Of a stretch of 64,000 bases of DNA, positions 1 to 64,000 are shown piece by piece. The position numbers and the translations under genes are program-made. The stretch spans positions 1 to 64,000 of the IMG/VR virus record IMGVR_UViG_3300025122_005608; one strand, given 5' to 3'. The DNA is from a virus. Below the pieces are notes generated by a model. That model saw only the letters and a program-made list of their open reading frames with translations. It did not search any database and had not been told where the DNA came from. The stretch's first letter is position 1; each line of letters opens with the position of its first letter.

Positions 1-44
1 AAATGCTCGCATGTCTATTAGATCAATTGCCAAAAGAGTTTTAA
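1..44 (+). CDS. C-terminal end of an upstream gene (partial)
   Basis: An open frame enters from the left edge and ends at TAA (42-44), three bases before the next ATG. Only about 14 codons are visible, so no function can be given. The close spacing matches the packing of the rest of the window and suggests it belongs to the same transcription unit as the next two genes. Confidence 0.4.
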   Translation, partial: MLACLLDQLPKEF

Positions 45-47
45 AAA

Positions 48-1775
48 ATGAAACTCCTATTTGAAAATTGGCGAAAGTTTATAAAAGAAGACGTAGTTGA
101 TATTACATCTCGTCAGAATACTGGTGAAAAAGAATTCTTTTTCAGTGAAAGTCAATTTAAACAACTTAATAGCGCCATAGCTATGTTAGCCGATCAGGCT
201 TTAAACGCTGATATATTTGACCCCTTGAGGATGCTTTTAGAACCATTGGGTGTAACTGGCGATTCTGTTTATCTCACTACAGAAGATCCTATAGTTAATA
301 AGGAAGAAACAGAAGAACCATTGCAAATGGTTGCAGAACAAGCGGAAGAAGATGATTTAGGTCTCACACCATATCAAACTGCACAAACTGATCCGAAAGT
401 TTTAGATCTTAGACAAAAATATTATGGCGCCGAAGGTGAATTAGCTGATCGTGGTCCAAAGGCTGCAAGAGGTTTGGAAAAGGGTCTGGGTAGAATGTCT
501 GCCGAAGAGTTCGAAGAAGGTGGCTATGTTATAAGGGTGCCGGAAAAAGTATTAGCAGATTTCAAACAACTTGTGGAAAGTACGCAGGAAACTGAAGGTC
601 TTTACGAAGAGGCCAAGAATTGGTATCACAATATTCGTTCTATGCTTGATCAAGAAACGGAAAGTGATAGAGACGCTACTTTGTTAGGGTTGATGGTTGC
701 CACCTACTCTCCTCGTGCAAAGTTTGCTTTGAATCTAGAAGAAGCTGTTTTTATGTACCGGGCTGTAAAAGATGATGCGGAAGAAAACCCAGAAAGACTA
801 AAAGAATATTTGGAAACGTTTCCAGGGTCAGAAAAAAGACAGCCGGGAGAACCTAGAGGATATACTGGTGCGCATAAAGTGCCAAATTTTGCTCTCAATC
901 TCATCGCTCCAAATTTAGCTGGTAAAAGAGGCGATGACGGAGAAATAATTTATGATGAAGAATATGAGTGGAATTCTACAATAGATACTTGGATGATTGA
1001 TGCATTCTACCCAGATATAAGAAGAGCCTCCACGGCAAAAGAGTGGGAAGCCATTAAAGGTAAATTGATGTCTAACGTCGTTTCTTATCGTTATATGGCT
1101 AGAATGGTTGCAAAAGAGGCCAAAAACCTTAATTTATTACCACAGGAACTACAGGCGCTTGTTTGGGTTGCATCCCAAATTCGACAAACCGGGGAAGCTG
1201 GTTTGGGTGTTACAACCCAATTTGCTTTTGATCAGATTAGACAATCAATTATAAACGTTGAAACGTTTAATAATAACTTGGAAATGTTAGAAAAATTAAA
1301 AGAAAAGGATTGGTTGGGATCAACCATACATAAGATAGACAATGAGGGTTACGAAGCAGCTGCACAATATCTCTTGGGGATAAGAGACGAAAAGGGGAAA
1401 GTGGTTGCGAAAGGTGCTAGAAGCATTACTGCTAGTGGAAAAAAAGGCACAGCATTTGGTTATGTTGCGGCGCCTGAAAAAATAGAGAAACCAAAAGGTC
1501 CGAAAGGTCCAAAGATAGAAAAAGAAAAAGAAATGAAGCCTTATGAAGATCCACAGTTTGAAGATCTTAAAACATATTACGTAATGAACAGTGTCATTCA
1601 AATGGCGTCTGGTAAGTTTAATAACTTATATGATTCGATTATGCTTTATATGGACCCAGAGTTTTCAACTGAAAAGGCTGTAGAATATATTACGGGTCGT
1701 TTTGACCCCGAAGCTCGTTCTACAAAAGAATATTTTAGAGAAGGATTAATAAGAATGAGTATGGGAAAGTTTTAA
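48..1775 (+). CDS. Phage protein with capsid-targeting-like leader and DUF7178-like core
   Basis: 575 residues. The N-terminus MKLLFENWRKFIKED is nearly the same as that of the next gene and looks like the cleavable capsid-targeting leader of T4 internal head proteins (hydrophobic-x-E before a predicted cut after E14). The middle part (about residues 190-330) has the pattern ATYSPRAKFALN, then HKVPNFALNL, then STIDTWM, which resembles a phage family of unknown function (DUF7178-like, possibly helix-hairpin-helix/glycosylase-related; recalled, not searched). Residues 80-110 are acidic; near residue 480-500 is a K/P-rich low-complexity stretch. It overlaps the next start by one base (TAATG). 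Possible roles are an injected internal protein or a DNA-acting enzyme; both are inference. No strong Shine-Dalgarno precedes the ATG. Confidence 0.7.
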   Translation: MKLLFENWRKFIKEDVVDITSRQNTGEKEFFFSESQFKQLNSAIAMLADQALNADIFDPLRMLLEPLGVTGDSVYLTTEDPIVNKEETEEPLQMVAEQAEEDDLGLTPYQTAQTDPKVLDLRQKYYGAEGELADRGPKAARGLEKGLGRMSAEEFEEGGYVIRVPEKVLADFKQLVESTQETEGLYEEAKNWYHNIRSMLDQETESDRDATLLGLMVATYSPRAKFALNLEEAVFMYRAVKDDAEENPERLKEYLETFPGSEKRQPGEPRGYTGAHKVPNFALNLIAPNLAGKRGDDGEIIYDEEYEWNSTIDTWMIDAFYPDIRRASTAKEWEAIKGKLMSNVVSYRYMARMVAKEAKNLNLLPQELQALVWVASQIRQTGEAGLGVTTQFAFDQIRQSIINVETFNNNLEMLEKLKEKDWLGSTIHKIDNEGYEAAAQYLLGIRDEKGKVVAKGARSITASGKKGTAFGYVAAPEKIEKPKGPKGPKIEKEKEMKPYEDPQFEDLKTYYVMNSVIQMASGKFNNLYDSIMLYMDPEFSTEKAVEYITGRFDPEARSTKEYFREGLIRMSMGKF

Positions 1776-2278
1776 TGAAACTCCTATTTGAATCATTCAA
1801 AGAGTTTCTAAAAGAAGAAGACATCGAAAATTATGGTGATGGTTCTACAGTAACTTTATATCATTATGCTCCTGTCGATGCTGAATCGCTCACCATAGAC
1901 CCTTCTCGCTTTGGCGGATCTGCCTTTTCACGGAGAGAAAAAGAAACATCAACCGTCCCCAGAACTTTTTTTTATTTAAACCTCGACCAAAGAGAACCAT
2001 TTGTTTCACAAGGTAGAGTTCTTTATAAAGTAGAAGTGCCGTTAACAAGCCTCTATAATTTGAAAAGAGATCCAGAAAGCTATATAGAGCAAGTGCGTCA
2101 CCCCACCTATGGATTAAGAAAAGGGATTGAATTTGACGATCTCTTAAACACAATAAAAGAAAAATATCCCGGTACTTTCTACTCAATACCCAATATGGAT
2201 ATTGTTAATTGGTTTGAACCAGTTACGGCGACTAAAGTACCCGAGCAAGAAAGAAAAGAATTGGAAGGAGCTAATTAG
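1775..2278 (+). CDS. Small protein with capsid-targeting-like leader; possible ART-like effector
   Basis: 167 residues. It begins MKLLFESFKEFLKEED, sharing the leader of the preceding gene; the first 18 bases of the two genes are identical. Predicted propeptide cleavage is after E14 (F-L-K-E). The body has TLYHYAP followed by a segment IDPSRFGGSAFSRRE and then VPRTFFYLNL, an arrangement that loosely recalls the first strands of ADP-ribosyltransferase-like domains found in phage polyvalent and injected proteins. I cannot identify a full catalytic triad, so this is only a suggestion. The start codon overlaps the stop of the previous gene, with GGGAAAG acting as ribosome-binding sequence. Likely co-expressed and perhaps co-packaged with its neighbour. 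Confidence 0.65.
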   Translation: MKLLFESFKEFLKEEDIENYGDGSTVTLYHYAPVDAESLTIDPSRFGGSAFSRREKETSTVPRTFFYLNLDQREPFVSQGRVLYKVEVPLTSLYNLKRDPESYIEQVRHPTYGLRKGIEFDDLLNTIKEKYPGTFYSIPNMDIVNWFEPVTATKVPEQERKELEGAN

Positions 2279-2296
2279 AATATTATGAATTGCGTC

Positions 2297-2325
2297 TTAA
2301 TTTATTATTTTACTAGTGTTATAAT
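2297..2325 (+). promoter_or_regulatory. Weak promoter candidate upstream of the tubulin-like gene
   Basis: In the 72-base gap before the tubulin-like gene there is a perfect TATAAT (2320-2325), with TTAATT (2297-2302) 17 bases upstream as a poor -35. The rest of the gap is AT-rich with no clear hairpin. A good Shine-Dalgarno (AGGAG) follows just before the ATG at 2351. Confidence 0.4.
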
Positions 2326-2350
2326 AAAATGTACTTTTTAGGAGAAAATT

Positions 2351-3526
2351 ATGGTTGACTTAAATATTCCAACTTTAGATATTGAGGATTTTGATCCAGA
2401 TGAGGTCGAAGCCCAACAAGTTGATGAGATTGAAGATGAGTCTGGCGGTGCTTTAACTTATGCGATTATAGGATCGGGACAAGCTGGTGGCAGAATTGCA
2501 AAATCTTTTTATGATCTTGGTTATAAAAAAGCAGTTGCTTTTAACACTGCAGAGAGTGACCTTTCTTTATTAGATTTACCTGATGGACATAAATTTCATT
2601 TAGATTGTTTTGGACAACAAGGTGCCGGCAAAAATCAAGAAAAGTCCCGGGAAGCCTTTGAGGGGAAAAGTCAAGAAGTTTTTAACAAACTGCGTGAAAT
2701 TTTTGGAGAGAAAATTGATCGCATTCTGATTTGTGTGGGAGCGGCAGGGGGCACAGGAGGCGGAAGCGTTTCGCCTCTTGTTGACGTCGCAAAAAGATAT
2801 TTCACATATGTTGGAAAAGAAAACGCTTCTGAGCGTGTTGGCGTTATTGCGTCTTTACCGACTGCAGGAGAGTGTGCTTCCCCCATTGTCGCTAATAATG
2901 CCTATAATCGATTACAGAATTTATGTGCCAGTGCAGCTAATGGTGATTTTGCGCCGCTTATTTTGATAGACAACGATAAAATTAAAAAGCTTTATCCTAA
3001 ACTGACAGTAAAACAATTTTGGCCAACATTAAATAACACAATTGCTGGGTTGTTTCATGTATTTAACGTTCTCGCCACAAAAGATTCCGATTACACCACA
3101 TTTGATCCTGCCGATTATGACTCGATCATGAAAACAAAAGGCTGTATGATTTTTGGCGTTACGACTGTTAAGAATGTTGAGAATGAAACATCTGTATCCT
3201 CGGCTCTTAAAAAGAATTTGGAAAAAACATTATTGGCTAGCGGATTTGATTTAACAACAGCAGAAGGCGCGGCCAGCATTGTTGTTGGGGGAAGTAAATT
3301 GTATGAAGAGGTTGCCGGTCTTATGGATTCTATTGAATATGGTTTTGACACCTTGGCGGCTATTACGGGGGGCGCTATTATTCATAGAGGAATATATGAA
3401 GATCCCAACAAGGAGAAGCTGGTTGCATATACTATTGTAGGAGGTTTGGATGCTCCTCAAAAAAGACTAGAAGAACTTAGGAAATTTTTAAGTAATGACA
3501 ATCGTTGGGTACCCCCCAATAAATAG
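2351..3526 (+). CDS. FtsZ/tubulin-superfamily GTPase
   Basis: 391 residues. After an acidic N-terminal extension of about 35 residues comes the first nucleotide-binding turn GSGQAGGRIA (41-50). The tubulin/FtsZ glycine-rich signature is GAAGGTGGGS (130-139), and a T7-like synergy loop FDPADYD (251-257) keeps the D-x-x-D pair that completes the GTPase site of the neighbouring subunit; the usual Asn two residues ahead is Thr. The loop is followed by MKTKGCMIFGV, as in FtsZ/CetZ. Phage tubulins (PhuZ, TubZ-like) form filaments that position DNA or capsids in the cell; here the sequence looks closer to FtsZ/CetZ than to PhuZ. The C-terminus is basic/polar rather than an acidic tail. It heads a run of five same-strand genes. 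Confidence 0.9.
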   Translation: MVDLNIPTLDIEDFDPDEVEAQQVDEIEDESGGALTYAIIGSGQAGGRIAKSFYDLGYKKAVAFNTAESDLSLLDLPDGHKFHLDCFGQQGAGKNQEKSREAFEGKSQEVFNKLREIFGEKIDRILICVGAAGGTGGGSVSPLVDVAKRYFTYVGKENASERVGVIASLPTAGECASPIVANNAYNRLQNLCASAANGDFAPLILIDNDKIKKLYPKLTVKQFWPTLNNTIAGLFHVFNVLATKDSDYTTFDPADYDSIMKTKGCMIFGVTTVKNVENETSVSSALKKNLEKTLLASGFDLTTAEGAASIVVGGSKLYEEVAGLMDSIEYGFDTLAAITGGAIIHRGIYEDPNKEKLVAYTIVGGLDAPQKRLEELRKFLSNDNRWVPPNK

Positions 3527-3534
3527 GAGAAATA

Positions 3535-3774
3535 ATGGCCGAAGAAGATAAACCAAAATCCTTTCCATGGAAAACAATAGGTTTTTTTGAAACTTTTGAA
3601 AAAGCAGATAAAAAAAGAAATGGGTTGTTAGGGGGCAATACTCCCAACGATCAAGTCCAAGCTAAAGTCAAAAGGTGTGGCCCGGGCGGAAGTAAATTTA
3701 TGGTAAAAGCCCGTTTAAACCCTAAATATGATAAGCCGAAAGAAAAGAAGAAAACCAAAAAGAAGGATAAATGA
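3535..3774 (+). CDS. Small basic phage protein, unknown
   Basis: 79 residues with a very lysine-rich tail. The core has an aromatic/acidic N-terminal part (GFFETFEKADKKRN) and a strand-like VKRCGPGGSKFMVKAR. The F-E-T-F-E-x-A-D-K pattern faintly recalls SPOR-like or small phage modules, but I do not recognise the family. It starts 8 bases after the tubulin-like gene with GGAG before ATG, and its stop overlaps the start of the ClpP-like gene (ATGA), so translation is coupled to both. The basic tail would suit nucleic-acid or acidic-protein binding (inference). Confidence 0.65.
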   Translation: MAEEDKPKSFPWKTIGFFETFEKADKKRNGLLGGNTPNDQVQAKVKRCGPGGSKFMVKARLNPKYDKPKEKKKTKKKDK

Positions 3775-4373
3775 AAGATTTAGAGTGGAAAATCAAAGAT
3801 GATTTTGAAGCCTCGGATTCAGATGAAGACAACAAGGTCGAGGCATCTCACAATAGAATATATTTTTATTCAGAAGTCAAAAGATCCAAAATCCTCACCT
3901 TAAACAAGTATATCAGAAATTTAAACGTTAATCTTCAAACAGCTGCATTAAGTTACGATACTGGAGAGCGGGATCGTTCTATCTTTCTACATATCAATAG
4001 TTATGGCGGGAGTGTTTTTGCGGGCCTAGCGGCGGTGGATTATATAAAAAGATCCAAAGTGCCTGTTTGTAGTATCGTTGATGGTTGTGCCGCTAGCGCA
4101 GCCACTCTCATGAGCGTTGTGGCAGAGGAGAGAAAAATTCATGAACACTCTTTTATGCTCATTCACCAACTTTCATCAGGTATGTGGGGCAAGTACGAAG
4201 AATTAAAAGATGACATGAAAAATAGTGAAGTTCTCATGAATACAATAAAAAAGATTTATGAGAACCATACGACTGTTCCAAAAAGCAAATTGGATCAAAT
4301 CTTAAAACGCGATTTATGGTTCGATGCTAAGACTTGTTTGAAGTATGGCTTGGTAGATGAAATCATCGTATGA
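3771..4373 (+). CDS. clpP: ClpP-family serine protease
   Basis: 200 residues, the usual length of ClpP. The catalytic triad is visible: Ser109 in DGCAASAAT, His132 in MLIHQ and Asp181 in KRDLWFDA, followed by the typical KYGLVDEII end. The oxyanion region NSYGGSV is at 76-82. An acidic N-terminal extension of about 25 residues replaces the usual axial-loop segment. In bacteria ClpP forms tetradecamers with Clp ATPases; ClpP folds in phages serve either as host-hijacking proteases or as prohead maturation proteases. No ATPase partner or scaffold gene is adjacent, so the role is open; it is a candidate enzyme for cutting the leaders at 48 and 1775. Confidence 0.9.
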   Translation: MKDLEWKIKDDFEASDSDEDNKVEASHNRIYFYSEVKRSKILTLNKYIRNLNVNLQTAALSYDTGERDRSIFLHINSYGGSVFAGLAAVDYIKRSKVPVCSIVDGCAASAATLMSVVAEERKIHEHSFMLIHQLSSGMWGKYEELKDDMKNSEVLMNTIKKIYENHTTVPKSKLDQILKRDLWFDAKTCLKYGLVDEIIV

Positions 4374-4675
4374 AAAGTAAAGTAGTAGACTACATTTGCG
4401 AACCAAATAATTACTTAATTAAGATTCTCGACCCCACCTACCAAATTGCAACTGTCACGCTCTTTATAGACGAAAAACCCGTTTTATATCGTAAATACCG
4501 CTGTAAGGATATGGACTATGAGACGGGGAACGAATTGGTAAAACAATTTTGCCGCCATATTCAACAAAGGAAAGTAAAATTATTTGATGATGAGCAATTA
4601 CACCTTTCTAGAGTGAAAGAAAGCTTAAAAAAAGTCTATAATCGACTTGGGCTGTTAATTTGGAAAAGAGGATAA
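4370..4675 (+). CDS. Unknown 101-aa protein
   Basis: 101 residues, overlapping the ClpP-like stop by four bases (ATGA). Predicted mixed strands in the first half (YLIKILDP, ATVTLFID, VLYRKYRCKDMD) and a charged helical C-terminal half with many Lys/Arg. No motif recognised. The coupling suggests it is made in proportion to the ClpP-like protein and could be a partner or adaptor (inference only). Confidence 0.6.
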   Translation: MKSKVVDYICEPNNYLIKILDPTYQIATVTLFIDEKPVLYRKYRCKDMDYETGNELVKQFCRHIQQRKVKLFDDEQLHLSRVKESLKKVYNRLGLLIWKRG

Positions 4676-4679
4676 AAAA

Positions 4680-4979
4680 GTGCCTTACTATGAATATCAA
4701 TGCTGCGAATGTGAAGAAATATTTAGTATCTATCATAGTGTTAACGCTAATACTCTGGAGACAATAGAAAAATGCCCGGGCTGTGAAAAGAACGATTCTC
4801 CCATTAAAAGGTTAATATCCAAAGTTAATTTTCGGGTCACGGGGCCAGCTAAAAATCCATGGACTAGATCTGGGAATATAGATTTCGGGGATCCTAAAAA
4901 ATATCTTAAAGATCTTAAGCGTCCCAAAATCATTAGAACAGACGACTGCGATACATGTCCGGATCTCACAAAGCCATAA
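4680..4979 (+). CDS. FmdB-type zinc-ribbon protein
   Basis: 99 residues from a GTG start with GAGG eight bases upstream. It opens with the FmdB signature PYYEYQCCECEEIFSIYHS, then a second knuckle CPGC near residue 34, giving a four-Cys zinc ribbon. A basic linker and a late CDTC pair (about 92-95) follow. The FmdB ribbon is a small metal-binding domain often described as putative regulatory. A second copy lies at 33749 near the sigma factor. Function unknown; nucleic-acid or RNA polymerase contact is a reasonable guess. Confidence 0.75.
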   Translation: MPYYEYQCCECEEIFSIYHSVNANTLETIEKCPGCEKNDSPIKRLISKVNFRVTGPAKNPWTRSGNIDFGDPKKYLKDLKRPKIIRTDDCDTCPDLTKP

Positions 4980-5011
4980 ATATTTTATATCTTAAATAAA
5001 GCTTTTTTCTC

Positions 5012-5040
5012 TTTACAATACTACCTATACGACATATAAT
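5012..5040 (+). promoter_or_regulatory. Sigma70-type promoter before the acidic lipoprotein gene
   Basis: TTTACA (5012-5017), a 17-base spacer and a perfect TATAAT (5035-5040), about 60 bases upstream of the ATG at 5102. The leader then contains a GGTCA...TGACC inverted repeat (5058-5062 / 5069-5073), a possible small 5' hairpin, before a good Shine-Dalgarno (AAAGGAG). Confidence 0.65.
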
Positions 5041-5101
5041 ACGTATGTTGTTTTTAAGGTCACTAAATTGACCTTCTTTTATTTCTAAAGGAGAAATTAT
5101 A

Positions 5102-5488
5102 ATGAAGTCTATTATGAATATTATTGGAACGTGTGTTATTGCAATCGGGTGTGTGGTTATGTTGACAAATGGCTGCTCGAACGATGATTCTGGTACTAGC
5201 GAGGATGATGCTAATTCTGCTGAAGAAGTAGCTCCCGAGGGTGATACCGTAGAAGAAGCAGAAAATATGGAAGAAGTAGCCGAGGAAGCTGCAGCCGAAG
5301 TGGAAGAGGCTGTAGAGGCAGTCGCGGAAGAGGTGGACGGCGAAGCAGCTACGGAAGAAGAGGCTGAGAACACCAACGGCGAAAACACAGCCGCAAACGA
5401 TAAAAAGAAGAACCCGGAAAATACTGATGCTGAAGAAACTGAAGTGCCGGCAGACGCGACTGATACTGAAGAGTCAAGTCAAGAATAA
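5102..5488 (+). CDS. Acidic lipoprotein
   Basis: 128 residues. A signal peptide (MKSIMNIIGTCVIAIGCVVML) ends in a lipobox-like TNGC, with Cys25 as the likely acylated residue. The rest is a low-complexity Glu/Ala/Asp-rich chain with almost no hydrophobic core, so it is expected to be extended and strongly negative. It would sit in the inner or outer membrane facing the periplasm or surface. Phage lipoproteins of this kind can act as superinfection-exclusion factors (for example T5 Llp) or membrane tethers, but nothing here fixes the role. It converges on the protease gene and the two stop codons are directly adjacent. Confidence 0.75.
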   Translation: MKSIMNIIGTCVIAIGCVVMLTNGCSNDDSGTSEDDANSAEEVAPEGDTVEEAENMEEVAEEAAAEVEEAVEAVAEEVDGEAATEEEAENTNGENTAANDKKKNPENTDAEETEVPADATDTEESSQE

Positions 5489-5496
5489 TTATTCTT
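5481..5496. terminator. Palindrome spanning two abutting stop codons
   Basis: A perfect 16-base palindrome, AAGAATAATTATTCTT, centred between 5488 and 5489. Its two halves contain the TAA of the plus-strand lipoprotein and the TAA of the minus-strand protease. AT-rich and without a loop, so at best a weak bidirectional terminator; no other terminator exists between these convergent genes. Confidence 0.4.
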
Positions 5497-6301
5497 CTAG
5501 AGATTTTTTCATTTTCACCAATTGCTTCATATAAATATCAATCATGTGAAGACCTATATCCTTCTGTGTTTTATTTTCAATAAAGTCATATAAATCTTTA
5601 TATGTTGGCGACAACGATAAATGGTTGAATGATCGGTAGACTGAATGGATCATGCCTATTAATTCCCCTTTGTGATTCATTATGGGAGATCCAGAACTCC
5701 CCCCAATCGCCGGCAGAGAATAAAAAGCCTTATTGGTCACATCTCCATTATAAAGCCCTTCTTGCAAGGGCGCCATTTCTGCTGCAAAGATACCTAGAGG
5801 TGCTGCTGTGTTATAAGCTCGATCTCCTGGTGTTGGCGCGCCTGGAGCTATTGGAATAGCTTCTTTGTAACAATCCTCTAACCATAATATGCATATATCA
5901 TTTTCAATATCTTGAGCCACTACTTTAACTACATACTCTGTGCCATCGATGGCTTTAGCTTTAAAATTTAAATCATATTGAATTGTTAATTCAGGGTAGT
6001 TTTTCGTAAAGTAGGCGCTGATAAATTTTTTCATCTTGTTATCGTCACACACATGCGCAGCAGTAAGGGCATATGCACCGTCAAATCGATTTTTAATTAT
6101 GGCGCCTGATGCAGTTGAACCCCATTTGTTGATTTCTTTACATTCTTTCTCCTTATCGGAACATACAACAACGTTTAACGTTTTTTCTAATTTTAAAAAC
6201 GAATCCCGTTGAAATACGGAGGGGTTAATATGGTTAGCGCAAGATAGAGTGACAGCACTCATCAGAACAAATATCAAAGAAATTAGTATTTTTTTTATCA
6301 C
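5489..6301 (-). CDS. Trypsin-like serine protease lipoprotein
   Basis: 270 residues from a GTG start; AGGAG lies nine bases upstream on the minus strand and the nearer ATG is closed by a stop. Signal peptide MIKKILISLIFVLMSAVTLS with lipobox TLSC (Cys21). The chymotrypsin-fold triad is visible: His83 in LTAAHVC, Asp135 in ENDICIL and Ser203 in GGSSGSP, with the usual GELIGMIHS after it. It should be a membrane-tethered periplasmic or surface protease. It is the only minus-strand gene in the window and lies inside a lipoprotein cluster, like a moron-type cargo gene. It may act on host envelope proteins or on competing phages (inference). Confidence 0.85.
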   Translation of the reverse strand: MIKKILISLIFVLMSAVTLSCANHINPSVFQRDSFLKLEKTLNVVVCSDKEKECKEINKWGSTASGAIIKNRFDGAYALTAAHVCDDNKMKKFISAYFTKNYPELTIQYDLNFKAKAIDGTEYVVKVVAQDIENDICILWLEDCYKEAIPIAPGAPTPGDRAYNTAAPLGIFAAEMAPLQEGLYNGDVTNKAFYSLPAIGGSSGSPIMNHKGELIGMIHSVYRSFNHLSLSPTYKDLYDFIENKTQKDIGLHMIDIYMKQLVKMKKSLEE

Positions 6302-6361
6302 AATAGCATGCTCCTCTTTAAATAAGTAGGTTTTATTTAAATTATTGGGCTAATTACCACC

Positions 6362-6391
6362 AATATAACCGCCTTCTTGCAAGGCGCTCAA
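6362..6391 (-). promoter_or_regulatory. Possible promoter for the minus-strand protease
   Basis: Read on the minus strand: TTGAGC (6386-6391) as -35, an 18-base spacer and TATATT (6362-6367) as -10, about 60 bases before the GTG start. The region also holds a hairpin CGCCTT-CTTGC-AAGGCG (6370-6386) between the divergent genes. Plausible but not strong. Confidence 0.35.
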
Positions 6392-6406
6392 GGAGTCGCA
6401 AAAATA

Positions 6407-6667
6407 ATGAAATGTCACTCGCTTAAACAATATATAATTACCATGTTAATGATAGCGATAGTGTTTTTGTTTTGGATTAATGGTTGTAGTATGACACAGA
6501 CTGCAGTAACGCCCTCGATGCAATTGGGTACTGCAAATAATAATTATTCTAATATTAATGTTGCTGAAACTGTTGGTAATTTTGATCTTCATATATTTAC
6601 TAATGATGAAGAAGCTTTAATTGTCCCGTGCTATTATTGGAAAATGATAGACGCTGCAGAAAATTAA
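6407..6667 (+). CDS. Small lipoprotein
   Basis: 86 residues from ATG 6407, preceded by AAGGAG; a longer frame from TTG 6377 lacks a ribosome site. Signal peptide about 29 residues long (KCHSLKQYIITMLMIAIVFLFWI) ending in a lipobox-like NGC. The mature part is only about 60 residues with no recognised domain. Its size fits a T5 Llp-like exclusion lipoprotein or an outer-membrane spanin, but no inner-membrane spanin partner is adjacent, so the function is unknown. Divergent from the protease lipoprotein. Confidence 0.65.
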   Translation: MKCHSLKQYIITMLMIAIVFLFWINGCSMTQTAVTPSMQLGTANNNYSNINVAETVGNFDLHIFTNDEEALIVPCYYWKMIDAAEN

Positions 6668-6670
6668 AAT

Positions 6671-6699
6671 TTGACTTTTTCTAGAAAATATGATAGAAT
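6671..6699 (+). promoter_or_regulatory. Strong sigma70-type promoter before PIN-PhoH
   Basis: TTGACT (6671-6676), 17-base spacer, TAGAAT (6694-6699), 22 bases before the ATG at 6722. The -35 hexamer is the same as in the tRNA promoter at 8050. This suggests host RNA polymerase (early) control of the PhoH gene. No clear Shine-Dalgarno in the short leader apart from AGAGAAT. Confidence 0.75.
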
Positions 6700-6721
6700 G
6701 AAAAAATATTAGAGAATATTA

Positions 6722-8032
6722 ATGAAAAAAATATATGTTTTAGATACTAGTGTTTGCTTAACAGATGCCGATTCTATAACTTCTTTCGAAAATAATGATA
6801 TCATAATTCCTCTTAAAGTTCTAGAGGAAATAGATCATCATAAAAAACGTCAAGATGGTGTAGGTATTAATGCACGTAAATCTATTCGAACTCTTGACAC
6901 TTTCCGTGAAAAAGGAAATTTAAACAAAGGTGTAAGAATCGCCAAAGGAAAAGGTATGATCTATGTTAAAGGTCATGACCCATCTCACCTTCCGGAAGCA
7001 TTTGACCCCTCCGTACCTGATAATCAAATTATTGGGACTGCTCTAACAGAAAAACACCTTCAACCTAAAAGAAAAGTAATTGTTGTATCACGTGATATTA
7101 ATATGCGCGTTAAATGCGATGCAGTTGGCCTCTTATCGCAAGATTATATCGAGGGCCAAGTTGTAAAAAATTTAAGCTATATTTATACTGGTACAGCCTC
7201 TCACTTGGTCGATGATCAGATCATCGACAGATTCTATAATAACGAAGACGTCTTTTTTGAACCCGAAGAGATAAAACTTTTTCCAAACGAATTTGTGATG
7301 CTCGTTTCAAATTCTAATGAGAAAAAAACAGCATTGGCGCGCTTCATGAACTATGAACGGCCTTTAAAAAGAGTTAATGAATACAAAAGTGGAGTATGGG
7401 ATGTGTTTCCCCGCAATAAAGAACAATCTTATGCTTTAAATCTCTTATTGGACCCCAATATTAAGTTGGTTACTTTAGTGGGGAAGGCTGGCTCTGGTAA
7501 AACTCTGTGCGCAATTGCAGCTGCTTTACAGCAAACAGTTGACGGAGATCAAATATATAAAAGATTAATTGTTTCTCGCCCTATCCAGCCCATGGGAAAA
7601 GACATCGGATATTTACCCGGTACCATGGAAGAAAAAATGTCTCCATGGTTGGCGCCCATCGAAGACAACCTTAGATTTTTAATGGGTAACGATAAAGCGG
7701 CTTTGGAAATGTACGTAAGAGATGGCACTATCGAAATTGAAGCTTTGACATATATAAGAGGGCGCTCTATATCTAATGCTTTCATTATTATCGATGAGGC
7801 TCAAAATTTAACCATTCATGAATTGAAAACTATTATCACTCGCGTAGGAGAAGGTACTAAAATTATACTAACGGGGGATATCGAACAAATTGATAATGTT
7901 TATACAGACGAAACCTCGAATGGCCTAACTCATGCCGTGGAAAAATTTAAAGCCTATGAAATTGCAGGCCATGTCACTCTCCAAAAGGGCGAACGCAGCA
8001 AAGTTGCCACTTTAGCCGCAAAAGTTTTATAA
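6722..8032 (+). CDS. phoH: PIN-PhoH fusion: RNase and RNA-dependent ATPase
   Basis: 436 residues. N-terminal PIN nuclease domain (about 1-150) with acidic residues in VLDTSV, PLKVLEEIDHH and SRDINMRVK. C-terminal PhoH ATPase with Walker A GKAGSGKT (254-261), Walker B FIIIDEAQN (354-362) and a sensor-like ILTGDIEQID (382-391). PIN-PhoH proteins (PhoH2) unwind and cut RNA; PhoH genes are very common in marine phages, where links to phosphate stress are proposed but unproven. Alone downstream of its own promoter, so probably expressed early. Confidence 0.92.
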   Translation: MKKIYVLDTSVCLTDADSITSFENNDIIIPLKVLEEIDHHKKRQDGVGINARKSIRTLDTFREKGNLNKGVRIAKGKGMIYVKGHDPSHLPEAFDPSVPDNQIIGTALTEKHLQPKRKVIVVSRDINMRVKCDAVGLLSQDYIEGQVVKNLSYIYTGTASHLVDDQIIDRFYNNEDVFFEPEEIKLFPNEFVMLVSNSNEKKTALARFMNYERPLKRVNEYKSGVWDVFPRNKEQSYALNLLLDPNIKLVTLVGKAGSGKTLCAIAAALQQTVDGDQIYKRLIVSRPIQPMGKDIGYLPGTMEEKMSPWLAPIEDNLRFLMGNDKAALEMYVRDGTIEIEALTYIRGRSISNAFIIIDEAQNLTIHELKTIITRVGEGTKIILTGDIEQIDNVYTDETSNGLTHAVEKFKAYEIAGHVTLQKGERSKVATLAAKVL

Positions 8033-8049
8033 TATATCAATTCAAACTC

Positions 8050-8078
8050 TTGACTTTTTTCCCATTAGCATATATAAT
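8050..8078 (+). promoter_or_regulatory. Strong sigma70-type promoter for tRNA-Leu and following genes
   Basis: TTGACT (8050-8055), 17-base spacer, perfect TATAAT (8073-8078). Transcription would begin close to the first base of the tRNA (8087), so the tRNA lies at the very start of the transcript, and read-through would serve the genes from 8199 onward. Confidence 0.8.
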
Positions 8079-8086
8079 GTTTCTTT

Positions 8087-8171
8087 GGGAAAGTGGTGGA
8101 AGTGGTAGACACGACAGACTTAAAATCTGTTGCCAAAATTAGGCGTGGGGGTTCAAATCCCCCCTTTCCTA
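8087..8171 (+). tRNA. tRNA-Leu, anticodon UAA
   Basis: 85 bases fold as a class II tRNA. Acceptor stem GGGAAAG with CTTTCCT (one G-U pair); anticodon stem ACAGA/TCTGT with loop CTTAAAA giving anticodon UAA; a long variable arm with GCC/GGC stem; T arm GGGGG-TTCAAAT-CCCCC; discriminator A. CCA is not encoded. It decodes UUA, a frequent codon in this AT-rich genome, which fits a codon-supply role. It is the only tRNA I found. Confidence 0.95.
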
Positions 8172-8198
8172 CTATATAAGCATAAGGAGAAAATAATA

Positions 8199-8510
8199 AT
8201 GAAAGTAAAATTTGGTGATACCGAACAAGAGATCGAAAAAAATCCCGCTTTAAAAGAGAAGGTGGAAAAAGATACAGAACTCAAGGATATGATTGTTAGT
8301 TATGTGGGAGAAAAGAAAAAGCCCGAAAATGATGAGGTTACATTAGAAATGGTTTTGGAAGTTATGGCAGAAGACTTTCCCGACTTTGTAATGCCGATTG
8401 CTGAAGAAAATTGGATTCGGGGATACCAGCAAGCGCTAGCAGATGTAGACGAAGGTCAGCGCCTAGCTTACGAAGAAGAACAGAAAGAGAAAGAAGGAAA
8501 AGATGAGTAA
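8199..8510 (+). CDS. Small acidic protein, unknown
   Basis: 103 residues from ATG 8199 (AAGGAG nine bases upstream); the frame stays open further upstream but that part overlaps the tRNA. Very acidic and charged, with helical stretches and a glutamate/lysine tail. No recognised domain. Its end overlaps the start of the metallopeptidase by eight bases. Confidence 0.6.
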   Translation: MKVKFGDTEQEIEKNPALKEKVEKDTELKDMIVSYVGEKKKPENDEVTLEMVLEVMAEDFPDFVMPIAEENWIRGYQQALADVDEGQRLAYEEEQKEKEGKDE

Positions 8511-9192
8511 TCTTCAATCTTATCTGGAGTCCTCGAACGAAAAAGCTCGTGACCAACAAAAAGAGTGGAAATTATTTGGCAATATCGACGTCTTTATCAA
8601 GGATCCCTTTGTCACCCCTATTAATGTACCAGATATCATTAACAAATTTGAACAGTTGATTCCCTCTCACCTGACATATGGACTTGATTCGATATATATT
8701 GGAGATTTTAAAGAATTCCAACAAAGAAATATTAATGCTTTTTTTGAAGGCGGAACAATTTACGTCTCTAATATCCAAGACGATTTGGAAGATTTTCTTG
8801 ATGACATCATACATGAATTAGCGCATTCTGTAGAGGCCCAAAATGGATTAGAAATTTATGGAGACGGTCGTTTAGAGAATGAATTTTTAGGCAAGAGGAA
8901 AAAGCTCTATTATATATTGAAGGAAGAGGGTTACGATATAAACTTGCTTGATTTTCTTAACCCGGAATATACTCGCGAATTTGATGAACTTTTGTATAAG
9001 AAAATAGGTTATTCGAACTTAAGAGACCTCACAGGAGGATTGTTCTATTCTCCTTACGGAGCTACCTCATTGTCAGAATATTTCGCGAATGCCTTTGAAG
9101 CCTTCTTTATGAAAAAAGATTTTAATACCTTGCAATCACTATCCCCGGTGTTGTATAATAAGATAGAAAAACTAGCAGACCGAGGTGAATAG
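8503..9192 (+). CDS. Zincin-type metallopeptidase
   Basis: 229 residues. The zinc-binding helix is IIHELAHSVEA with HELAH at 104-108; a downstream helix SLSEYFANAFEAFF offers Glu192 as third ligand, as in gluzincin/lethal-factor-like peptidases. No signal peptide, so it should act in the cytoplasm or be packaged. Similar short zincins occur in large marine myoviruses, with unknown targets. Overlaps both neighbours, so it is co-translated with the 103-aa protein and the nuclease. Confidence 0.8.
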   Translation: MSNLQSYLESSNEKARDQQKEWKLFGNIDVFIKDPFVTPINVPDIINKFEQLIPSHLTYGLDSIYIGDFKEFQQRNINAFFEGGTIYVSNIQDDLEDFLDDIIHELAHSVEAQNGLEIYGDGRLENEFLGKRKKLYYILKEEGYDINLLDFLNPEYTREFDELLYKKIGYSNLRDLTGGLFYSPYGATSLSEYFANAFEAFFMKKDFNTLQSLSPVLYNKIEKLADRGE

Positions 9193-9968
9193 TGAGTCAT
9201 GTATCTTTTTCAGAATTAAAAATTTGGAATGATTGTCCTTTTAAACATAAGATAACATATATTGACGGGATAAAAGGCTTCAAAGGTAACGAATATACGG
9301 CCTTTGGAACTGCTATTCATGATGTATGTGAAAATGTATTACTGCATCCCGAACTGGAAGACGAATGCCGCATGTATTTTGACTTGAAATTCATCGGTGA
9401 GGTTAATTCGCTTAAAGAGCAGAATATTCCTGTAGATCAAAAAATGATCAACGAAATGAAGCAGCAAGGATCCGAGTTGTCTGTTTTGATTTTGCCAGGG
9501 GTGAAAGAGCATTTTCAAGATTATGAAGTGTTTTCAACGGAAGAAGAGATATATGAAGATGTTGAGGGGTACGAAGACCAATACAAGTTTAAAGGCTTTA
9601 TCGATCTGGTACTAAAAACGCCAGACGGCAAATACCATATTATCGATTGGAAGAGTTGTTCATGGGGATGGGATGTGAAAAGAAAATTTGACCCCATGAC
9701 CACTTATCAATTAACTTTCTATAAACATTATTTTGCGAACAAATACAATATAGACCCCTCTAATATTGAGACACACTTTGCCCTCCTTAAAAGAACTGCC
9801 AAAAAAAACAAAGTAGAAATATTTAGGGTGACAAGCGGAGCAAAAAAAACACAAAACGCCCTTAACTTGTTGACAAAAGCATTGCATAATATAGCAAGAA
9901 AGAATTTTTTGAAAAATAGATTAGCTTGTAATCGCTGTGAATTCAAAAAAACACAATATTGTCCATGA
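9192..9968 (+). CDS. RecB/Cas4-like PD-(D/E)XK nuclease with Fe-S cysteines
   Basis: 258 residues from GTG (GAGG upstream; start overlaps the previous TAG). Nuclease motifs in order: SFSELKIWNDCP at the N-terminus, FGTAIHDV (His43), GFIDLVL (Asp138), IIDWKS (Asp152, Lys154) and TYQLTFY (Gln173). Cys15 plus Cys246, Cys249 and Cys257 match the one-plus-three layout of a 4Fe-4S cluster in Cas4/AddB nucleases. Likely a 5'-3' or single-strand exonuclease in phage replication, recombination or host DNA breakdown. No cas genes or CRISPR repeats are nearby. Confidence 0.85.
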   Translation: MSHVSFSELKIWNDCPFKHKITYIDGIKGFKGNEYTAFGTAIHDVCENVLLHPELEDECRMYFDLKFIGEVNSLKEQNIPVDQKMINEMKQQGSELSVLILPGVKEHFQDYEVFSTEEEIYEDVEGYEDQYKFKGFIDLVLKTPDGKYHIIDWKSCSWGWDVKRKFDPMTTYQLTFYKHYFANKYNIDPSNIETHFALLKRTAKKNKVEIFRVTSGAKKTQNALNLLTKALHNIARKNFLKNRLACNRCEFKKTQYCP

Positions 9969-9981
9969 ATAAGAGGTTGAT

Positions 9982-11241
9982 GTGGAAGAAAAGATTAAAG
10001 TACTAGTATTAAGTGATCATCCTTTAAGCCCTTCAGGCGTGGGAATCCAAACAAAAAACATGATCGACGCAATGCTACAGACCGGTAAATACAAATTTGT
10101 TTGTCTAGGCGGCGCTATTAAGCATGCCGACTATAGACCATTGAAGACAGAGGAATGGGGAGATGATTTTGTGGTCTACCCGATTGATGGTTATGGGAGT
10201 CCGGACCAAATACGTTCGTTGCTTCGGGCAGAAAGACCTAATCTCTTGTGGTTTATGACAGATCCTCGATTTTGGGGCTGGCTGTGGCAAATGGAAGACG
10301 AAATTCGCCCCCTTGTTCCAATGGTCTATTATCACGTATGGGACAACTTCCCAGCCCCAACCTATAATAGACCATGGTATGAATCTACCGATGTGATAGC
10401 TTGTATCTCTAAAGTAACCAAGGGGGTTGTGGACGAGGTAGTCCCGGAACATGGGGACGTGAGTTATCTTCCACACTCTGTAGATACAGATATATTTTGT
10501 AAATTACCTGCGGAAAATGTCACAGCCCAGAGATTGGGGAACTTCCCTGATTCTGAAAATAAGACAATTTTTCTTTTTAACAGCAGAAATGCCAGAAGGA
10601 AGCAGAGCGGATCATTAATATTTTGGTTTAATGCCTTTTTAAACAAAGTGGGAAGGGATGAAGCACTTCTTGTGATGCACACCGACCCTAAAGACCCGCA
10701 TGGTCAAGACTTGGAGGCCATTATAGAACTTTTAGATTTGAAAGAGAAGGTGATGCTCTCACGAGACAAGCTCCCTCCTGAAAGTATGGCCGTATTGTAT
10801 GGCATGGCGGATTGTACTGTGAGCATTTCGGATGCGGAAGGTTTTGGTCTTTCAACTCTGGAATCTCTAGCCACCGAAACTCCAATTATTGTTACAATGA
10901 CAGGGGGTCTCAAGGAGCAAGTTACCGATGGGGAAAATTGGTTCGGCGTAGGAATCGAACCCGCATCCCGGGCAATTATTGGGTCTCAAGATATTCCATG
11001 GATCTATGAAGATCGCGTTTCAGAAGAGAGTGTTGTTGCTGCTATGGAAAAAATTCATAACATGGGGAGTGAGGAGAGGGAAATGTTGGGCCACATGGGG
11101 CGCCAACATGTGTTGAAAAATTATAATTTTCAGAAATATGCTGAAAGTTGGGATAAACTGCTTACTCACGTAGTCAAAAAATTTGGTTCTTGGGATACTA
11201 GAAAAAATTATAAGTCTTGGAACATTTCAGAGGTAAAATAA
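9982..11241 (+). CDS. GT4-type (GT-B fold) glycosyltransferase
   Basis: 419 residues from GTG with AAGAGG upstream; the ATG two bases earlier is in another frame. N-terminal half begins IKVLVLSDHPLSPSGVGIQT, the glycine loop of GT-B enzymes. C-terminal half has the E-x7-E-like signature DAEGFGLSTLESLA around residue 283, which holds the nucleotide-sugar donor, then TPIIVTMTGG. Transfers a sugar from a nucleotide donor in the cytoplasm; donor and acceptor unknown. First gene of the sugar island; only 13 bases after the nuclease. Confidence 0.85.
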   Translation: MEEKIKVLVLSDHPLSPSGVGIQTKNMIDAMLQTGKYKFVCLGGAIKHADYRPLKTEEWGDDFVVYPIDGYGSPDQIRSLLRAERPNLLWFMTDPRFWGWLWQMEDEIRPLVPMVYYHVWDNFPAPTYNRPWYESTDVIACISKVTKGVVDEVVPEHGDVSYLPHSVDTDIFCKLPAENVTAQRLGNFPDSENKTIFLFNSRNARRKQSGSLIFWFNAFLNKVGRDEALLVMHTDPKDPHGQDLEAIIELLDLKEKVMLSRDKLPPESMAVLYGMADCTVSISDAEGFGLSTLESLATETPIIVTMTGGLKEQVTDGENWFGVGIEPASRAIIGSQDIPWIYEDRVSEESVVAAMEKIHNMGSEEREMLGHMGRQHVLKNYNFQKYAESWDKLLTHVVKKFGSWDTRKNYKSWNISEVK

Positions 11242-12519
11242 ATGAGAAAAAGATTATTAGTTAGGGGGCCCGTTTTATCGCGAAGTGGATATGGAGAGCA
11301 ATCACGTTTTGCCCTGCGGTGTTTGAGAGCGCATGAAGAATATTTTGATATTTATGTTGTTCCTACCGGGTGGGGAAACAACGGTTGGCTTTGGGAAGAT
11401 AATGAAGAAAGGCGATGGATAGATGGTCTTATCAAAAAAGGGCTACACCACGCTCAACACAAAGGTCAATATGATGCCTCACTTCAAATAACAATTCCTA
11501 ACGAGTGGGAAAAGTTGGCGCCAATTAATATTGGATTTACTGCTGGGATTGAGACAACACAAGTGGCCCCTATGTGGATTGAAAAATCTCAACTAATGGA
11601 TCATATTATTGTAGTTTCTAATTTTGCTAAAGAGACCTATCAAAATACTGTGTATAGCGGCACCGATAATAATACGGGGGAGCCTATACACAACTTTAGA
11701 TGTCAAACGCCGATTACTACTGCAAATTATTGTGTTAAAGATATTGAGACTGATCCTTTGGATTTAGATTTGGAATATGATTTTAATTTTCTCGTTACTG
11801 CGCAATGGGGTATTAGAAAGAATCTTGAGAATACAATTAGATGGTGCGTGGAAGAATTTATTGATCAAAAAGTGGGCTTAGTGGTAAAAACGAACTGGCA
11901 AAACGATTCTCGCAAGGATCGTTTTCACACCAGCGAGAGATTGCAAAATTTATTGGGTGAGTATCCCAATCGCAAATGTAAAATATATCTCATGCATGGC
12001 AGTATGACAGACAAGGAAGTACATGCCCTATATAAAAGCCCTAAAATTAAAGCGATCATATCAGCTACTCACGGCGAGGGATTTGGGCTTCCGCTGTTTG
12101 AAGCGGCTTATAGCGGACTTCCAATTGTAGCGCCGGATTGGAGTGGTCAATGTGATTTTTTGCATATGCCCATTGAAGATAAAAAGACTGGCAAGGAAAA
12201 AAGCAAAGCCATGTTTGGGGTGGTGGCTCACAAATTACAACCCATTCAACAGGAAGCCATCTGGCCTGGGGTATTACACGAAGGTTCTATGTGGTGTTAT
12301 CCCGAGCAGGGGTCTTTCAAAATGCGCTTGCGAGAAGTGCGTAAAGATTATGGGCGCTTTAAGAAACAAGCCCAACAACTTCAGACATGGCTGCATAAAG
12401 AGTTCGCCCCCGAAATTCAGTATGATAAGTTTGTAGCTCCGATCAAAAATTGTTTACCTGAAATGGTAGAAGAAAATTGGATGTCTGAAATTGAGAATAT
12501 AATTCAGGATTATGAATAA
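11242..12519 (+). CDS. GT4-like glycosyltransferase
   Basis: 425 residues, starting directly after the stop of the preceding glycosyltransferase. N-terminal PVLSRSGYGEQSRFAL resembles the acceptor-side glycine loop of GT4 enzymes. The donor-site signature HGEGFGLPLFEAAYSGLPIV lies around residue 278. A conserved-looking stretch DIYVVPTGWGNNGW follows strand two. Probably acts on the same glycan as its neighbours; specificity cannot be read from the sequence. Confidence 0.8.
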   Translation: MRKRLLVRGPVLSRSGYGEQSRFALRCLRAHEEYFDIYVVPTGWGNNGWLWEDNEERRWIDGLIKKGLHHAQHKGQYDASLQITIPNEWEKLAPINIGFTAGIETTQVAPMWIEKSQLMDHIIVVSNFAKETYQNTVYSGTDNNTGEPIHNFRCQTPITTANYCVKDIETDPLDLDLEYDFNFLVTAQWGIRKNLENTIRWCVEEFIDQKVGLVVKTNWQNDSRKDRFHTSERLQNLLGEYPNRKCKIYLMHGSMTDKEVHALYKSPKIKAIISATHGEGFGLPLFEAAYSGLPIVAPDWSGQCDFLHMPIEDKKTGKEKSKAMFGVVAHKLQPIQQEAIWPGVLHEGSMWCYPEQGSFKMRLREVRKDYGRFKKQAQQLQTWLHKEFAPEIQYDKFVAPIKNCLPEMVEENWMSEIENIIQDYE

Positions 12520-14143
12520 ATGCTTTATTTTTATCGCTGATTTATTCCTTGAAAACGTTATAGGCGGCGGTGAGCTAAATAATGAAGAACTTGTCAAACT
12601 ATTACAAGAAAAAAAACACACAGTTCGCAAAATACACTCCCGACATGTTGATAAGAGATATCTAAAAAAGAACAAGGATTCTTTTTTTATCATAGGTAAT
12701 TTCGTTGAATTAAGCTTCGAGTGTAAAGAGTGGTTAATTCAAAATGCAAATTACATAATTTATGAACACGATCACAAATATATAGCATCTAGGAATCCTG
12801 CTGTTTACCGAAATTTTAAAGCCCCATCCACCCAGCTTAGAAATTATTTATTCTATAAGCATGCTCAAAAAGTTTTATGTCAGACTAATTTTCATCGAGA
12901 TATTTTGTGTAAAAATTTGAATTTAAATAATATTCTGAGCGTGGGCGGTAACCTCTGGTCGTTGGATATTTTAGAGAAGTTGAGAGCAATTGGAAGTCAA
13001 AAAAAGACAGAAAAATGTTCCATAATGAAATCGAATATTCCTCATAAAAATACCTCTAAAGCGGTCAGTTATTGTGAGGCGCATGGACATGAGTATGAGC
13101 TTGTATCAGACAATAATTATATTGCTTTTTTGGAGAAATTAGGAAGGAATAAAACCTTAGTGTTTTTTCCGGGTACACCTGAGACTTTATCGCGCATAGT
13201 GTGCGAAGCGAGGATGATGGGGATGTCTGTCAAAACTAATGGACTTGTGGGCGCCGCCCAAGAGGATTGGTTTACAACCAAGGGTGATAAATTAATCGAT
13301 TATATGATTAGCAAGAGGGAAGAAATATGTGAGATTTTAATAAAAGAATCAACAGAGGCTAAGAAAACGGTTGCTGAGAAAAAGGTCAGTATCATTTCTA
13401 CCTTTCATAGTGGAGAAGAATATTTAGAGGGGTTTTTGGAAAATATAACAAACCTCGACATGTTTGATGAGTGCGAACTTATTTTAATTGATTCTGTTTC
13501 TCCTGGTAGAGAAAGAGATATAATCAACCCTTACTTGGAAAAGTACGATAATATCGTTTATTGTCGTTTTGAAGAAAGATTTGGCCCCACAGCGGGGCAC
13601 AATTTAGCCCTCATGAAAGTTTCCACCCCCTATGTTGCCTTGGCATGTATTGACGACCGTAAAAGAGAGGACGCTATACGTGTGATGTACGATAGTTTGT
13701 CCCATAATAAAGATGTTGATTTAGTATACGGCGACTGTTTAGTCACTTCTATAAAAAATGAAACGTGCGAACACACAAAAGCATCCACGCTAGTAGAACA
13801 TTCTTTAGGGGAGTTCTCTAGAGAAAATATGATTAAATGCCTACCAGGGCCTATGCCAATGTGGCGAATGAAAATACATGAAGAGGTAGGGTTTTTTGAT
13901 GAAGAAAATCATGATTTTGCCGATGATTGGGAGATGTGGCTTAGGGCAGTTAATAATGGCAGTAGGTTTAAAAAAATTAATAAAATTATAGGATTATATC
14001 TTGAAGGGGGAAGATCACAACAAGAGAATAACTTAAGGCAGAAAAAAGAAGAAGCTAAATTATTCTTTAAATATTCGCACATTTTTGGTTATAATAATAA
14101 TAAGAAATATGGAGCCTATTTTAGGCAGTTTTTGGGAGAATGA
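12512..14143 (+). CDS. Two-domain glycosyltransferase: GT-B-like N-terminus fused to GT2
   Basis: 543 residues, overlapping the previous stop by eight bases. Residues 1-280 look like a reduced GT-B domain (GGGELNNEELVKLL near the start; PGTPETLSRIVCEARMMG with a donor-site-like helix near 225). From about residue 290 a GT2 (GT-A) domain begins KVSIISTFHSGEEYL, with an acidic metal-binding site in LACIDDRKRED near 379 and a late DDWEMWLRA typical of GT2. The fusion could add two sugars in sequence. The N-terminal part has no clear complete donor site and may be non-catalytic. Confidence 0.75.
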   Translation: MNKCFIFIADLFLENVIGGGELNNEELVKLLQEKKHTVRKIHSRHVDKRYLKKNKDSFFIIGNFVELSFECKEWLIQNANYIIYEHDHKYIASRNPAVYRNFKAPSTQLRNYLFYKHAQKVLCQTNFHRDILCKNLNLNNILSVGGNLWSLDILEKLRAIGSQKKTEKCSIMKSNIPHKNTSKAVSYCEAHGHEYELVSDNNYIAFLEKLGRNKTLVFFPGTPETLSRIVCEARMMGMSVKTNGLVGAAQEDWFTTKGDKLIDYMISKREEICEILIKESTEAKKTVAEKKVSIISTFHSGEEYLEGFLENITNLDMFDECELILIDSVSPGRERDIINPYLEKYDNIVYCRFEERFGPTAGHNLALMKVSTPYVALACIDDRKREDAIRVMYDSLSHNKDVDLVYGDCLVTSIKNETCEHTKASTLVEHSLGEFSRENMIKCLPGPMPMWRMKIHEEVGFFDEENHDFADDWEMWLRAVNNGSRFKKINKIIGLYLEGGRSQQENNLRQKKEEAKLFFKYSHIFGYNNNKKYGAYFRQFLGE

Positions 14144-14149
14144 GACCTC

Positions 14150-14962
14150 GTGGAAAAAAAACATAGATTAGTTGAATATTGTAAATGGAAGAACGGTGAC
14201 CAAATCGAAACCCAATTTGGTGTTTCGACAGCTGTGATTTTCTATGGCCAGCATGGGGAAGACCTTGAAGTATACATAGACTTTATCTCGAAAGATCTTG
14301 CCACTTTTAAAAATGGGGGTACATATATAGAATTAGGAGCCTCAGATGGTGTAAAGTTTTCCAATACTAAATTTTTTGAAGAGGAACTAGGGTTTAAAGG
14401 AATTTTAATAGAGCCAGTACCCGAAATGTTTGAAACCTTAAAAAGAACTCGTCCTAGCAACTGCTTATATAATTGCGTGGTTAGCCCGCAAAAAGACCCG
14501 GTATCGTTTTTAGTCGGCGGCGGTATGGGAGGCCCATGGGTTTCGGGAGTGGAAGCTACGATGTCACCCGCTGCCCGGGCCCGAGCCTATGCGAATCCCG
14601 AATCGGATATTGCAAATTCGATGTATGTTAGCAGATCTATTGATGTAGAAACTAAAAAATTATCTTCACTAATGAAAGAAAACGATATGCGTTATGTTGA
14701 TTTGCTTTCTATTGATGTTGAGGGCGGCGAGTATGAGGTACTAAAAACTATTGATTGGAATATCCCCATTTATTTAATAGTGGTGGAATTAGATGGGCTT
14801 GACCTGGATAAGGATCATCTTTGTCGGGAACTTTTAAAGAAAAATGGATATGCGTTTCATAAAACAGTTGGAGTTTCTGAAATTTGGTATGATAGCGAAT
14901 ACATGCCCAAAAGGCAAAAAGCGTTTAACGATGTTTATACTCAAAAAAGAGGGGAAGAATAA
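14150..14962 (+). CDS. FkbM-family methyltransferase
   Basis: 270 residues from GTG. SAM-binding motif YIELGASDGVKFSNT near residue 59, acidic loop LIEPVPEMF near 86, and the FkbM hallmark LLSIDVEGGEYEVLK near 185. FkbM enzymes O-methylate sugars or polyketides; in this setting a glycan hydroxyl is the likely target. Seven bases after the double glycosyltransferase. Confidence 0.85.
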   Translation: MEKKHRLVEYCKWKNGDQIETQFGVSTAVIFYGQHGEDLEVYIDFISKDLATFKNGGTYIELGASDGVKFSNTKFFEEELGFKGILIEPVPEMFETLKRTRPSNCLYNCVVSPQKDPVSFLVGGGMGGPWVSGVEATMSPAARARAYANPESDIANSMYVSRSIDVETKKLSSLMKENDMRYVDLLSIDVEGGEYEVLKTIDWNIPIYLIVVELDGLDLDKDHLCRELLKKNGYAFHKTVGVSEIWYDSEYMPKRQKAFNDVYTQKRGEE

Positions 14963-14963
14963 A

Positions 14964-15374
14964 ATGGAAAAAAGAAAATATTTACCTACTTTATCTGAAC
15001 TAATTGATCGCCTTTCAATCGCACAATTGAAGGAAGTATTTATAGCAGAACATAAAGAAGAATACGGGGAAGAAATTGTTGCAATTTTACATGACATTAG
15101 TTTAATTTTAGATGAGGAAAATATTCGATTAGATTCTGAAACCATAAGAGCGATTGTGGTTTTATCCCAGATGAATTTGCATATATGGCATAACGAATCC
15201 AACTATCGTAAGGGCATCAAAGACGGCAATAATCTTGAACTCACCCATGGATTAAATGGTATAAGAAACACGGCAAAAAATAAAATTCAAGAGTTGGCTG
15301 GTGGGAGAAAAGATTATAAAATCGACTGCCTAGCAGCCGACTTTAAAGATTGGGAGATTAGTTGGGATGCATGA
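14964..15374 (+). CDS. Unknown helical protein of the sugar island
   Basis: 136 residues from ATG 14964 with GGGGAAG upstream; the frame is open earlier, but that part overlaps the methyltransferase. Begins YLPTLSELIDRLSIAQLKEVFI and is predicted mostly helical, with a WHNESNYRKG segment in the middle. I recognise no family. Its ATGA overlap with the oxidoreductase suggests a functional link. Confidence 0.6.
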   Translation: MEKRKYLPTLSELIDRLSIAQLKEVFIAEHKEEYGEEIVAILHDISLILDEENIRLDSETIRAIVVLSQMNLHIWHNESNYRKGIKDGNNLELTHGLNGIRNTAKNKIQELAGGRKDYKIDCLAADFKDWEISWDA

Positions 15375-16468
15375 TCGAAACTTGCGAATTCGATGTTGTC
15401 ATAATCGGCGCAGGGGTTATTGGGCTCGCGGTTGCAAGAGAATTATCTGAAGTTTATGAAAATGTTCTCTTGGTTGAAAAAGAAAAATCCTTTGGACAGC
15501 ACACCTCTAGTAGAAATAGCGAAATAATCCATTCTGGTATTTATTACCCAAAAAAAACTCTCAAAACAAAAATGTGTATTGAGGGTAATAAATTGATGTA
15601 TCAATTTCTAGAAAAATATAATATTCCCCATAAAAAATGTGGCAAATTGATAGTTGCAACAAACAGGAAGGAAGAGGAAGTACTGGAACAATTATATCAG
15701 CGTGGAATAGAAAACGGTGTAGAGGCGCTGACAATGCTAGATAAAAAAGGAATTAAAAAATTAGAACCAAATATTAAAGCTACAAAAGCAATTCATGTAC
15801 CCATTACCGGGATTGTTGACAGTCATTTAGTAATGCTTAATTTAAAGAGAATATCACAGCAAAATGGTGTTTTAAGTGTCTACAACACTGAAATAAGCGA
15901 AATTAAGTTAAAAAACGACATTTATGAGTTGACAACCACCGGTGAGGATGTTATTATACAAACAAAGATAGTAGTAAATGCTGCTGGACTTTGGAGTGAT
16001 AAAATAGCAAAAATGGTAGGCATTGACAAGTACAAGATATATTGGTGCAAGGGCGAATACTATCAGACTAATAAATATAAAAACATGAACATGTTGATAT
16101 ATCCAACCCCAGATCCAAATGGCAAGTCTTTAGGTATACACACAGTTTTAGATTTGAATGGCAACTTGTCTTTTGGTCCAAATGCTTATTATGTAAACGA
16201 GGTAAAATATGGAATTGGAGAAGAAAACAGAGTTCAATTTCATGCCGCTATTAATTCTTATCTAGATCTGGATTTGTATGACTTATACCCAGCGCATGCT
16301 GGAATTCGACCAAAATTACAAGAAAAAGATAGCCTATTTAAAGATTTTGTTATAAAAAATGAAGATGATTTAGGTTATAATAATTTTATTAATTTAATTG
16401 GCATTGAATCGCCAGGTTTAACTGGCTGCTTGTCTATTGCTAAATATGTGAGGGAAATTATTAAATGA
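15371..16468 (+). CDS. FAD-dependent oxidoreductase, L-2-hydroxyglutarate oxidase-like
   Basis: 365 residues from ATG 15371, which overlaps the previous stop (ATGA); an in-frame TTG nine bases upstream is less likely. N-terminal dinucleotide fold DVVIIGAGVIGLAVAREL, then the DAO-type EKEKSFGQHTSSRNSEIIHS and GIYYP typical of the LhgO/L2HGDH group, and a C-terminal GIESPGLTGCLSIAKYV that closes the FAD site. Family members oxidise 2-hydroxy acids or amines. In a glycan cluster it might oxidise a sugar-derived hydroxyacid. Substrate unknown. Confidence 0.85.
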   Translation: MIETCEFDVVIIGAGVIGLAVARELSEVYENVLLVEKEKSFGQHTSSRNSEIIHSGIYYPKKTLKTKMCIEGNKLMYQFLEKYNIPHKKCGKLIVATNRKEEEVLEQLYQRGIENGVEALTMLDKKGIKKLEPNIKATKAIHVPITGIVDSHLVMLNLKRISQQNGVLSVYNTEISEIKLKNDIYELTTTGEDVIIQTKIVVNAAGLWSDKIAKMVGIDKYKIYWCKGEYYQTNKYKNMNMLIYPTPDPNGKSLGIHTVLDLNGNLSFGPNAYYVNEVKYGIGEENRVQFHAAINSYLDLDLYDLYPAHAGIRPKLQEKDSLFKDFVIKNEDDLGYNNFINLIGIESPGLTGCLSIAKYVREIIK

Positions 16469-17394
16469 ATATTTTAATTACCGGTGGAGCTGGGTATATT
16501 GGTAGCGAATTGGTTGGACACCTGTTAAAGGATGGACACAAAGTAACAGTTTATGATAATCTCATGTATGATGCTACTTCGCTTTTACGGTACACTCCTG
16601 ATCCTAATTTTCATTTCGTCAAAGCAGACGTTAGAAACTTATCTCTTTTGGAGCGCTACACAACACAGGCAGATGTTATTATCCCCCTAGCCGCTCTTGT
16701 GGGATTTCCGTTGTGTGACAGGGACGTGAGAGGAGCGCACGAAATTAATCACGAGGTTAATGCGTGGATTGCTAAAACAAAATCTAATGATCAAAGAATC
16801 ATTTACCCATGCACTAACTCAGGTTATGGTACGAGCGTTGATGGCTCTGTGTGCACGGAAGAATCCCCCCTCAACCCTGTATCTCTTTATGGAAAAACAA
16901 AAGTTGCAGGCGAAAACGAATATAAAAATGTAGAAAATCATGTCACTTTTCGTTTGGCTACTGTCTTTGGCCCCGCCTCTAGAATGAGGACCGATTTATT
17001 GGTCAATAACTTTGTTCTTAAGACACTTAGAGAGAAAATTTTAGTGCTCTACGAGTGCGAATTCATGCGCAACTATGTACACATCCAGGACGTGTGTCAT
17101 GCCTTCATGTTTGTTATCGATAATTGGGAAAGATGCAAAAACGAAACCTATAATGTTGGGAATGATGAATTAAATATGAACAAACTCCAGCTAGCCCAAA
17201 AAATTCAGAATCATTTACCACTGGAGATTATGAGAGCAGAATTTACTTCTGATCCTGATACCCGAGATTATATTGTAAGCAGTCAAAAATTTTATGATAC
17301 TGGGTTCGCGTGTAAATATGATTTAGATGATGGTATTGAACAACTTATTAAAGCATACAGTATCATTGAATCTCCATGGTATGCCAACTATTAG
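16465..17394 (+). CDS. NAD-dependent sugar epimerase/dehydratase (extended SDR)
   Basis: 309 residues, ATGA overlap with the oxidoreductase. Rossmann motif GGAGYIGS (7-14) and catalytic Tyr142-x3-Lys146 in LYGKTK, with the upstream TNSGYG serine region. Extended SDRs of this type epimerise or dehydrate nucleotide sugars. The AALVGFPLCDRD segment differs from GalE. Probably modifies an NDP-sugar donor used by the island's transferases. Confidence 0.85.
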   Translation: MNILITGGAGYIGSELVGHLLKDGHKVTVYDNLMYDATSLLRYTPDPNFHFVKADVRNLSLLERYTTQADVIIPLAALVGFPLCDRDVRGAHEINHEVNAWIAKTKSNDQRIIYPCTNSGYGTSVDGSVCTEESPLNPVSLYGKTKVAGENEYKNVENHVTFRLATVFGPASRMRTDLLVNNFVLKTLREKILVLYECEFMRNYVHIQDVCHAFMFVIDNWERCKNETYNVGNDELNMNKLQLAQKIQNHLPLEIMRAEFTSDPDTRDYIVSSQKFYDTGFACKYDLDDGIEQLIKAYSIIESPWYANY

Positions 17395-17413
17395 ACAGAG
17401 GTAGAATATAAAA

Positions 17414-18943
17414 ATGGATGTTTTGTTTATCAGCCCGGGCAATTCAGTCGGCATGTATCAAGAATTAGCTAAAAATTATTCTGCCATTGAACCCCCAACA
17501 TGGTCACTTTTGTTGGCGCAATCTTGTAGATCGGTCGGTTTTAAAGTTGGGATACTTGACGTTACAGCTGAAAGTCTTACAAACGAAGAGGCGCTGGCTC
17601 GGGTTGAAGATTTAAATCCGCGTCTTGTTTGTTTTGTGGTATATGGACAAAATGTTAATGCTGGCACTTCAAATATGGCTGGGGCAGTAGCCTTATCGAG
17701 CTATTTTAAATCATCGGGTCTGTGCGCTCCTATTTGTTATGTGGGCTCATATATACAGGCTGTTCCATCGACAGCATTGAACAAAGAATCTTCTATTGAT
17801 TTTGGCTTCACGAATGAAGGCGTCTACGCTTTAAGAAATGTTTTATCAGAATCTAAAATTGATATCAACAACATGGGACACATCAAAGGAGTCGTGTGGA
17901 GGAAGAATGGCATTCCTAAAATTAATCCTCCCGAACGTGTAGTCCCCGGCGACAGAATGGACATAGATTTACCAGGATACGCATGGGATTTGCTCCCTTG
18001 TGACCAAAAACCTTTAGATCTATATAGGGCTCCTATGTGGCATGCTGAGTATGATGAGAGTAAGCGCTCTCCTTATGCGGCCATTCAAACTTCGTTGGGG
18101 TGTCAATTTCAATGTGAATTTTGTATGATCAACATTCTTAATAGAGATGATGATGAGGAGGTGGGGGTTGCTGGTAATTATAATTTGATGCGCTATTGGT
18201 CACCAGAGTTCATCATTAAAGAGTTTGACAAATTGGTAGAAATGGGTGTTGAAACTATCAAAATTACCGATGAAATGTTTTTACTTAATCGAAAATATTA
18301 TGTCCCACTATGTGAAATGCTCCGGGATAGAGGATACGGCAAACGCTTGCGGATGTGGGCATATTCCAGAGTTGATACGGTTCGCAGACCTGAACTTTTA
18401 AAATTAGTGCGAGATGCGGGCATTAAGTGGTTAGCTTTAGGAATTGAGAGTTCCAGTCGGGATGTTCGACTGGAGATTTCTAAAGGTAAATTCAAGGATG
18501 TAGATATTAAGAAAGTTATTGATTATGTGCACGATGCCGGTATTGAGGTGATGGCAAATTATATCTTTGGACTTCCAGGTGACACTCGGGAAAGTATGCA
18601 ACAAACATTAGATTTAAGTAAAGAGTTGTGTACTTTTGGATGGAATGCTTATGCCGCCATGGCACTTCCGGGAAGTCAGCTATATAAGGACGCTCTAGAA
18701 AAAGGTATCGAATTACCACAAACTTATGAAGGCTTTTCTTGGCATGGATATGATACTTATCCGCTTCCAACAGAGACCTTAACATCGGCGGAAATCTTAG
18801 ATTTCAGGGACAAGGCATATATTGAATATCACTCTTATCCTCCATTTCTAGAAAAAGTAAAAGACAAGGGTGGTATCGAAGCCATAGAAAATATTAAAGA
18901 GATGAACAAAATTAGGCTTAAAAGAAAAATTTTAGGAGACTAG
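17414..18943 (+). CDS. B12-binding radical SAM enzyme
   Basis: 509 residues. Residues 1-190 form a cobalamin-binding-like Rossmann domain (VLFISPGNSVG, GILDV). The radical SAM cluster is LGCQFQCEFC with Cys230, Cys234 and Cys237, followed by ITDEMFLLN, LALGIESSS and a GLPGDT turn. This class B architecture includes C- and P-methyltransferases and other radical rearrangement enzymes in natural product and glycan pathways. It may methylate an unactivated carbon of a sugar or lipid (inference). A homologous gene lies at 25121. Confidence 0.88.
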   Translation: MDVLFISPGNSVGMYQELAKNYSAIEPPTWSLLLAQSCRSVGFKVGILDVTAESLTNEEALARVEDLNPRLVCFVVYGQNVNAGTSNMAGAVALSSYFKSSGLCAPICYVGSYIQAVPSTALNKESSIDFGFTNEGVYALRNVLSESKIDINNMGHIKGVVWRKNGIPKINPPERVVPGDRMDIDLPGYAWDLLPCDQKPLDLYRAPMWHAEYDESKRSPYAAIQTSLGCQFQCEFCMINILNRDDDEEVGVAGNYNLMRYWSPEFIIKEFDKLVEMGVETIKITDEMFLLNRKYYVPLCEMLRDRGYGKRLRMWAYSRVDTVRRPELLKLVRDAGIKWLALGIESSSRDVRLEISKGKFKDVDIKKVIDYVHDAGIEVMANYIFGLPGDTRESMQQTLDLSKELCTFGWNAYAAMALPGSQLYKDALEKGIELPQTYEGFSWHGYDTYPLPTETLTSAEILDFRDKAYIEYHSYPPFLEKVKDKGGIEAIENIKEMNKIRLKRKILGD

Positions 18944-18944
18944 G

Positions 18945-19556
18945 GTGTATACAAAAGAAGAATTAATCGAATTTGAGAACGAAATGGCTCAATGTTTTAA
19001 CTCTGCCATGATTAAGGCCCCGGTTCACCTCTATGACGATAACGAAGAGCAAATAATTGAAATATTTAAAAAGCACAATATTGGAAAAGAAGATTGGGTT
19101 ATGGGGTCGTGGAGAAGTCATTATCAATGCCTGCTTAAAGGGGTGCCCCGCGAGGAGCTTAAGACGGCAATTTTAGAAGGTCGGTCTATTTCTTTATGTT
19201 TCAAAAAACATAAAGTTTTTTGTTCTGGTATTGTTACCGGAGTCTTACCAATTGCTGTTGGAGTTGCATTAGATATTAAACGCAAAGGGGGAACAAACAA
19301 GGTATATTGCTTTATGGGAGAGATGACATCCGAAACTGGGATGGCTCATGAGTGCATAAAATATTCGCGCAATCATGAACTCCCGATTCATTTCATTATT
19401 GAAGATAATGGCAAATCGGTATGTACGAATACAAGGGCCACCTGGAAGCAAGAAATCCTTACTTATGAAGATCTGAGTGATGATTATATTACTTACTACA
19501 AGTACAAACTTGATAAATATCCCCATGCTGGGGCGGGAATAAGGGTGCAATTTTAA
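18945..19556 (+). CDS. Thiamine-diphosphate enzyme, E1alpha-like subunit (short)
   Basis: 203 residues from GTG with AGGAG upstream. Aligns by eye to the TPP-binding part of pyruvate-dehydrogenase-type E1alpha: MGSWRSHYQCLLKG, then SGIVTGVLPIAVGVALD, and the TPP/Mg motif MGEMTSETGMAHEC ... IIEDNGKS with Asn155. The Mg-binding Asp of the usual GDG is Glu126 here (GEM). At 203 residues it is much shorter than ordinary E1alpha (about 320-380) and keeps little beyond the PP domain. Its partner is the E1beta-like gene at 20968. The pair may transfer an acyl or two-carbon unit in sugar synthesis. Confidence 0.8.
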   Translation: MYTKEELIEFENEMAQCFNSAMIKAPVHLYDDNEEQIIEIFKKHNIGKEDWVMGSWRSHYQCLLKGVPREELKTAILEGRSISLCFKKHKVFCSGIVTGVLPIAVGVALDIKRKGGTNKVYCFMGEMTSETGMAHECIKYSRNHELPIHFIIEDNGKSVCTNTRATWKQEILTYEDLSDDYITYYKYKLDKYPHAGAGIRVQF

Positions 19557-20546
19557 GTGAAGCGCTTGTTCGATGAATTAACGAAGAAATATTCTTATGA
19601 TTCTATATCTCCCCGCGACTCATGGGATAAAGTGGATATATTAATTCATATGCATTCTGAAATAGAAAGTACATATATAGGTTTGCAGTTAATAAGAACA
19701 CAAGGTATAGAGGCGCAAGTGTATCTGTATATAAGCGACCCATCTATGAAAAACCATCCCTACATTCCCCTGTTTGAAGAACTTGGGTGTTGCATCAAGT
19801 TCCACCCAGAAAACTGCCCCATCGTGCGTTTTGGCCCTGGCAAACCTCCTCTTCCAACTGTACACAAACAGGAGAGAGCGAAATTTCTTGATGCCGCACG
19901 CTCGGCTTGTCATCATACATTTGTGGAATTGCTCAAGTGGTATATAGAAAGGGATATAGGCAATTGGGATCGCTACGCTCTTATCACCTTTGGCGATCAT
20001 TGGATTTTGGAAGCAGGGAAGTTTAAAGAGTTTTGTGAATCTACAATTACAGGCGCCTATGACGGGTTTACTTTTTTAACGTACTGTAGCCCCAACCCAC
20101 CCTTCACAAAGGGGGGAACACTCTACAGCACTTCGTTTTTTATGCTAAAAGGCTTCTATTTAAATCGCTTAATCGAACATCGACAAAGAATGCTCCCCCA
20201 CAATTGCGGATGGGAGATTATATTTAAAGATCTTTATAAAGATTTAAGGTGGCTCGTACCTTATTCTGGAAACAGGGAAAATGGATCCGTTTGCCCTGTT
20301 TCTGGACACAACGGTACTTCGCCGCAGTACTGGGACCAATATAATTATAAATCGTGGCTTGGCGTCGGACACTTTCATCTTTACCCGCAAAAAGAACATT
20401 ACTTGCGATTATTGGAAGAAAAATATAAAATACAAGTTGTGTATGATAAAGATAAATTACACGATGAGTGCAATAAAGTTTTTTGGGGAATCGGCCAACA
20501 CCATATGGGGAGTTTGGAAGAAGAGATCGGAGGCCAGGTGGCATGA
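19557..20546 (+). CDS. Unknown 329-aa protein between the TPP subunits
   Basis: 329 residues from GTG directly after the E1alpha-like stop (TAAGTG). Begins with a Rossmann-like pattern (DILIHMHSEIESTYIGLQLI, QVYLYIS), has LITFGDHWILEAGKF near residue 145 and SFFMLKGFYLNRLIEHR near 205. The D-H-W and later segments could belong to a GT-A-like transferase, but I cannot place it in a family. Its position inside the TPP module suggests it supplies or uses that enzyme's product. Confidence 0.65.
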   Translation: MKRLFDELTKKYSYDSISPRDSWDKVDILIHMHSEIESTYIGLQLIRTQGIEAQVYLYISDPSMKNHPYIPLFEELGCCIKFHPENCPIVRFGPGKPPLPTVHKQERAKFLDAARSACHHTFVELLKWYIERDIGNWDRYALITFGDHWILEAGKFKEFCESTITGAYDGFTFLTYCSPNPPFTKGGTLYSTSFFMLKGFYLNRLIEHRQRMLPHNCGWEIIFKDLYKDLRWLVPYSGNRENGSVCPVSGHNGTSPQYWDQYNYKSWLGVGHFHLYPQKEHYLRLLEEKYKIQVVYDKDKLHDECNKVFWGIGQHHMGSLEEEIGGQVA

Positions 20547-20553
20547 CCTCCGA
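20527..20553 (+). repeat. GC-rich inverted repeat at a gene end
   Basis: TCGGAGG (20527-20533) pairs with CCTCCGA (20547-20553) around a 13-base loop that contains the stop codon of the 329-aa gene and the start of a micro-ORF. No T-run follows, so it is unlikely to be an intrinsic terminator; it could mask or couple the micro-ORF start. Confidence 0.45.
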
Positions 20554-20632
20554 CCATTACGGCAATACACCCATTCGCCCCGGGCCAGCACCACAGAACG
20601 AGCCAAAAGAGGGCGAACGCATACGCATGTGA
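20543..20632 (+). CDS. Possible 29-aa micro-protein
   Basis: ATG 20543 overlaps the preceding stop (ATGA), the same coupling used by many genes here, and the frame runs 29 codons to TGA (20630-20632). The peptide is Pro/Arg/Glu-rich (TPIRPGPAPQNEPKEGERIR). The stretch is clearly more GC-rich than its surroundings. Could instead be an untranslated spacer or the remnant of a longer gene. Confidence 0.35.
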   Translation: MTSDHYGNTPIRPGPAPQNEPKEGERIRM

Positions 20633-20655
20633 CACAAACTTTAAAGGAGATTAGT

Positions 20656-20967
20656 ATGGTAGAAAAAACAAATGAAACTAAATCGCGGGGTCAAGAGGCA
20701 AAGTTAATCGCGATGGAAGAAGATATTAGAAAAAAATGTAGCGAACTTGACCAAAGAGAGAAGGAACTTGACCAAAGAGAGAAGGAAATGGTCGCAAGAG
20801 CGGGGTATATGGAGGGCTCATCGGAGGCGATGCAATGTATGAGTGCAATTCATAAAGCTTATATCATGTTCGTGGCCACCAAAAAACCTGCTGGAACGGA
20901 CGAGGGGTTTCTAGAAATGGTCACGAATTTTAGAAGCGCTATGGAACAGATGGGGAACAGGACCTAA
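20656..20967 (+). CDS. Small coiled-coil protein
   Basis: 103 residues from ATG 20656 with AAAGGAG upstream. The central part is a charged coiled coil containing two exact copies of ELDQREK, encoded by a 21-base tandem duplication. The C-terminal 40 residues (AIHKAYIMFVATKKPAGTDEGF) may be a short folded tail. No family recognised. It sits between the two TPP enzyme subunits and could help oligomerise them (inference). It ends directly before the E1beta-like ATG. Confidence 0.65.
   Translation: MVEKTNETKSRGQEAKLIAMEEDIRKKCSELDQREKELDQREKEMVARAGYMEGSSEAMQCMSAIHKAYIMFVATKKPAGTDEGFLEMVTNFRSAMEQMGNRT
20743..20784 (+). repeat. 21-base perfect tandem duplication
   Basis: The unit GAACTTGACCAAAGAGAGAA plus G occurs at 20743-20763 and 20764-20784 without mismatch. 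Each unit encodes one heptad (ELDQREK) of the coiled coil, so the change lengthens the coil by one heptad without breaking phase. Perfect identity suggests a recent event. Confidence 0.9.
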
Positions 20968-21504
20968 ATGAGATATTTTGACGAATTGGAAAGGTCTATG
21001 GAATATCTGGGCCAACGTTCAGATACGATGTTTTTAGGACAAGCGGTTGAGTACAAGGGAACCGCCATGACTAATACATTAAAGAATGTCCCTAAAGAAA
21101 AATTATTAGAGATGCCGGTAGATGAAGAACTGCAAATGGGCATTACTAACGGACTAGCAATTAACGGGACAATCCCAATCAGTATATATCCTAGGTGGAA
21201 TTTTTTACTTTTAACTATGAACCAGTTGATCAATCATTTGGATAAAATGCCTGTTTTTTCCCATGGGGAATATTGCCCAAAGGTTATTATAAGAACTAGT
21301 GTCGGGTCACAAAGGCCACTTCACCCGCAAGCCCAACATGTGGGGGACTATACCGATGGGATGCGGTTGATGTTGAACAATATTGAAATTATACGCCTTG
21401 ATGAACCGGAGGATATATTCCCAGCTTATTATAAAGCTTACAATAGAACAGATGGTAAAAGCACCTTGTTGGTAGAGTGGGGAGATTACTATAGTGAAAA
21501 ATAA
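20968..21504 (+). CDS. Thiamine-diphosphate enzyme, E1beta-like subunit (PYR domain only)
   Basis: 178 residues, starting directly after the coiled-coil gene. Resembles the pyrimidine-binding domain of E1beta/transketolase-type enzymes: FLGQAVEYKGTAMTN, then PVDEELQMGITNGLAINGTIPI with a Glu (53 or 54) in the place of the catalytic Glu that activates the cofactor, then MNQLINHL. The C-terminal transketolase domain found in ordinary E1beta (about 325 residues) is absent. Pairs with the short E1alpha-like protein to give a minimal enzyme of PP plus PYR domains. Confidence 0.78.
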   Translation: MRYFDELERSMEYLGQRSDTMFLGQAVEYKGTAMTNTLKNVPKEKLLEMPVDEELQMGITNGLAINGTIPISIYPRWNFLLLTMNQLINHLDKMPVFSHGEYCPKVIIRTSVGSQRPLHPQAQHVGDYTDGMRLMLNNIEIIRLDEPEDIFPAYYKAYNRTDGKSTLLVEWGDYYSEK

Positions 21505-22507
21505 GAGCACCTTTAGAACGATTTGTTACCAGAAGGGGATCGTCACTCTTCTAGATCAGACAAAATTACCTGTAGAAGAAGTTTATGTTGACTTAAAGAC
21601 GGTAGAGGATGTGGCACAAGCTATAGAAACTATGGTTATACGTGGCGCCCCCGCGATTGGGTTGGCAGCTGCATACGGCATGGCTTTGGCAGCTTATCGC
21701 GGTGAAAATTTAGAGGAGGCTCATAAGCGATTATCGTGCACACGCCCCACCGCAGTTAATTTGTTTTGGGCACTTAACCGAATGAAGTCGGTCTGGTCTC
21801 AAGATACAACACTTTCTCGGATTCAAGAAGAGGCCCATAACATCTATGAAGAAGATGTAGAATCGTGTCGCAAAATAGGAGAATTTGGCGCGGAGTTTAT
21901 TGAAGATGGAGCAACAATTCTGACACACTGCAACGCGGGAGCCCTGGCTACTTCTGAACACGGCACAGCGCTTTCAGTTATTCGTGCCGCCCATAACCAG
22001 GGCAAAAAAATTAAAGTGTATGCGGATGAGACTAGGCCGGTTTTGCAAGGCGCGAGGCTGACAGCGTGGGAGTTAATGAAAGATAATATTGATGTTACTT
22101 TGATACCAGATGGCGCTGTCGCCCATCTTCTGGGTCAAGATAGAATCAACTGTGCTGTCGTGGGCGCAGACAGAATTACGGCAAATGGGGATGTCGCAAA
22201 TAAAATTGGTACTCGGGGAGTCGCCGCGTTAATGCACAGTCATAAGCGCCCCTTGTATGTTGCAGCCCCGTGGTCAACGATTGATATGAGTCTGGGGAAC
22301 GGATCAATGATCCCAATTGAGGAGAGGGAACGTACTGAGGTCACCCATATCGGAGGCGTACAGGTGGCCCCTTCGGACGTGAAAATATATAATCCTGCTT
22401 TTGATGTAACGCCAGTTAAATGGGTTTCTGGAATAATAACTGAACTTGGCGCAATTGATAAGGATATCGAGCGCGGACTCGCTCGGCAGATGTTGGGGAG
22501 GAGATAA
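21494..22507 (+). CDS. mtnA: MtnA-like aldose-1-phosphate isomerase
   Basis: 337 residues from GTG, overlapping the E1beta-like gene by 11 bases. Matches 5-methylthioribose-1-phosphate isomerase over its whole length: RGAPAIG (50-56), catalytic Cys146 in THCNAGALAT, ADETRPVLQGARLTAWEL (177-194), and catalytic Asp226 in VGADRITANGDVANKIGT. MtnA converts methylthioribose-1-phosphate to the ketose in methionine salvage; relatives isomerise ribose-1,5-bisphosphate or 5-deoxyribose-1-phosphate. No other salvage gene is visible, so a sugar-island role on a 1-phosphorylated aldose is possible. Confidence 0.9.
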   Translation: MKNKSTFRTICYQKGIVTLLDQTKLPVEEVYVDLKTVEDVAQAIETMVIRGAPAIGLAAAYGMALAAYRGENLEEAHKRLSCTRPTAVNLFWALNRMKSVWSQDTTLSRIQEEAHNIYEEDVESCRKIGEFGAEFIEDGATILTHCNAGALATSEHGTALSVIRAAHNQGKKIKVYADETRPVLQGARLTAWELMKDNIDVTLIPDGAVAHLLGQDRINCAVVGADRITANGDVANKIGTRGVAALMHSHKRPLYVAAPWSTIDMSLGNGSMIPIEERERTEVTHIGGVQVAPSDVKIYNPAFDVTPVKWVSGIITELGAIDKDIERGLARQMLGRR

Positions 22508-22511
22508 CGTA

Positions 22512-23246
22512 ATGAAAAATTCTTTTTTAATTGCTACCAATAGAAATTATGAAACTCACGCCAAAAAAGTCGTTGATCAACTGGCATCTTTTGGAGCCTT
22601 GGAAGACGGAGAAATAGTAGTTTGTTGTCCGTTCGAAATAGATGATGAGAGGATTAAATATGTTAAAGATGAAAAACAACTAAATGGAAATACCGCTTTT
22701 AATGACGCTGCTCGCCATTCATCTGGTGATATAATTTATATTTTATGTGATGACCACTATGTTTCTCCACACATAACTAAAGGAGGGGAATATTTAAATT
22801 CTTTGACATTTCGCAACAGAAAAATGAAAATAGCTTCAATGTCGTCGGATGCTCCATGTTATATCGGGCCAATCCCTAATTTTCCCGAAACCGACTTTAT
22901 ACCTTCTAATGTAATGTGTAGATTTCCTTTTTTTACACGAGAGACGTATACCAAGTACTTAAATGGGTATGTCTTTCACCCGCGATTTAATATCTGTTCT
23001 CACTTTGCGGATAACTATTTGAGCTATTTTTTGGTACTTAATGGGGAACTACCAATTGAATGTGATTACATTTCTTTAAAACAAATGCAGAATACCGACC
23101 AAATTGAAGATGGTTCTGTTGAGCCTTATGGGGGCCCCGAGCAGAAGTATCCGCCCGGGTATCTCGAATCTTTGAAGATTTATGTTGACTTGTGTAAAAA
23201 TTTAACAAAAGGCGCTCCACATGTTTCTGGAGAAGGTGAGTTATGA
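22512..23246 (+). CDS. GT-A-like glycosyltransferase
   Basis: 244 residues from ATG 22512 (GGGAGGAG upstream). Starts FLIATNRNYETHAKKVV, has an acidic metal-site candidate IYILCDDHYV near residue 80 and later FNICSHFADNYLSYF. The same layout is seen in the gene at 27633 (SFLLPTKN, VFVANDEYMF, FIHHYGDNYMPLY), so the two look like paralogues. Donor and acceptor unknown. Overlaps the next start by four bases. Confidence 0.65.
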   Translation: MKNSFLIATNRNYETHAKKVVDQLASFGALEDGEIVVCCPFEIDDERIKYVKDEKQLNGNTAFNDAARHSSGDIIYILCDDHYVSPHITKGGEYLNSLTFRNRKMKIASMSSDAPCYIGPIPNFPETDFIPSNVMCRFPFFTRETYTKYLNGYVFHPRFNICSHFADNYLSYFLVLNGELPIECDYISLKQMQNTDQIEDGSVEPYGGPEQKYPPGYLESLKIYVDLCKNLTKGAPHVSGEGEL

Positions 23247-24193
23247 AAAAAAGAAAGATGTTAGTGGTATATAATACTTGTGGTATAAAACAGGACCATC
23301 CCGAGTGGTATATCAAATGTCTTAATAGTCTTTTAAGCCAAGAATTCGAAGACTATAGGGTGGTTCTTTCCTCGTGCTTAAATAGTATGGATTGCTTTAG
23401 AGAGATTTATAATACTTTTGGCAACCAAATATCATATTGTTATCACGCCGAGCCGCACACTGTAAACATCACTTTTAATAAAACAGTTCAAGAGTGTGTG
23501 AAACAACTGGGAGAATTTGAGAGCTACCTTTATGTCGATTCGGGCTGTACATTCGGGGAACAAAAAAATGTGTTGGCCGAAGCTTATGAAAATTTAAAAA
23601 CCAACAGCTATGGCATGTTATCCCTTCAGACTAACACAGATACAGGATTTGATCAAATAGGTTTTGATCATGAGCCTGAAGAAGTCCAAATAAAAGATGA
23701 AAATTTTATAATACCGGTGGGGAAAGCATGTAATGCGCATGTGATTTTGCATGACAACGAGTTTCTTAAAAATTTTAATAATAAAATATGGCCCGATGTA
23801 TTTGCCGCATACTGCACAGAATCCACATTTACATTTTTGTGTGCTGCCATTGAAAAGCGCTGGGCCATATTAAAGGATATCGAAATCGAGCACCATAAGT
23901 CTATAGATGGCGCCTCTTGTAGTGTGCCTCACTGGTCTCTGGCTCATAATAATCCATGGAATAATCTATTACATGGAAGAGACGCAGCGGAATTCATCCG
24001 CGACCCAGAGGCCCACACCGCCGGGTTGGGATATGAGGAGTGCAACAACATTATGAACCACGATTTGAATGCCTATAATGAGAGTGGATACCCCAAGGAC
24101 CCCGATAAATTGATTAACAATATAAATAAATATTTTTTCTTAAATTCGGAAGAATTAGATTATGACAGAATTAAGTGTAAATTTATTTCTTGA
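23243..24193 (+). CDS. GT2-like glycosyltransferase
   Basis: 316 residues, ATGA-type overlap with the previous gene. N-terminal MLVVYNTCGIKQDHPEWYIKC and SLLSQEFEDYRVVLS fit GT2 strands one and two; the metal site may be YLYVDSGCTFG near residue 95. A long C-terminal part with His/Asn-rich HWSLAHNNPWNNLLHGRD is unusual. Probably a GT-A transferase of the island; family not certain. Confidence 0.65.
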   Translation: MKKRKMLVVYNTCGIKQDHPEWYIKCLNSLLSQEFEDYRVVLSSCLNSMDCFREIYNTFGNQISYCYHAEPHTVNITFNKTVQECVKQLGEFESYLYVDSGCTFGEQKNVLAEAYENLKTNSYGMLSLQTNTDTGFDQIGFDHEPEEVQIKDENFIIPVGKACNAHVILHDNEFLKNFNNKIWPDVFAAYCTESTFTFLCAAIEKRWAILKDIEIEHHKSIDGASCSVPHWSLAHNNPWNNLLHGRDAAEFIRDPEAHTAGLGYEECNNIMNHDLNAYNESGYPKDPDKLINNINKYFFLNSEELDYDRIKCKFIS

Positions 24194-24198
24194 GGCAA

Positions 24199-25131
24199 AT
24201 GAGAGCAAAAATGACAAAGCTTAAAATATATATTTATCCGAATGCGCGCCCACATGTGCAAGATGGTATGGGGGGTGAGTATTATAATTTGGTTCCGTTT
24301 AGCGAAAAAGGCATCAAAGAGCACTGTGAAGTGGTTACGGCGGAAGAAGCAGATTATTATTATATGGGACAAGTAAGTTGCGGCCTTCCGTTGCCGACTG
24401 AAAAAGAATTTAAATATTTTGAGGGGAATGAAGAAAAACATATAATTGATTTTGAGGGGGATTGGTTTCACAATAGTATTCCCAAGTGGTTAAAAAAATC
24501 TATCGTTAGTGTCTCAGGTGTTAAAAAAGAATATGAAGGTATCAAAATTTTTGCACGTCCAGCAGTTTCTAATTTGTTGTTGGATGTCATCAGAAATAAC
24601 AGGCAAATAAAATACACTTTGGAATCTAATAAAAGTTTTGGCTTTAAAGGATTCCCCGATCCTCGCGGTATCCGGCACAAAACGGCCAAAGCTTGCGAAC
24701 TGGCCAAAGTAAAAACAAATATTGAATTCAATTCGTCATGGCAAGGAAAGACACATCCGAACAACAAGATAGTCTCTGAATATTGTAAAATGATATTACA
24801 AAATACGTTTGCTCTTTGCCCTTCGGGCACCGGGGTCGATTCAGTTAGGTTTTTTGAAGTATGTTTTTTTTCTAGAATACCTGTTGTTGTATCGGATTCA
24901 TTTACCATGGGTCACGAGTTTAATAAAGTTAAACCATTCTACTTTCAGATCAGCCCCCACCAACCTATAGATGAAATGGCTAAAGAGTTAATGGAAGTTG
25001 AACAAATATCTCTTGATAAAGTAAAAGAAATGAGCTATAATGCTAAAGAGTTTTTCGAAATTAAAATGAGAAAATATTTTGAAGATCCTACATTACAATT
25101 TATTGAGTGGTTAAAAGAAAATGACAACTAA
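24199..25131 (+). CDS. Exostosin/GT47-like glycosyltransferase
   Basis: About 310 residues. The start is uncertain: ATG 24199 or ATG 24211 (MTKLKIYIYPNARPH), with TGAGG just upstream; TTG 24190 is also in frame. The C-terminal half has FALCPSGTGVDSVRFFEV followed by RIPVVVSDSF, the exostosin pattern of a donor-binding loop and a helix before a buried strand. GT47-type enzymes transfer GlcA, Gal or related sugars. Overlaps the following radical SAM gene by 11 bases. Confidence 0.65.
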   Translation: MRAKMTKLKIYIYPNARPHVQDGMGGEYYNLVPFSEKGIKEHCEVVTAEEADYYYMGQVSCGLPLPTEKEFKYFEGNEEKHIIDFEGDWFHNSIPKWLKKSIVSVSGVKKEYEGIKIFARPAVSNLLLDVIRNNRQIKYTLESNKSFGFKGFPDPRGIRHKTAKACELAKVKTNIEFNSSWQGKTHPNNKIVSEYCKMILQNTFALCPSGTGVDSVRFFEVCFFSRIPVVVSDSFTMGHEFNKVKPFYFQISPHQPIDEMAKELMEVEQISLDKVKEMSYNAKEFFEIKMRKYFEDPTLQFIEWLKENDN

Positions 25132-26617
25132 AAATATTTGCCTAATTACGCCGCCCTCTCCTTTTTTGTTAGACGAAAGAGTTTTTATGCATATTGGCAT
25201 CTTAAAGGTAGCTTCGGCTTTAGAACAAAGGGGGTATAAGGTTGATTTTTTGGATCTAAGTGGCGTCAATAATTATTTAAATGTTTTAGATGATTATTTA
25301 GCGATGGAAGGTAGTTCCAAAATTATTGGTATTACTGCCACCACCCCTCAAGTCCCATACGCAGTAAAAATTGGCCATCATATTGGGGGTAGGGTTGATA
25401 AATTAATATTGGGGGGCCCTCATGTAACTCTCATGAACGCAGCTGCCAAGAGAGAGAAGAAGAAAAATTTTGTGGGAAGCGACCGCGCTACCAAAGACCT
25501 GGAGCAGCTTGGGAAAATATTTGATATTTTAGTTTGCGGAGACGGGGAGTTGGCTGTTTTTGAAGCGTTGGAACTGGAAGAGGGTATTGTAGACGCCGAT
25601 GACAGAAAATCCAAACTCTTTTTAAGTAACGATAATTTTACCGAATTACCGCTACCAGCTAGGCACTTGGTAGATGTGGATTCTTATCAATACTTTATTG
25701 AGGGCGAAAGAGCAATAAGTTTGATAGCTCAGTTGGGATGCCCGTTTCATTGTACGTTTTGTAGTGGAAGAAACTCTCCTTTTTTAAGAAAAATCCGCGT
25801 CAGATCGACCGATTCGGTGATACGAGAAATAGAACATTTATATAAGACTTATGATATGAAAGGGTTCATGCTTTATGATGATGAACTGAATGTCAATAAG
25901 CAGATGGTACCTTTGATGAAAGAGATTAAAAATCTCCAAAAAAAGTATAATACCGAGTTTAAATTACGTGGGTTTATCAAGGCCGAATTGTTTAATGACG
26001 ATCAAGCTGAAGCTATGTACGAGGCTGGATTTAGATGGCTCTTGACTGGCTTTGAATCCGGCGATGAAAGGATATTGTTTAATATTAGAAAAAACGCGAC
26101 TCGCGATGATAATACTCGGTGTGTAGAAATTGGTAAGAAGCATGGGCTTAAAGTCAAAGCTCTAATGTCAATTGGGCACGCTGGTGAAAGTTCCGAGACT
26201 ATTGCCAACACAAAAAAATGGCTCTTAGAGACAAAGCCAGATGATTTTGATTGCACAATTATCACCACATATCCCGGCTCTCCTTATTTTGATGATGCCG
26301 TCTTCGATGGCAAGCGCTATGTGTACACCGATCCTAAAAATGGAGATCGTCTATATCAGGCGCAATTAGATTATTGTGTGGATCAAGATTATTATAAAGG
26401 CGCTCCTGATGGGGGATATATATCGTATGTTTGGACCGATCATATTTCAGCGGAAGATCTTGTACAAGAGCGGGAAAAATTAGAAAAAGAAGTTAGGAAA
26501 AAATTAAATATTCCATTTAATCCTTCTAGGTCCGGTCTAGTTCATGATCATTCGATGGGGATGGGCAATATACCTGACCACATTTTAAGAAATTCTTTAA
26601 GGGGTGCCGCACCGTAA
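25121..26617 (+). CDS. B12-binding radical SAM enzyme (second copy)
   Basis: 498 residues. Cobalamin-binding-like N-terminal domain (ICLITPPSPFLLDERVFMHIG, KIIGITATTPQ, LILGGPHVTL), then LGCPFHCTFC with Cys207, Cys211 and Cys214, LYDDELNVN, LLTGFESGDERIL and SIGHAGES. Same class as the gene at 17414 but clearly diverged, so the two likely catalyse different steps. Substrate unknown. The stop abuts the next ATG (TAATG). Confidence 0.88.
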   Translation: MTTKNICLITPPSPFLLDERVFMHIGILKVASALEQRGYKVDFLDLSGVNNYLNVLDDYLAMEGSSKIIGITATTPQVPYAVKIGHHIGGRVDKLILGGPHVTLMNAAAKREKKKNFVGSDRATKDLEQLGKIFDILVCGDGELAVFEALELEEGIVDADDRKSKLFLSNDNFTELPLPARHLVDVDSYQYFIEGERAISLIAQLGCPFHCTFCSGRNSPFLRKIRVRSTDSVIREIEHLYKTYDMKGFMLYDDELNVNKQMVPLMKEIKNLQKKYNTEFKLRGFIKAELFNDDQAEAMYEAGFRWLLTGFESGDERILFNIRKNATRDDNTRCVEIGKKHGLKVKALMSIGHAGESSETIANTKKWLLETKPDDFDCTIITTYPGSPYFDDAVFDGKRYVYTDPKNGDRLYQAQLDYCVDQDYYKGAPDGGYISYVWTDHISAEDLVQEREKLEKEVRKKLNIPFNPSRSGLVHDHSMGMGNIPDHILRNSLRGAAP

Positions 26618-27630
26618 TGATTAATATTATTTCAATGAAAGAAGATCACACTATGTATGATGTTTTAAGGGCAATAAGTAAGGGCGTGGACCACGACATC
26701 AACATATTGGGGTTAGATTCTCCAGATGGTATTAATCATTCGATATATTTAAGCCCCAAGAATTTTGAATTACCTTTTTTGTTATATTTGGAAGAACCCA
26801 ATACGTTCGATGGGGTACATGCGGATCCCCTAGTTACCCCACCTTGGGCTCCTGTGCCGATGGAAGTGCTGTCTTTGTTTCTAGACAATAAAAACTTTAT
26901 GGGATTCGTAAGTCACCTTAAAGACACATGCCGCATATTATTGACGAAATATAAAACAAATTGTTATCATCTCCCGCTCTCTTCTTCAGAAAAAAATTTA
27001 AATTTGATAAGGCAAAGAATCAAATCGCTCAAAAAAGATAGGCCGATCAATTTATATGCTTCTAGCAGTTGGAGCGACTTTAGAGGTAACAATTTTTTTA
27101 ATCGCGGCGGCCGAATAATTGACGAATTGGTCACCATATTATTAGACAACAATATTAATGTTAAATTAACCTATAGATCTCCCACCCCTATGAAGTGTAA
27201 AACTCTGCACCCTACAAGGGTAGACGTTATTTCTGAATATTTAAGCCGCGATAAGTTAGAAGAGCTTATGGCACAACAAGATATATATTTGCTTCCGTCC
27301 AAACAAGTACATTCCGCATCGCTAACTGAGGCTTTTTCTTATGGTATGCCTTCTGTTGTTAGTACTGGGTGGGGTATCTCTGAATTTTGCTTTGATGGCT
27401 TTAATTCGCTGATACACAGAGTAGAAGATTTCAGCTCCCCTGCGGGCTGTTTTTCCTATTTGAACAATATTATTCCTCGTATTAAAAATTTGTGCGAAAA
27501 CCGGGAATTATTGATCACAAAATCAGAAAACATTTTAGCATGGTATAAGGTAAATCATTCTAGAGAGAATCATAGAAACAATTTTACAAACTTAATGGAC
27601 CATATTGTGCGCCAACATGGAGGAGATTGA
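26617..27630 (+). CDS. GT-B-like glycosyltransferase
   Basis: 337 residues, start overlapping the previous stop by one base. The C-terminal half is GT-B-like: INLYASSSWSDFRG, a helix, VKLTYRSP, and the donor-site segment SASLTEAFSYGMPSVVSTGWG near residue 234. The N-terminal half is diverged and short. Acts presumably on the same glycan as the neighbouring transferases. Confidence 0.72.
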   Translation: MINIISMKEDHTMYDVLRAISKGVDHDINILGLDSPDGINHSIYLSPKNFELPFLLYLEEPNTFDGVHADPLVTPPWAPVPMEVLSLFLDNKNFMGFVSHLKDTCRILLTKYKTNCYHLPLSSSEKNLNLIRQRIKSLKKDRPINLYASSSWSDFRGNNFFNRGGRIIDELVTILLDNNINVKLTYRSPTPMKCKTLHPTRVDVISEYLSRDKLEELMAQQDIYLLPSKQVHSASLTEAFSYGMPSVVSTGWGISEFCFDGFNSLIHRVEDFSSPAGCFSYLNNIIPRIKNLCENRELLITKSENILAWYKVNHSRENHRNNFTNLMDHIVRQHGGD

Positions 27631-27632
27631 AT

Positions 27633-28337
27633 ATGAAAGCGTCCTTTTTACTGCCCACCAAAAATACGGAGCGACCAAATGAAGAATTTGTTCATAAGGT
27701 TATAGAGAGCATCAACGCAAACTGCTCTTATGAAAAAGAAATTTTAGTTTTTTCGCCGGAACCGGTTGAGGGGGAAAATGTAACATGGTTCAAAGAGGAA
27801 GAAATTAGTGGTGGGTCCATTTATCCACTTAATTTTTTGTGCACTAAGAGCAAAGGAGAATATGTTTTCGTTGCTAACGATGAGTATATGTTTTCCAACA
27901 TGTCACCGGACAAGGCGATAAGAATTTTGGATTCTTCTTATTATGAAGACAAGAAATTTAAGATTTTAGGGATGGGGTCTCCTATACCTTCTTTCCCGAA
28001 TGCACATTATACCCATGGGTATACTAGCATACCCACCTTTGGCTTCGATAAACATACATATAGAATTTGCGGTTATCCAGTACTTCACAGGGATACAATT
28101 GATAAACAGTTGGGCGGATACATATATCATCCTAAATTTATTCATCACTACGGAGACAATTATATGCCCCTTTATGCTGGGTTCATGGGCGAACCGATAA
28201 ATGATTGTCCCTCATCCGATTTGAGATTGGTAGGTACGAAAAATATTACCTATGATGATAAAACGGCCCACGATGCTGAGATTTATAAACAATTGTTTCA
28301 TGATCTTGTGGAAGAAAGAAATTTAAATTATGTATGA
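27633..28337 (+). CDS. GT-A-like glycosyltransferase, paralogue of the gene at 22512
   Basis: 234 residues from ATG 27633, with GGAGGAGA upstream; an in-frame TTG six bases earlier is less likely. KASFLLPTKNTERPN, GEYVFVANDEYMF near residue 83 and a His/Asp-rich FIHHYGDNYMPLY near 170 parallel the gene at 22512. The D-E pair in the middle may bind metal and nucleotide. Overlaps the RmlC-like gene by eight bases. Confidence 0.62.
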   Translation: MKASFLLPTKNTERPNEEFVHKVIESINANCSYEKEILVFSPEPVEGENVTWFKEEEISGGSIYPLNFLCTKSKGEYVFVANDEYMFSNMSPDKAIRILDSSYYEDKKFKILGMGSPIPSFPNAHYTHGYTSIPTFGFDKHTYRICGYPVLHRDTIDKQLGGYIYHPKFIHHYGDNYMPLYAGFMGEPINDCPSSDLRLVGTKNITYDDKTAHDAEIYKQLFHDLVEERNLNYV

Positions 28338-28875
28338 AAATCATATATCTTTTTTGAAAAATAAGGAAGAAAGCCAAACTATTAAAGATTTAGTTGTGGC
28401 GGATTTGGACCCTTTCGAAGACGACCGTGGTCAAATATGGACCTTATATAATACACAAGATTGGAATATGAGGTTTGTGGAAGATAAAATATCTATTTCT
28501 ACCCATAATGTGCTTAGAGGCTTACATGGGGACAAGACTACATGGAAACTAATTGGTTGTTTAAGTGGAAGTTTTTTCCTAGCCGTTGTGGACGGTAGAG
28601 AAAATTCGCCTACCTATGGAAATATTGAAACCTTTACCCTTAGTGCACAAAAACCTCAATTGATTTTAGTACCGGCTGGGTGCTTGAATGGTCATTTATG
28701 CTTAACCGATCAATGTATTTTTTGGTATAAATGGTCTGAGTACTATAACGGGCCTAAGAATCAGGTTACAATCAGGTGGGACGATAAAGATATTAATATT
28801 AATTGGCCATACAGTAGCCCAATCATTTCTGAAAGGGATGCAAATGGCATAGATTTTAAAGGACTAAAATTATGA
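28330..28875 (+). CDS. RmlC-like NDP-4-keto-sugar 3,5-epimerase
   Basis: 181 residues, the usual RmlC length. Cupin fold with the catalytic segment VLRGLHGDKTTWKL (His66, Lys73), FFLAVVDGRENSPTYG, and WYKWSEYYNG matching the Tyr region. One difference: the second conserved His-Gly of RmlC (AHGF) reads LNGH here, so activity may be altered. Epimerises carbons 3 and/or 5 of 4-keto-6-deoxy sugars, or of heptose derivatives in some pathways. Overlaps the ColD-like gene by four bases. Confidence 0.85.
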   Translation: MYENHISFLKNKEESQTIKDLVVADLDPFEDDRGQIWTLYNTQDWNMRFVEDKISISTHNVLRGLHGDKTTWKLIGCLSGSFFLAVVDGRENSPTYGNIETFTLSAQKPQLILVPAGCLNGHLCLTDQCIFWYKWSEYYNGPKNQVTIRWDDKDININWPYSSPIISERDANGIDFKGLKL

Positions 28876-30035
28876 AAATTAAATTTCCATTAGCAAAAGA
28901 AACTATAAATAACCAAGATATCGATGCTCTTTGCGAGTGGCTGAAAACTTATCCACGCTTAACAAAAGACAAACTAACATGGGAAGTTGAGGAGCAGTGG
29001 GCCGAGTATATTGGTACCGAGCATGCAGTTTTTAACAATTCAGGATCTTCAGCAAACCTTTTAATGATTGCGGCAGCGCTTCAAGCTGGTCGAATTCCTA
29101 ATAAAAAAATTGTTGTTCCTTCTGTCGGGTGGGTAACTACAATTTCTCCCGCCATTCAGCTTGGGTTACACCCAATTATGGTGGGCGCAGATAAAGATAC
29201 TTTTGGTATTGATTTGGACCAATTAGAGGAGGTATGCGAGCGCGAAAGACCCGACGCTGTTATTTTTGTACAAGTATTAGGTGTTCCTCATTACAAAGAA
29301 CGCATTTTGCAGTTAAAGGAAAAATATGGATTTATTTTGCTAGAGGACGCTTGTGCCGCCCTGGGCGCCGCATATGAAGATGGATCGATGGTCGGTACTG
29401 TGGGGGATATGTCCTCTTTTTCTTTCTATTTTGGACATCAACTTTCAACAATTGAGGGGGGAATGGTCAACACGGGCGATAAAGAGCTATATGAAATGCT
29501 TTTAATGCTACGGTCTCATGGATGGGCTAAAGATTTATCTAAAGAATCGTCTGACAAGTTAATGACGAAATATGAAATTGATGATTTTCATAGTCCATTC
29601 ACGTTTTTCGTCCCCGGGTATAACCTCAGATCTACAGACCTTCAAGCTTTTTTGGGCATAAGGCAAGTTAAAAAAGCTTCTTGGGCTGCTGAAAACAGAA
29701 ATAGAAATCATCAGCTTTATGCGGAAAAGTTGGAAGGCCACGTTGAATTCCAAAAGTGGGGGGCTGATTGCCCTGTTTCTATTTCTTTTGGAGCTTTGGC
29801 AACCAGTACGGAGCATCGAAAAAATATTGTAACGCGGTTAGTAGAAAATGGTGTAGAAACTCGTATTTTTAGTGCGGGCAATTTAGGCTTACATCCTTTT
29901 TGGGCCGATATGTATGGAGAATTTCATGATGAAGTGAGTGACCGCATTCACTCTTGTGGCTTCTTTTTACCCAATTATCCCGAACTTACCGAACAAGAAA
30001 TTAATTTGATTTGCGAAATTGTCAAGGATGCTTAA
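28872..30035 (+). CDS. DegT-fold PLP enzyme with His for Lys: ColD-like 3-dehydratase
   Basis: 387 residues. DegT/DnrJ/EryC1 fold with the PLP Asp159 in LLEDACAALGA. The residue that carries PLP as a Schiff base in aminotransferases is His189 here (SFYFGHQLSTIEGG). That Lys-to-His change marks the sugar 3-dehydratases ColD and E1 (RfbH), which remove the 3-hydroxyl of a 4-keto sugar, instead of aminotransferases. It predicts a 3-deoxy sugar as product. No iron-sulfur Cys motif is seen, so it is nearer to ColD than to E1. Confidence 0.85.
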   Translation: MKIKFPLAKETINNQDIDALCEWLKTYPRLTKDKLTWEVEEQWAEYIGTEHAVFNNSGSSANLLMIAAALQAGRIPNKKIVVPSVGWVTTISPAIQLGLHPIMVGADKDTFGIDLDQLEEVCERERPDAVIFVQVLGVPHYKERILQLKEKYGFILLEDACAALGAAYEDGSMVGTVGDMSSFSFYFGHQLSTIEGGMVNTGDKELYEMLLMLRSHGWAKDLSKESSDKLMTKYEIDDFHSPFTFFVPGYNLRSTDLQAFLGIRQVKKASWAAENRNRNHQLYAEKLEGHVEFQKWGADCPVSISFGALATSTEHRKNIVTRLVENGVETRIFSAGNLGLHPFWADMYGEFHDEVSDRIHSCGFFLPNYPELTEQEINLICEIVKDA

Positions 30036-30037
30036 AC

Positions 30038-30781
30038 ATGAAAATTTTAGTTGTAGGAGAGGGGTGTCGAGATATTTTTAATTATGGAGTGTGTAACAGA
30101 TTGTGTCCAGAGGCGCCTGTTCCTGTTTTCAATTCTATAAGAACCGTGGAAAATGGGGGAATGGCCATAAATGTCCAGAAAAATTTATTAAAATTAGGAG
30201 CCACTGTTGAACTCTTGACTAATAATAACTGGAAAGATATCACTAAAACGCGATTTATTGATCAGCGCGCCAATCATATGTTCATGAGACTTGATTGTAA
30301 CGATAACAAGTATAGGAAAAGGAATGCTCGAACAAAGATAAAAAATATTGATTATAATAAATATGATGCTATTATTGTTTCTGATTATAATAAAGGATTT
30401 TTGTCGGAAGAAGACATTTATTTTATCTCGTCTCGGCACCCTCTGGTATTTTTAGACACCAAAAAAGTGTTGGGCTCTTGGTGTGAAAAAATGACTTTTA
30501 TTAAAATTAACAATTATGAGTATGAAAAGACCGCTCATAAATTAGAGCCTAATATCAAAGACAAGTTGATTGTTACTCTCGGACCCGAAGGGGCACGCTA
30601 CAACGATATTATCTATCCGGTTACCCAAGTTGATATTAAAGATGTTTCGGGTGCCGGCGACACTTTTATAGCCGCATTGGCAATAAAGTATGTAGAAACA
30701 AAAGACATAGGTGAGGCTATAATATTTGCTAATGAATGTGCTACGGAAGTTGTGCAAAAACCCGGTGTAAGTGTCATATGA
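30038..30781 (+). CDS. hldA: PfkB-type heptose-7-phosphate kinase (HldE domain I-like)
   Basis: 247 residues from ATG 30038. N-terminal CRDIFNYGVCNRLCPEAPVPVF and GGMAINVQKNLLKLGA closely follow the HldE/RfaE kinase domain; the PfkB catalytic signature is DVSGAGDTF near residue 209. It is about 70 residues shorter than HldE domain I, mostly in the centre. Predicted to phosphorylate C1 of a heptose-7-phosphate. ATGA overlap with the nucleotidyltransferase that is fused to it in ordinary HldE. Confidence 0.85.
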   Translation: MKILVVGEGCRDIFNYGVCNRLCPEAPVPVFNSIRTVENGGMAINVQKNLLKLGATVELLTNNNWKDITKTRFIDQRANHMFMRLDCNDNKYRKRNARTKIKNIDYNKYDAIIVSDYNKGFLSEEDIYFISSRHPLVFLDTKKVLGSWCEKMTFIKINNYEYEKTAHKLEPNIKDKLIVTLGPEGARYNDIIYPVTQVDIKDVSGAGDTFIAALAIKYVETKDIGEAIIFANECATEVVQKPGVSVI

Positions 30782-31161
30782 GGACTGTTTTTACTAATGG
30801 GTGTTTTGACATATTACATCGAGGGCACATGGAATTACTAAGATATTGCAGGACCTTGGGGTATGTCGTCGTTGGCCTTAACAGCGATTCAAGCGTGCGC
30901 AAGTTAAAGGGCACCGACCGCCCCTTTTTTTCTCAACAAGACCGACAATTTGTGTTACAATCATGTAAGTATGTTGATGAGGTGATCATTTTTGATGAAG
31001 AGACACCGTTCGAGTTAATAAAAGAAGTTAAGCCTGATATAATTGTTAAAGGAGGCGATTACAAAGTGGAAAACGTTGTAGGAAATAACTTCACAGAAGT
31101 AAGAATATTTAATTATATTGATGGCTATTCAACTACCAAAGTACTGGAGAACAATAAGTGA
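30778..31161 (+). CDS. hldC: Heptose-1-phosphate nucleotidyltransferase (HldE domain II-like)
   Basis: 127 residues from ATG 30778 (ATGA overlap). Begins VFTNGCFDILHRGHMELL with the nucleotidyltransferase HxGH motif, then VVVGLNSDSSVRKLKGTDRP, a PDIIVKGGDY motif and DGYSTTKVL, matching the HldE C-terminal domain nearly throughout. Transfers AMP (or another nucleotide) to a sugar 1-phosphate, yielding NDP-heptose. With the preceding kinase it forms a split HldE. Confidence 0.9.
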   Translation: MRTVFTNGCFDILHRGHMELLRYCRTLGYVVVGLNSDSSVRKLKGTDRPFFSQQDRQFVLQSCKYVDEVIIFDEETPFELIKEVKPDIIVKGGDYKVENVVGNNFTEVRIFNYIDGYSTTKVLENNK

Positions 31162-31490
31162 CATATGTTTTTGATATTGACGGCACCATCTGTGTGAAAA
31201 TGTGCGAAAATGATGGAGATTTTTATCATGAGACCACCCCCTTTGTTGATAGAATCGAAAAAATCAACCAGCTTTATGATGAAGGGCACACCATCTTTTA
31301 TATGACGGCCAGGGGAATGGGGCGTCATAATAATAATTCGGCTTTTGCAATTGAAGAATTTTACGAATTAACCTCTGCACAACTAAAATCGTGGGGGGCT
31401 AAATATCATCATCTATTTTTAGGCAAACCAGCGGCTGATTTTTATATAGATGACAAGGGAATAAACGATGAGCAATTCTTTGCCAATTAA
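31158..31490 (+). CDS. HAD-family phosphatase (small)
   Basis: 110 residues from GTG, overlapping the nucleotidyltransferase by four bases. HAD motif I VFDIDGTIC (Asp6, Asp8), motif II FYMTARG with Thr, and motif III/IV LGKPAADFYIDDKGI. No cap domain, like KDO-8-P phosphatase and other small capsule phosphatases. Placed after a heptose kinase and nucleotidyltransferase, it may do the GmhB step, removing the C7 phosphate from heptose-1,7-bisphosphate. Confidence 0.8.
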   Translation: MTYVFDIDGTICVKMCENDGDFYHETTPFVDRIEKINQLYDEGHTIFYMTARGMGRHNNNSAFAIEEFYELTSAQLKSWGAKYHHLFLGKPAADFYIDDKGINDEQFFAN

Positions 31491-31827
31491 ATTTGTCCCA
31501 AAGGGTTGGGGTTTCGAAAAATGGATTGTGAATTGTGAACAGTATTGTGGCAAACTGCTTTATTTTGTAAAAGGCAAACGATGTTCCTGGCATTATCACA
31601 AAATAAAGGATGAGGTATTTTATGTGCAATCGGGAAAGTTACTCGTTAAATATTCCGACAGCGATAATTTAGAAACAGCAGGAGAAATTATTTTAAAGCA
31701 AGGAGATAATTTTCATGTATATACGGGGTTGCGTCACCAAATGATAGCCTTGGAAGATACAGAACTTTTTGAATTTTCTACCCAACATTTTGATAGCGAT
31801 AGTTATAGGGTTATAAAGGGGGATTAG
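31468..31827 (+). CDS. Cupin, mannose-6-phosphate-isomerase-like
   Basis: 119 residues, overlapping the phosphatase by 23 bases. Cupin motif 1 CSWHYHKIKDEVFYVQSGK (metal-binding His-x-His and Glu) and motif 2 GDNFHVYTGLRHQM. Small single-domain cupins of this type occur in sugar clusters as isomerases or epimerases. Could be an aldose-ketose isomerase filling a missing step such as GmhA, but that is only suggested by position. Confidence 0.78.
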   Translation: MSNSLPIKFVPKGWGFEKWIVNCEQYCGKLLYFVKGKRCSWHYHKIKDEVFYVQSGKLLVKYSDSDNLETAGEIILKQGDNFHVYTGLRHQMIALEDTELFEFSTQHFDSDSYRVIKGD

Positions 31828-31830
31828 ACG

Positions 31831-32658
31831 ATGATAGGTGTTGTAGGACGCGGATTTGTGGGCACAGCCGTTTATGAAGGGTTTAAGAAACATTACCCGG
31901 TAGAAACATACGATAAATATAGAGAATCTAGTTGTCAATCATTAGAAGAATTGTGTTCGAAAACTAATTTTATTTTTATATGTGTGCCAACTCCCATGAA
32001 AAGGGATGGTTCGTGTGATTTGCGGATTGTGGATAATGTCATTTCGGAGATTGAATCGTTTGGAAATGAGAAGATTTTAATTTTGAAATCGACGGTCCCA
32101 CCAGGCACAACTGCAGCTTTAAATAATTATTATAAAAATGTGAAAATTGTTTTTAATCCTGAATTCTTAACAGAAGCCAATCATTTAGAGGATTTTAAAA
32201 ATCAAAATAGAATAATTATTGGTGGTCCACGCCCATATTCCACCAAGGTTAAAACTTTATTTAAAAAAGCATTTTCAACTATTCCTATTATTAAAACCCA
32301 CTCTACGATTGCTGAAACGGTTAAGTATTTTTTGAATTGTTTCTTGGCCACAAAAGTGAGTTTCGCAAATGAAATGAAAAATTATTGTGATTCAATTGAG
32401 GTCGATTATGATAAGGTAGTGGAATATGCCTTATATGATGAGAGAATAGGAAAAACGCATTTACACGCCCCAGGACCAGATGGAAAATTGGGGTTCGGAG
32501 GATCGTGTTTTCCGAAAGATGTGAATGCTTTGATTTATGAAATGGAAAAACAAGATTTAAACCCCACTATCTTGAAAGCCATATGGGATCAGAATCTGAG
32601 ACTGCGCCCCGAAAAAGATTGGGAACGGCTTAAAGGACGAGCGGTTACATATGAATAA
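31831..32658 (+). CDS. UDP-glucose/GDP-mannose dehydrogenase-like, short
   Basis: 275 residues. NAD-binding loop GVVGRGFVGTAVY, KSTVPPGTT, NPEFLTEANHLEDF, and the catalytic Cys226 in GFGGSCFPKD. The family is normally about 390-440 residues with a third UDP-binding domain; here the chain stops shortly after the central helix, so the C-terminal domain is missing. It may oxidise a different or unactivated substrate, or be assisted by another protein. Overlaps the next gene by eight bases. Confidence 0.82.
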   Translation: MIGVVGRGFVGTAVYEGFKKHYPVETYDKYRESSCQSLEELCSKTNFIFICVPTPMKRDGSCDLRIVDNVISEIESFGNEKILILKSTVPPGTTAALNNYYKNVKIVFNPEFLTEANHLEDFKNQNRIIIGGPRPYSTKVKTLFKKAFSTIPIIKTHSTIAETVKYFLNCFLATKVSFANEMKNYCDSIEVDYDKVVEYALYDERIGKTHLHAPGPDGKLGFGGSCFPKDVNALIYEMEKQDLNPTILKAIWDQNLRLRPEKDWERLKGRAVTYE

Positions 32659-33544
32659 AATTTTAGTAACTGGAGGTTGTGGGTTTGTTGGGAGCCACTT
32701 AGTAGACAAACTAGTAAAAATGGGTTATCATGTCTTGGTTATTGATGATTTATCGGCTGGTAAAAAGGAATATTGCAACTCTCACGCGGAATATATTTTT
32801 GGTGATTTTAAAGACGTTCTATCCAGCGCCGCCGCCGCTTCTGTTATAAAAGACAAAATGGGGGCGAATATCGATATCATTTTTCACCTCGCCGCCCAGG
32901 CCAGAATTCAGCCTAGTTTTGAGTGTGCTGCATATACATATGAAAACAATTCGTTTGGAACTATGACTGTTTGTGAATATGCTAGAAAAAATAAATGTAA
33001 GGTGGTATATGCTGGATCTAGTTCGTTCTATGGAGGCACATATTTAAACCCATATACTTTTTCTAAATGGCAGGGGGAAGAAATTTGTAAGATGTATTCT
33101 AAGGTATTTGAAGTTCCCACCGTTATCGCTAGATTTTTTAATGTATATGGCACGCGCAATCCTCTTATCGGGCAATACACACCGGTTATAGGGTTATTTG
33201 AGCAGCAGACTATTAACGGGGAACCTTTGACTATCGTGGGGGATGGGGAACAGCGCCGGGACTTTACTCATGTAGATGATATTTGTAGAGGGCTCATAGC
33301 ACTGTCCAAAGAAAAGTGGGTTGGTGATGTTTTTAATTTAGGTACAGGAACCAATTATTCTATAAAAGAAGTCGCTGATTTATTCGGTGGGCAAAAAAAA
33401 TATTTACCTTCCCGAACTGGAGAAAGTCAAGAAACTCTAGCTGACATATCCAAAACGATGGAAAAAACTAACTGGAATCCCCAGGTTAGGTTAACTGATT
33501 ATATTAAAATGTTTTTAGACGAAAATAAAAGGAGAATTAAATGA
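32651..33544 (+). CDS. NAD-dependent sugar-nucleotide epimerase/decarboxylase (SDR)
   Basis: 297 residues. GGCGFVGS (8-15) binds NAD; Tyr135-x3-Lys139 in NPYTFSK with AGSSSFYG upstream form the SDR catalytic set. GalE/UXS-like. Next to a UDP-glucose-dehydrogenase-like gene, so the pair could turn UDP-glucose into a uronic acid or pentose donor (inference). Last gene of the sugar island; stop overlaps the next start. Confidence 0.85.
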   Translation: MNKILVTGGCGFVGSHLVDKLVKMGYHVLVIDDLSAGKKEYCNSHAEYIFGDFKDVLSSAAAASVIKDKMGANIDIIFHLAAQARIQPSFECAAYTYENNSFGTMTVCEYARKNKCKVVYAGSSSFYGGTYLNPYTFSKWQGEEICKMYSKVFEVPTVIARFFNVYGTRNPLIGQYTPVIGLFEQQTINGEPLTIVGDGEQRRDFTHVDDICRGLIALSKEKWVGDVFNLGTGTNYSIKEVADLFGGQKKYLPSRTGESQETLADISKTMEKTNWNPQVRLTDYIKMFLDENKRRIK

Positions 33545-33756
33545 AATTTTCAGATCAAGCATTGGGTGCGATTATGATGTCTCTACAGAAGAGCCTTTTA
33601 GAGCAGAGCGATATTGTACCAGTTCTGCAGGGGTTTAAAATGAAAATGTCCCCAGAGGGAATTGTAGTTGTGAACCCGCCGCTCGTTAAATTAAATGAAG
33701 AAACAACTTCTTCCATAGAAGAAGCTGCGCAAACCATGGAAGAAGAGAATGCCTAA
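33541..33756 (+). CDS. Small conserved-looking phage protein, unknown
   Basis: 71 residues, good Shine-Dalgarno (AAAGGAG). N-terminal helix FSDQALGAIMMSLQKSLLEQ, a strand-turn IVPVLQGFKMKMSPEGIVVVNPP, and an acidic tail. No known domain. It begins the regulatory stretch leading to the sigma factor and overlaps the zinc-ribbon gene by eight bases. Confidence 0.65.
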   Translation: MKFSDQALGAIMMSLQKSLLEQSDIVPVLQGFKMKMSPEGIVVVNPPLVKLNEETTSSIEEAAQTMEEENA

Positions 33757-34006
33757 ATACACTTATCGGTGTGATGAGTGCGAAAAGGTATTTGAAGTGG
33801 TTCACTCAATAACTAAGAAATTAGAAAGTTGTGAAGAATGTGACGGCCTGTTGGTTAGAATACCCTCAGTTCTGTTTATTATACCAGGCCATACAAAGAC
33901 CGTTTCCCCCCACAAGGTGGGAGATTTGGTAAGAAATCACATTGAGGAAACTAAAAATGAGCTTCGAAAAGAGAAAGAGAGAATAAGTTCTGAGGAATAC
34001 AAATGA
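33749..34006 (+). CDS. FmdB-type zinc-ribbon protein (second copy)
   Basis: 85 residues. PKYTYRCDECEKVFEVVHS at the start and CEEC near residue 30 give a four-Cys ribbon like that at 4680; the two proteins share the opening pattern Y-x-Y-x-C-x2-C-x3-F. The C-terminal half here is a charged helix (IEETKNELRKEKERISS). Its closeness to the sigma factor suggests a transcription role, by analogy with small zinc proteins that contact RNA polymerase. Confidence 0.78.
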   Translation: MPKYTYRCDECEKVFEVVHSITKKLESCEECDGLLVRIPSVLFIIPGHTKTVSPHKVGDLVRNHIEETKNELRKEKERISSEEYK

Positions 34007-34329
34007 TTATTTCATTATCAATACTGTTATGTCTGAGTATTGCGGCGAATGTACTATTAGTGTGGTACATTAAAAAAATGTTAAAAGAGCTGATTTTTAC
34101 GTCGGATAATGTTTTGCAGCTGCGAGTTTCTATGGGTGACTTTGCCTCTCATTTAGAGGGGGTACAGAGTCAAGAAACTTATTATGGTGACCCCACCATC
34201 GAAGGGTTGATCAAACACTCTAAAGAGATTGTGGAAGAAATAAAAGATTTTGAAGACATCTATTCTTTAAGTCAGCAAGAAGCTCCACAAGACTTATTTG
34301 GCGAAGAGGAACATGGCCCAGAAAACTAA
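34003..34329 (+). CDS. Membrane-anchored small acidic protein
   Basis: 108 residues, ATGA overlap with the zinc ribbon. Residues 1-25 (MIISLSILLCLSIAANVLLVWY) form a transmembrane segment; the remainder is an acidic cytoplasmic helix-rich part ending in EEEHGPEN. Family unknown. Overlaps the sigma factor gene by 17 bases, so the two are translationally linked; anchoring something to the membrane is the simplest idea. Confidence 0.68.
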   Translation: MIISLSILLCLSIAANVLLVWYIKKMLKELIFTSDNVLQLRVSMGDFASHLEGVQSQETYYGDPTIEGLIKHSKEIVEEIKDFEDIYSLSQQEAPQDLFGEEEHGPEN

Positions 34330-34996
34330 AAAAAATTATTATTTTACACAAGTACATGAAAACGCAATAATTCAATATGCCTCATCGGTTGATAGAGAAC
34401 TGAGAACAGAATTGTATATTGAGTATATTGGACCCGCTTTTAGCGAAATGGTAGACAAAATAATTTATACTTATAAATTTACGAATCTCCCAAACGTTGA
34501 TGTTCTCAAAGATGAATGCAAAATCTGGCTCACAACAATATTAGAGAAATATGACCCTAATCGAGGCTCCAAAGCGTTCTCTTATTTCAGCGTTATTACT
34601 AAAAATTGGTTTATCCACAAAGTTAAAAAGAATTCTCAACAGACCAAGCGCGAAGTTAAATATGATGATATAACAAAGGATTTGGAGCAAGAACATCTGT
34701 CTACGCACAATTCATATGAAAGGGACAGGGAAGAGCAAGAATTTTGGTTATACTTGTGGAAAGAGATTGATCGATGGGGTGAAGATAAGTTAAAACCCAA
34801 TGAAGAAAGAGTGTTAAAAGCGGTTAGAATTCTTTTAGAGCATTCGGATGAGATTGAGATTTTTAACAAAAAGGCCGTTTATCTTTATTTGCGGGAACTA
34901 ACGGGCCTCAACACCAAGCAAGTTGTCAACAATCTTAATAAGCTGCGCGTTAAATACAGATATTTCAAAAAAAATTGGCTTGACGGAAAGATATAA
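34313..34996 (+). CDS. gp55-like late sigma factor
   Basis: 227 residues from ATG 34313 (AGAGGA just upstream). Shows the sigma-region-2-like sequence of T4-type late factors: IWLTTILEKYDPNRGSKAFSYFSVITKNWFIHKVKKN (residues about 75-110, quoted in part), equivalent to the AF-Y-I motif of gp55, which contacts the core polymerase and -10 DNA. A charged helical C-terminus follows. Expected to direct host RNA polymerase to late promoters of the virion genes that begin just downstream. Confidence 0.75.
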   Translation: MAQKTKKNYYFTQVHENAIIQYASSVDRELRTELYIEYIGPAFSEMVDKIIYTYKFTNLPNVDVLKDECKIWLTTILEKYDPNRGSKAFSYFSVITKNWFIHKVKKNSQQTKREVKYDDITKDLEQEHLSTHNSYERDREEQEFWLYLWKEIDRWGEDKLKPNEERVLKAVRILLEHSDEIEIFNKKAVYLYLRELTGLNTKQVVNNLNKLRVKYRYFKKNWLDGKI

Positions 34997-35012
34997 AAAA
35001 GTTTCTTTTTTT

Positions 35013-35020
35013 CTATTTAC
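35013..35020 (+). promoter_or_regulatory. CTATTTA motif before the first virion-region gene
   Basis: CTATTTAC lies four bases before the ATG at 35024, after a T-rich run. The same CTATTTA core occurs before the gp25 and gp6 genes. If it is a late -10 element here, the transcript would start very near the ATG. There is no Shine-Dalgarno in this gap, consistent with a leaderless message or with coupling from upstream. Confidence 0.35.
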
Positions 35021-35023
35021 AAT

Positions 35024-35320
35024 ATGAAGAAAGAACTTAAAAATCTCGATGCCTATCTTCAAGATGCAATCCAAAATATCGAAGAAGACAGGGCTATAAC
35101 CAAAATGCTACTTCTAGATGCGGTACAATATGTTAAAAACTCCAAAGATAATCACAAGGATATAGGAAATATTGCCGCCAAATACGTTGAAACTCTCCAA
35201 AGGTCTAATGAGCAATTAGTAAAAATCGCTTCGTTGCTGCAAAAAAGAAGGGTAGAAACTCAAAATTTATCAGATAACGATAAAAATAAACTTTTTGATG
35301 TAATAAAGGAGATCTCATAA
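35024..35320 (+). CDS. Small helical protein, unknown
   Basis: 98 residues, almost entirely helical and charged (LDAYLQDAIQNIEEDRAITK, VETLQRSNEQLVKIASLLQK). No ribosome-binding sequence is seen upstream, so the exact start is less sure. It ends just before the lytic hub gene and may be a chaperone or structural partner for it. Confidence 0.6.
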   Translation: MKKELKNLDAYLQDAIQNIEEDRAITKMLLLDAVQYVKNSKDNHKDIGNIAAKYVETLQRSNEQLVKIASLLQKRRVETQNLSDNDKNKLFDVIKEIS

Positions 35321-35321
35321 A

Positions 35322-38300
35322 ATGGCCAACCCCACCCCCCCAACCACTCCTCCAGCCTCTCCGGGGGCAAATTTAACTAACCTAGGTTTTGGTACTCTTA
35401 ACGATATAGGCAAACCAATTGGGGGCAATCGTCAGAGGCAAGATTCAAGCCAGACTTTTATGGATGCCGTCGCAGGCGCCGCCGATAATCAATATGGCCT
35501 TAACGCGATAAATAATACGGGCCCGTATAAAGCAGTTGTTTTACGTATTGTTACGCCCGGGGGCGCAGACCCCGCACCGATTGCTGGTGGTTGGCTCTGG
35601 GGTACTGGAATGCCGGATCCTCCTGTGTTGGTGCGGGTAAAAGCTAGAATTCCAGAAATTCATGCAGCGTTGCCCATTCCGGAGAGTCTTGCCCCCGGGG
35701 AAGGGCCACATCAACGCATTATTGATATGTATCCCACATTCGTGGCTCAGACAACCGATTTGACACCGGATGGTGTTGCGGTGGGAGATATTGTTTATGT
35801 TGATTTTGGGAACAAAAACAAATGGACTGATCCTATATTAGTACGATATTTAAAAGGCACGAAACAGGGCGCCGGAGGCGCCGGTTCCGGCGATTGTTTC
35901 CGACCTACATCTGGCGGCGGCGGCTTGTCACCACCACCGGGAGACGCACTTCCCGGGTCTAACAAGGCAGCTGCTAATTCGGGATTGCCTCTTTTGCCGC
36001 GAAAAGCAGCTAGCGTGGAATCCGGTGAATTTAAATTTATAGAGGGCGAAAAAGGCGGCTTTGTTAATACTAAGGCGGCCTGGGGGAAGGCAATTGAAGC
36101 TGCGAAACTTCCTGGTAAATTTTGGCTAGGGTCTTTAGAAGGGAATAGCGAAGATGATAGTCACAAGTCAGAATCTAAAATGCGCGATACTATTATATTT
36201 GCACCAAATGTCACGGATGTAAGTTTTAAAGACGCAAAAGTGGAAGTTATTGTTTATTTGCATGATTTTAATGAATATGACGGCAAATCCTTTACAGAGA
36301 TAGCCAACACTCTCAAAAAAATGGCTATGGTAGGAAGAAATTTTGTTTTAGTTATGCCAGAATTGCCATGGAGTTCTAACACTTCTACGCCTAATGGAAG
36401 GACCGACGAGGGAATAGACGATTATAACGAGTGGTATGATAATGTGATGACAACGTTATCTACTATAACTGGCGGAACATTTGAAGATGGGTCGGAGAAA
36501 TTGTATGTTTCGGTTATGGCAAAGAACGCCGGCGCCTATGTTATAAGAAATTCATCGGACACCGATGAATTCCACGGAACTGGAATGGCATCCTCAGACG
36601 CTGCCCAGAGAATTGTAATGTCGATACCAAAAGGCGCCGGCGGGGATATTGTCCCGATAGACTTTGATGAATTGATTGATGAGTGGCAAGCAGAGATAGA
36701 TCCGGATGTAACTGAATGTGCTTTTCTGTGTCATACCTCAATGAAAGCACAAGTAGAATCAGAAATTCAAGATTTGAAAAATGATCTGGAAAGCGAAAAT
36801 CGCCATAATGTTATTCTTCAAGAAATTCAGGATAGCACTCCAATTACAGCAGAGGCTATCTTAACATGGGTCAATGTGGAAAAAGCAAAAGCCAAAGAAG
36901 AAGAAGAAGTCGAGGCTAAAAAAGAAGCTGATAAAACTCCTGTGACTGATAAAGAGGCAGCAGAGGCAGATAATTCCCCGAAGCCACCGGAAACCGATCC
37001 AGAGAACCCAGCGCCTCAACCCGACGCTCAAGCGCCGCCCCCTAAAGACCCTCCCACTCCCCCCTCGGAGACGCCAAAAAAATCAGCAACGGATCCCAAA
37101 GATGCTCCAACTATAAGTCCTGGAGTACCATGGCAAGAAAACCGAGTGAGGCTTAAAGAATATGGTGGGTCTTTGGTTGGGGCTGCTGCGGATGCCCTTC
37201 TTGTCAACATACCTGTAGAGTGGGTCACCAAGGCCAAGAAAGAAAAAGGCTTGAAACTTCACAAATTGGCCATGGCTCGTATGCAAGCAATACATGATGC
37301 CGGGAAGGAGGCGGGTCTGCAATTATTCGTATCAAGTGCGTGGAGAGAGCATAGGTGGAAAAGCTATGAGGATTACAAGAAAAAAGTAACAGCCGAATAC
37401 GGCTGGCCCGAGGGAAAGGACTGGAAGGCATATAATTCTCCTCATGAAAGCGGCTTGGCCGTCGATTGGGGCCCCCCATCGGGATTAGAACCTTTAAAAG
37501 CCACTATTTCAGCCCAAAAAAAGACCAAAGCTTTTGCATGGCTTAAAGAAAACGCACACCTGTTTGGACTTACACCGTACAAGAAAGAGCCATGGCACTG
37601 GGAAGTGCGACTCACCAAAGAAGCGTTTATGACTGGTGAAGAATTTGTGAACGTAGGAGAAATCCCTGCCTCATATAATGTTAGAGTTGATAGTTTGGGA
37701 ACCACCGACGCTCAGTTGCCTTCTGGTCCCGGATCCGGTGGTACTGGTGGCGGAAGCGGTGGAGGCGGAGGCGGAGCCAGTTGTCGCCGTCGTTCCGGCG
37801 GCGGAGGCGGAGGCCCATGGCCTTCTTCTGGTCCCGGCGCCTCTTTTGATAATGTGGGCTCCCCGGGGAAAGTAACCATCATACCGGGGCCAGCAATGCC
37901 CGCACGCCGCCATGCTGCCGGTAAAAGTTGGCCAAAGAGAGAGATGCCTTTAAAATTATATGTTGCACATGAAACGGCGGGCTGGCCGTGTCGGGACGGC
38001 AAGACATACGCCAAGAAGATGGGGTTGAATAACCCTAAATCTAGGTACCATGCTGATGCTGATTTAAAAGACCCATCGTATTGCCTTAATTGGAAAGCAG
38101 CTGGGTATGCGAAAAAACCAAAAGAATGCAAATCAAAAGCCAATAGCTTTGTTACTTATTGGACCGCTACCAACGGAGAAATAATACAAACAGGGCCGTT
38201 TACATCCCTGTGCTGGTCAGCAGGCCCGGTAAATGGTTTTGCGCAGGGTAATGAAGTTAGTAACAGGGTGCGCACCAAGAGTGTGCGCTCAGATGGCTCC

Positions 38301-38927
38301 GTAAAACTGGGGAGTCACATTCTTATCCGCCAGGATGACCAAGGGCACGTTCGATGTTTGTCAGGGTACGAAGGTAATGGCACCTACATGGGGAATTCAA
38401 ATGAAGCCTATATGATAGGCAGTCAAGCCCAGTGGGAAGCAACGTGGAATCATTTTGTGTGGATAGCTAGTGGTGCTGATGGAATAGAAGGTTCTGAGAT
38501 TATCCAAATGGCGATGGCTTTCCCAGCCGTCATGTCAGATGACTATTTTGGCTGGTCACGTACTCCCGTAGGTCTTTCTCCCGGAGGCAACGCTGGCCAT
38601 GGCGCATGGTGGAAGGCCCAAGGACAGAAAGATGATTGGAAAGGTGGGCTAGCCGCACATAATAATTGGTGTCATGCCGATGGGGCTTTTGGGGAATATT
38701 ATTGTTTGGGCCGCGCCATGGGATACAATGCCGATGATGCTTATTACACGGCTGTCGGCGCTCTATGTTCTATGGCTGGGAAAGGAAAGAATCACACCGG
38801 TCATGGTAAGAAATGTACCCGACATCCCGATGATGAATACAAACAAATGGGAAAAGACATTATGAGAGATGCGCCTCTGAGCCCGGCATATAATTCTCTT
38901 ACAGATGATGACTATTGGGGATGGTAA
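35322..38927 (+). CDS. Baseplate hub/spike lysin with two peptidoglycan hydrolase domains
   Basis: 1201 residues. Residues about 60-190 look like the OB-fold of T4 gp5/VgrG-type hubs (YKAVVLRIVTPGG, LVRVKARIP, VGDIVYVDFGN). About 230-470 is an extra domain with alpha/beta character (VIVYLHDFNEYDG, FVLVMPELPWSS). A Pro/Glu-rich linker follows. About 640-770 is an M15/VanY-type D,D-peptidase: SSAWR, SPHESGLAVDW near 706 and EPWHWEV near 757. A Gly-rich linker (803-843) leads to an amidase-like domain: LYVAHETAGW near 880 and AHNNWCHADG near 1112. It should sit at the tail tip and cut the cell wall during injection. Confidence 0.8.
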   Translation: MANPTPPTTPPASPGANLTNLGFGTLNDIGKPIGGNRQRQDSSQTFMDAVAGAADNQYGLNAINNTGPYKAVVLRIVTPGGADPAPIAGGWLWGTGMPDPPVLVRVKARIPEIHAALPIPESLAPGEGPHQRIIDMYPTFVAQTTDLTPDGVAVGDIVYVDFGNKNKWTDPILVRYLKGTKQGAGGAGSGDCFRPTSGGGGLSPPPGDALPGSNKAAANSGLPLLPRKAASVESGEFKFIEGEKGGFVNTKAAWGKAIEAAKLPGKFWLGSLEGNSEDDSHKSESKMRDTIIFAPNVTDVSFKDAKVEVIVYLHDFNEYDGKSFTEIANTLKKMAMVGRNFVLVMPELPWSSNTSTPNGRTDEGIDDYNEWYDNVMTTLSTITGGTFEDGSEKLYVSVMAKNAGAYVIRNSSDTDEFHGTGMASSDAAQRIVMSIPKGAGGDIVPIDFDELIDEWQAEIDPDVTECAFLCHTSMKAQVESEIQDLKNDLESENRHNVILQEIQDSTPITAEAILTWVNVEKAKAKEEEEVEAKKEADKTPVTDKEAAEADNSPKPPETDPENPAPQPDAQAPPPKDPPTPPSETPKKSATDPKDAPTISPGVPWQENRVRLKEYGGSLVGAAADALLVNIPVEWVTKAKKEKGLKLHKLAMARMQAIHDAGKEAGLQLFVSSAWREHRWKSYEDYKKKVTAEYGWPEGKDWKAYNSPHESGLAVDWGPPSGLEPLKATISAQKKTKAFAWLKENAHLFGLTPYKKEPWHWEVRLTKEAFMTGEEFVNVGEIPASYNVRVDSLGTTDAQLPSGPGSGGTGGGSGGGGGGASCRRRSGGGGGGPWPSSGPGASFDNVGSPGKVTIIPGPAMPARRHAAGKSWPKREMPLKLYVAHETAGWPCRDGKTYAKKMGLNNPKSRYHADADLKDPSYCLNWKAAGYAKKPKECKSKANSFVTYWTATNGEIIQTGPFTSLCWSAGPVNGFAQGNEVSNRVRTKSVRSDGSVKLGSHILIRQDDQGHVRCLSGYEGNGTYMGNSNEAYMIGSQAQWEATWNHFVWIASGADGIEGSEIIQMAMAFPAVMSDDYFGWSRTPVGLSPGGNAGHGAWWKAQGQKDDWKGGLAAHNNWCHADGAFGEYYCLGRAMGYNADDAYYTAVGALCSMAGKGKNHTGHGKKCTRHPDDEYKQMGKDIMRDAPLSPAYNSLTDDDYWGW

Positions 38928-38930
38928 AAA

Positions 38931-39866
38931 ATGAGTAGTCTTTTTAAAAAAGCGGTTTCTAAAGCTGGTTCAAATCCTAAAGTAAAAAAAATTCTAGATG
39001 CACAATCAACTGCCCAAAAGGTAAATAATAGTGGGATTGCGGGCGATGTAATATATGAGCCTATCCCCAATTTTCTTGAAACCCCTACTGATAAAGTCGT
39101 ACAGAATAAGCATAATTCCTGGATTGTTTTAGGTAGAGACAGAGTGGCTAGTAAAATGAGCGGATATGGAGGCAAGGGGGATACTCAAGCAGCGTCTATA
39201 GATATTGTAGCAGGTAGAATGGGAAGCGATGTGAGAGCTTCCACCCCAGAGGGCGACGATCTTTGGGTTAATCCTAATTTCAAAAAAGATGCAGCTAGGA
39301 TTTATATCAGCCAGAAATCGGATATAGATAAATATTTTGATTTAGCTGATGGTGTTGTTGGTAATGCCGTCACCAAGTCTGGCATTGCTTTAAAAGCAGA
39401 TGGCGTAAGAATAATCGGGCGAGAAGGAATTAAGCTTGTTACAAAGACCGATATGAAAAACTCACAAGGGAGTGAGATAAGAAATATTACTGGTATCGAT
39501 TTGATCGCTGGTAATGATGACGAAGATATGCAACCTCTGACGAAGGGCGCCAATTTAGTGGAAGCGTTGACAGCGTTGGTTGACCATGTGGACAACTTGA
39601 ATGGGATTGTAGACAGTTTACTAATGGCTCAGAATGAATTAAATGATGCGGTGACGACACACTATCACACCTCCCCCTTTTTCGCGGCACCCACATTACC
39701 GTCTGAAATAGTAATGTCTAAAGGTATGAGCACTATGGCTTCTCATCTCACCAAAACAAAAACTAGCCTATTTAAGCATAAAGTTAATTTAGAATTATTT
39801 AAAAATAACTTTCTTAATCAATCGGGCGGTAAATATATTAATAGTAGATACAACCACACCAACTAA
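38931..39866 (+). CDS. Spike-like baseplate protein with beta-helix region
   Basis: 311 residues. The N-terminal helix is basic. The centre has repeating short strands (SWIVLGRDRVAS, ASIDIVAGRMG, SGIALKADGVRIIGREGIKLV), as in gp5/VgrG-type beta-helical spikes. The C-terminal half is helical with a HYHTSPFF segment. Lying directly after the lytic hub, it is likely the central spike or hub cap. Exact T4 counterpart not identified. Confidence 0.65.
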   Translation: MSSLFKKAVSKAGSNPKVKKILDAQSTAQKVNNSGIAGDVIYEPIPNFLETPTDKVVQNKHNSWIVLGRDRVASKMSGYGGKGDTQAASIDIVAGRMGSDVRASTPEGDDLWVNPNFKKDAARIYISQKSDIDKYFDLADGVVGNAVTKSGIALKADGVRIIGREGIKLVTKTDMKNSQGSEIRNITGIDLIAGNDDEDMQPLTKGANLVEALTALVDHVDNLNGIVDSLLMAQNELNDAVTTHYHTSPFFAAPTLPSEIVMSKGMSTMASHLTKTKTSLFKHKVNLELFKNNFLNQSGGKYINSRYNHTN

Positions 39867-39878
39867 AAGGTTATCCGA

Positions 39879-42800
39879 ATGGCAGCAGGTTATATAATAG
39901 GAAATAATGGCACGTGGTACTTGGCCTCTGAAGAGGAATATTGGGCGAATTCTGCCGCGTTTGTTTCGAGCCTTGATACCAACAAGGGAACGGCCCAGGC
40001 TGTTGATAAAAAATCGGGTCTTTTTAAAATAACTGGTTTCGGTACAGGAATTCCTGTGTCTGAATGGGACGACGGCGCCAAGACTGCAGCCACCAATCCT
40101 GTAACTACCGCTGCTAGAAATGCTATTATTAATGGGTTTATGGGTCTTTTTGGGAATGAAGATTTCTATTTGGGTCTTCTGGAAAAGGGGTATGTATATC
40201 AGCATGCGTGGGATGTTGACATGGTATCTAAAGTGGGTGCCCTTAGCGGATTTGCCCCTCCTGATATCTGGTACAATAAAATTCGAGATTTGATAGAGGG
40301 TTGGGAAACAGAGCAAGCAGTATTGTATCCCAAACTTTTCCCCATGGTGATTGGGCGCCCGGATGCATATGAGAAGGGCAGCTGGAAGGCCGACATGAAG
40401 GACCCAGCGCTCTACCCTCCTCCAAACTACGGCACTAATGCCATACCCTATATTGAAACGGCGAATATTAAAGGCCCACAGGGGAATGACAACCTTCCTT
40501 TTTGGGTTGACGGCGCTTTAGAGTGGTTTTCTAAATATGATGAGACTTTGGCGACAGAATTGGGCTTCGCTAGTAGTCAAAAAACGGGCACCGGCGGTGT
40601 ATACAAAACGGCTCCGACTCAATATGTGTATAAAGCACAATATTTTGTTCGCCTTTTCCACAAAGAGCAGGAAGGGGATAATATTAGTGTTAATTATCCC
40701 ATTATAGATGCTTTACAAAGTGTGGGCTTGATCTTTCATTCTCCGGACGTGGCTACACAAAAGTTATTAAATGACATTAAAAAACAAGAAGAGAAGGAAG
40801 AAGGTGTCGGCGGCGTAGAGGCTAAAAATCCCAACGAGCCCGATACGGATGACATCTATAGTCTGCTAGTAAAATTGAAAGGAACCGACTTAAGCAAGAA
40901 TGCAGAGATAAAAAAGCTTTTACCAAACTCTTTGGCAGGAAGTAAATATGCCAACGCTCTTATAAATCTTCTGGGAGACGACGGCGAATACGATGTAGAT
41001 ACGGACATAATAGTAGGAGCCGTTGACAACCAAGAAATGATGGGAATTGGGGTTGGTGGAATTGGGGTTGGTGAAGGCGCTGGTTCTGTCGCCGGCAAGA
41101 ATTGGTCCTCCTTTTTTAATGAAAATATGCCCGGAGCAGAAGGAGGCTTGCCTCCTTCGCAGTTGCCAAATCCCGACTCCATTCAGGCACTCTATCCGAA
41201 TGCTACTCACTATGTGCTTATTAAGGAAACAACAGGAAATCCTCCGCAAGCAAAAACGGTAACCGATGTATATAATTTGCCGATAGCAAAATCGAAGGCT
41301 GGCAAATTGGCGACCGGGGACGTCGTTATTGTTAAAAAGGAATTTGTGGGGAAGGATGGGAAATGGCATCAAGTAAAGGTGTTGAAAAGTGATTCGTCGC
41401 TCGCAAATTCCAAAAAATCTCCGTTTATAAATTCCAGTTTTTTGCAAAAGCTGCCTGCAACGCCCTATTCTTTGAATAGATCTTACAAATGTAAAGCTGA
41501 TCCAAAGTTCGACACTCCTGATTGGGCCAAGTTAGCAGATAAAGAGGTCTTTTTTGACAAAAGAAAATGCAATCAATGTATCGTTGTGGAGCCAGTAAAT
41601 CCCAAGACGGGAAAAAGATATACAACCATAGTGGGCAATGAACTGGAGGAGGCAAAGCAAAGTGCCCTTTCCATCGGGATTGTTGAGTTATTAAAATTTT
41701 ATAATAAGAGGATGATCATAGATCCTAGCGATGGCGTTAACAAGACTTTAGAAAAGATATCGGGAGCCTTCCAAGGTCCTTATGTGGGCACTAATGACTG
41801 GTATTTAGATAAGCGACCAAGTTCAAAATTAAAAATATTAGTTAAATTTCCTAGTAAATACTTTGACGCTCTGCCGGAAACGCCCGAAGATTTTAGGGGA
41901 GTCGCTCATACTAGTACTGCCACTTTGGCTTTGGAGTCCTCGGATGAAGAAATAGCTTTTGTAAAAGATATACCTTCTTTAAGAACGGTTCACTTTGTTT
42001 TACCGACCTTGAAAGGTAAAATTGACATTCTTTCTAATCTAATGGAGTTTTACGCTAAAAAGATGGATGGATGGCTGGGCAAAATCCCCGGACTGGATCT
42101 CCGTAAAGAGAAGGCTAGGCTGGAAGATTTTCCTTTAGTTTTATTTCAGTTTTTACGCTTGAACGGGATTACTGTTGACGAAAAAGAAGAAGACACTATT
42201 GAACTAGGGTTTGACGACACTTTCGAGCTACAATATGTACTAATAAACAAGACAGGTTTCGCGGCCCCTTTAAGAATAGGCTTTAACAGATTCAAGAGTA
42301 GGGCGCCCATTAATATTACTCGCACTATGGCATACATCTTTTATCTAGACGATCTTATAAGAGAAGCCCGAAAGAAAACTAAAATTGGGTGGATAGAGTT
42401 TGTACAAAAATATACTTTTCCTGTGCCGGAAATACGCCCCGCAAATGTTGCCTCTGCCATCGATTCTATTTGCAGGGGAACCACGCCTACTAAAGAAGAA
42501 TTTGCTGAAAAAATATCTAAGACTTATGACCAAGTAGAAGTCCAGACTACAAGAGGGATGAAAGAAGTTCAAAAGAAACTCGACAGCCCGACGATGAAAA
42601 CAGAGCTAATAAATATTAGACGATCAGCTAAAAGTTTTGTAGGGGATGAGTTTACCAGACAAATTCCAGATTTATTAAAAAGAATAGATGATATCCCCAC
42701 TAATCTAGAGGGGATCAATGAGTTATATTCTTCAGTTTTAAATAAGACTGACATTAAAAATTTGGCTTCTTTGGCGGCTTCTACAGAAATATCTAAAATG

Positions 42801-45800
42801 CCCTCTGCTGACATTTCACTCTCTTTAGGCGAATTTGCCCTCGATGAAATGAGCACGGATGAGGTAACGCAGCTTTACGAGTCATTTTCGGAGGACATCA
42901 AAACGAAAATCGATGTGCGTATAGAAGAAATAGATTTGGGTGTCGATATAGAATCTCCAGAATCTAGTTTTTTCTCGTCTTCTATAGGGGGTGTAGATTT
43001 TAGTTCGATAGATGTGCAAAAATACAAAAAACCAGAAGCTTCTCCATTTCAGAAAAGCATTATGGATAATAGTGAAATCGATTCCCAAAAATTAGGATTA
43101 GAGGAAAAATTTGCACAACCTTCTCATAAAATAAAAAATGCTATAGACTCTCTAGTGGAATATGAGGCCCTCCCTGCTTCTGATTTTTTAAATGGGGTAG
43201 AATTAGTAATACCGGATTATAAGTTAAAATATAAAGATCTTATGAAACCACCGGCGCCAAACATGCCCGACATACCGGCACTTCCATCGGTACCCGATAT
43301 GCCATCTATAAGCGTATCAAAACTAAGTACTGAAATACCTTCTTTGAAGCTACCCTCTATCCCCAGCATCACAATTCCTGATGTGGGAAAAGATTTGATG
43401 AAAATGGCAGATACTATGTCGGATGTGGCTGAAAACTTAAAAAATCAAATAGAAGAAGCAACCTGTACGGCTTTGGTGGGAGTTGTTAAGACAACTTTGG
43501 AAGGGGTTTTTGACTCCCTGTTTTCTAGTGCCGGTTCCGCCGTAGAGACGGCTAGCAATGCGGCATCTCAATACGGGTCTAGAAATTTAAATAGCATGTT
43601 GGAAAGTGCGTCCGGACCCTTCAGTGTGGAAGGAGAATGCGGCGCCAGTAAAGCCTTTGAAGAGTTGGGTATACCTGCATCAATATTTCTAGATCTAGAC
43701 CCCGAGAATTTTCCGGGAGGAAACCCTGTAGCGGCTGGGACACTTAGAACTATGATCGATGATGTGTCTGATGCATTAACGCCGCTAGAAATAGTCGATC
43801 TTCTTGAAGGAACTGCGAAGCCCGAAACAATAAAAGCGGTGGAAGATGTTGTAAGAGATGGCTATCCAAATTACATGTCTCATTTGACCGATACAACAAC
43901 CATCGGAGACGCTTTTAATAATTTGGGGAGATTTATTGACCCCAACTTGATTGATTCAATAAAAAGAGCAGCTAGAGTTTTTCCCAATCCCGGTTCTGGG
44001 CTGTTGTGCGACGGCGACACTAGAAAAGAAGAGGACGAAGTAAGGGAAATGGGCCTTCGCCTGGGGAGTAAAGACCGCGCTAGAAATCAAATTAAAAGGA
44101 GACGACGCCGACGACGCAAAAAATTGAAACAATTTATGGCTCTTTCTAAAAATGCCGATAGTGTTCTAAAAGATATTTTACCACCCACGATCAACGACTG
44201 CGGCGATAAAGTCAGCAGCCTTTCAGATACGGGTCACGGTGTTTTGAGCGGTATGGGAGGGCTTATACCCAGAGATCATGAATCAATTAAGTACATGAAC
44301 AAGAAGGTTATTAAAAACATGTTTGAAATCCCGAATATGCATTTTAATATGGAAGTTAATACATATTTAGATTCTTTGATTAAAGAAACATTTAGACCAC
44401 CGCGACCTAGCGACGATCAATATACAGGCTTTATATCTTCCTTAAAATCTCAAGGCTTAGAGCCAACACCAGAGAATATACAACTGGGTGTGAACAACGA
44501 GCTTGGCACCGCGAACGACGACTTTCTGGAACAAACAAAATTCAATGAAGCGCTCTCACAAAATCAAAAATTAGTTTTACAAGTTGCACCAGATGTTAAA
44601 AATTCATTTTTAAATACTTCTAACTTTTTTAAAAATGAAGAAAGACAATTTGAAATGGTTATGGGATTTATAGAATATGTACTTCAAGAAGGCTTGAGTG
44701 GCGATACTTGGTACCAATCCGCCAAAGAGGATTTAGAAAGTGTATCGTCCCAGCAAGATGCCCTCATCCAGGAAAAGAAAAAAATTGACGCCAACCTTGA
44801 GGACAAAGAGTGGGTGCAGAACGAGATGGGGGGCCCCGCAGGGTACGCTGCTGCGACAGCAAAGCAGGCAGAGTTGGGGCAAGAAATTACAGGATTAAAT
44901 CAGTCCGTCGAGGACGCGCAAAAAACCGTTCAGGAAAAAGCCTCTGCATGGAAAGGCAATAATCCCGGAGATATTTTTGCTGTAAACCGAACAGCCCACT
45001 TGGCATTTGCTAATCAAGGCGTGACAGTTAGTGAGGGCTATATACCCCACAACGATTGGTATTTTGAACTCGATCAACCATCTTCTTTTTCCGTATTGAA
45101 TACGTTTAATACGACAACTATAGAAGGGTCCGGTTCGGTTGTTCCTTTGTCTGAAGTGAATGATTATTCTTTTATTGAGCCGGGTGCTGCACCAGCACCT
45201 CCTTCAGCGTGGTCGTGGCAAGAAGAATCTTTTGCTAATTATATGATCAAAAGATGGGAAGAGGCTCCAATTGCATCTCCCACTTTTGATCCTTTGGTTT
45301 TTAGCAGCTTTTACAAAAATAGGCAAATGACTATTTTTAGTGATTTGGTGAAAAAATTTATGGCTATGGTCTCCCAATCTTCTCTTTTTAATTTACAAAA
45401 GTTGGAAGATGTGGAGTTGGCTACAGATGAGAACGACCCTCCCGCTAGCACGAGGCCATGTCCTGCTCCCAAACGCCCAGGTTTGTTAGATGTTAAAAGA
45501 TATCAAGATATAGTGAGTAATTTGTATGATGAAGCCTGTGGGGATATAAAGCAGCAGCCCACGAAACCCAATGCTTTAGAATCTTCAGGTCTTCAAGGAA
45601 TAGTGTATGCTACTATTCGTTTATATGTCTTAGAGGCGATGTTAAAAACGATCTTTACCCTTTCTAAATTTAGTGCTTCTTCAACAAGAGGAGACAAATT
45701 AATCACAGAGATCATTTTAGAAAACGTTATATTTGGGATGAGGAAACAAGAAGAGAATTATTATAAAGATGTGAGGAAACAGGCAAAGGTTATAACTGAT

Positions 45801-47510
45801 AAAAGACAACAAACGGGCGAAAAACTTTTTAACCCTTTAAGTACAAAAGCCGAACAAGTGGAAGAGGATGAGACGTTGGGAGATCCAAATGATCCACGTA
45901 CTTTATCGGGGATGTCTTCGTTGAGGTTTTTAATAAAAGAGCAAATTGCATTACTTTCTACGGAGATGGACACGCGGTTAAATCCCGGTGTAAAAAATCT
46001 AGATGACTTTTTCTTAGGAGTGAACAAGCAACCTTTTTTAGTCCCCACAGTGGATGTTGTGCGCGATTGGCAAGAGCCGAGAATAGCCGCCACCCAAGGT
46101 TCAAACTTTGACTTTTTAAGTGGAGATACTGGTGGATTTATTTTAGAAAAATATATACGACTTGAAGACGATCCGAATGTAGACCCCTTTGATGCCGGCG
46201 ATGCAGCGGGACTTACAGCTGAAGAAAAAGAATTTGTGCAAACTTGGCGGGACCGCCCGGGCGGCCTAGAAAATCTTTTTGATAAAGTGTGGGGCCCTGG
46301 TGTGGGTGACACTTTTTTATCTTTAGAGGCCCACAAACAAGGTCACTTGTCTGGCGTAGTGAATGTGCATGCTTTGAAGGAATATTTAGAAACACTTCCC
46401 AATAATCTATTGGGACTGGGCTACACGAAAAATCCTAATGTTAATTTAAAGAAAATTATTAAGAATCTTAAATTTGGTGTAAGACTTTGCTATATTCCGC
46501 CGACAAAAACAGCAGCAGACGGACCACTTGAGAATGATGATTCCTTTTTGCATCTCGTTGAAGCAGCCGCCGCCGATAGTGCTGCGCGTGAGGCTATGAC
46601 CCAGAATGCAATAATTGAAAAAACATACTCGCTAGAAGAAAATTGGGGACTTGGGGATATGGACACAGACCCATGGCACGCCATGCACATAAGAGGTCAA
46701 AAAACTTATCCTCTGCCTATTGTAACGGTTGAAGATAGTCTAGGTTTGGATTCTTTAGAAACTTTAACTATTGATGATTTAATTCAAATCTTAGATGATA
46801 GTGAAACTGCGTTTGAGGGTCTCAAAAAGCAGATGATTCAAACTTCTAAATATCAATTTCTTTTTAATTACATTTTTTCGCTTCCTCGAATGTTGTCTTT
46901 GGTATCGGCTTACAATATCCTTTCAATTTCTCGTACTATACCAGGGGCGCAAGATATATTCCCCACGACCAAAGATTCGTTTAAGTCCATGTTTTATACT
47001 CTCACCCCGGAAGCCCCCTGGTATTCGAAACAGGACAAGAAACATGAAGCACTTGGCGGCAATGTCGGTATGATGCAAAAAGATAATAATAGCATGACCA
47101 TGACAGGGCCCTCATCGCTGCCCTCGTCGGCCAAAATTTGTACTAGGGCTGCCTTGATATTGGTTAAGGCAGCCGCACGCCAGATGGACCCACATTATTC
47201 GATGGTCTCGAAACTTGATGATGTCGGCGCCGCACCCTTTGGGATGACGTGGGCATCCGTCCCAGTGTTTTGGCCTGTTAACTTTTCTATCCCTCCCGTT
47301 ATCTATGGGTGGGGGCCCCCATTATTGCCGTTAGGGATGATTGCCTATAGTGCCGGCCTCTTGCCAGGAGAGAAGAAGAGGAAAAAACAGAGAGCAGCCA
47401 AAAAAGCTTTAGCAAGTGGCGAAAAATGTGTAGAGGGGTCTGGTGAAATAATTTTTGATAAACCTATTGAAGATGAGCCCGCAGACTTGGAGTTGGAAGA
47501 TTTTGACTAG
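39879..47510 (+). CDS. 2543-aa virion protein, probably baseplate/tail
   Basis: Starts MAAGYIIGNNGTWYLASEEEYW after AAGG. Visible parts: an SH3-like segment near 480 (KLATGDVVIVKKEFVGKDGK); a run of P-x-[IL]-P repeats (about 1124-1170, MPDIPALPSVPDMPS); a polybasic patch near 1404 (NQIKRRRRRRRKKLK); a coiled coil (about 1614-1690); and near the C-terminus (about 2460-2500) a hydrophobic, membrane-like stretch with Pro/Gly, followed by KKRKKQ. No known domain recognised. Its place between spike and gp25 genes argues for baseplate or hub. The C-terminal hydrophobic/basic part would suit membrane contact or injection (inference). Confidence 0.75.
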   Translation: MAAGYIIGNNGTWYLASEEEYWANSAAFVSSLDTNKGTAQAVDKKSGLFKITGFGTGIPVSEWDDGAKTAATNPVTTAARNAIINGFMGLFGNEDFYLGLLEKGYVYQHAWDVDMVSKVGALSGFAPPDIWYNKIRDLIEGWETEQAVLYPKLFPMVIGRPDAYEKGSWKADMKDPALYPPPNYGTNAIPYIETANIKGPQGNDNLPFWVDGALEWFSKYDETLATELGFASSQKTGTGGVYKTAPTQYVYKAQYFVRLFHKEQEGDNISVNYPIIDALQSVGLIFHSPDVATQKLLNDIKKQEEKEEGVGGVEAKNPNEPDTDDIYSLLVKLKGTDLSKNAEIKKLLPNSLAGSKYANALINLLGDDGEYDVDTDIIVGAVDNQEMMGIGVGGIGVGEGAGSVAGKNWSSFFNENMPGAEGGLPPSQLPNPDSIQALYPNATHYVLIKETTGNPPQAKTVTDVYNLPIAKSKAGKLATGDVVIVKKEFVGKDGKWHQVKVLKSDSSLANSKKSPFINSSFLQKLPATPYSLNRSYKCKADPKFDTPDWAKLADKEVFFDKRKCNQCIVVEPVNPKTGKRYTTIVGNELEEAKQSALSIGIVELLKFYNKRMIIDPSDGVNKTLEKISGAFQGPYVGTNDWYLDKRPSSKLKILVKFPSKYFDALPETPEDFRGVAHTSTATLALESSDEEIAFVKDIPSLRTVHFVLPTLKGKIDILSNLMEFYAKKMDGWLGKIPGLDLRKEKARLEDFPLVLFQFLRLNGITVDEKEEDTIELGFDDTFELQYVLINKTGFAAPLRIGFNRFKSRAPINITRTMAYIFYLDDLIREARKKTKIGWIEFVQKYTFPVPEIRPANVASAIDSICRGTTPTKEEFAEKISKTYDQVEVQTTRGMKEVQKKLDSPTMKTELINIRRSAKSFVGDEFTRQIPDLLKRIDDIPTNLEGINELYSSVLNKTDIKNLASLAASTEISKMPSADISLSLGEFALDEMSTDEVTQLYESFSEDIKTKIDVRIEEIDLGVDIESPESSFFSSSIGGVDFSSIDVQKYKKPEASPFQKSIMDNSEIDSQKLGLEEKFAQPSHKIKNAIDSLVEYEALPASDFLNGVELVIPDYKLKYKDLMKPPAPNMPDIPALPSVPDMPSISVSKLSTEIPSLKLPSIPSITIPDVGKDLMKMADTMSDVAENLKNQIEEATCTALVGVVKTTLEGVFDSLFSSAGSAVETASNAASQYGSRNLNSMLESASGPFSVEGECGASKAFEELGIPASIFLDLDPENFPGGNPVAAGTLRTMIDDVSDALTPLEIVDLLEGTAKPETIKAVEDVVRDGYPNYMSHLTDTTTIGDAFNNLGRFIDPNLIDSIKRAARVFPNPGSGLLCDGDTRKEEDEVREMGLRLGSKDRARNQIKRRRRRRRKKLKQFMALSKNADSVLKDILPPTINDCGDKVSSLSDTGHGVLSGMGGLIPRDHESIKYMNKKVIKNMFEIPNMHFNMEVNTYLDSLIKETFRPPRPSDDQYTGFISSLKSQGLEPTPENIQLGVNNELGTANDDFLEQTKFNEALSQNQKLVLQVAPDVKNSFLNTSNFFKNEERQFEMVMGFIEYVLQEGLSGDTWYQSAKEDLESVSSQQDALIQEKKKIDANLEDKEWVQNEMGGPAGYAAATAKQAELGQEITGLNQSVEDAQKTVQEKASAWKGNNPGDIFAVNRTAHLAFANQGVTVSEGYIPHNDWYFELDQPSSFSVLNTFNTTTIEGSGSVVPLSEVNDYSFIEPGAAPAPPSAWSWQEESFANYMIKRWEEAPIASPTFDPLVFSSFYKNRQMTIFSDLVKKFMAMVSQSSLFNLQKLEDVELATDENDPPASTRPCPAPKRPGLLDVKRYQDIVSNLYDEACGDIKQQPTKPNALESSGLQGIVYATIRLYVLEAMLKTIFTLSKFSASSTRGDKLITEIILENVIFGMRKQEENYYKDVRKQAKVITDKRQQTGEKLFNPLSTKAEQVEEDETLGDPNDPRTLSGMSSLRFLIKEQIALLSTEMDTRLNPGVKNLDDFFLGVNKQPFLVPTVDVVRDWQEPRIAATQGSNFDFLSGDTGGFILEKYIRLEDDPNVDPFDAGDAAGLTAEEKEFVQTWRDRPGGLENLFDKVWGPGVGDTFLSLEAHKQGHLSGVVNVHALKEYLETLPNNLLGLGYTKNPNVNLKKIIKNLKFGVRLCYIPPTKTAADGPLENDDSFLHLVEAAAADSAAREAMTQNAIIEKTYSLEENWGLGDMDTDPWHAMHIRGQKTYPLPIVTVEDSLGLDSLETLTIDDLIQILDDSETAFEGLKKQMIQTSKYQFLFNYIFSLPRMLSLVSAYNILSISRTIPGAQDIFPTTKDSFKSMFYTLTPEAPWYSKQDKKHEALGGNVGMMQKDNNSMTMTGPSSLPSSAKICTRAALILVKAAARQMDPHYSMVSKLDDVGAAPFGMTWASVPVFWPVNFSIPPVIYGWGPPLLPLGMIAYSAGLLPGEKKRKKQRAAKKALASGEKCVEGSGEIIFDKPIEDEPADLELEDFD

Positions 47511-47529
47511 AGATTATTCCCCAAACAAT

Positions 47530-47541
47530 CTATTTAGTTAA
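47530..47541 (+). promoter_or_regulatory. CTATTTAGTTAA motif before gp25
   Basis: Lies in the 46-base gap before the gp25-like gene, 15 bases ahead of its ATG and just upstream of a good AGAGG. Matches the element at 47967 in 11 of 12 positions. Candidate late promoter element or processing site; the flanks show no hairpin. Confidence 0.45.
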
Positions 47542-47556
47542 AGAGGAAAATACCTT

Positions 47557-47961
47557 ATGTCTGGCCTGACTCCTAAATTGCCTATTGCTTTAGATCCAAT
47601 TAATGGGTTTTTGTTAATTCAAACCTATCGCGATCTAGCAGTTCAGAATTTAAAAAATGTATTGTTAACTTCTCCTGGCGAGAGAGTAATGGATCCTGAA
47701 TTCGGTGTGGGCCTACGGAGATACTTATTTCAACCAAATCATGATACAACTTATCTAGATATTGAGTCGCGGATACAAAATCAAGTTACTAAGTACTTGC
47801 CATTTATAACCATTTTAGGGATTACATTTTCTAGCCCCACCGCTCCTGATGATAGTATGAAGACAAAACCTTCATCTGTGTTAGATGGAAATTTTTTGGG
47901 AATTGAATTGGCATTTAAAATAATTCCTATTGGCGTAAAGGAAACTTTGAATTTGCCGTAA
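47557..47961 (+). CDS. 25: Baseplate wedge protein, gp25/GPW family
   Basis: 134 residues, the family's usual length. Hallmarks: YRDLAVQNLKNVLLTSPGERVMDPEFGVGLRRYLF near residues 25-60 (quoted in pieces in the family as LLTSPGERVMDPEFG) and IESRIQNQVTKYLPFI. gp25 forms part of the conserved wedge core that triggers sheath contraction. Followed by gp6-like gene, as expected for myovirus baseplates. Confidence 0.92.
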   Translation: MSGLTPKLPIALDPINGFLLIQTYRDLAVQNLKNVLLTSPGERVMDPEFGVGLRRYLFQPNHDTTYLDIESRIQNQVTKYLPFITILGITFSSPTAPDDSMKTKPSSVLDGNFLGIELAFKIIPIGVKETLNLP

Positions 47962-47966
47962 ACTCT

Positions 47967-47979
47967 CTATTTAGTTTAA
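47967..47979 (+). promoter_or_regulatory. CTATTTAGTTTAA motif before gp6
   Basis: Occupies the 30-base gap between gp25 and gp6 genes, directly ahead of AAGGG and the ATG at 47992. Nearly identical to the motif at 47530, with the same distance relation to the ribosome site. Conservation in two otherwise minimal gaps suggests function. Confidence 0.45.
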
Positions 47980-47991
47980 GGGAAAAAAAAT

Positions 47992-49803
47992 ATGGGATGT
48001 AAGAAAACACGAGATACAAAATTAGTACCTATTAACTATACTAGTAGAGAATTTGGTACGATAAAAAATGAATTAGTTAATTACGCAAAGCGATATTATC
48101 CTGATACTTTTAAAGATTTCAATGAAGCCGGCTTCGGGGCTTTGTTTTTAGATACCATGGCATATATCGGGGATATTTTGTCATTTTATTTGGATTTTCA
48201 AGCTAATGAGTCTTTTTTAGATACAGCGTTAGAATATGATAATATTATCAAACTCGGACGTCAGATGGGGTACAAGTTCAGAGGGAACCCCAGTTCATGT
48301 GGTTTTGCAACATTTTATGTTTTAGTACCAGCCTCTACTAATGGATTAGGTCCTGATAGAAGGTACTTGCCAATATTAAAGCGCGGAAGCGAATTTAAGA
48401 GTAAAGGAGGAGTGGGGTTTCTATTAAACCAAGATGTAAACTTTAAACACTCTGATAATGAGGTGATTGTTGCTCAAGTAGACGACACCACCGGAACGCC
48501 GATCACATATGCCGTTAAAGCTATTGGAGAGGTCGTCTCCGGTGAACTAGGAGAAGACGTCATAGCTGTTCCTTCTTTCAAAAAGTTTTTAAGAGTTTCC
48601 TTGTCCTCTGCCCATATTGTAGAGGTGTTGACGGTTAGAGATACAGAAGGTCATCGCTACTATGAGGTAGATCACTTATCTCAAAATGTAGTATACAGGT
48701 CGGTAGTTAATAAAAATTCAGCTACAGATAATGTAAGGACTTTATTGCGACCTTTTGTTGTCCCTCGGAGATTTGTCGTTGAACAAGATAGAAGAAGAAG
48801 AACTTTTCTACAGTTTGGGTATGGGTCAGAAACACAACTAACAACAGACGCTGTAGCTGACCCTAGAACTGTGGTGTTGAAAGAAAACGGAAAAGATTAT
48901 AATATTGATCCCTCCTTTGACCCGTCCAAACTTGTTGAAAGTGATAAGTTTGGAATTGCCCCGGCGAATACTAAGTTGACTATACGTTACCGCACCAATA
49001 CTAAAGATAATGTAAATGTGGCGGCTAGTAAGTTAACAAAAGTCTCAAGACCGCTGTTTAGATTTGATAACTTGTCATCTTTGAATAATGCTAACGTACA
49101 ATTTGTTGTTAATTCTCTTGAAGTAAATAATGATGATCCTATTATTGGGGATGTAACTTTCCAGTCAACGGAGGAGTTGAAGAGAAGAATTTACGATCAT
49201 TATGCTTCTCAAAACCGTGCAGTCACCAAGCAGGATTACGTCTCTACTGTTTACTCAATGCCTCCCCAAAATGGGGCCATTAAACGCGCCGCTATTGTAA
49301 GAGACGACGACTCTTTTAAGAGAAACTTAAATCTGTATCTGATTTCAGAGAATGCAGATGGGACTTTAACCGAGCCGACTGCCACTCTTAAAAAGAATGT
49401 TAAGATCTGGCTAAATAAAAATCGCATGATTAACGATACAGTAGACATACTAAATGCTAGAATTTTAAACATATCTATAGATTTTGTTATTATAGCAGAT
49501 TTAGAATTTAGCAGATTTGATACTTTGGCGTCTGCTGTGACCGAGTTACGTAGAAAAATAAAAATTCCTGATATTGGAGGAGCATTTTATATATCCGACA
49601 TTTATAAAATTTTGAATGATGTGGATGGCGTATTAGACGTTCATAGTGTGCGCGTCCGACAAAAGACAGGTGCTAGTTATGCCGATTTGGACTTTGATGT
49701 GCTGGCTCATATGTCCCCCGATGGAAGATATTTTACAGTACCGGAAGACGTTATTGCGGAAGTAAAGTACCCTTTGCAAGACATTAAAGGAGTAATCAAG
49801 TAA
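47992..49803 (+). CDS. 6: Baseplate wedge protein, gp6/gpJ-like
   Basis: 603 residues. N-terminal SREFGTIKNELVNYAKRYYPDTF, then FGALFLDTMAYIGDILSFYLDFQANE and NIIKLGRQMGYKF, a highly typical gp6 start. The C-terminal part has RRKIKIPDIGGAFYISDIYKILNDVDGV, as in baseplate J-like proteins. It forms the wedge ring that links to gp25 and the sheath. Its stop overlaps the next ATG (TAATG). Confidence 0.9.
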   Translation: MGCKKTRDTKLVPINYTSREFGTIKNELVNYAKRYYPDTFKDFNEAGFGALFLDTMAYIGDILSFYLDFQANESFLDTALEYDNIIKLGRQMGYKFRGNPSSCGFATFYVLVPASTNGLGPDRRYLPILKRGSEFKSKGGVGFLLNQDVNFKHSDNEVIVAQVDDTTGTPITYAVKAIGEVVSGELGEDVIAVPSFKKFLRVSLSSAHIVEVLTVRDTEGHRYYEVDHLSQNVVYRSVVNKNSATDNVRTLLRPFVVPRRFVVEQDRRRRTFLQFGYGSETQLTTDAVADPRTVVLKENGKDYNIDPSFDPSKLVESDKFGIAPANTKLTIRYRTNTKDNVNVAASKLTKVSRPLFRFDNLSSLNNANVQFVVNSLEVNNDDPIIGDVTFQSTEELKRRIYDHYASQNRAVTKQDYVSTVYSMPPQNGAIKRAAIVRDDDSFKRNLNLYLISENADGTLTEPTATLKKNVKIWLNKNRMINDTVDILNARILNISIDFVIIADLEFSRFDTLASAVTELRRKIKIPDIGGAFYISDIYKILNDVDGVLDVHSVRVRQKTGASYADLDFDVLAHMSPDGRYFTVPEDVIAEVKYPLQDIKGVIK

Positions 49804-52733
49804 TGCCCATTAAGAAATATACGGCAGATGCGGACACAACTATAACGAATGCTTATAAGCCTCCGGCCCTACAAACGAGGGCTACTGGGTCTAATATGGG
49901 TGCATCGGATGCGGTTCAAATATTTTCTCTTTATGGTCAAGTAAGTTCTTCGGCTGGTACTTTTACGTCTGTAGAAAAGTCTAGAGTGCTTGTAAAATTT
50001 CCAATTGCTAATATTTTGTCGGATAGAAATAGTAATAAAATTCCAACTAGCGGAAGTGTATCATTCTATCTTAATTTATTTAACGCTCGCACTCCTTTTA
50101 CATTACCCAAAGATTATACTTTGAGAGTACAACCGGTTATGCGGTCATGGGAGGAGGGCGCAGGGCTAGATATGGACACGTATATTGATACCGGCTATGC
50201 AAACTGGATTGTTGCGGCAAGTTCTAGCACCGGGGTAGTGACCAATTGGACCAAAGAAGGTGGCGATTTCGAATATAATTCGGCATTTGGGGAATATTTT
50301 TCTGTTGGCAACGAGGACATGTCTATAGATATTACTTCTTTGGTTGAAGAGTGGTTGGGTGCTTACAATAGTTGGGCCCCATCTGTTTCCGCGCCAACCA
50401 AATTAACTGCTAGTGGTGATCAGGTGGTGACATACCCTTACGCATATTTTGGATATTCATCAAATATTGCCACTTCGCGCTATGGGGCATCTTCTGGTTA
50501 TACAGCTTCTTTTAGTGCTCCTTTAGACGCTCGCAGGCCCCCCTTCGAGTTCCCTGAAGCCCTCTCCGGCTCGGTACGTGTTTGGGAAGGGTTGGACAAC
50601 AATATAGCAGGAGGGGAGTGGGTGGAGACTGTGCTGACGGCGAGCAATGGGCGTGCTAATGACTATTTCGGGCTCTCTACTTCTATGACTAGAGCCGGCT
50701 CTACAATACTTGTTGGAGCCCCATACCACCCATGGGTGTCCCCGAGCGCAGGAAGTGGTACCGCTTATCTGTTTCAGCCTTCGGGCTTCGGATCCTGGGC
50801 TGCTCCCAACGACAGTCCAATTTCCGAGACTACAAATTTAGACGCCACCGATGCCGTTGCCGGGGACGGCTTTGGGTACAGCGTTGCCATTTCAGATGAT
50901 GCCCGCGTAGCAGTTGTAGGCGCCCCCTTTGCAGACGTAACATATACTGATGAAGGTTCAGCTTACGTGTTTCTTGCAGATGGCAACGGCCTCTGGACAC
51001 AGACGTATTATCATACCCAATCTCTAAAATTAAAGCTGAGTAGTGCAGATAGTGAGTATAGATTTGGAAACACATGTGGCATTAATGGAGATGGTTCGGT
51101 AATTGTGGTTGGCGCTCCGCACGCCACAGCCAGCAGTAACGACCGACAGGGAGCTTTATATATTTATGAAAGGCCAACCAGAGGCTGGGCTAGCGGAAGC
51201 CAGCTGGAGAGTGCTGTTTTAACAACTAATACTTATTCTAGCGCTAGTCTTAAGTTGGGCTTCTGGCCATCGTCACTTGACATATCCGGAGATGGCAATA
51301 CAATCGTCGTGGGCGCCCACTCGGCAAATAATAGTACCGGTAGTGCTTATGTTTTTGAAAAGCCAAGTACGGGATGGGCAGATATGACCGAGACTTCTGT
51401 TTTAGAGCCCTATAATACTCCTGGCGCGCCAATTGAATTTGGGAAGAGCGTTGCTATTTCAGAGGATGCCTCCACTATTGCTGTGGGCGCTCACGTCTCA
51501 GGCTCTGCAGACGCTTTGAGGGACGGCTTGTCGGGCTCGGTATATTTATTTGAAAAAACTTCTGTGGGGTATGTGCCACCTCTTTCATATTCAACTCAAA
51601 AAGTTACTAACACCGGCATTACCACAGGTAATCGATCTTTTGGGGGATCCGTCGCGCTAAATGACAGCGGCTCTGCTCTTGCTGTTGGAGAATATGGACT
51701 TCCCGATGCTGTCTCCCCCCCTGGTCTGAGCGGAAGTGGTTATGTTTTTAAGAGACCGTCTACAGGCACGAGACCCAATTATGGTGTGGGTGTGTTTTTA
51801 AAGCGCGATCAAGAAGACGGCAGCCAACAGAAATCATATTATATCAAAAAATTCTTTGCTAAGGGAACTGAGTACTTTTTTAAAAAACCGTCCATCGAAG
51901 CCAGGTGGAATGACTCTATTAAAGATGATCGAGGAGATTTTTATCTGAGTAGTGCGCTGGCACCCGCTGCTGACAATCTGAATACTTTGTATTTGTATAA
52001 CTATATTAGAGGAAGGCTTAGAAATATCCCCGTGGTTGGTACCGGCAGCATTTTAATGAGCTTGTATTCAGGAACTACTGCCCCCACTAGTGGTAAGTTA
52101 GAGTTGCCGGCGGGGGGAGGACTTGTTACCACAGGGCATCATAATGTAACTGGAGGGTGGGTTGAGACCGGCATATATTCGGCCTCCGTTGCCACCACCT
52201 CTTCGGTTTCACAGGCCCCCACTTTATTTAATAGGTTCGCTAGGAGTTCTGATACGGTAGTTGAATATTTATACGATGTTTGGCATAGTGCTAGCACAGA
52301 ATATTTTACGGGTTCGGGAATTTCGCCCCAAAATATTGCGGCTTCAAACATACAACCTGGAGAAGATTGGGTAACTACGATAACCAATCTTAAAGCATCT
52401 TATAAAACAATAGAGAAGCCTCGACTTAGAATATTCACCCGTCCACAAAATTGGCGCCCCTCTATTTATACCGTGTCCACAACAGCGATATCGCCTACAA
52501 TTCTCAGAGATTCTTATTATAAGATCTTTAGGATATATGATAACATGGATGCGGTACCTTATGGCACCGGTAGTATTAAATATACTCAATTATCATATGA
52601 TGTGAGCGGCAGTTATTTTGACTTTAATATGGACCTTTTGGAACCGGGGTATGCTTACGGGGTTAAAATAATGTCTATTGATGATGGGGTAGAGTTTGAA
52701 CATCCAGAGACTTTCAAATTTAGGGTGGAATAA
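49803..52733 (+). CDS. Tail/baseplate protein with inserted FG-GAP beta-propeller
   Basis: 976 residues. N-terminal 1-230 look like a DNRLRE/CBM-type beta-sandwich (DTTITNAYK, VLVKFPIA, MSIDITSLVEEWL). From about 240 to 655 come six or seven repeats of about 60 residues: FG-S-x-A-(x)n-GD-x-x-x-VVGAP/H-(x)n-GSAYVFEK, the FG-GAP (integrin-alpha) propeller blade, e.g. GFGYSVAISDDARVAVVGAP. The C-terminal part resumes a conserved-looking tail module (KKFFAKGTEYFFKKP, IEARW). The propeller part is more GC-rich than its flanks, suggesting a later insertion. Probably surface-exposed and receptor- or glycan-binding (inference). Confidence 0.8.
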   Translation: MPIKKYTADADTTITNAYKPPALQTRATGSNMGASDAVQIFSLYGQVSSSAGTFTSVEKSRVLVKFPIANILSDRNSNKIPTSGSVSFYLNLFNARTPFTLPKDYTLRVQPVMRSWEEGAGLDMDTYIDTGYANWIVAASSSTGVVTNWTKEGGDFEYNSAFGEYFSVGNEDMSIDITSLVEEWLGAYNSWAPSVSAPTKLTASGDQVVTYPYAYFGYSSNIATSRYGASSGYTASFSAPLDARRPPFEFPEALSGSVRVWEGLDNNIAGGEWVETVLTASNGRANDYFGLSTSMTRAGSTILVGAPYHPWVSPSAGSGTAYLFQPSGFGSWAAPNDSPISETTNLDATDAVAGDGFGYSVAISDDARVAVVGAPFADVTYTDEGSAYVFLADGNGLWTQTYYHTQSLKLKLSSADSEYRFGNTCGINGDGSVIVVGAPHATASSNDRQGALYIYERPTRGWASGSQLESAVLTTNTYSSASLKLGFWPSSLDISGDGNTIVVGAHSANNSTGSAYVFEKPSTGWADMTETSVLEPYNTPGAPIEFGKSVAISEDASTIAVGAHVSGSADALRDGLSGSVYLFEKTSVGYVPPLSYSTQKVTNTGITTGNRSFGGSVALNDSGSALAVGEYGLPDAVSPPGLSGSGYVFKRPSTGTRPNYGVGVFLKRDQEDGSQQKSYYIKKFFAKGTEYFFKKPSIEARWNDSIKDDRGDFYLSSALAPAADNLNTLYLYNYIRGRLRNIPVVGTGSILMSLYSGTTAPTSGKLELPAGGGLVTTGHHNVTGGWVETGIYSASVATTSSVSQAPTLFNRFARSSDTVVEYLYDVWHSASTEYFTGSGISPQNIAASNIQPGEDWVTTITNLKASYKTIEKPRLRIFTRPQNWRPSIYTVSTTAISPTILRDSYYKIFRIYDNMDAVPYGTGSIKYTQLSYDVSGSYFDFNMDLLEPGYAYGVKIMSIDDGVEFEHPETFKFRVE

Positions 52734-52735
52734 TT

Positions 52736-55700
52736 ATGCCAAATATTAAAGATCTTTTTGGGAATCAGGAACAATCATATAAGATCTTATCAGCAACAGA
52801 TATTAATGCGCTTACTTCTAGCCACGATGCTGAGTCTTTTGGATATATCGAAGCTTACCAAGAAGAAGACAGGCGCTTTTTCCCAGCAGTTGACTATTCA
52901 CATCCGAAAAATTTCGCTAAATATGGCTCCGCACAAGAATATTATGAAGCATCTATTAAAAGAATTTATCGGATGTATCCCTATGATGGATCCCACAAAG
53001 AAAAGATTGAATGGCACAATTCTTCTTCTTACTTAGACAATTATATATTTGATAACGAATATCCTCGGACAAATGGATATTTGCAGTTTGGCCCTAACGG
53101 AACCTGGAATGGTGGCGCTGGCGGTACCGCCGTAACTGAAGGCGACGAAATATATAAAATTGCGGCCTCCCCTCAATATGTTTCTGTGAAAGGCGGCCCC
53201 CACGCGGCTTCAACCTTGGACCTAGATGACGAAATTAAATCTCAGGCGCCCGATTTTAAATCTAAAAGTGGGCAAAGCTCTTACACTTCTCCAATCGCCA
53301 ACATCTATGATCCCGCCCTCCGACGAAGCACCAACCTTGCTATGGACGGAGGGAGGGGCAACACGGTTGAATTTTGGGTTAAACTGGCCAGTCCAGATGC
53401 CGACAATTCGGATTCATTTGTTTGGTTTGATTTGTGGAATGGCACCGGGGCTGACGAGACTGCTATTGGAAGCGCTAGCTACGGCCGATTTTTTATTGAG
53501 AGCCGGTTTAATACTGCTGGCAATCTTGTAGATAATGCCAATTTTCATTTAACCTATATGTCTGGTACTGATGGGGTTTCACGAGTACCTCTTTTCCGCG
53601 ACCGTCTGTGGTCGATACTGGGAAGCTCTGTAATAGACACTTGGTGGCATGCCGCGTTTAGTGTGAAGAACAGTGGGCTTTCTGGAGGCGACGACGAGTT
53701 AGAAATCAAAACATATGTGGATGGGAAGTTAATTGAAACATATGCTACTGGAACGAGTGTCGGCCAAGTTACCGGGGCCTTAAACGCAAATGTCGGGGCC
53801 TACCGTAATTATCCCACAGACGCTGTAAAAACAGCTGCTATTGCTGCGGGTGTCACTGATTTCAACGGTTATAGCTCAACAACCGGTTCGATGGATGAGT
53901 TTAGATTCTGGAAAGTAAGAAGGAACTCTCAAGAAATTGGGCGCAATTGGTTCACACAAGTCTATGGCGGTACCAACAGCGATGACGCAAATACTACGTT
54001 GGGTGTCTATTATAAGTTTAATGAAGGCATTACAGGCGATAATGATTTTGATGCAGTAGCAATAGATTATTCTGGCAGAATTTCTGACGGAACAATCCAT
54101 AATTATACATCTGCCATGAGGTCAACTGAATCCGCAATGGTATTGGCCAAGGCCGCCGATTCTGAGTTCAAAGATCCTATTTTGTATTCTTTCCAGCCAG
54201 AAGTTGCCAATCTCTTGTCGGACAAAAAGGGCGTGGGGTATCAGTATGACATCACTAATAACGCTTCTATAATAAATAGCTTTCCTGATTGGATAGTGGA
54301 CGACGACCTGGAGGTAGGAGGCGGTAATTTACAAAATTTAGTCCAGATAGTCGCTCAATATTTTGATAATCTTCAAGTTTTAATGGATAACCTAAATCAC
54401 CTTAAAGATATTGAATATACTAAATATTGCGAACTTACAGCGACACCCTATGCCGATGGGGGTTCCCGGTACAATACAATCGCCAGTAACGATCCTGCTT
54501 TCTCAGCGAGTTATTCGGGCAAACCACTACCTTTTAGTAAAAATCTATTAAGTTCAGTGGGCGTCTGCGTTCCAGATATATTTACCGACGCCACGGCCCT
54601 AGAAGCCTTATCTTCGCGAGATGATTATAGAATATACCAGGAAAAAATATTTGATGTTAAAAATCAAATATATCAGAATATTTACAACAATCTCAACTAT
54701 ATTTATAAATCAAAAGGTACCGAAAAAGCTTTTAGAAACTTGGTGCGATGTTATGGCGTTGATCAAGACCTTGTAAAATTAAGTTTGTATGGGGACAACA
54801 TCACCCACAAGATAAAGAACAATTTCCGTTCTGTGGCGGCTAAAAAAACTTATATAGATTTTAATCACTTACAGCGCTTTTCTTCCACCGTCTACCAGAT
54901 GACGTCGAGCGTGGGTCCTTATAGCGCTAATACAAATCGATCTTATATCCCTCGCAATACCGCCCTATCCGGAGGGGGCTATGCTCTAACATTTGAAACG
55001 GAAGTACTTTTCCCCAAAAAATATCCCGGTGGGAGTGATTATGAGCCTTATAATAGCCTTACCGCTTCTTTGTTTGGGGCTTATACTGCTGATCCTTCGG
55101 CTGATATGTGGGAGACAACGTGGGCCTCCCCCCAGACAACCGACTTCCAAGTCTATGCAATCAAAGATGTGCTTGAAAGTAATCGAGAATATGATGGGGA
55201 CACTTATTTCTGGCTTACAAGTTCGGCATTAGGCATTAGTTTAACAAGTAGTTTATTCGATAGTGTTTATGACAATGAAAAATGGAATTTTGCAGTTCGT
55301 ATCAAGCCTAGCAAATACCCATGGGTCAACGCCGTAACGGGCACAACGGAGACCACCGACACACATGAAGTGTCCTTTTACGGGGTCCAGGCTGATTTAG
55401 ACATCATTTCTAATGAATTTAATGTTAGTGCGAGCGTCAATAATCATGTTGCTTCTCTTTTCGTTAGTAGGGACAAACGTATATATTTGGGCGCTGAAAG
55501 AACAAACTTCACTGGAACGCTTTTGGCTCAATCAGATGTTAAAATTTCTTCCACTAGAGTGTGGCTAGATTATTTAACAAATGACGAGATTAAAGCACAT
55601 GCTAGAGACGCTGAAAATCATGGGGTTTTGCATCCTTATAGAAATGCTTTTGTATTTCAAACTAATTCGTCGCCTTATTATATTCCACGGTCTGATCTAC

Positions 55701-58700
55701 TAATGTTGGAATGGGACTTTTCCCAAGTGACCGCTTCAAATCCAGGAGGTCGGTTCCCGTTCCAAGATATATCTTCGGGCTCTTTAGAGGCTAATTATGC
55801 TCCTGGTATTACAGATGATAGATATGGACGTCTTAGAACCGTTCTAAGACAACAATTTGCGGGACGCGGCGATTTATTTCCAGCGAACGATACTAACGCC
55901 GCACAGCGTGAATATATTTATTCGGCTCAACAAATCCCTCCCGAAGTGCTTAACAGTTCTGATATGGTTAACGTGTTGGAGCGCGATGATGTTGTTTTCA
56001 CCAAAGAAAGTCTTCCTATAGAACACTATATTGCTGTTGAAAAAAGCATGTATCAGACAATTTCACAAGAAATGCTGAAAATGTTTGCTACAATACAAAA
56101 TTTTAATACGCTTATTGGTGATCCGGTTAACCGCTATCGGGGTCAGTATAAAGATATGGAGAAGTTAAAAAGTCTTTTCTATGAAAATATTGAGAATTCC
56201 CCGGATCTAGATAAGTTCGTTGATTTTTATAAGTGGATTGACTCGTCTATAACAATGTTCTTAGAACAACTTTTTCCGGCTTCTGCGAACTACGCGAAGG
56301 ACATGAGAACACTTGTTGAAAGCCATGTATTGGAGCGCAACACTTATCGTAGTAAATTTCCAACGTTGGAGATGAAACAGGAAGATCCCGAGAGTTCTCT
56401 TCTGGGAATTAATGAATTAACTTATAACTGGAAATATGGGCACTCTCCCCAAGCCCAATTACAGCGATCTACTGCTGTAGATATATTGAAAGGAGACCAC
56501 ACCGCCACCACGGGTCTTGTTAACCTGCAAATCAATCTGCCCACTTCGATAGGCGGCGGCGGGGTAACTTTGGACCTCGTAGCGTACAACGCTTCTCCTG
56601 GCGCACCGGGCGCTAACGCTATACGAATTTATAGAGGCACTAGTGCAGCGGAAAGTGCGGTCAATATCATAGATGCGATTAACGGCACAACAGATACAAC
56701 GAGGGTTACTTACGGATCTAGCGTGGCCGCCAACTCTACGCAGGGAATAATAGGTATTAGCGCTAAACCAGGAAGCACCTCTAGTAAGATTACCATAACT
56801 GTAGATAATCCGCTGGCAAGTGGGGAGCCTATAGTTTGGACCCCATCCGGAAGAGGCCCTAAGTATTGGTGGCCCGCCGGCGCGATTTGGCCCCCCCCTT
56901 CGTCTAATGTTGGTCTTTTTACTTTTATAATTTCTACCGATGGAGCCCAAGAAACCAATTGCTTGTGGTGGAACCAAAGGGCTGAACGTGATGGTCCTAT
57001 TCTGAGCCAGAGTGTCGCAAGTGTTAATATCGACAGGAATAAAATACTTCATGTTGCCACAACTGAAAACAGCGGTTCTTATTTAAAGAGGGTGCAAGGA
57101 TCCACTTATGTTCTGCGCAAACTTTCACGCCCTTATAAAGAAGGAGTCTCTATTGGAAGGCAGGTTCATGGTGGAGTAAATTATGCCAAAGCAAAGAATC
57201 GGGAATATTATCGATCCAAGTTTAATGAATTTGGAGCCAATAATATTATCAATTTTAACAAAGAAAGTGTGATTACCGACCCGGAAGAAGATTGTAATGA
57301 TAATAATGGGCTCAAATTTAAACAAAAATTAAAATTTGAGATGTGGCCCACGAGAGGAGACTCCACCAAGGCAGACGCTTATAAGGGAAATCTCATCTCT
57401 CCTTTCAACCTATATCTCGCCAATCCTCCTGCTAGCGCTTCGGCTATAGAAGACATGTCCACGGAAGTCGCTTTTGTTAATTTGCATAGTGATACTTACG
57501 GGGTAAGTAATGAAATCCCAATGCAGACGCCATTTACTGAAAAATATGTGGGAGGAAACCAATATAGGCATGTTGGGCTAAATACCTCTTCTTTGACCGA
57601 CGCCTCGACACGACCCGAAGGGTTTGTTATAGATTACCGGCTAGAGAGTATGCACGGTCCCGACTATAACAATCTTTATCGACCTAGAGCAACGCATACT
57701 CGCGAACCCATGGCCAAGCGGCCTTTAAACATTAAAAATATTCGCCAAACAACTGGCTCAACAGTTATTGGCAATTATGAGAAGAATTATGAAGTGGTTC
57801 AAACTTCGGGTCGGAGGATAAATAATAAGTATTTTGTAGAGGTTGAAGGCGTCGGCTTTGGCGAGGTTATTTCAGGCGCAGCGCGCCCATATGGCGGTAC
57901 GAATGAAGTCATTACCGACTCCTTATTTAGAGCCGCCACTAATGCCAGCACACCGGTGTCTCTTGCTCATTTTCCATGGGATGGCTCGCAATTTAAATTA
58001 AGCTTTACTTTTACCGCCGCAGCCGCTGTCGGAGCCCAGCTTGGTATAGGATTTATAGGTGGTTCTGATTATATAGTGTTCATCGCCGTTGATGACGGGG
58101 CACATGGAGATGGCGATAATATTTCCGGCTTTAATTATGCTTTTCAAAGAGGGGATTCATCTGGCACTCCAACTACAGCTGTAGCCGATCATTTAAATAC
58201 TGCCATTGCCCGGGTTCTTCTTACGATGACTTTGCCTAGTTTAAAGGCGCTTACTGTGTCTGTAGCGAGCGCAACTGTCACTCTGGTACAAGATATAAAT
58301 CAGACTACTCTGGCAGCCTCCCCCGAAACTCCATTTTTTATGGAAGGACAACCTTATGTATCGGGGAATTATAACTTCACACTTCCAGATCGCACTAACT
58401 ATGATACTATTTTTGTTGAACGCTTTTCCGCTCCGGGCAGTTTCGAAGTTCTTTCTCGCGGATATATGGATCCCTTTGCTGAAGAATATTCTCCTTATAA
58501 TGCTCTGCCCTTTAGAAATTGGACAGTTCGAGGACCTAGATTTAAAAAGCTTGCCAGCCCCCGTGTGGGGGTGAGTGCAAGCATTTGGTCCACGGGCTCT
58601 CTCGGCCTCCAATCGCTGCTTACTAGACATTGTGGTTGGGGTGGTTATGATTACGAACTACAAACAACTGGTGCTTATCAAAAGACCAACAGAAATCGAC

Positions 58701-61700
58701 TTCGAATGATGGAATCTTCTTCTGCTGGCTATTCTACCGGCTCTCAATTCGATAATTGGTGGGTTCAACACCCAATTCCAAGAAGTGACTTTAATTATTC
58801 GTGGATTACAGCCTCTGTAATGTCCACAAATCCATCGAATGCCTTTGGTTTTGGCTACTTCCCTGCGGATGGAATGGTCTCAAGTTCTGCCGGCGGGTTT
58901 CAGTCGGCTGTTAATTTCTGTAGTGCGAGCGACATTGGAAGTTATGATAGTGGAGGTCCCGATATAACCTATGCTGTGCAAAAGGGTGTTTCTGTTTCGG
59001 ACTTTTTGGTTAACGACTTTATTGGATTAAATTCGAACATCTATGAACCAATCACTTCAAGTGATAACTATTTGGGTTACCCTTTGGGGCTCTTTGCTGG
59101 ACGGAGTGCTGGTGTTGTTTATAACAGTTTCCCTTACCAAGGCGGCCTTATTAACTCTAATACTGTCCCCGCTCCACCCCTTTTAGGCGGTCTGGCCTTG
59201 GTTCTAAACGGCTTGCTTCATCATCGTAATGGCCCTTACGGGTGGCCCTCATGGAAGCAAATTAGAGCCGGCCAGACTGCGGTACCTAGACATCATAAAA
59301 AAAATAACACCTTTTCTATTTCTGTTAGGGACGCGCCACAACCATGGGGGCTTACGGTTTTCCCCAAGATGGGGGGGATGTCCCCTCTGGTAAGAGCAGG
59401 TTTTGATCTTTCTTATAAAGGGCTTGAGAACGCAAGCCATAAAATAACTAATCCGAAAGCTATTTCGCTTGAATGTTATACGGAACCCTTGATCACTTCC
59501 AAATATTTTCCAATGAGGCATAGGCTAGATACTGTTGATGATAATGCTCTTTCTGAACTGGTTATAGACCATACATACACCAATAATTTGGCAAGGTTCG
59601 CTAATCCACACTTGGACAGTAGAATTCAATTTGGCCTTGGCGTGCAAGGGGCACCAGAGCAAGTATATGACCAACTTACAAATATGTATTTGGATACAAC
59701 TTTGCCAGCGACATCAAACCCAATCAAAGCCTTCAGAAATTTAGTTTATAAAGAAGGTGTTTACCCCAAGGCCCAAAATACATATCTGGCTAAGACGAGA
59801 GGTAGAACAAAATACACCGAGACGCCAGAGGTTATTCAGGGTTCTTCGTATATAAAGCCATTAGGACAGCAGCGAACTTTTTGGAAAGATAATTTGGCAG
59901 ACCGACAGAGAACTGGCGATGTTGCGCACAATGCTCTAGATTATGTTATCCGCTCAACTAATGACTTGTTCCCTCCCTATTTGGGGGGTTTGGAATATCC
60001 CCGTGCTAGTGATTTAAGTATATGGCCTTTGGATGTGGGGTCCAGATATTTAGCTGATGATAATGCTTGTTCAAGACTTAGTGGTTCCAATCATGGACAA
60101 TTATCGCTTAACAACACGACAGTAAGCTTAGTGTTGGTTGAGAGTGGGGCAGTCGGAGCCGTCCCCACAGCATCATTTAATTATGAATATTGGAATGATA
60201 TTTTGTTTAAGTTGCCTAGTAACACCCCCGCTAGCTTCCCCCGACAGTCGGGAGACTCTATTTATTCTCCGCTTATTCCTGATTGGGAGACAGCAAAATT
60301 GTCGGGAAAAAATCCATGGTTTAATTCTTATGAGGATTACGCACAAGATATTCGGTGTTTTGGGAAAGAATATACTGTTTTACCAGAATTTAAAATATCT
60401 GATCATATTGATTATTATTTGAACCTTGAAAATTTTCAAGCTAAAAACAATAAGTTTCTATCCTTGGAGGGAGGTGCGTTATCCCAAAGTGCTGCCTCTC
60501 CTAGCGCATCGTTTGACAATGATTTCTTTAATGAATATTGTCATAGCGACTTCTTAAAGCATTTTGAAGTGGTTCAAGAGAGGCATGAGAAGGTGGGTAT
60601 TCCCACCACGCAAATGACTATTAAATGTCATGGTATTAAAAAATTACTACCTTATGACGGTTTTTATCCAATGCTTAGAACTGTGCAGTTGGGTAGCTTG
60701 TTTTCTCAATCGTTCGCCCCTTATTTAATAGGGAGCAATAACTATTCTTCTGATCCCACCACTGAGCGACTAGCTTCGATTATGCAGCCGTTCTTTAATC
60801 CGGGTATTTTATACAATACCATTAAATCTGGATTGGCCGTGGATTGGATGGCCTTTACAGGCACTGTCGGCCCAGCTATGGCAGACACGGGCAGTGTGTT
60901 TTTAGAAAGTGGCAGCATTTCGTCTTCCTTCCGGTTTCCATTTGAATCGTTGGTAGATCCCGGTGCGTATTTACCCACCTTTTCTTTTACAGGTTCTACC
61001 TCCATAAAAGACGCCGCACTTTATTACGCGGACACTTCGAACTGGTGGGGTGAAGCGGCTGTCCTCCCTAGTGGTATTACTGGACCCCACCATATCACTG
61101 GTGCCTACGGAGTGTGGAGAGGGAACCAAAAATTAAATTACACTATGGCAATGCAGAATTTCTTAGGGGAATCGGCCCGATTTTTCTTAAAAGGAAGTAA
61201 ATTTAAAAATATTATTTCTGGACCGGAGCAGAAAATAAAACCTTTTATTTCAGGTGTTACATATTATATGGACTTGGTATGTTATAAAACAGATGATATG
61301 ATTATGTATGAAGGACCACAACACCTCCAAACGACGGCACCTCTTGGCTCTCTGAGCAGACAAGCGCGGGGCATGCATTATGGGCCTCTTTGCCAAGTAA
61401 CCGGCAGCCCTCCGGGATCGGAAGACAATGCCGCTTACTTGGATAATCTTTTGGGCAAATATCGGTATGACCCGGGATTTGCCCCCTACACTCCACCATA
61501 TTTTTATGGAAAATCGGTTTCAACTTTTGCCTTTAAACCCCACGAAGCCAGGTGGTTGGATCCCTTTCAGGAAACCCACGATTTTAACTTAGATGATATT
61601 ACAGGGTATCTTAGAGATCAAGGCACCGTGCATTACAATGAATTTAATTATGATTCTTCCGGAATTTTATTGGATTCGATTGTGGGATCAACAAGAGACG

Positions 61701-63214
61701 GCGTTGTCCCACGCGGCGTCGAGGCAGATACTTTCAGAGATAGTGCTTTAGCGGCTAGAACCCAGATGAATAATGCATCTTCTTTTAATATGTTTGATAT
61801 TGTACACGTACCGAAAGTAGATTTTAATCCTCAAACCGGGGCACCTCTAGCGACAAATACAAATGTTGAGAAATATTGGAATATTTCACCTAAATTTGAA
61901 TGTCCTGTTTTGAATTTTTCTGGGACTGATACAACGGTGACCGGTGTTTTTCCTCCTGCGGGGGGCGGCTATGATATAAATACCCGGGGAATGTGGCGCG
62001 GCTATGGTACCACACCCCGAGACGGCCAGGGTATATTTTTTGAAGTAAAAGAGTCTTTTCCGACCTACACTTATGCAGCGTCTGCAGCCCCCACTCATAA
62101 AACTATAGGTGGAAAACCTTACGATATTCCTCTTAGTGCCTCTCTGCTACAACAGTTGGGATTTAGATCGGGAATGAAACAACGAATTGGGGAAGTGAGT
62201 GACACCAGGGAAATTTTTGAAGCGGTTGTTGCAATCCCATTCAAGAACGTAGCAAATCAAAAGGCTTTCTTCCCGATATTATCAGCCGACGATCCTGTTA
62301 TGAAAAAAGTATTATCTCGAAGAGTGGTCGAAGCTCTTTTAGGTAATGATGAGCCTTTAGATTCTGAGATATATACTCCTGGTCCGTCGATTGTTAATAT
62401 GGTAGAGACCATGCAGAAATATATTTTTCCACCTAAATTAGATTTTATTGCAAACAAAAATGTCACTCCGTTTTGTATGTATATATTCGAGTTTGGACAC
62501 ACGCTAGACAAGCAAGATCTTAATGATATTTGGCAGGGAGTTATGCCGCAAATCTCTTTGCAGGCAGAAAAAGCAACCGCCACAATTAGCCATTTTCTTA
62601 CGAATAATGAGTTGTTGGGCGCTGGGCCCATTGCAAAAGATTTGCGATGGCTCGTTTTTAAAGTGAAACAAAAAGCAGAGAAAAGCTATTATAATGTGAC
62701 AGTATCAACCTCTGATGACGATAAATTTAGATTTGATTTCGATATTGGAGAATCTAATAGCAGCGTCACAGTTCCTAAATATTCTTATAACTGGCCTTAT
62801 GATTTCTTCAGCCTTGTGGAATTAGCCAAAATAGATACGGCTGTCCAGATCGGAGGGAATGTCCCATTCACGCCACCAGATATTACAGACAAGTTCGAAC
62901 CTGTGCCATTTGGCGCGGTAAAACTGCCAGCGCAGGGCGGGCCAAAGATGGCTATTCCAGCCGGCGCGATTTTGGTCGATGATAGTGGACAAGGCGCCCC
63001 GGGGTATCCGGCAGGCCAAATTCCTCCGGGCTTGGATATAACAAAAATTGGCAATATTGTAGCCGGCCAGCCGTCGCCCATGATGGGTGCGGGATCCCAA
63101 ATGTCTCAGGCTCTCAAGCAAGGGGGAGGCTTGGGGCAAACATCCAAAGGTCTTAAAACGAGTGGAAAAAATATGGGCAACTATGGCTCAACTACAAAGA
63201 AGGGGGATATTTAG
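52736..63214 (+). CDS. 3492-aa virion protein with LamG-like domain
   Basis: Begins MPNIKDLFGNQEQSYKILSA. About residues 180-410 form a concanavalin/LamG-type domain (GNTVEFWVKL, WWHAAFSVKN, YVDGKLIETY, GSMDEFRFWKVRRN), typical of glycan binding. Many later segments are Tyr/Pro/Asn-rich, like baseplate and fibre-network proteins. Two small domains near 1250-1380 and 1760-1870 share a pattern of A-I helix followed by strands and look inserted. The C-terminus is Gly/Gln-rich (about 3430-3492). Probably a large baseplate or fibre component made in step with gp6; a T4 gp7-like role is possible but not shown. Confidence 0.75.
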   Translation: MPNIKDLFGNQEQSYKILSATDINALTSSHDAESFGYIEAYQEEDRRFFPAVDYSHPKNFAKYGSAQEYYEASIKRIYRMYPYDGSHKEKIEWHNSSSYLDNYIFDNEYPRTNGYLQFGPNGTWNGGAGGTAVTEGDEIYKIAASPQYVSVKGGPHAASTLDLDDEIKSQAPDFKSKSGQSSYTSPIANIYDPALRRSTNLAMDGGRGNTVEFWVKLASPDADNSDSFVWFDLWNGTGADETAIGSASYGRFFIESRFNTAGNLVDNANFHLTYMSGTDGVSRVPLFRDRLWSILGSSVIDTWWHAAFSVKNSGLSGGDDELEIKTYVDGKLIETYATGTSVGQVTGALNANVGAYRNYPTDAVKTAAIAAGVTDFNGYSSTTGSMDEFRFWKVRRNSQEIGRNWFTQVYGGTNSDDANTTLGVYYKFNEGITGDNDFDAVAIDYSGRISDGTIHNYTSAMRSTESAMVLAKAADSEFKDPILYSFQPEVANLLSDKKGVGYQYDITNNASIINSFPDWIVDDDLEVGGGNLQNLVQIVAQYFDNLQVLMDNLNHLKDIEYTKYCELTATPYADGGSRYNTIASNDPAFSASYSGKPLPFSKNLLSSVGVCVPDIFTDATALEALSSRDDYRIYQEKIFDVKNQIYQNIYNNLNYIYKSKGTEKAFRNLVRCYGVDQDLVKLSLYGDNITHKIKNNFRSVAAKKTYIDFNHLQRFSSTVYQMTSSVGPYSANTNRSYIPRNTALSGGGYALTFETEVLFPKKYPGGSDYEPYNSLTASLFGAYTADPSADMWETTWASPQTTDFQVYAIKDVLESNREYDGDTYFWLTSSALGISLTSSLFDSVYDNEKWNFAVRIKPSKYPWVNAVTGTTETTDTHEVSFYGVQADLDIISNEFNVSASVNNHVASLFVSRDKRIYLGAERTNFTGTLLAQSDVKISSTRVWLDYLTNDEIKAHARDAENHGVLHPYRNAFVFQTNSSPYYIPRSDLLMLEWDFSQVTASNPGGRFPFQDISSGSLEANYAPGITDDRYGRLRTVLRQQFAGRGDLFPANDTNAAQREYIYSAQQIPPEVLNSSDMVNVLERDDVVFTKESLPIEHYIAVEKSMYQTISQEMLKMFATIQNFNTLIGDPVNRYRGQYKDMEKLKSLFYENIENSPDLDKFVDFYKWIDSSITMFLEQLFPASANYAKDMRTLVESHVLERNTYRSKFPTLEMKQEDPESSLLGINELTYNWKYGHSPQAQLQRSTAVDILKGDHTATTGLVNLQINLPTSIGGGGVTLDLVAYNASPGAPGANAIRIYRGTSAAESAVNIIDAINGTTDTTRVTYGSSVAANSTQGIIGISAKPGSTSSKITITVDNPLASGEPIVWTPSGRGPKYWWPAGAIWPPPSSNVGLFTFIISTDGAQETNCLWWNQRAERDGPILSQSVASVNIDRNKILHVATTENSGSYLKRVQGSTYVLRKLSRPYKEGVSIGRQVHGGVNYAKAKNREYYRSKFNEFGANNIINFNKESVITDPEEDCNDNNGLKFKQKLKFEMWPTRGDSTKADAYKGNLISPFNLYLANPPASASAIEDMSTEVAFVNLHSDTYGVSNEIPMQTPFTEKYVGGNQYRHVGLNTSSLTDASTRPEGFVIDYRLESMHGPDYNNLYRPRATHTREPMAKRPLNIKNIRQTTGSTVIGNYEKNYEVVQTSGRRINNKYFVEVEGVGFGEVISGAARPYGGTNEVITDSLFRAATNASTPVSLAHFPWDGSQFKLSFTFTAAAAVGAQLGIGFIGGSDYIVFIAVDDGAHGDGDNISGFNYAFQRGDSSGTPTTAVADHLNTAIARVLLTMTLPSLKALTVSVASATVTLVQDINQTTLAASPETPFFMEGQPYVSGNYNFTLPDRTNYDTIFVERFSAPGSFEVLSRGYMDPFAEEYSPYNALPFRNWTVRGPRFKKLASPRVGVSASIWSTGSLGLQSLLTRHCGWGGYDYELQTTGAYQKTNRNRLRMMESSSAGYSTGSQFDNWWVQHPIPRSDFNYSWITASVMSTNPSNAFGFGYFPADGMVSSSAGGFQSAVNFCSASDIGSYDSGGPDITYAVQKGVSVSDFLVNDFIGLNSNIYEPITSSDNYLGYPLGLFAGRSAGVVYNSFPYQGGLINSNTVPAPPLLGGLALVLNGLLHHRNGPYGWPSWKQIRAGQTAVPRHHKKNNTFSISVRDAPQPWGLTVFPKMGGMSPLVRAGFDLSYKGLENASHKITNPKAISLECYTEPLITSKYFPMRHRLDTVDDNALSELVIDHTYTNNLARFANPHLDSRIQFGLGVQGAPEQVYDQLTNMYLDTTLPATSNPIKAFRNLVYKEGVYPKAQNTYLAKTRGRTKYTETPEVIQGSSYIKPLGQQRTFWKDNLADRQRTGDVAHNALDYVIRSTNDLFPPYLGGLEYPRASDLSIWPLDVGSRYLADDNACSRLSGSNHGQLSLNNTTVSLVLVESGAVGAVPTASFNYEYWNDILFKLPSNTPASFPRQSGDSIYSPLIPDWETAKLSGKNPWFNSYEDYAQDIRCFGKEYTVLPEFKISDHIDYYLNLENFQAKNNKFLSLEGGALSQSAASPSASFDNDFFNEYCHSDFLKHFEVVQERHEKVGIPTTQMTIKCHGIKKLLPYDGFYPMLRTVQLGSLFSQSFAPYLIGSNNYSSDPTTERLASIMQPFFNPGILYNTIKSGLAVDWMAFTGTVGPAMADTGSVFLESGSISSSFRFPFESLVDPGAYLPTFSFTGSTSIKDAALYYADTSNWWGEAAVLPSGITGPHHITGAYGVWRGNQKLNYTMAMQNFLGESARFFLKGSKFKNIISGPEQKIKPFISGVTYYMDLVCYKTDDMIMYEGPQHLQTTAPLGSLSRQARGMHYGPLCQVTGSPPGSEDNAAYLDNLLGKYRYDPGFAPYTPPYFYGKSVSTFAFKPHEARWLDPFQETHDFNLDDITGYLRDQGTVHYNEFNYDSSGILLDSIVGSTRDGVVPRGVEADTFRDSALAARTQMNNASSFNMFDIVHVPKVDFNPQTGAPLATNTNVEKYWNISPKFECPVLNFSGTDTTVTGVFPPAGGGYDINTRGMWRGYGTTPRDGQGIFFEVKESFPTYTYAASAAPTHKTIGGKPYDIPLSASLLQQLGFRSGMKQRIGEVSDTREIFEAVVAIPFKNVANQKAFFPILSADDPVMKKVLSRRVVEALLGNDEPLDSEIYTPGPSIVNMVETMQKYIFPPKLDFIANKNVTPFCMYIFEFGHTLDKQDLNDIWQGVMPQISLQAEKATATISHFLTNNELLGAGPIAKDLRWLVFKVKQKAEKSYYNVTVSTSDDDKFRFDFDIGESNSSVTVPKYSYNWPYDFFSLVELAKIDTAVQIGGNVPFTPPDITDKFEPVPFGAVKLPAQGGPKMAIPAGAILVDDSGQGAPGYPAGQIPPGLDITKIGNIVAGQPSPMMGAGSQMSQALKQGGGLGQTSKGLKTSGKNMGNYGSTTKKGDI

Positions 63215-64000
63215 ATGGCATTTTTCAATAAAAAAGAAGATGTGTTGGACATCGAACTTACTCAATTTGGCAAATATCGTCTTTCGCAAGGAGACCTCAA
63301 TCCGGTTTATTATGCCTTTTTTGACGACGATATTATATACGATGCGGAATACGGAGGGGTGACGTGGGAGAGTGGTAGCAAACAAAATTCTATCGAGCCA
63401 AGGATAAAAGAAGTGCCGAGAAACCGAACCCAGCACGTGTACACCGGCATAGAAACCCAAGTGGCGCGCAACAACCGCCTAATTCGAACTGGCGAAATTG
63501 TTAGCGACGGGCAGACTGTTTTTGTTGGAAAAAAAGATCCAGGTTTAAAAATATTCGAACCTGTAAGTGATATTAATTTTTCGTCTTATGCGCCTTTGGG
63601 CACTTCTGCGCTGACTAGTGACAAATTCCCCGCATGGAGTATTACGTTATATAGTGGCGAGCTAGACGGAACTGCCATTCAGTTGACCAGTTCTGCTACC
63701 GCATTAGGGATGAAAATACCACAACTGGAGGCGACATTGGAATACAAGACTTTAATCTCTTCTCCCGATATAGATTCTGCGCTGCTTGGGTCCTCGGCAG
63801 GAGCCGGTTGCGGCGATGGAATTCAAACAACAGCGGCTAATATGAATGTGAACAGCGACCTAAACGATTTAATGGAAGAGTTATTCCAACAAGATTATCA
63901 ACATGTGGGTGATACATCTGAAGTTTATGATGAATTTGAAGATGACTCATATATTTCAGTACGCGGCGAGAGCTTGCTATTGAAGGTAGAAGAAATTAAC
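63215..64000 (+). CDS. Virion structural protein, truncated by window edge
   Basis: 262 codons visible from ATG 63215, which follows the previous TAG directly; the frame runs off the right end. N-terminal FFNKKEDVLDIELTQFGKYRLSQGDLNPVYYAFFDDDIIYD (shown in part) resembles a structural protein common in large marine myoviruses (recalled). Acidic patches occur near residue 245. Function likely tail or baseplate assembly; not otherwise known. Confidence 0.7.
   Translation, partial: MAFFNKKEDVLDIELTQFGKYRLSQGDLNPVYYAFFDDDIIYDAEYGGVTWESGSKQNSIEPRIKEVPRNRTQHVYTGIETQVARNNRLIRTGEIVSDGQTVFVGKKDPGLKIFEPVSDINFSSYAPLGTSALTSDKFPAWSITLYSGELDGTAIQLTSSATALGMKIPQLEATLEYKTLISSPDIDSALLGSSAGAGCGDGIQTTAANMNVNSDLNDLMEELFQQDYQHVGDTSEVYDEFEDDSYISVRGESLLLKVEEIN

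Follow-up and report, generated by a model that had tools for sequence, protein, structure and literature searches.

Most of the known phage tubulins come from one of two settings, either jumbo phages that form a nucleus (PhuZ) or prophages that resemble plasmids (TubZ). The window analyzed here, by which we mean the whole stretch of 64,000 nucleotides from a 68.8-kb virus contig that is probably a fragment, carries a gene for a tubulin-like protein (Table 1). This raises the question of which kind of tubulin it encodes, what kind of phage carries it, and what such a phage would do with it.

The gene encodes a predicted tubulin-superfamily GTPase

The 391-amino-acid product matched three Pfam families above their curated cut-offs, namely Tubulin (PF00091; E = 2.5e-8), TubZ-like_C (PF22453; E = 2.8e-7), and Tubulin_2 (PF13809; E = 3.1e-7). 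The motifs GG[TS]GGG[ST] and FDxxDY were kept across an alignment of the phage tubulin family, and residues F251, D252, D255, and Y256 were invariant in 30 aligned family members. With these 30 sequences as input, AlphaFold2 returned a confident model (mean pLDDT of 86, pTM of 0.86), in which disorder was confined to residues 1 to 24 and 383 to 391. Furthermore, purifying selection was very strong, with pairwise dN/dS values of 0.005 to 0.075 for the pairs with unsaturated synonymous change. Together with the at least 128 contigs that encode relatives, these values place the gene far outside what chance would give. Judged from its sequence, the product is a GTPase of the tubulin superfamily in which both the GTP signature and the T7 loop are intact, and the intact, invariant catalytic loops imply a GTPase able to polymerize. 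A preliminary description of this DNA had made the same assignment from GGTGGGS and the T7 loop. The Pfam matches, the invariant residues, and the matching fold are in good agreement with it, and GTP binding does not appear to be lost, the GTP-binding and T7 residues being retained. Upstream of the tubulin gene, a conserved late-promoter element of the TATAAATA type was absent across the relatives.

TABLE 1 Positions of the tubulin gene, its signals and motifs, and related genes
Feature	Position	Strand	Basis
Tubulin/TubZ-like GTPase gene, 391 aa	2351..3526	+	ORF with ATG start; Pfam; AlphaFold2 model; Foldseek
Ribosome-binding site AGGAG, just 5' of the ATG	2340..2344	+	Sequence; same position across relatives
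TATAATA, possible -10 promoter element, 31 bases 5' of the ATG	2320..2326	+	Inferred; not conserved in relatives
Acidic N-terminal extension, residues 1-33, predicted disordered	2351..2449	+	Sequence; pLDDT <50 at residues 1-24
Conserved motif IPTLDIEDF, residues 6-14	2366..2392	+	Alignment of relatives
T4 loop/tubulin signature GGTGGGS, residues 133-139	2747..2767	+	Alignment
T7 catalytic loop FDPADYD, residues 251-257	3101..3121	+	Alignment
Small basic Lys-rich protein, 79 aa, directly 3' of the tubulin gene	3535..3774	+	Neighborhood comparison
Members of the divergent tubulin family	L173:4024-5109; L163:283-1347; L314-L348		Some at the same place upstream of PhoH

The phage proteins form a clade of their own

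A profile search of the PDB gave Bacillus cereus TubZ as the best match (3.2e-21), followed at ranks 2 to 5 by Methanosaeta CetZ (3zid), Haloferax volcanii CetZ1 (4b46), FtsZ, and Bacillus thuringiensis TubZ. Foldseek also placed TubZ (4ei7) at the top, with TM scores of 0.75/0.77 at 3.4 Å, and then FtsZ and CetZ (0.69/0.81 against CetZ1). In the viral structure library, PhuZ-type models reached TM values of only ~0.5, versus 0.75 for TubZ, and the best match was A0A6J5RW92 (E = 4.6e-34, 27% identity). By profile and modeled fold, plasmid TubZ is therefore the nearest known tubulin, followed by CetZ and FtsZ, and PhuZ is far. The preliminary description had placed the protein closer to FtsZ/CetZ than to PhuZ. 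This ordering holds, but TubZ is nearer still.

In the maximum-likelihood tree, the phage proteins formed a single clade (100/100), apart from FtsZ, CetZ (100/100), and PhuZ (100/100), and in the best tree this clade was the sister, weakly (81/78), of six plasmid TubZ proteins. A second tree, with the divergent family described below included, kept FtsZ, CetZ, and PhuZ apart from it as well. Approximately unbiased (AU) tests did not reject joining the phage clade to FtsZ (p = 0.32), to CetZ (p = 0.15), or to PhuZ (p = 0.11). Since none of the joins, including that to TubZ plus phage G, was rejected (p values of 0.11 to 0.35), any deep placement of the clade in the tree is tentative. On the sequences compared, the phage tubulin appears to stand outside every known tubulin group tested here, in its own clade.

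A first scan of IMG/VR recovered 22 loci at 54 to 85% identity, and a profile-based scan extended the family to at least 128 contigs. When 84,980 genomes of bacteria and archaea were scanned with conserved patterns, no close relative came up, and the one confirmed hit was an archaeal FtsZ at 25% identity. Among 50,697 phage records, the only match was Bacillus phage G gp138 (26%). Because its matches outside the family come down to one distant cellular protein and phage G, the family looks viral. The gene is a phage gene, as its source is a virus record and T4-type head genes are found with its relatives.

We also detected a divergent second family of tubulins, in 37 contigs. It is ~27% identical to the first, matches its profile at ~1e-35, and joins it on the tree (84/88). 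Its members also have an acidic N-terminal extension, here with the conserved motif DDFDFVEAY, and end at the last strand without a tail. From these sequences, the divergent tubulins are a sister family with the same layout.

A conserved motif at the N terminus and a lost C-terminal tail

The acidic N-terminal extension, which had been singled out as unusual in the preliminary description, is real: it comprises ~33 residues, is rich in D/E, is predicted to be disordered, and contains a conserved motif. The core of this motif, [IL]PxLx[IL]E (IPxLxIE), was kept in 70 of 70 distinct relatives with an intact N terminus, while the rest of the extension varies. A pattern search of the window and of two long carrier contigs gave one match in each, the tubulin itself, and the idea that the motif is a tag on other phage proteins was rejected on this result.

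At the other end, the window protein stops ~10 residues past the last helix, and most relatives stop at once, so that the usual C-terminal tail appears nearly absent from the alignment and the model. In FtsZ, the tail that binds partners or regulates the polymer is C-terminal. The C-terminal tail of TubZ binds partners (PMC5322520), and that of PhuZ acts in polymerization (PMC3678025). Because the C-terminal tail is lost and the N-terminal motif is conserved, we infer that the N terminus may have taken over partner docking, IPxLxIE replacing the C-terminal tail. The conserved N-terminal motif (peptide NIPTLDIEDFDPDE) offers a practical means of isolating the cargo.

The carriers resemble Far-T4 phages

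The carriers are uncultured viruses of bacteria. In two long ones, of 119.6 and 190.5 kb, homologs of T4 gp17, gp20, gp21, gp23, gp13, and gp18 follow one another in this order. Of 40 T4 genes sought in the 190-kb carrier, only 9 turned up, and 7 of the 12 carrier records examined had Gp23. By capsid and terminase, the cultured phages closest to the carriers were Flavobacterium phage immuto and Microcystis phage Mel-JY01, and Rhodothermus phage RM378, a Far-T4 phage, was also among the nearest by capsid. The window itself has baseplate genes as well as genes for PhoH and a late sigma factor. Far-T4 phages have T4 head genes and carry phoH near the structural genes (PMC4360716). The gene content of the carriers (T4 head genes, few other T4 core genes, PhoH, and RM378 among the nearest MCPs) fits Far-T4-like myoviruses.

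A search for chimallin, suggested in the preliminary description, was run with the phiKZ protein and gave no match in the 12 carrier records, which are fragments. The same query found 4 of 6 PhuZ-encoding controls, including phiKZ itself and one weak match, and missed the other 2. A Pfam search for a multisubunit RNA polymerase proved too weak even on phiKZ. With these controls, the lack of a chimallin match is no more than suggestive; by gene content, the carriers are T4-type phages rather than phage-nucleus phages.

Several other features of the window and the carriers deserve mention. An N-terminal tag like MKLLFENWRKFIKE occurs on several otherwise different proteins, at 48-1775 and 1775-2278 of the window and at L148:13254, L158:14558, L158:16017, and L062 ~3934. 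This type of tag resembles the sequence that directs internal head proteins of T4 to the capsid, and the tagged proteins may be packaged in the head. Positions 9982-33544 of the window, ~24 kb of mostly glycan-type genes in one direction, form a large surface-sugar cluster with glycosyltransferases, a nucleotide-sugar epimerase, an aminotransferase, a UDP-glucose dehydrogenase, and others. Two giant ORFs of 2543 and 3492 amino acids (39879-47510 and 52736-63214) adjoin baseplate genes and are probably tail fibers or adhesin-type proteins. A single tRNA-Leu(taa) gene lies at 8087-8172.

The tubulin gene occurs in several different neighborhoods

In the arrangement seen in the window, the tubulin gene is followed by those for the small basic protein, ClpP, and PhoH. 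The largest sub-lineage has the tubulin gene instead in a cluster ~2.5 kb upstream of the terminase gene (27 of 28 contigs with enough sequence), and two small ORFs precede it, at least one of which has an apparent membrane segment. In other contigs, it sits beside a UvsX-like recombinase or beside a RuvC-like and SbcC-like pair, the latter two names having been given by reading the sequence. No neighbor common to all carriers was found across the neighborhoods examined. The presence of the gene in several quite different neighborhoods suggests that the tubulin is kept for an activity of its own.

Of the 33 loci with window-type PhoH relatives and enough sequence upstream, 3 carry a tubulin at this place, and it is of the divergent family. 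In the window-type lineage, the carriage of a tubulin is therefore patchy, and the gene is not essential in it. Relatives of the basic ORF downstream of the window tubulin also adjoin the divergent tubulin family. They were found as well in 17 loci without a tubulin in the stretch examined, and a dedicated partner was rejected on this ground; from its distribution, the basic protein is a neighbor rather than a proven partner.

We also observed a trypsin-like protease with a signal-peptide-like start at 5489-6301 (- strand) of the window. In 21 of 103 loci (some of them duplicates of one contig), such a protease lies close to tubulin and PhoH. In phage G, gp137 (99 aa, L024:7725-8021) lies directly upstream of the tubulin gp138, at the place expected for TubR, and the two may be a genuine TubRZ pair.

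A proposed filament in phages without signs of a phage nucleus

We propose that Far-T4-like myoviruses make a GTP-dependent, self-polymerizing tubulin of their own clade. Monomers would stack head to tail, the T7 loop of one completing the GTPase site of the next, and the resulting dynamic filament would position or move the DNA of the phage or newly built heads inside infected cells, with no phage nucleus. The N-terminal IPxLxIE would dock a cargo, an adaptor, or a membrane partner, which is the job of the C-terminal tail in FtsZ, TubZ, and PhuZ. PhuZ and TubZ provide a precedent for tubulins that move the DNA of a phage or a plasmid (PMC4244570, PMC5322520), and it is by analogy with them that we assign a role in positioning DNA or heads to the filament. 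The fold, the catalytic loops, the dN/dS values, the fixed place in 27 of 28 contigs, the variety of neighborhoods, the missing C-terminal tail with the conserved N-terminal motif, and the layout of the sister family speak for such a filament. Against it stand the lack of an identified cargo or adaptor, the lack of a neighbor present in all carriers, the patchy carriage in the window-type lineage, and the tentative deep phylogeny. In addition, nothing in the T4-type paradigm is known to call for a phage cytoskeleton. Taking both sides together, we give about an even chance to a self-polymerizing filament whose N terminus docks cargo and whose role is to position phage DNA or heads.

Alternatively, the phage tubulin could hijack host division, by co-polymerizing with FtsZ, by titrating it, or by mimicking its C-terminal peptide, so that the infected cell stays undivided. 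The C-terminal peptide of FtsZ (DIPxFL) recruits division proteins, and the N-terminal DIPTL/NIPTL of the phage proteins resembles the start of this peptide in the aligned Escherichia coli and Bacillus velezensis sequences (LDIPAFL/LDIPTFL), which, together with membership in the superfamily, counts in favor of the idea. However, the likeness is weak: it extends over 4 to 5 residues, and neither the Phe of the FtsZ peptide nor the basic residue after it is present. Moreover, ~20% identity to FtsZ structures makes co-polymerization unlikely, and a mere decoy would not need a full catalytic apparatus under very strong selection. We thus regard a hijack of host division as unlikely.

A plasmid-type partition system (TubRZ-tubC), by which an extrachromosomal prophage would segregate its genome, seems more doubtful still. 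It has a precedent in the clostridial phage c-st, an extrachromosomal prophage whose genome is segregated by TubRZ-tubC, and TubZ is indeed the nearest tubulin by profile and fold. However, in tubZ plasmids and in phage G, the tubulin gene is directly preceded by a small ORF of 99 to 120 amino acids, and no comparable DNA-binding-type, TubR-like ORF was recognized beside the phage tubulin in the contexts examined, where membrane-type or unrelated ORFs were found instead. Iterons of the tubC type were not found near the gene either, and a partition cassette was rejected on these two grounds. In addition, ten carrier records contained no tyrosine integrase, the gene content is T4-type, and the tail by which TubZ binds its partners (PMC5322520) is missing.

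A PhuZ-type spindle of a nucleus-forming phage is very improbable: the protein is a phage tubulin, but it belongs to a different clade, its model is distant from those of PhuZ type, and the carriers have a T4-type head module and a late sigma factor instead. This reading is largely refuted, and the chimallin search, whose query misses diverged controls, is supportive only. Finally, a recently captured host FtsZ or CetZ kept as an accessory gene, a transfer that the preliminary description had also considered, has family membership alone in its favor and is hardly credible given the 84,980-genome scan and the well-supported clade, found here in viral contigs only.

Returning to the proposed filament, the sequence data describe a genuine phage tubulin that is conserved, forms a branch by itself, and is fixed in one T4-type sub-lineage, without signs of a phage nucleus. 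This suggests that phages without a phage nucleus, too, build a cytoskeleton of their own. We more tentatively put forward, as a possibility somewhat short of probable, that Far-T4 phages hold a previously undescribed tubulin branch of two sister families, in which the tail that binds partners has shifted from the C to the N terminus and which, as one of the core genes of an abundant lineage, provides a cytoskeleton without a phage nucleus. A T4-type lineage with a fixed tubulin of a kind that the scanned cellular genomes lack would mean that a cytoskeleton can be of use to a phage in the absence of both nucleus and partition, and the role of the filament would become separable from the phage nucleus.

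Comparison with known tubulins

The best viral structure match, A0A6J5RW92, is annotated as an "FtsZ Cell division GTPase" of an uncultured Caudovirales phage, and its comparison here is by annotation and structure match only. FtsZ shares the GTPase core and the T7 Asp residues with the phage protein, which by alignment has neither the C-terminal linker nor the C-terminal peptide of FtsZ, has DN instead of PN in the T6 motif, and falls outside the FtsZ clade, in phages only. Archaeal CetZ has similar T1 and T2 loops and provides the second and third PDB sequence matches, but it forms its own clade and its T6 and T7 details are unlike those of the phage protein.

PhuZ of the Chimalliviridae (phiKZ, 201phi2-1, and RAY) is likewise a phage-encoded tubulin-superfamily GTPase. 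It differs in its separate clade and low structural similarity, in the lack of a chimallin match in the carriers studied here, and in its acidic C-terminal tail, which acts in polymerization (PMC3678025) and has no counterpart in the phage protein described here.

The closest known system in profile and fold is TubZ. It is the tubulin of type III plasmid partition, present on Bacillus plasmids, in the clostridial phage c-st, and probably as gp138 in phage G. Identity is ~20%, and the phage protein differs in its missing C-terminal tail and its N-terminal acidic motif, as does its gene in the lack of an upstream small TubR-like ORF and of iterons and in its T4-type carriers. Nevertheless, both have the TubZ-like_C domain, [IV]DN[DEQ]K at T6, an FDxx[DE] T7 loop, and a GAG[KR] T3 loop.
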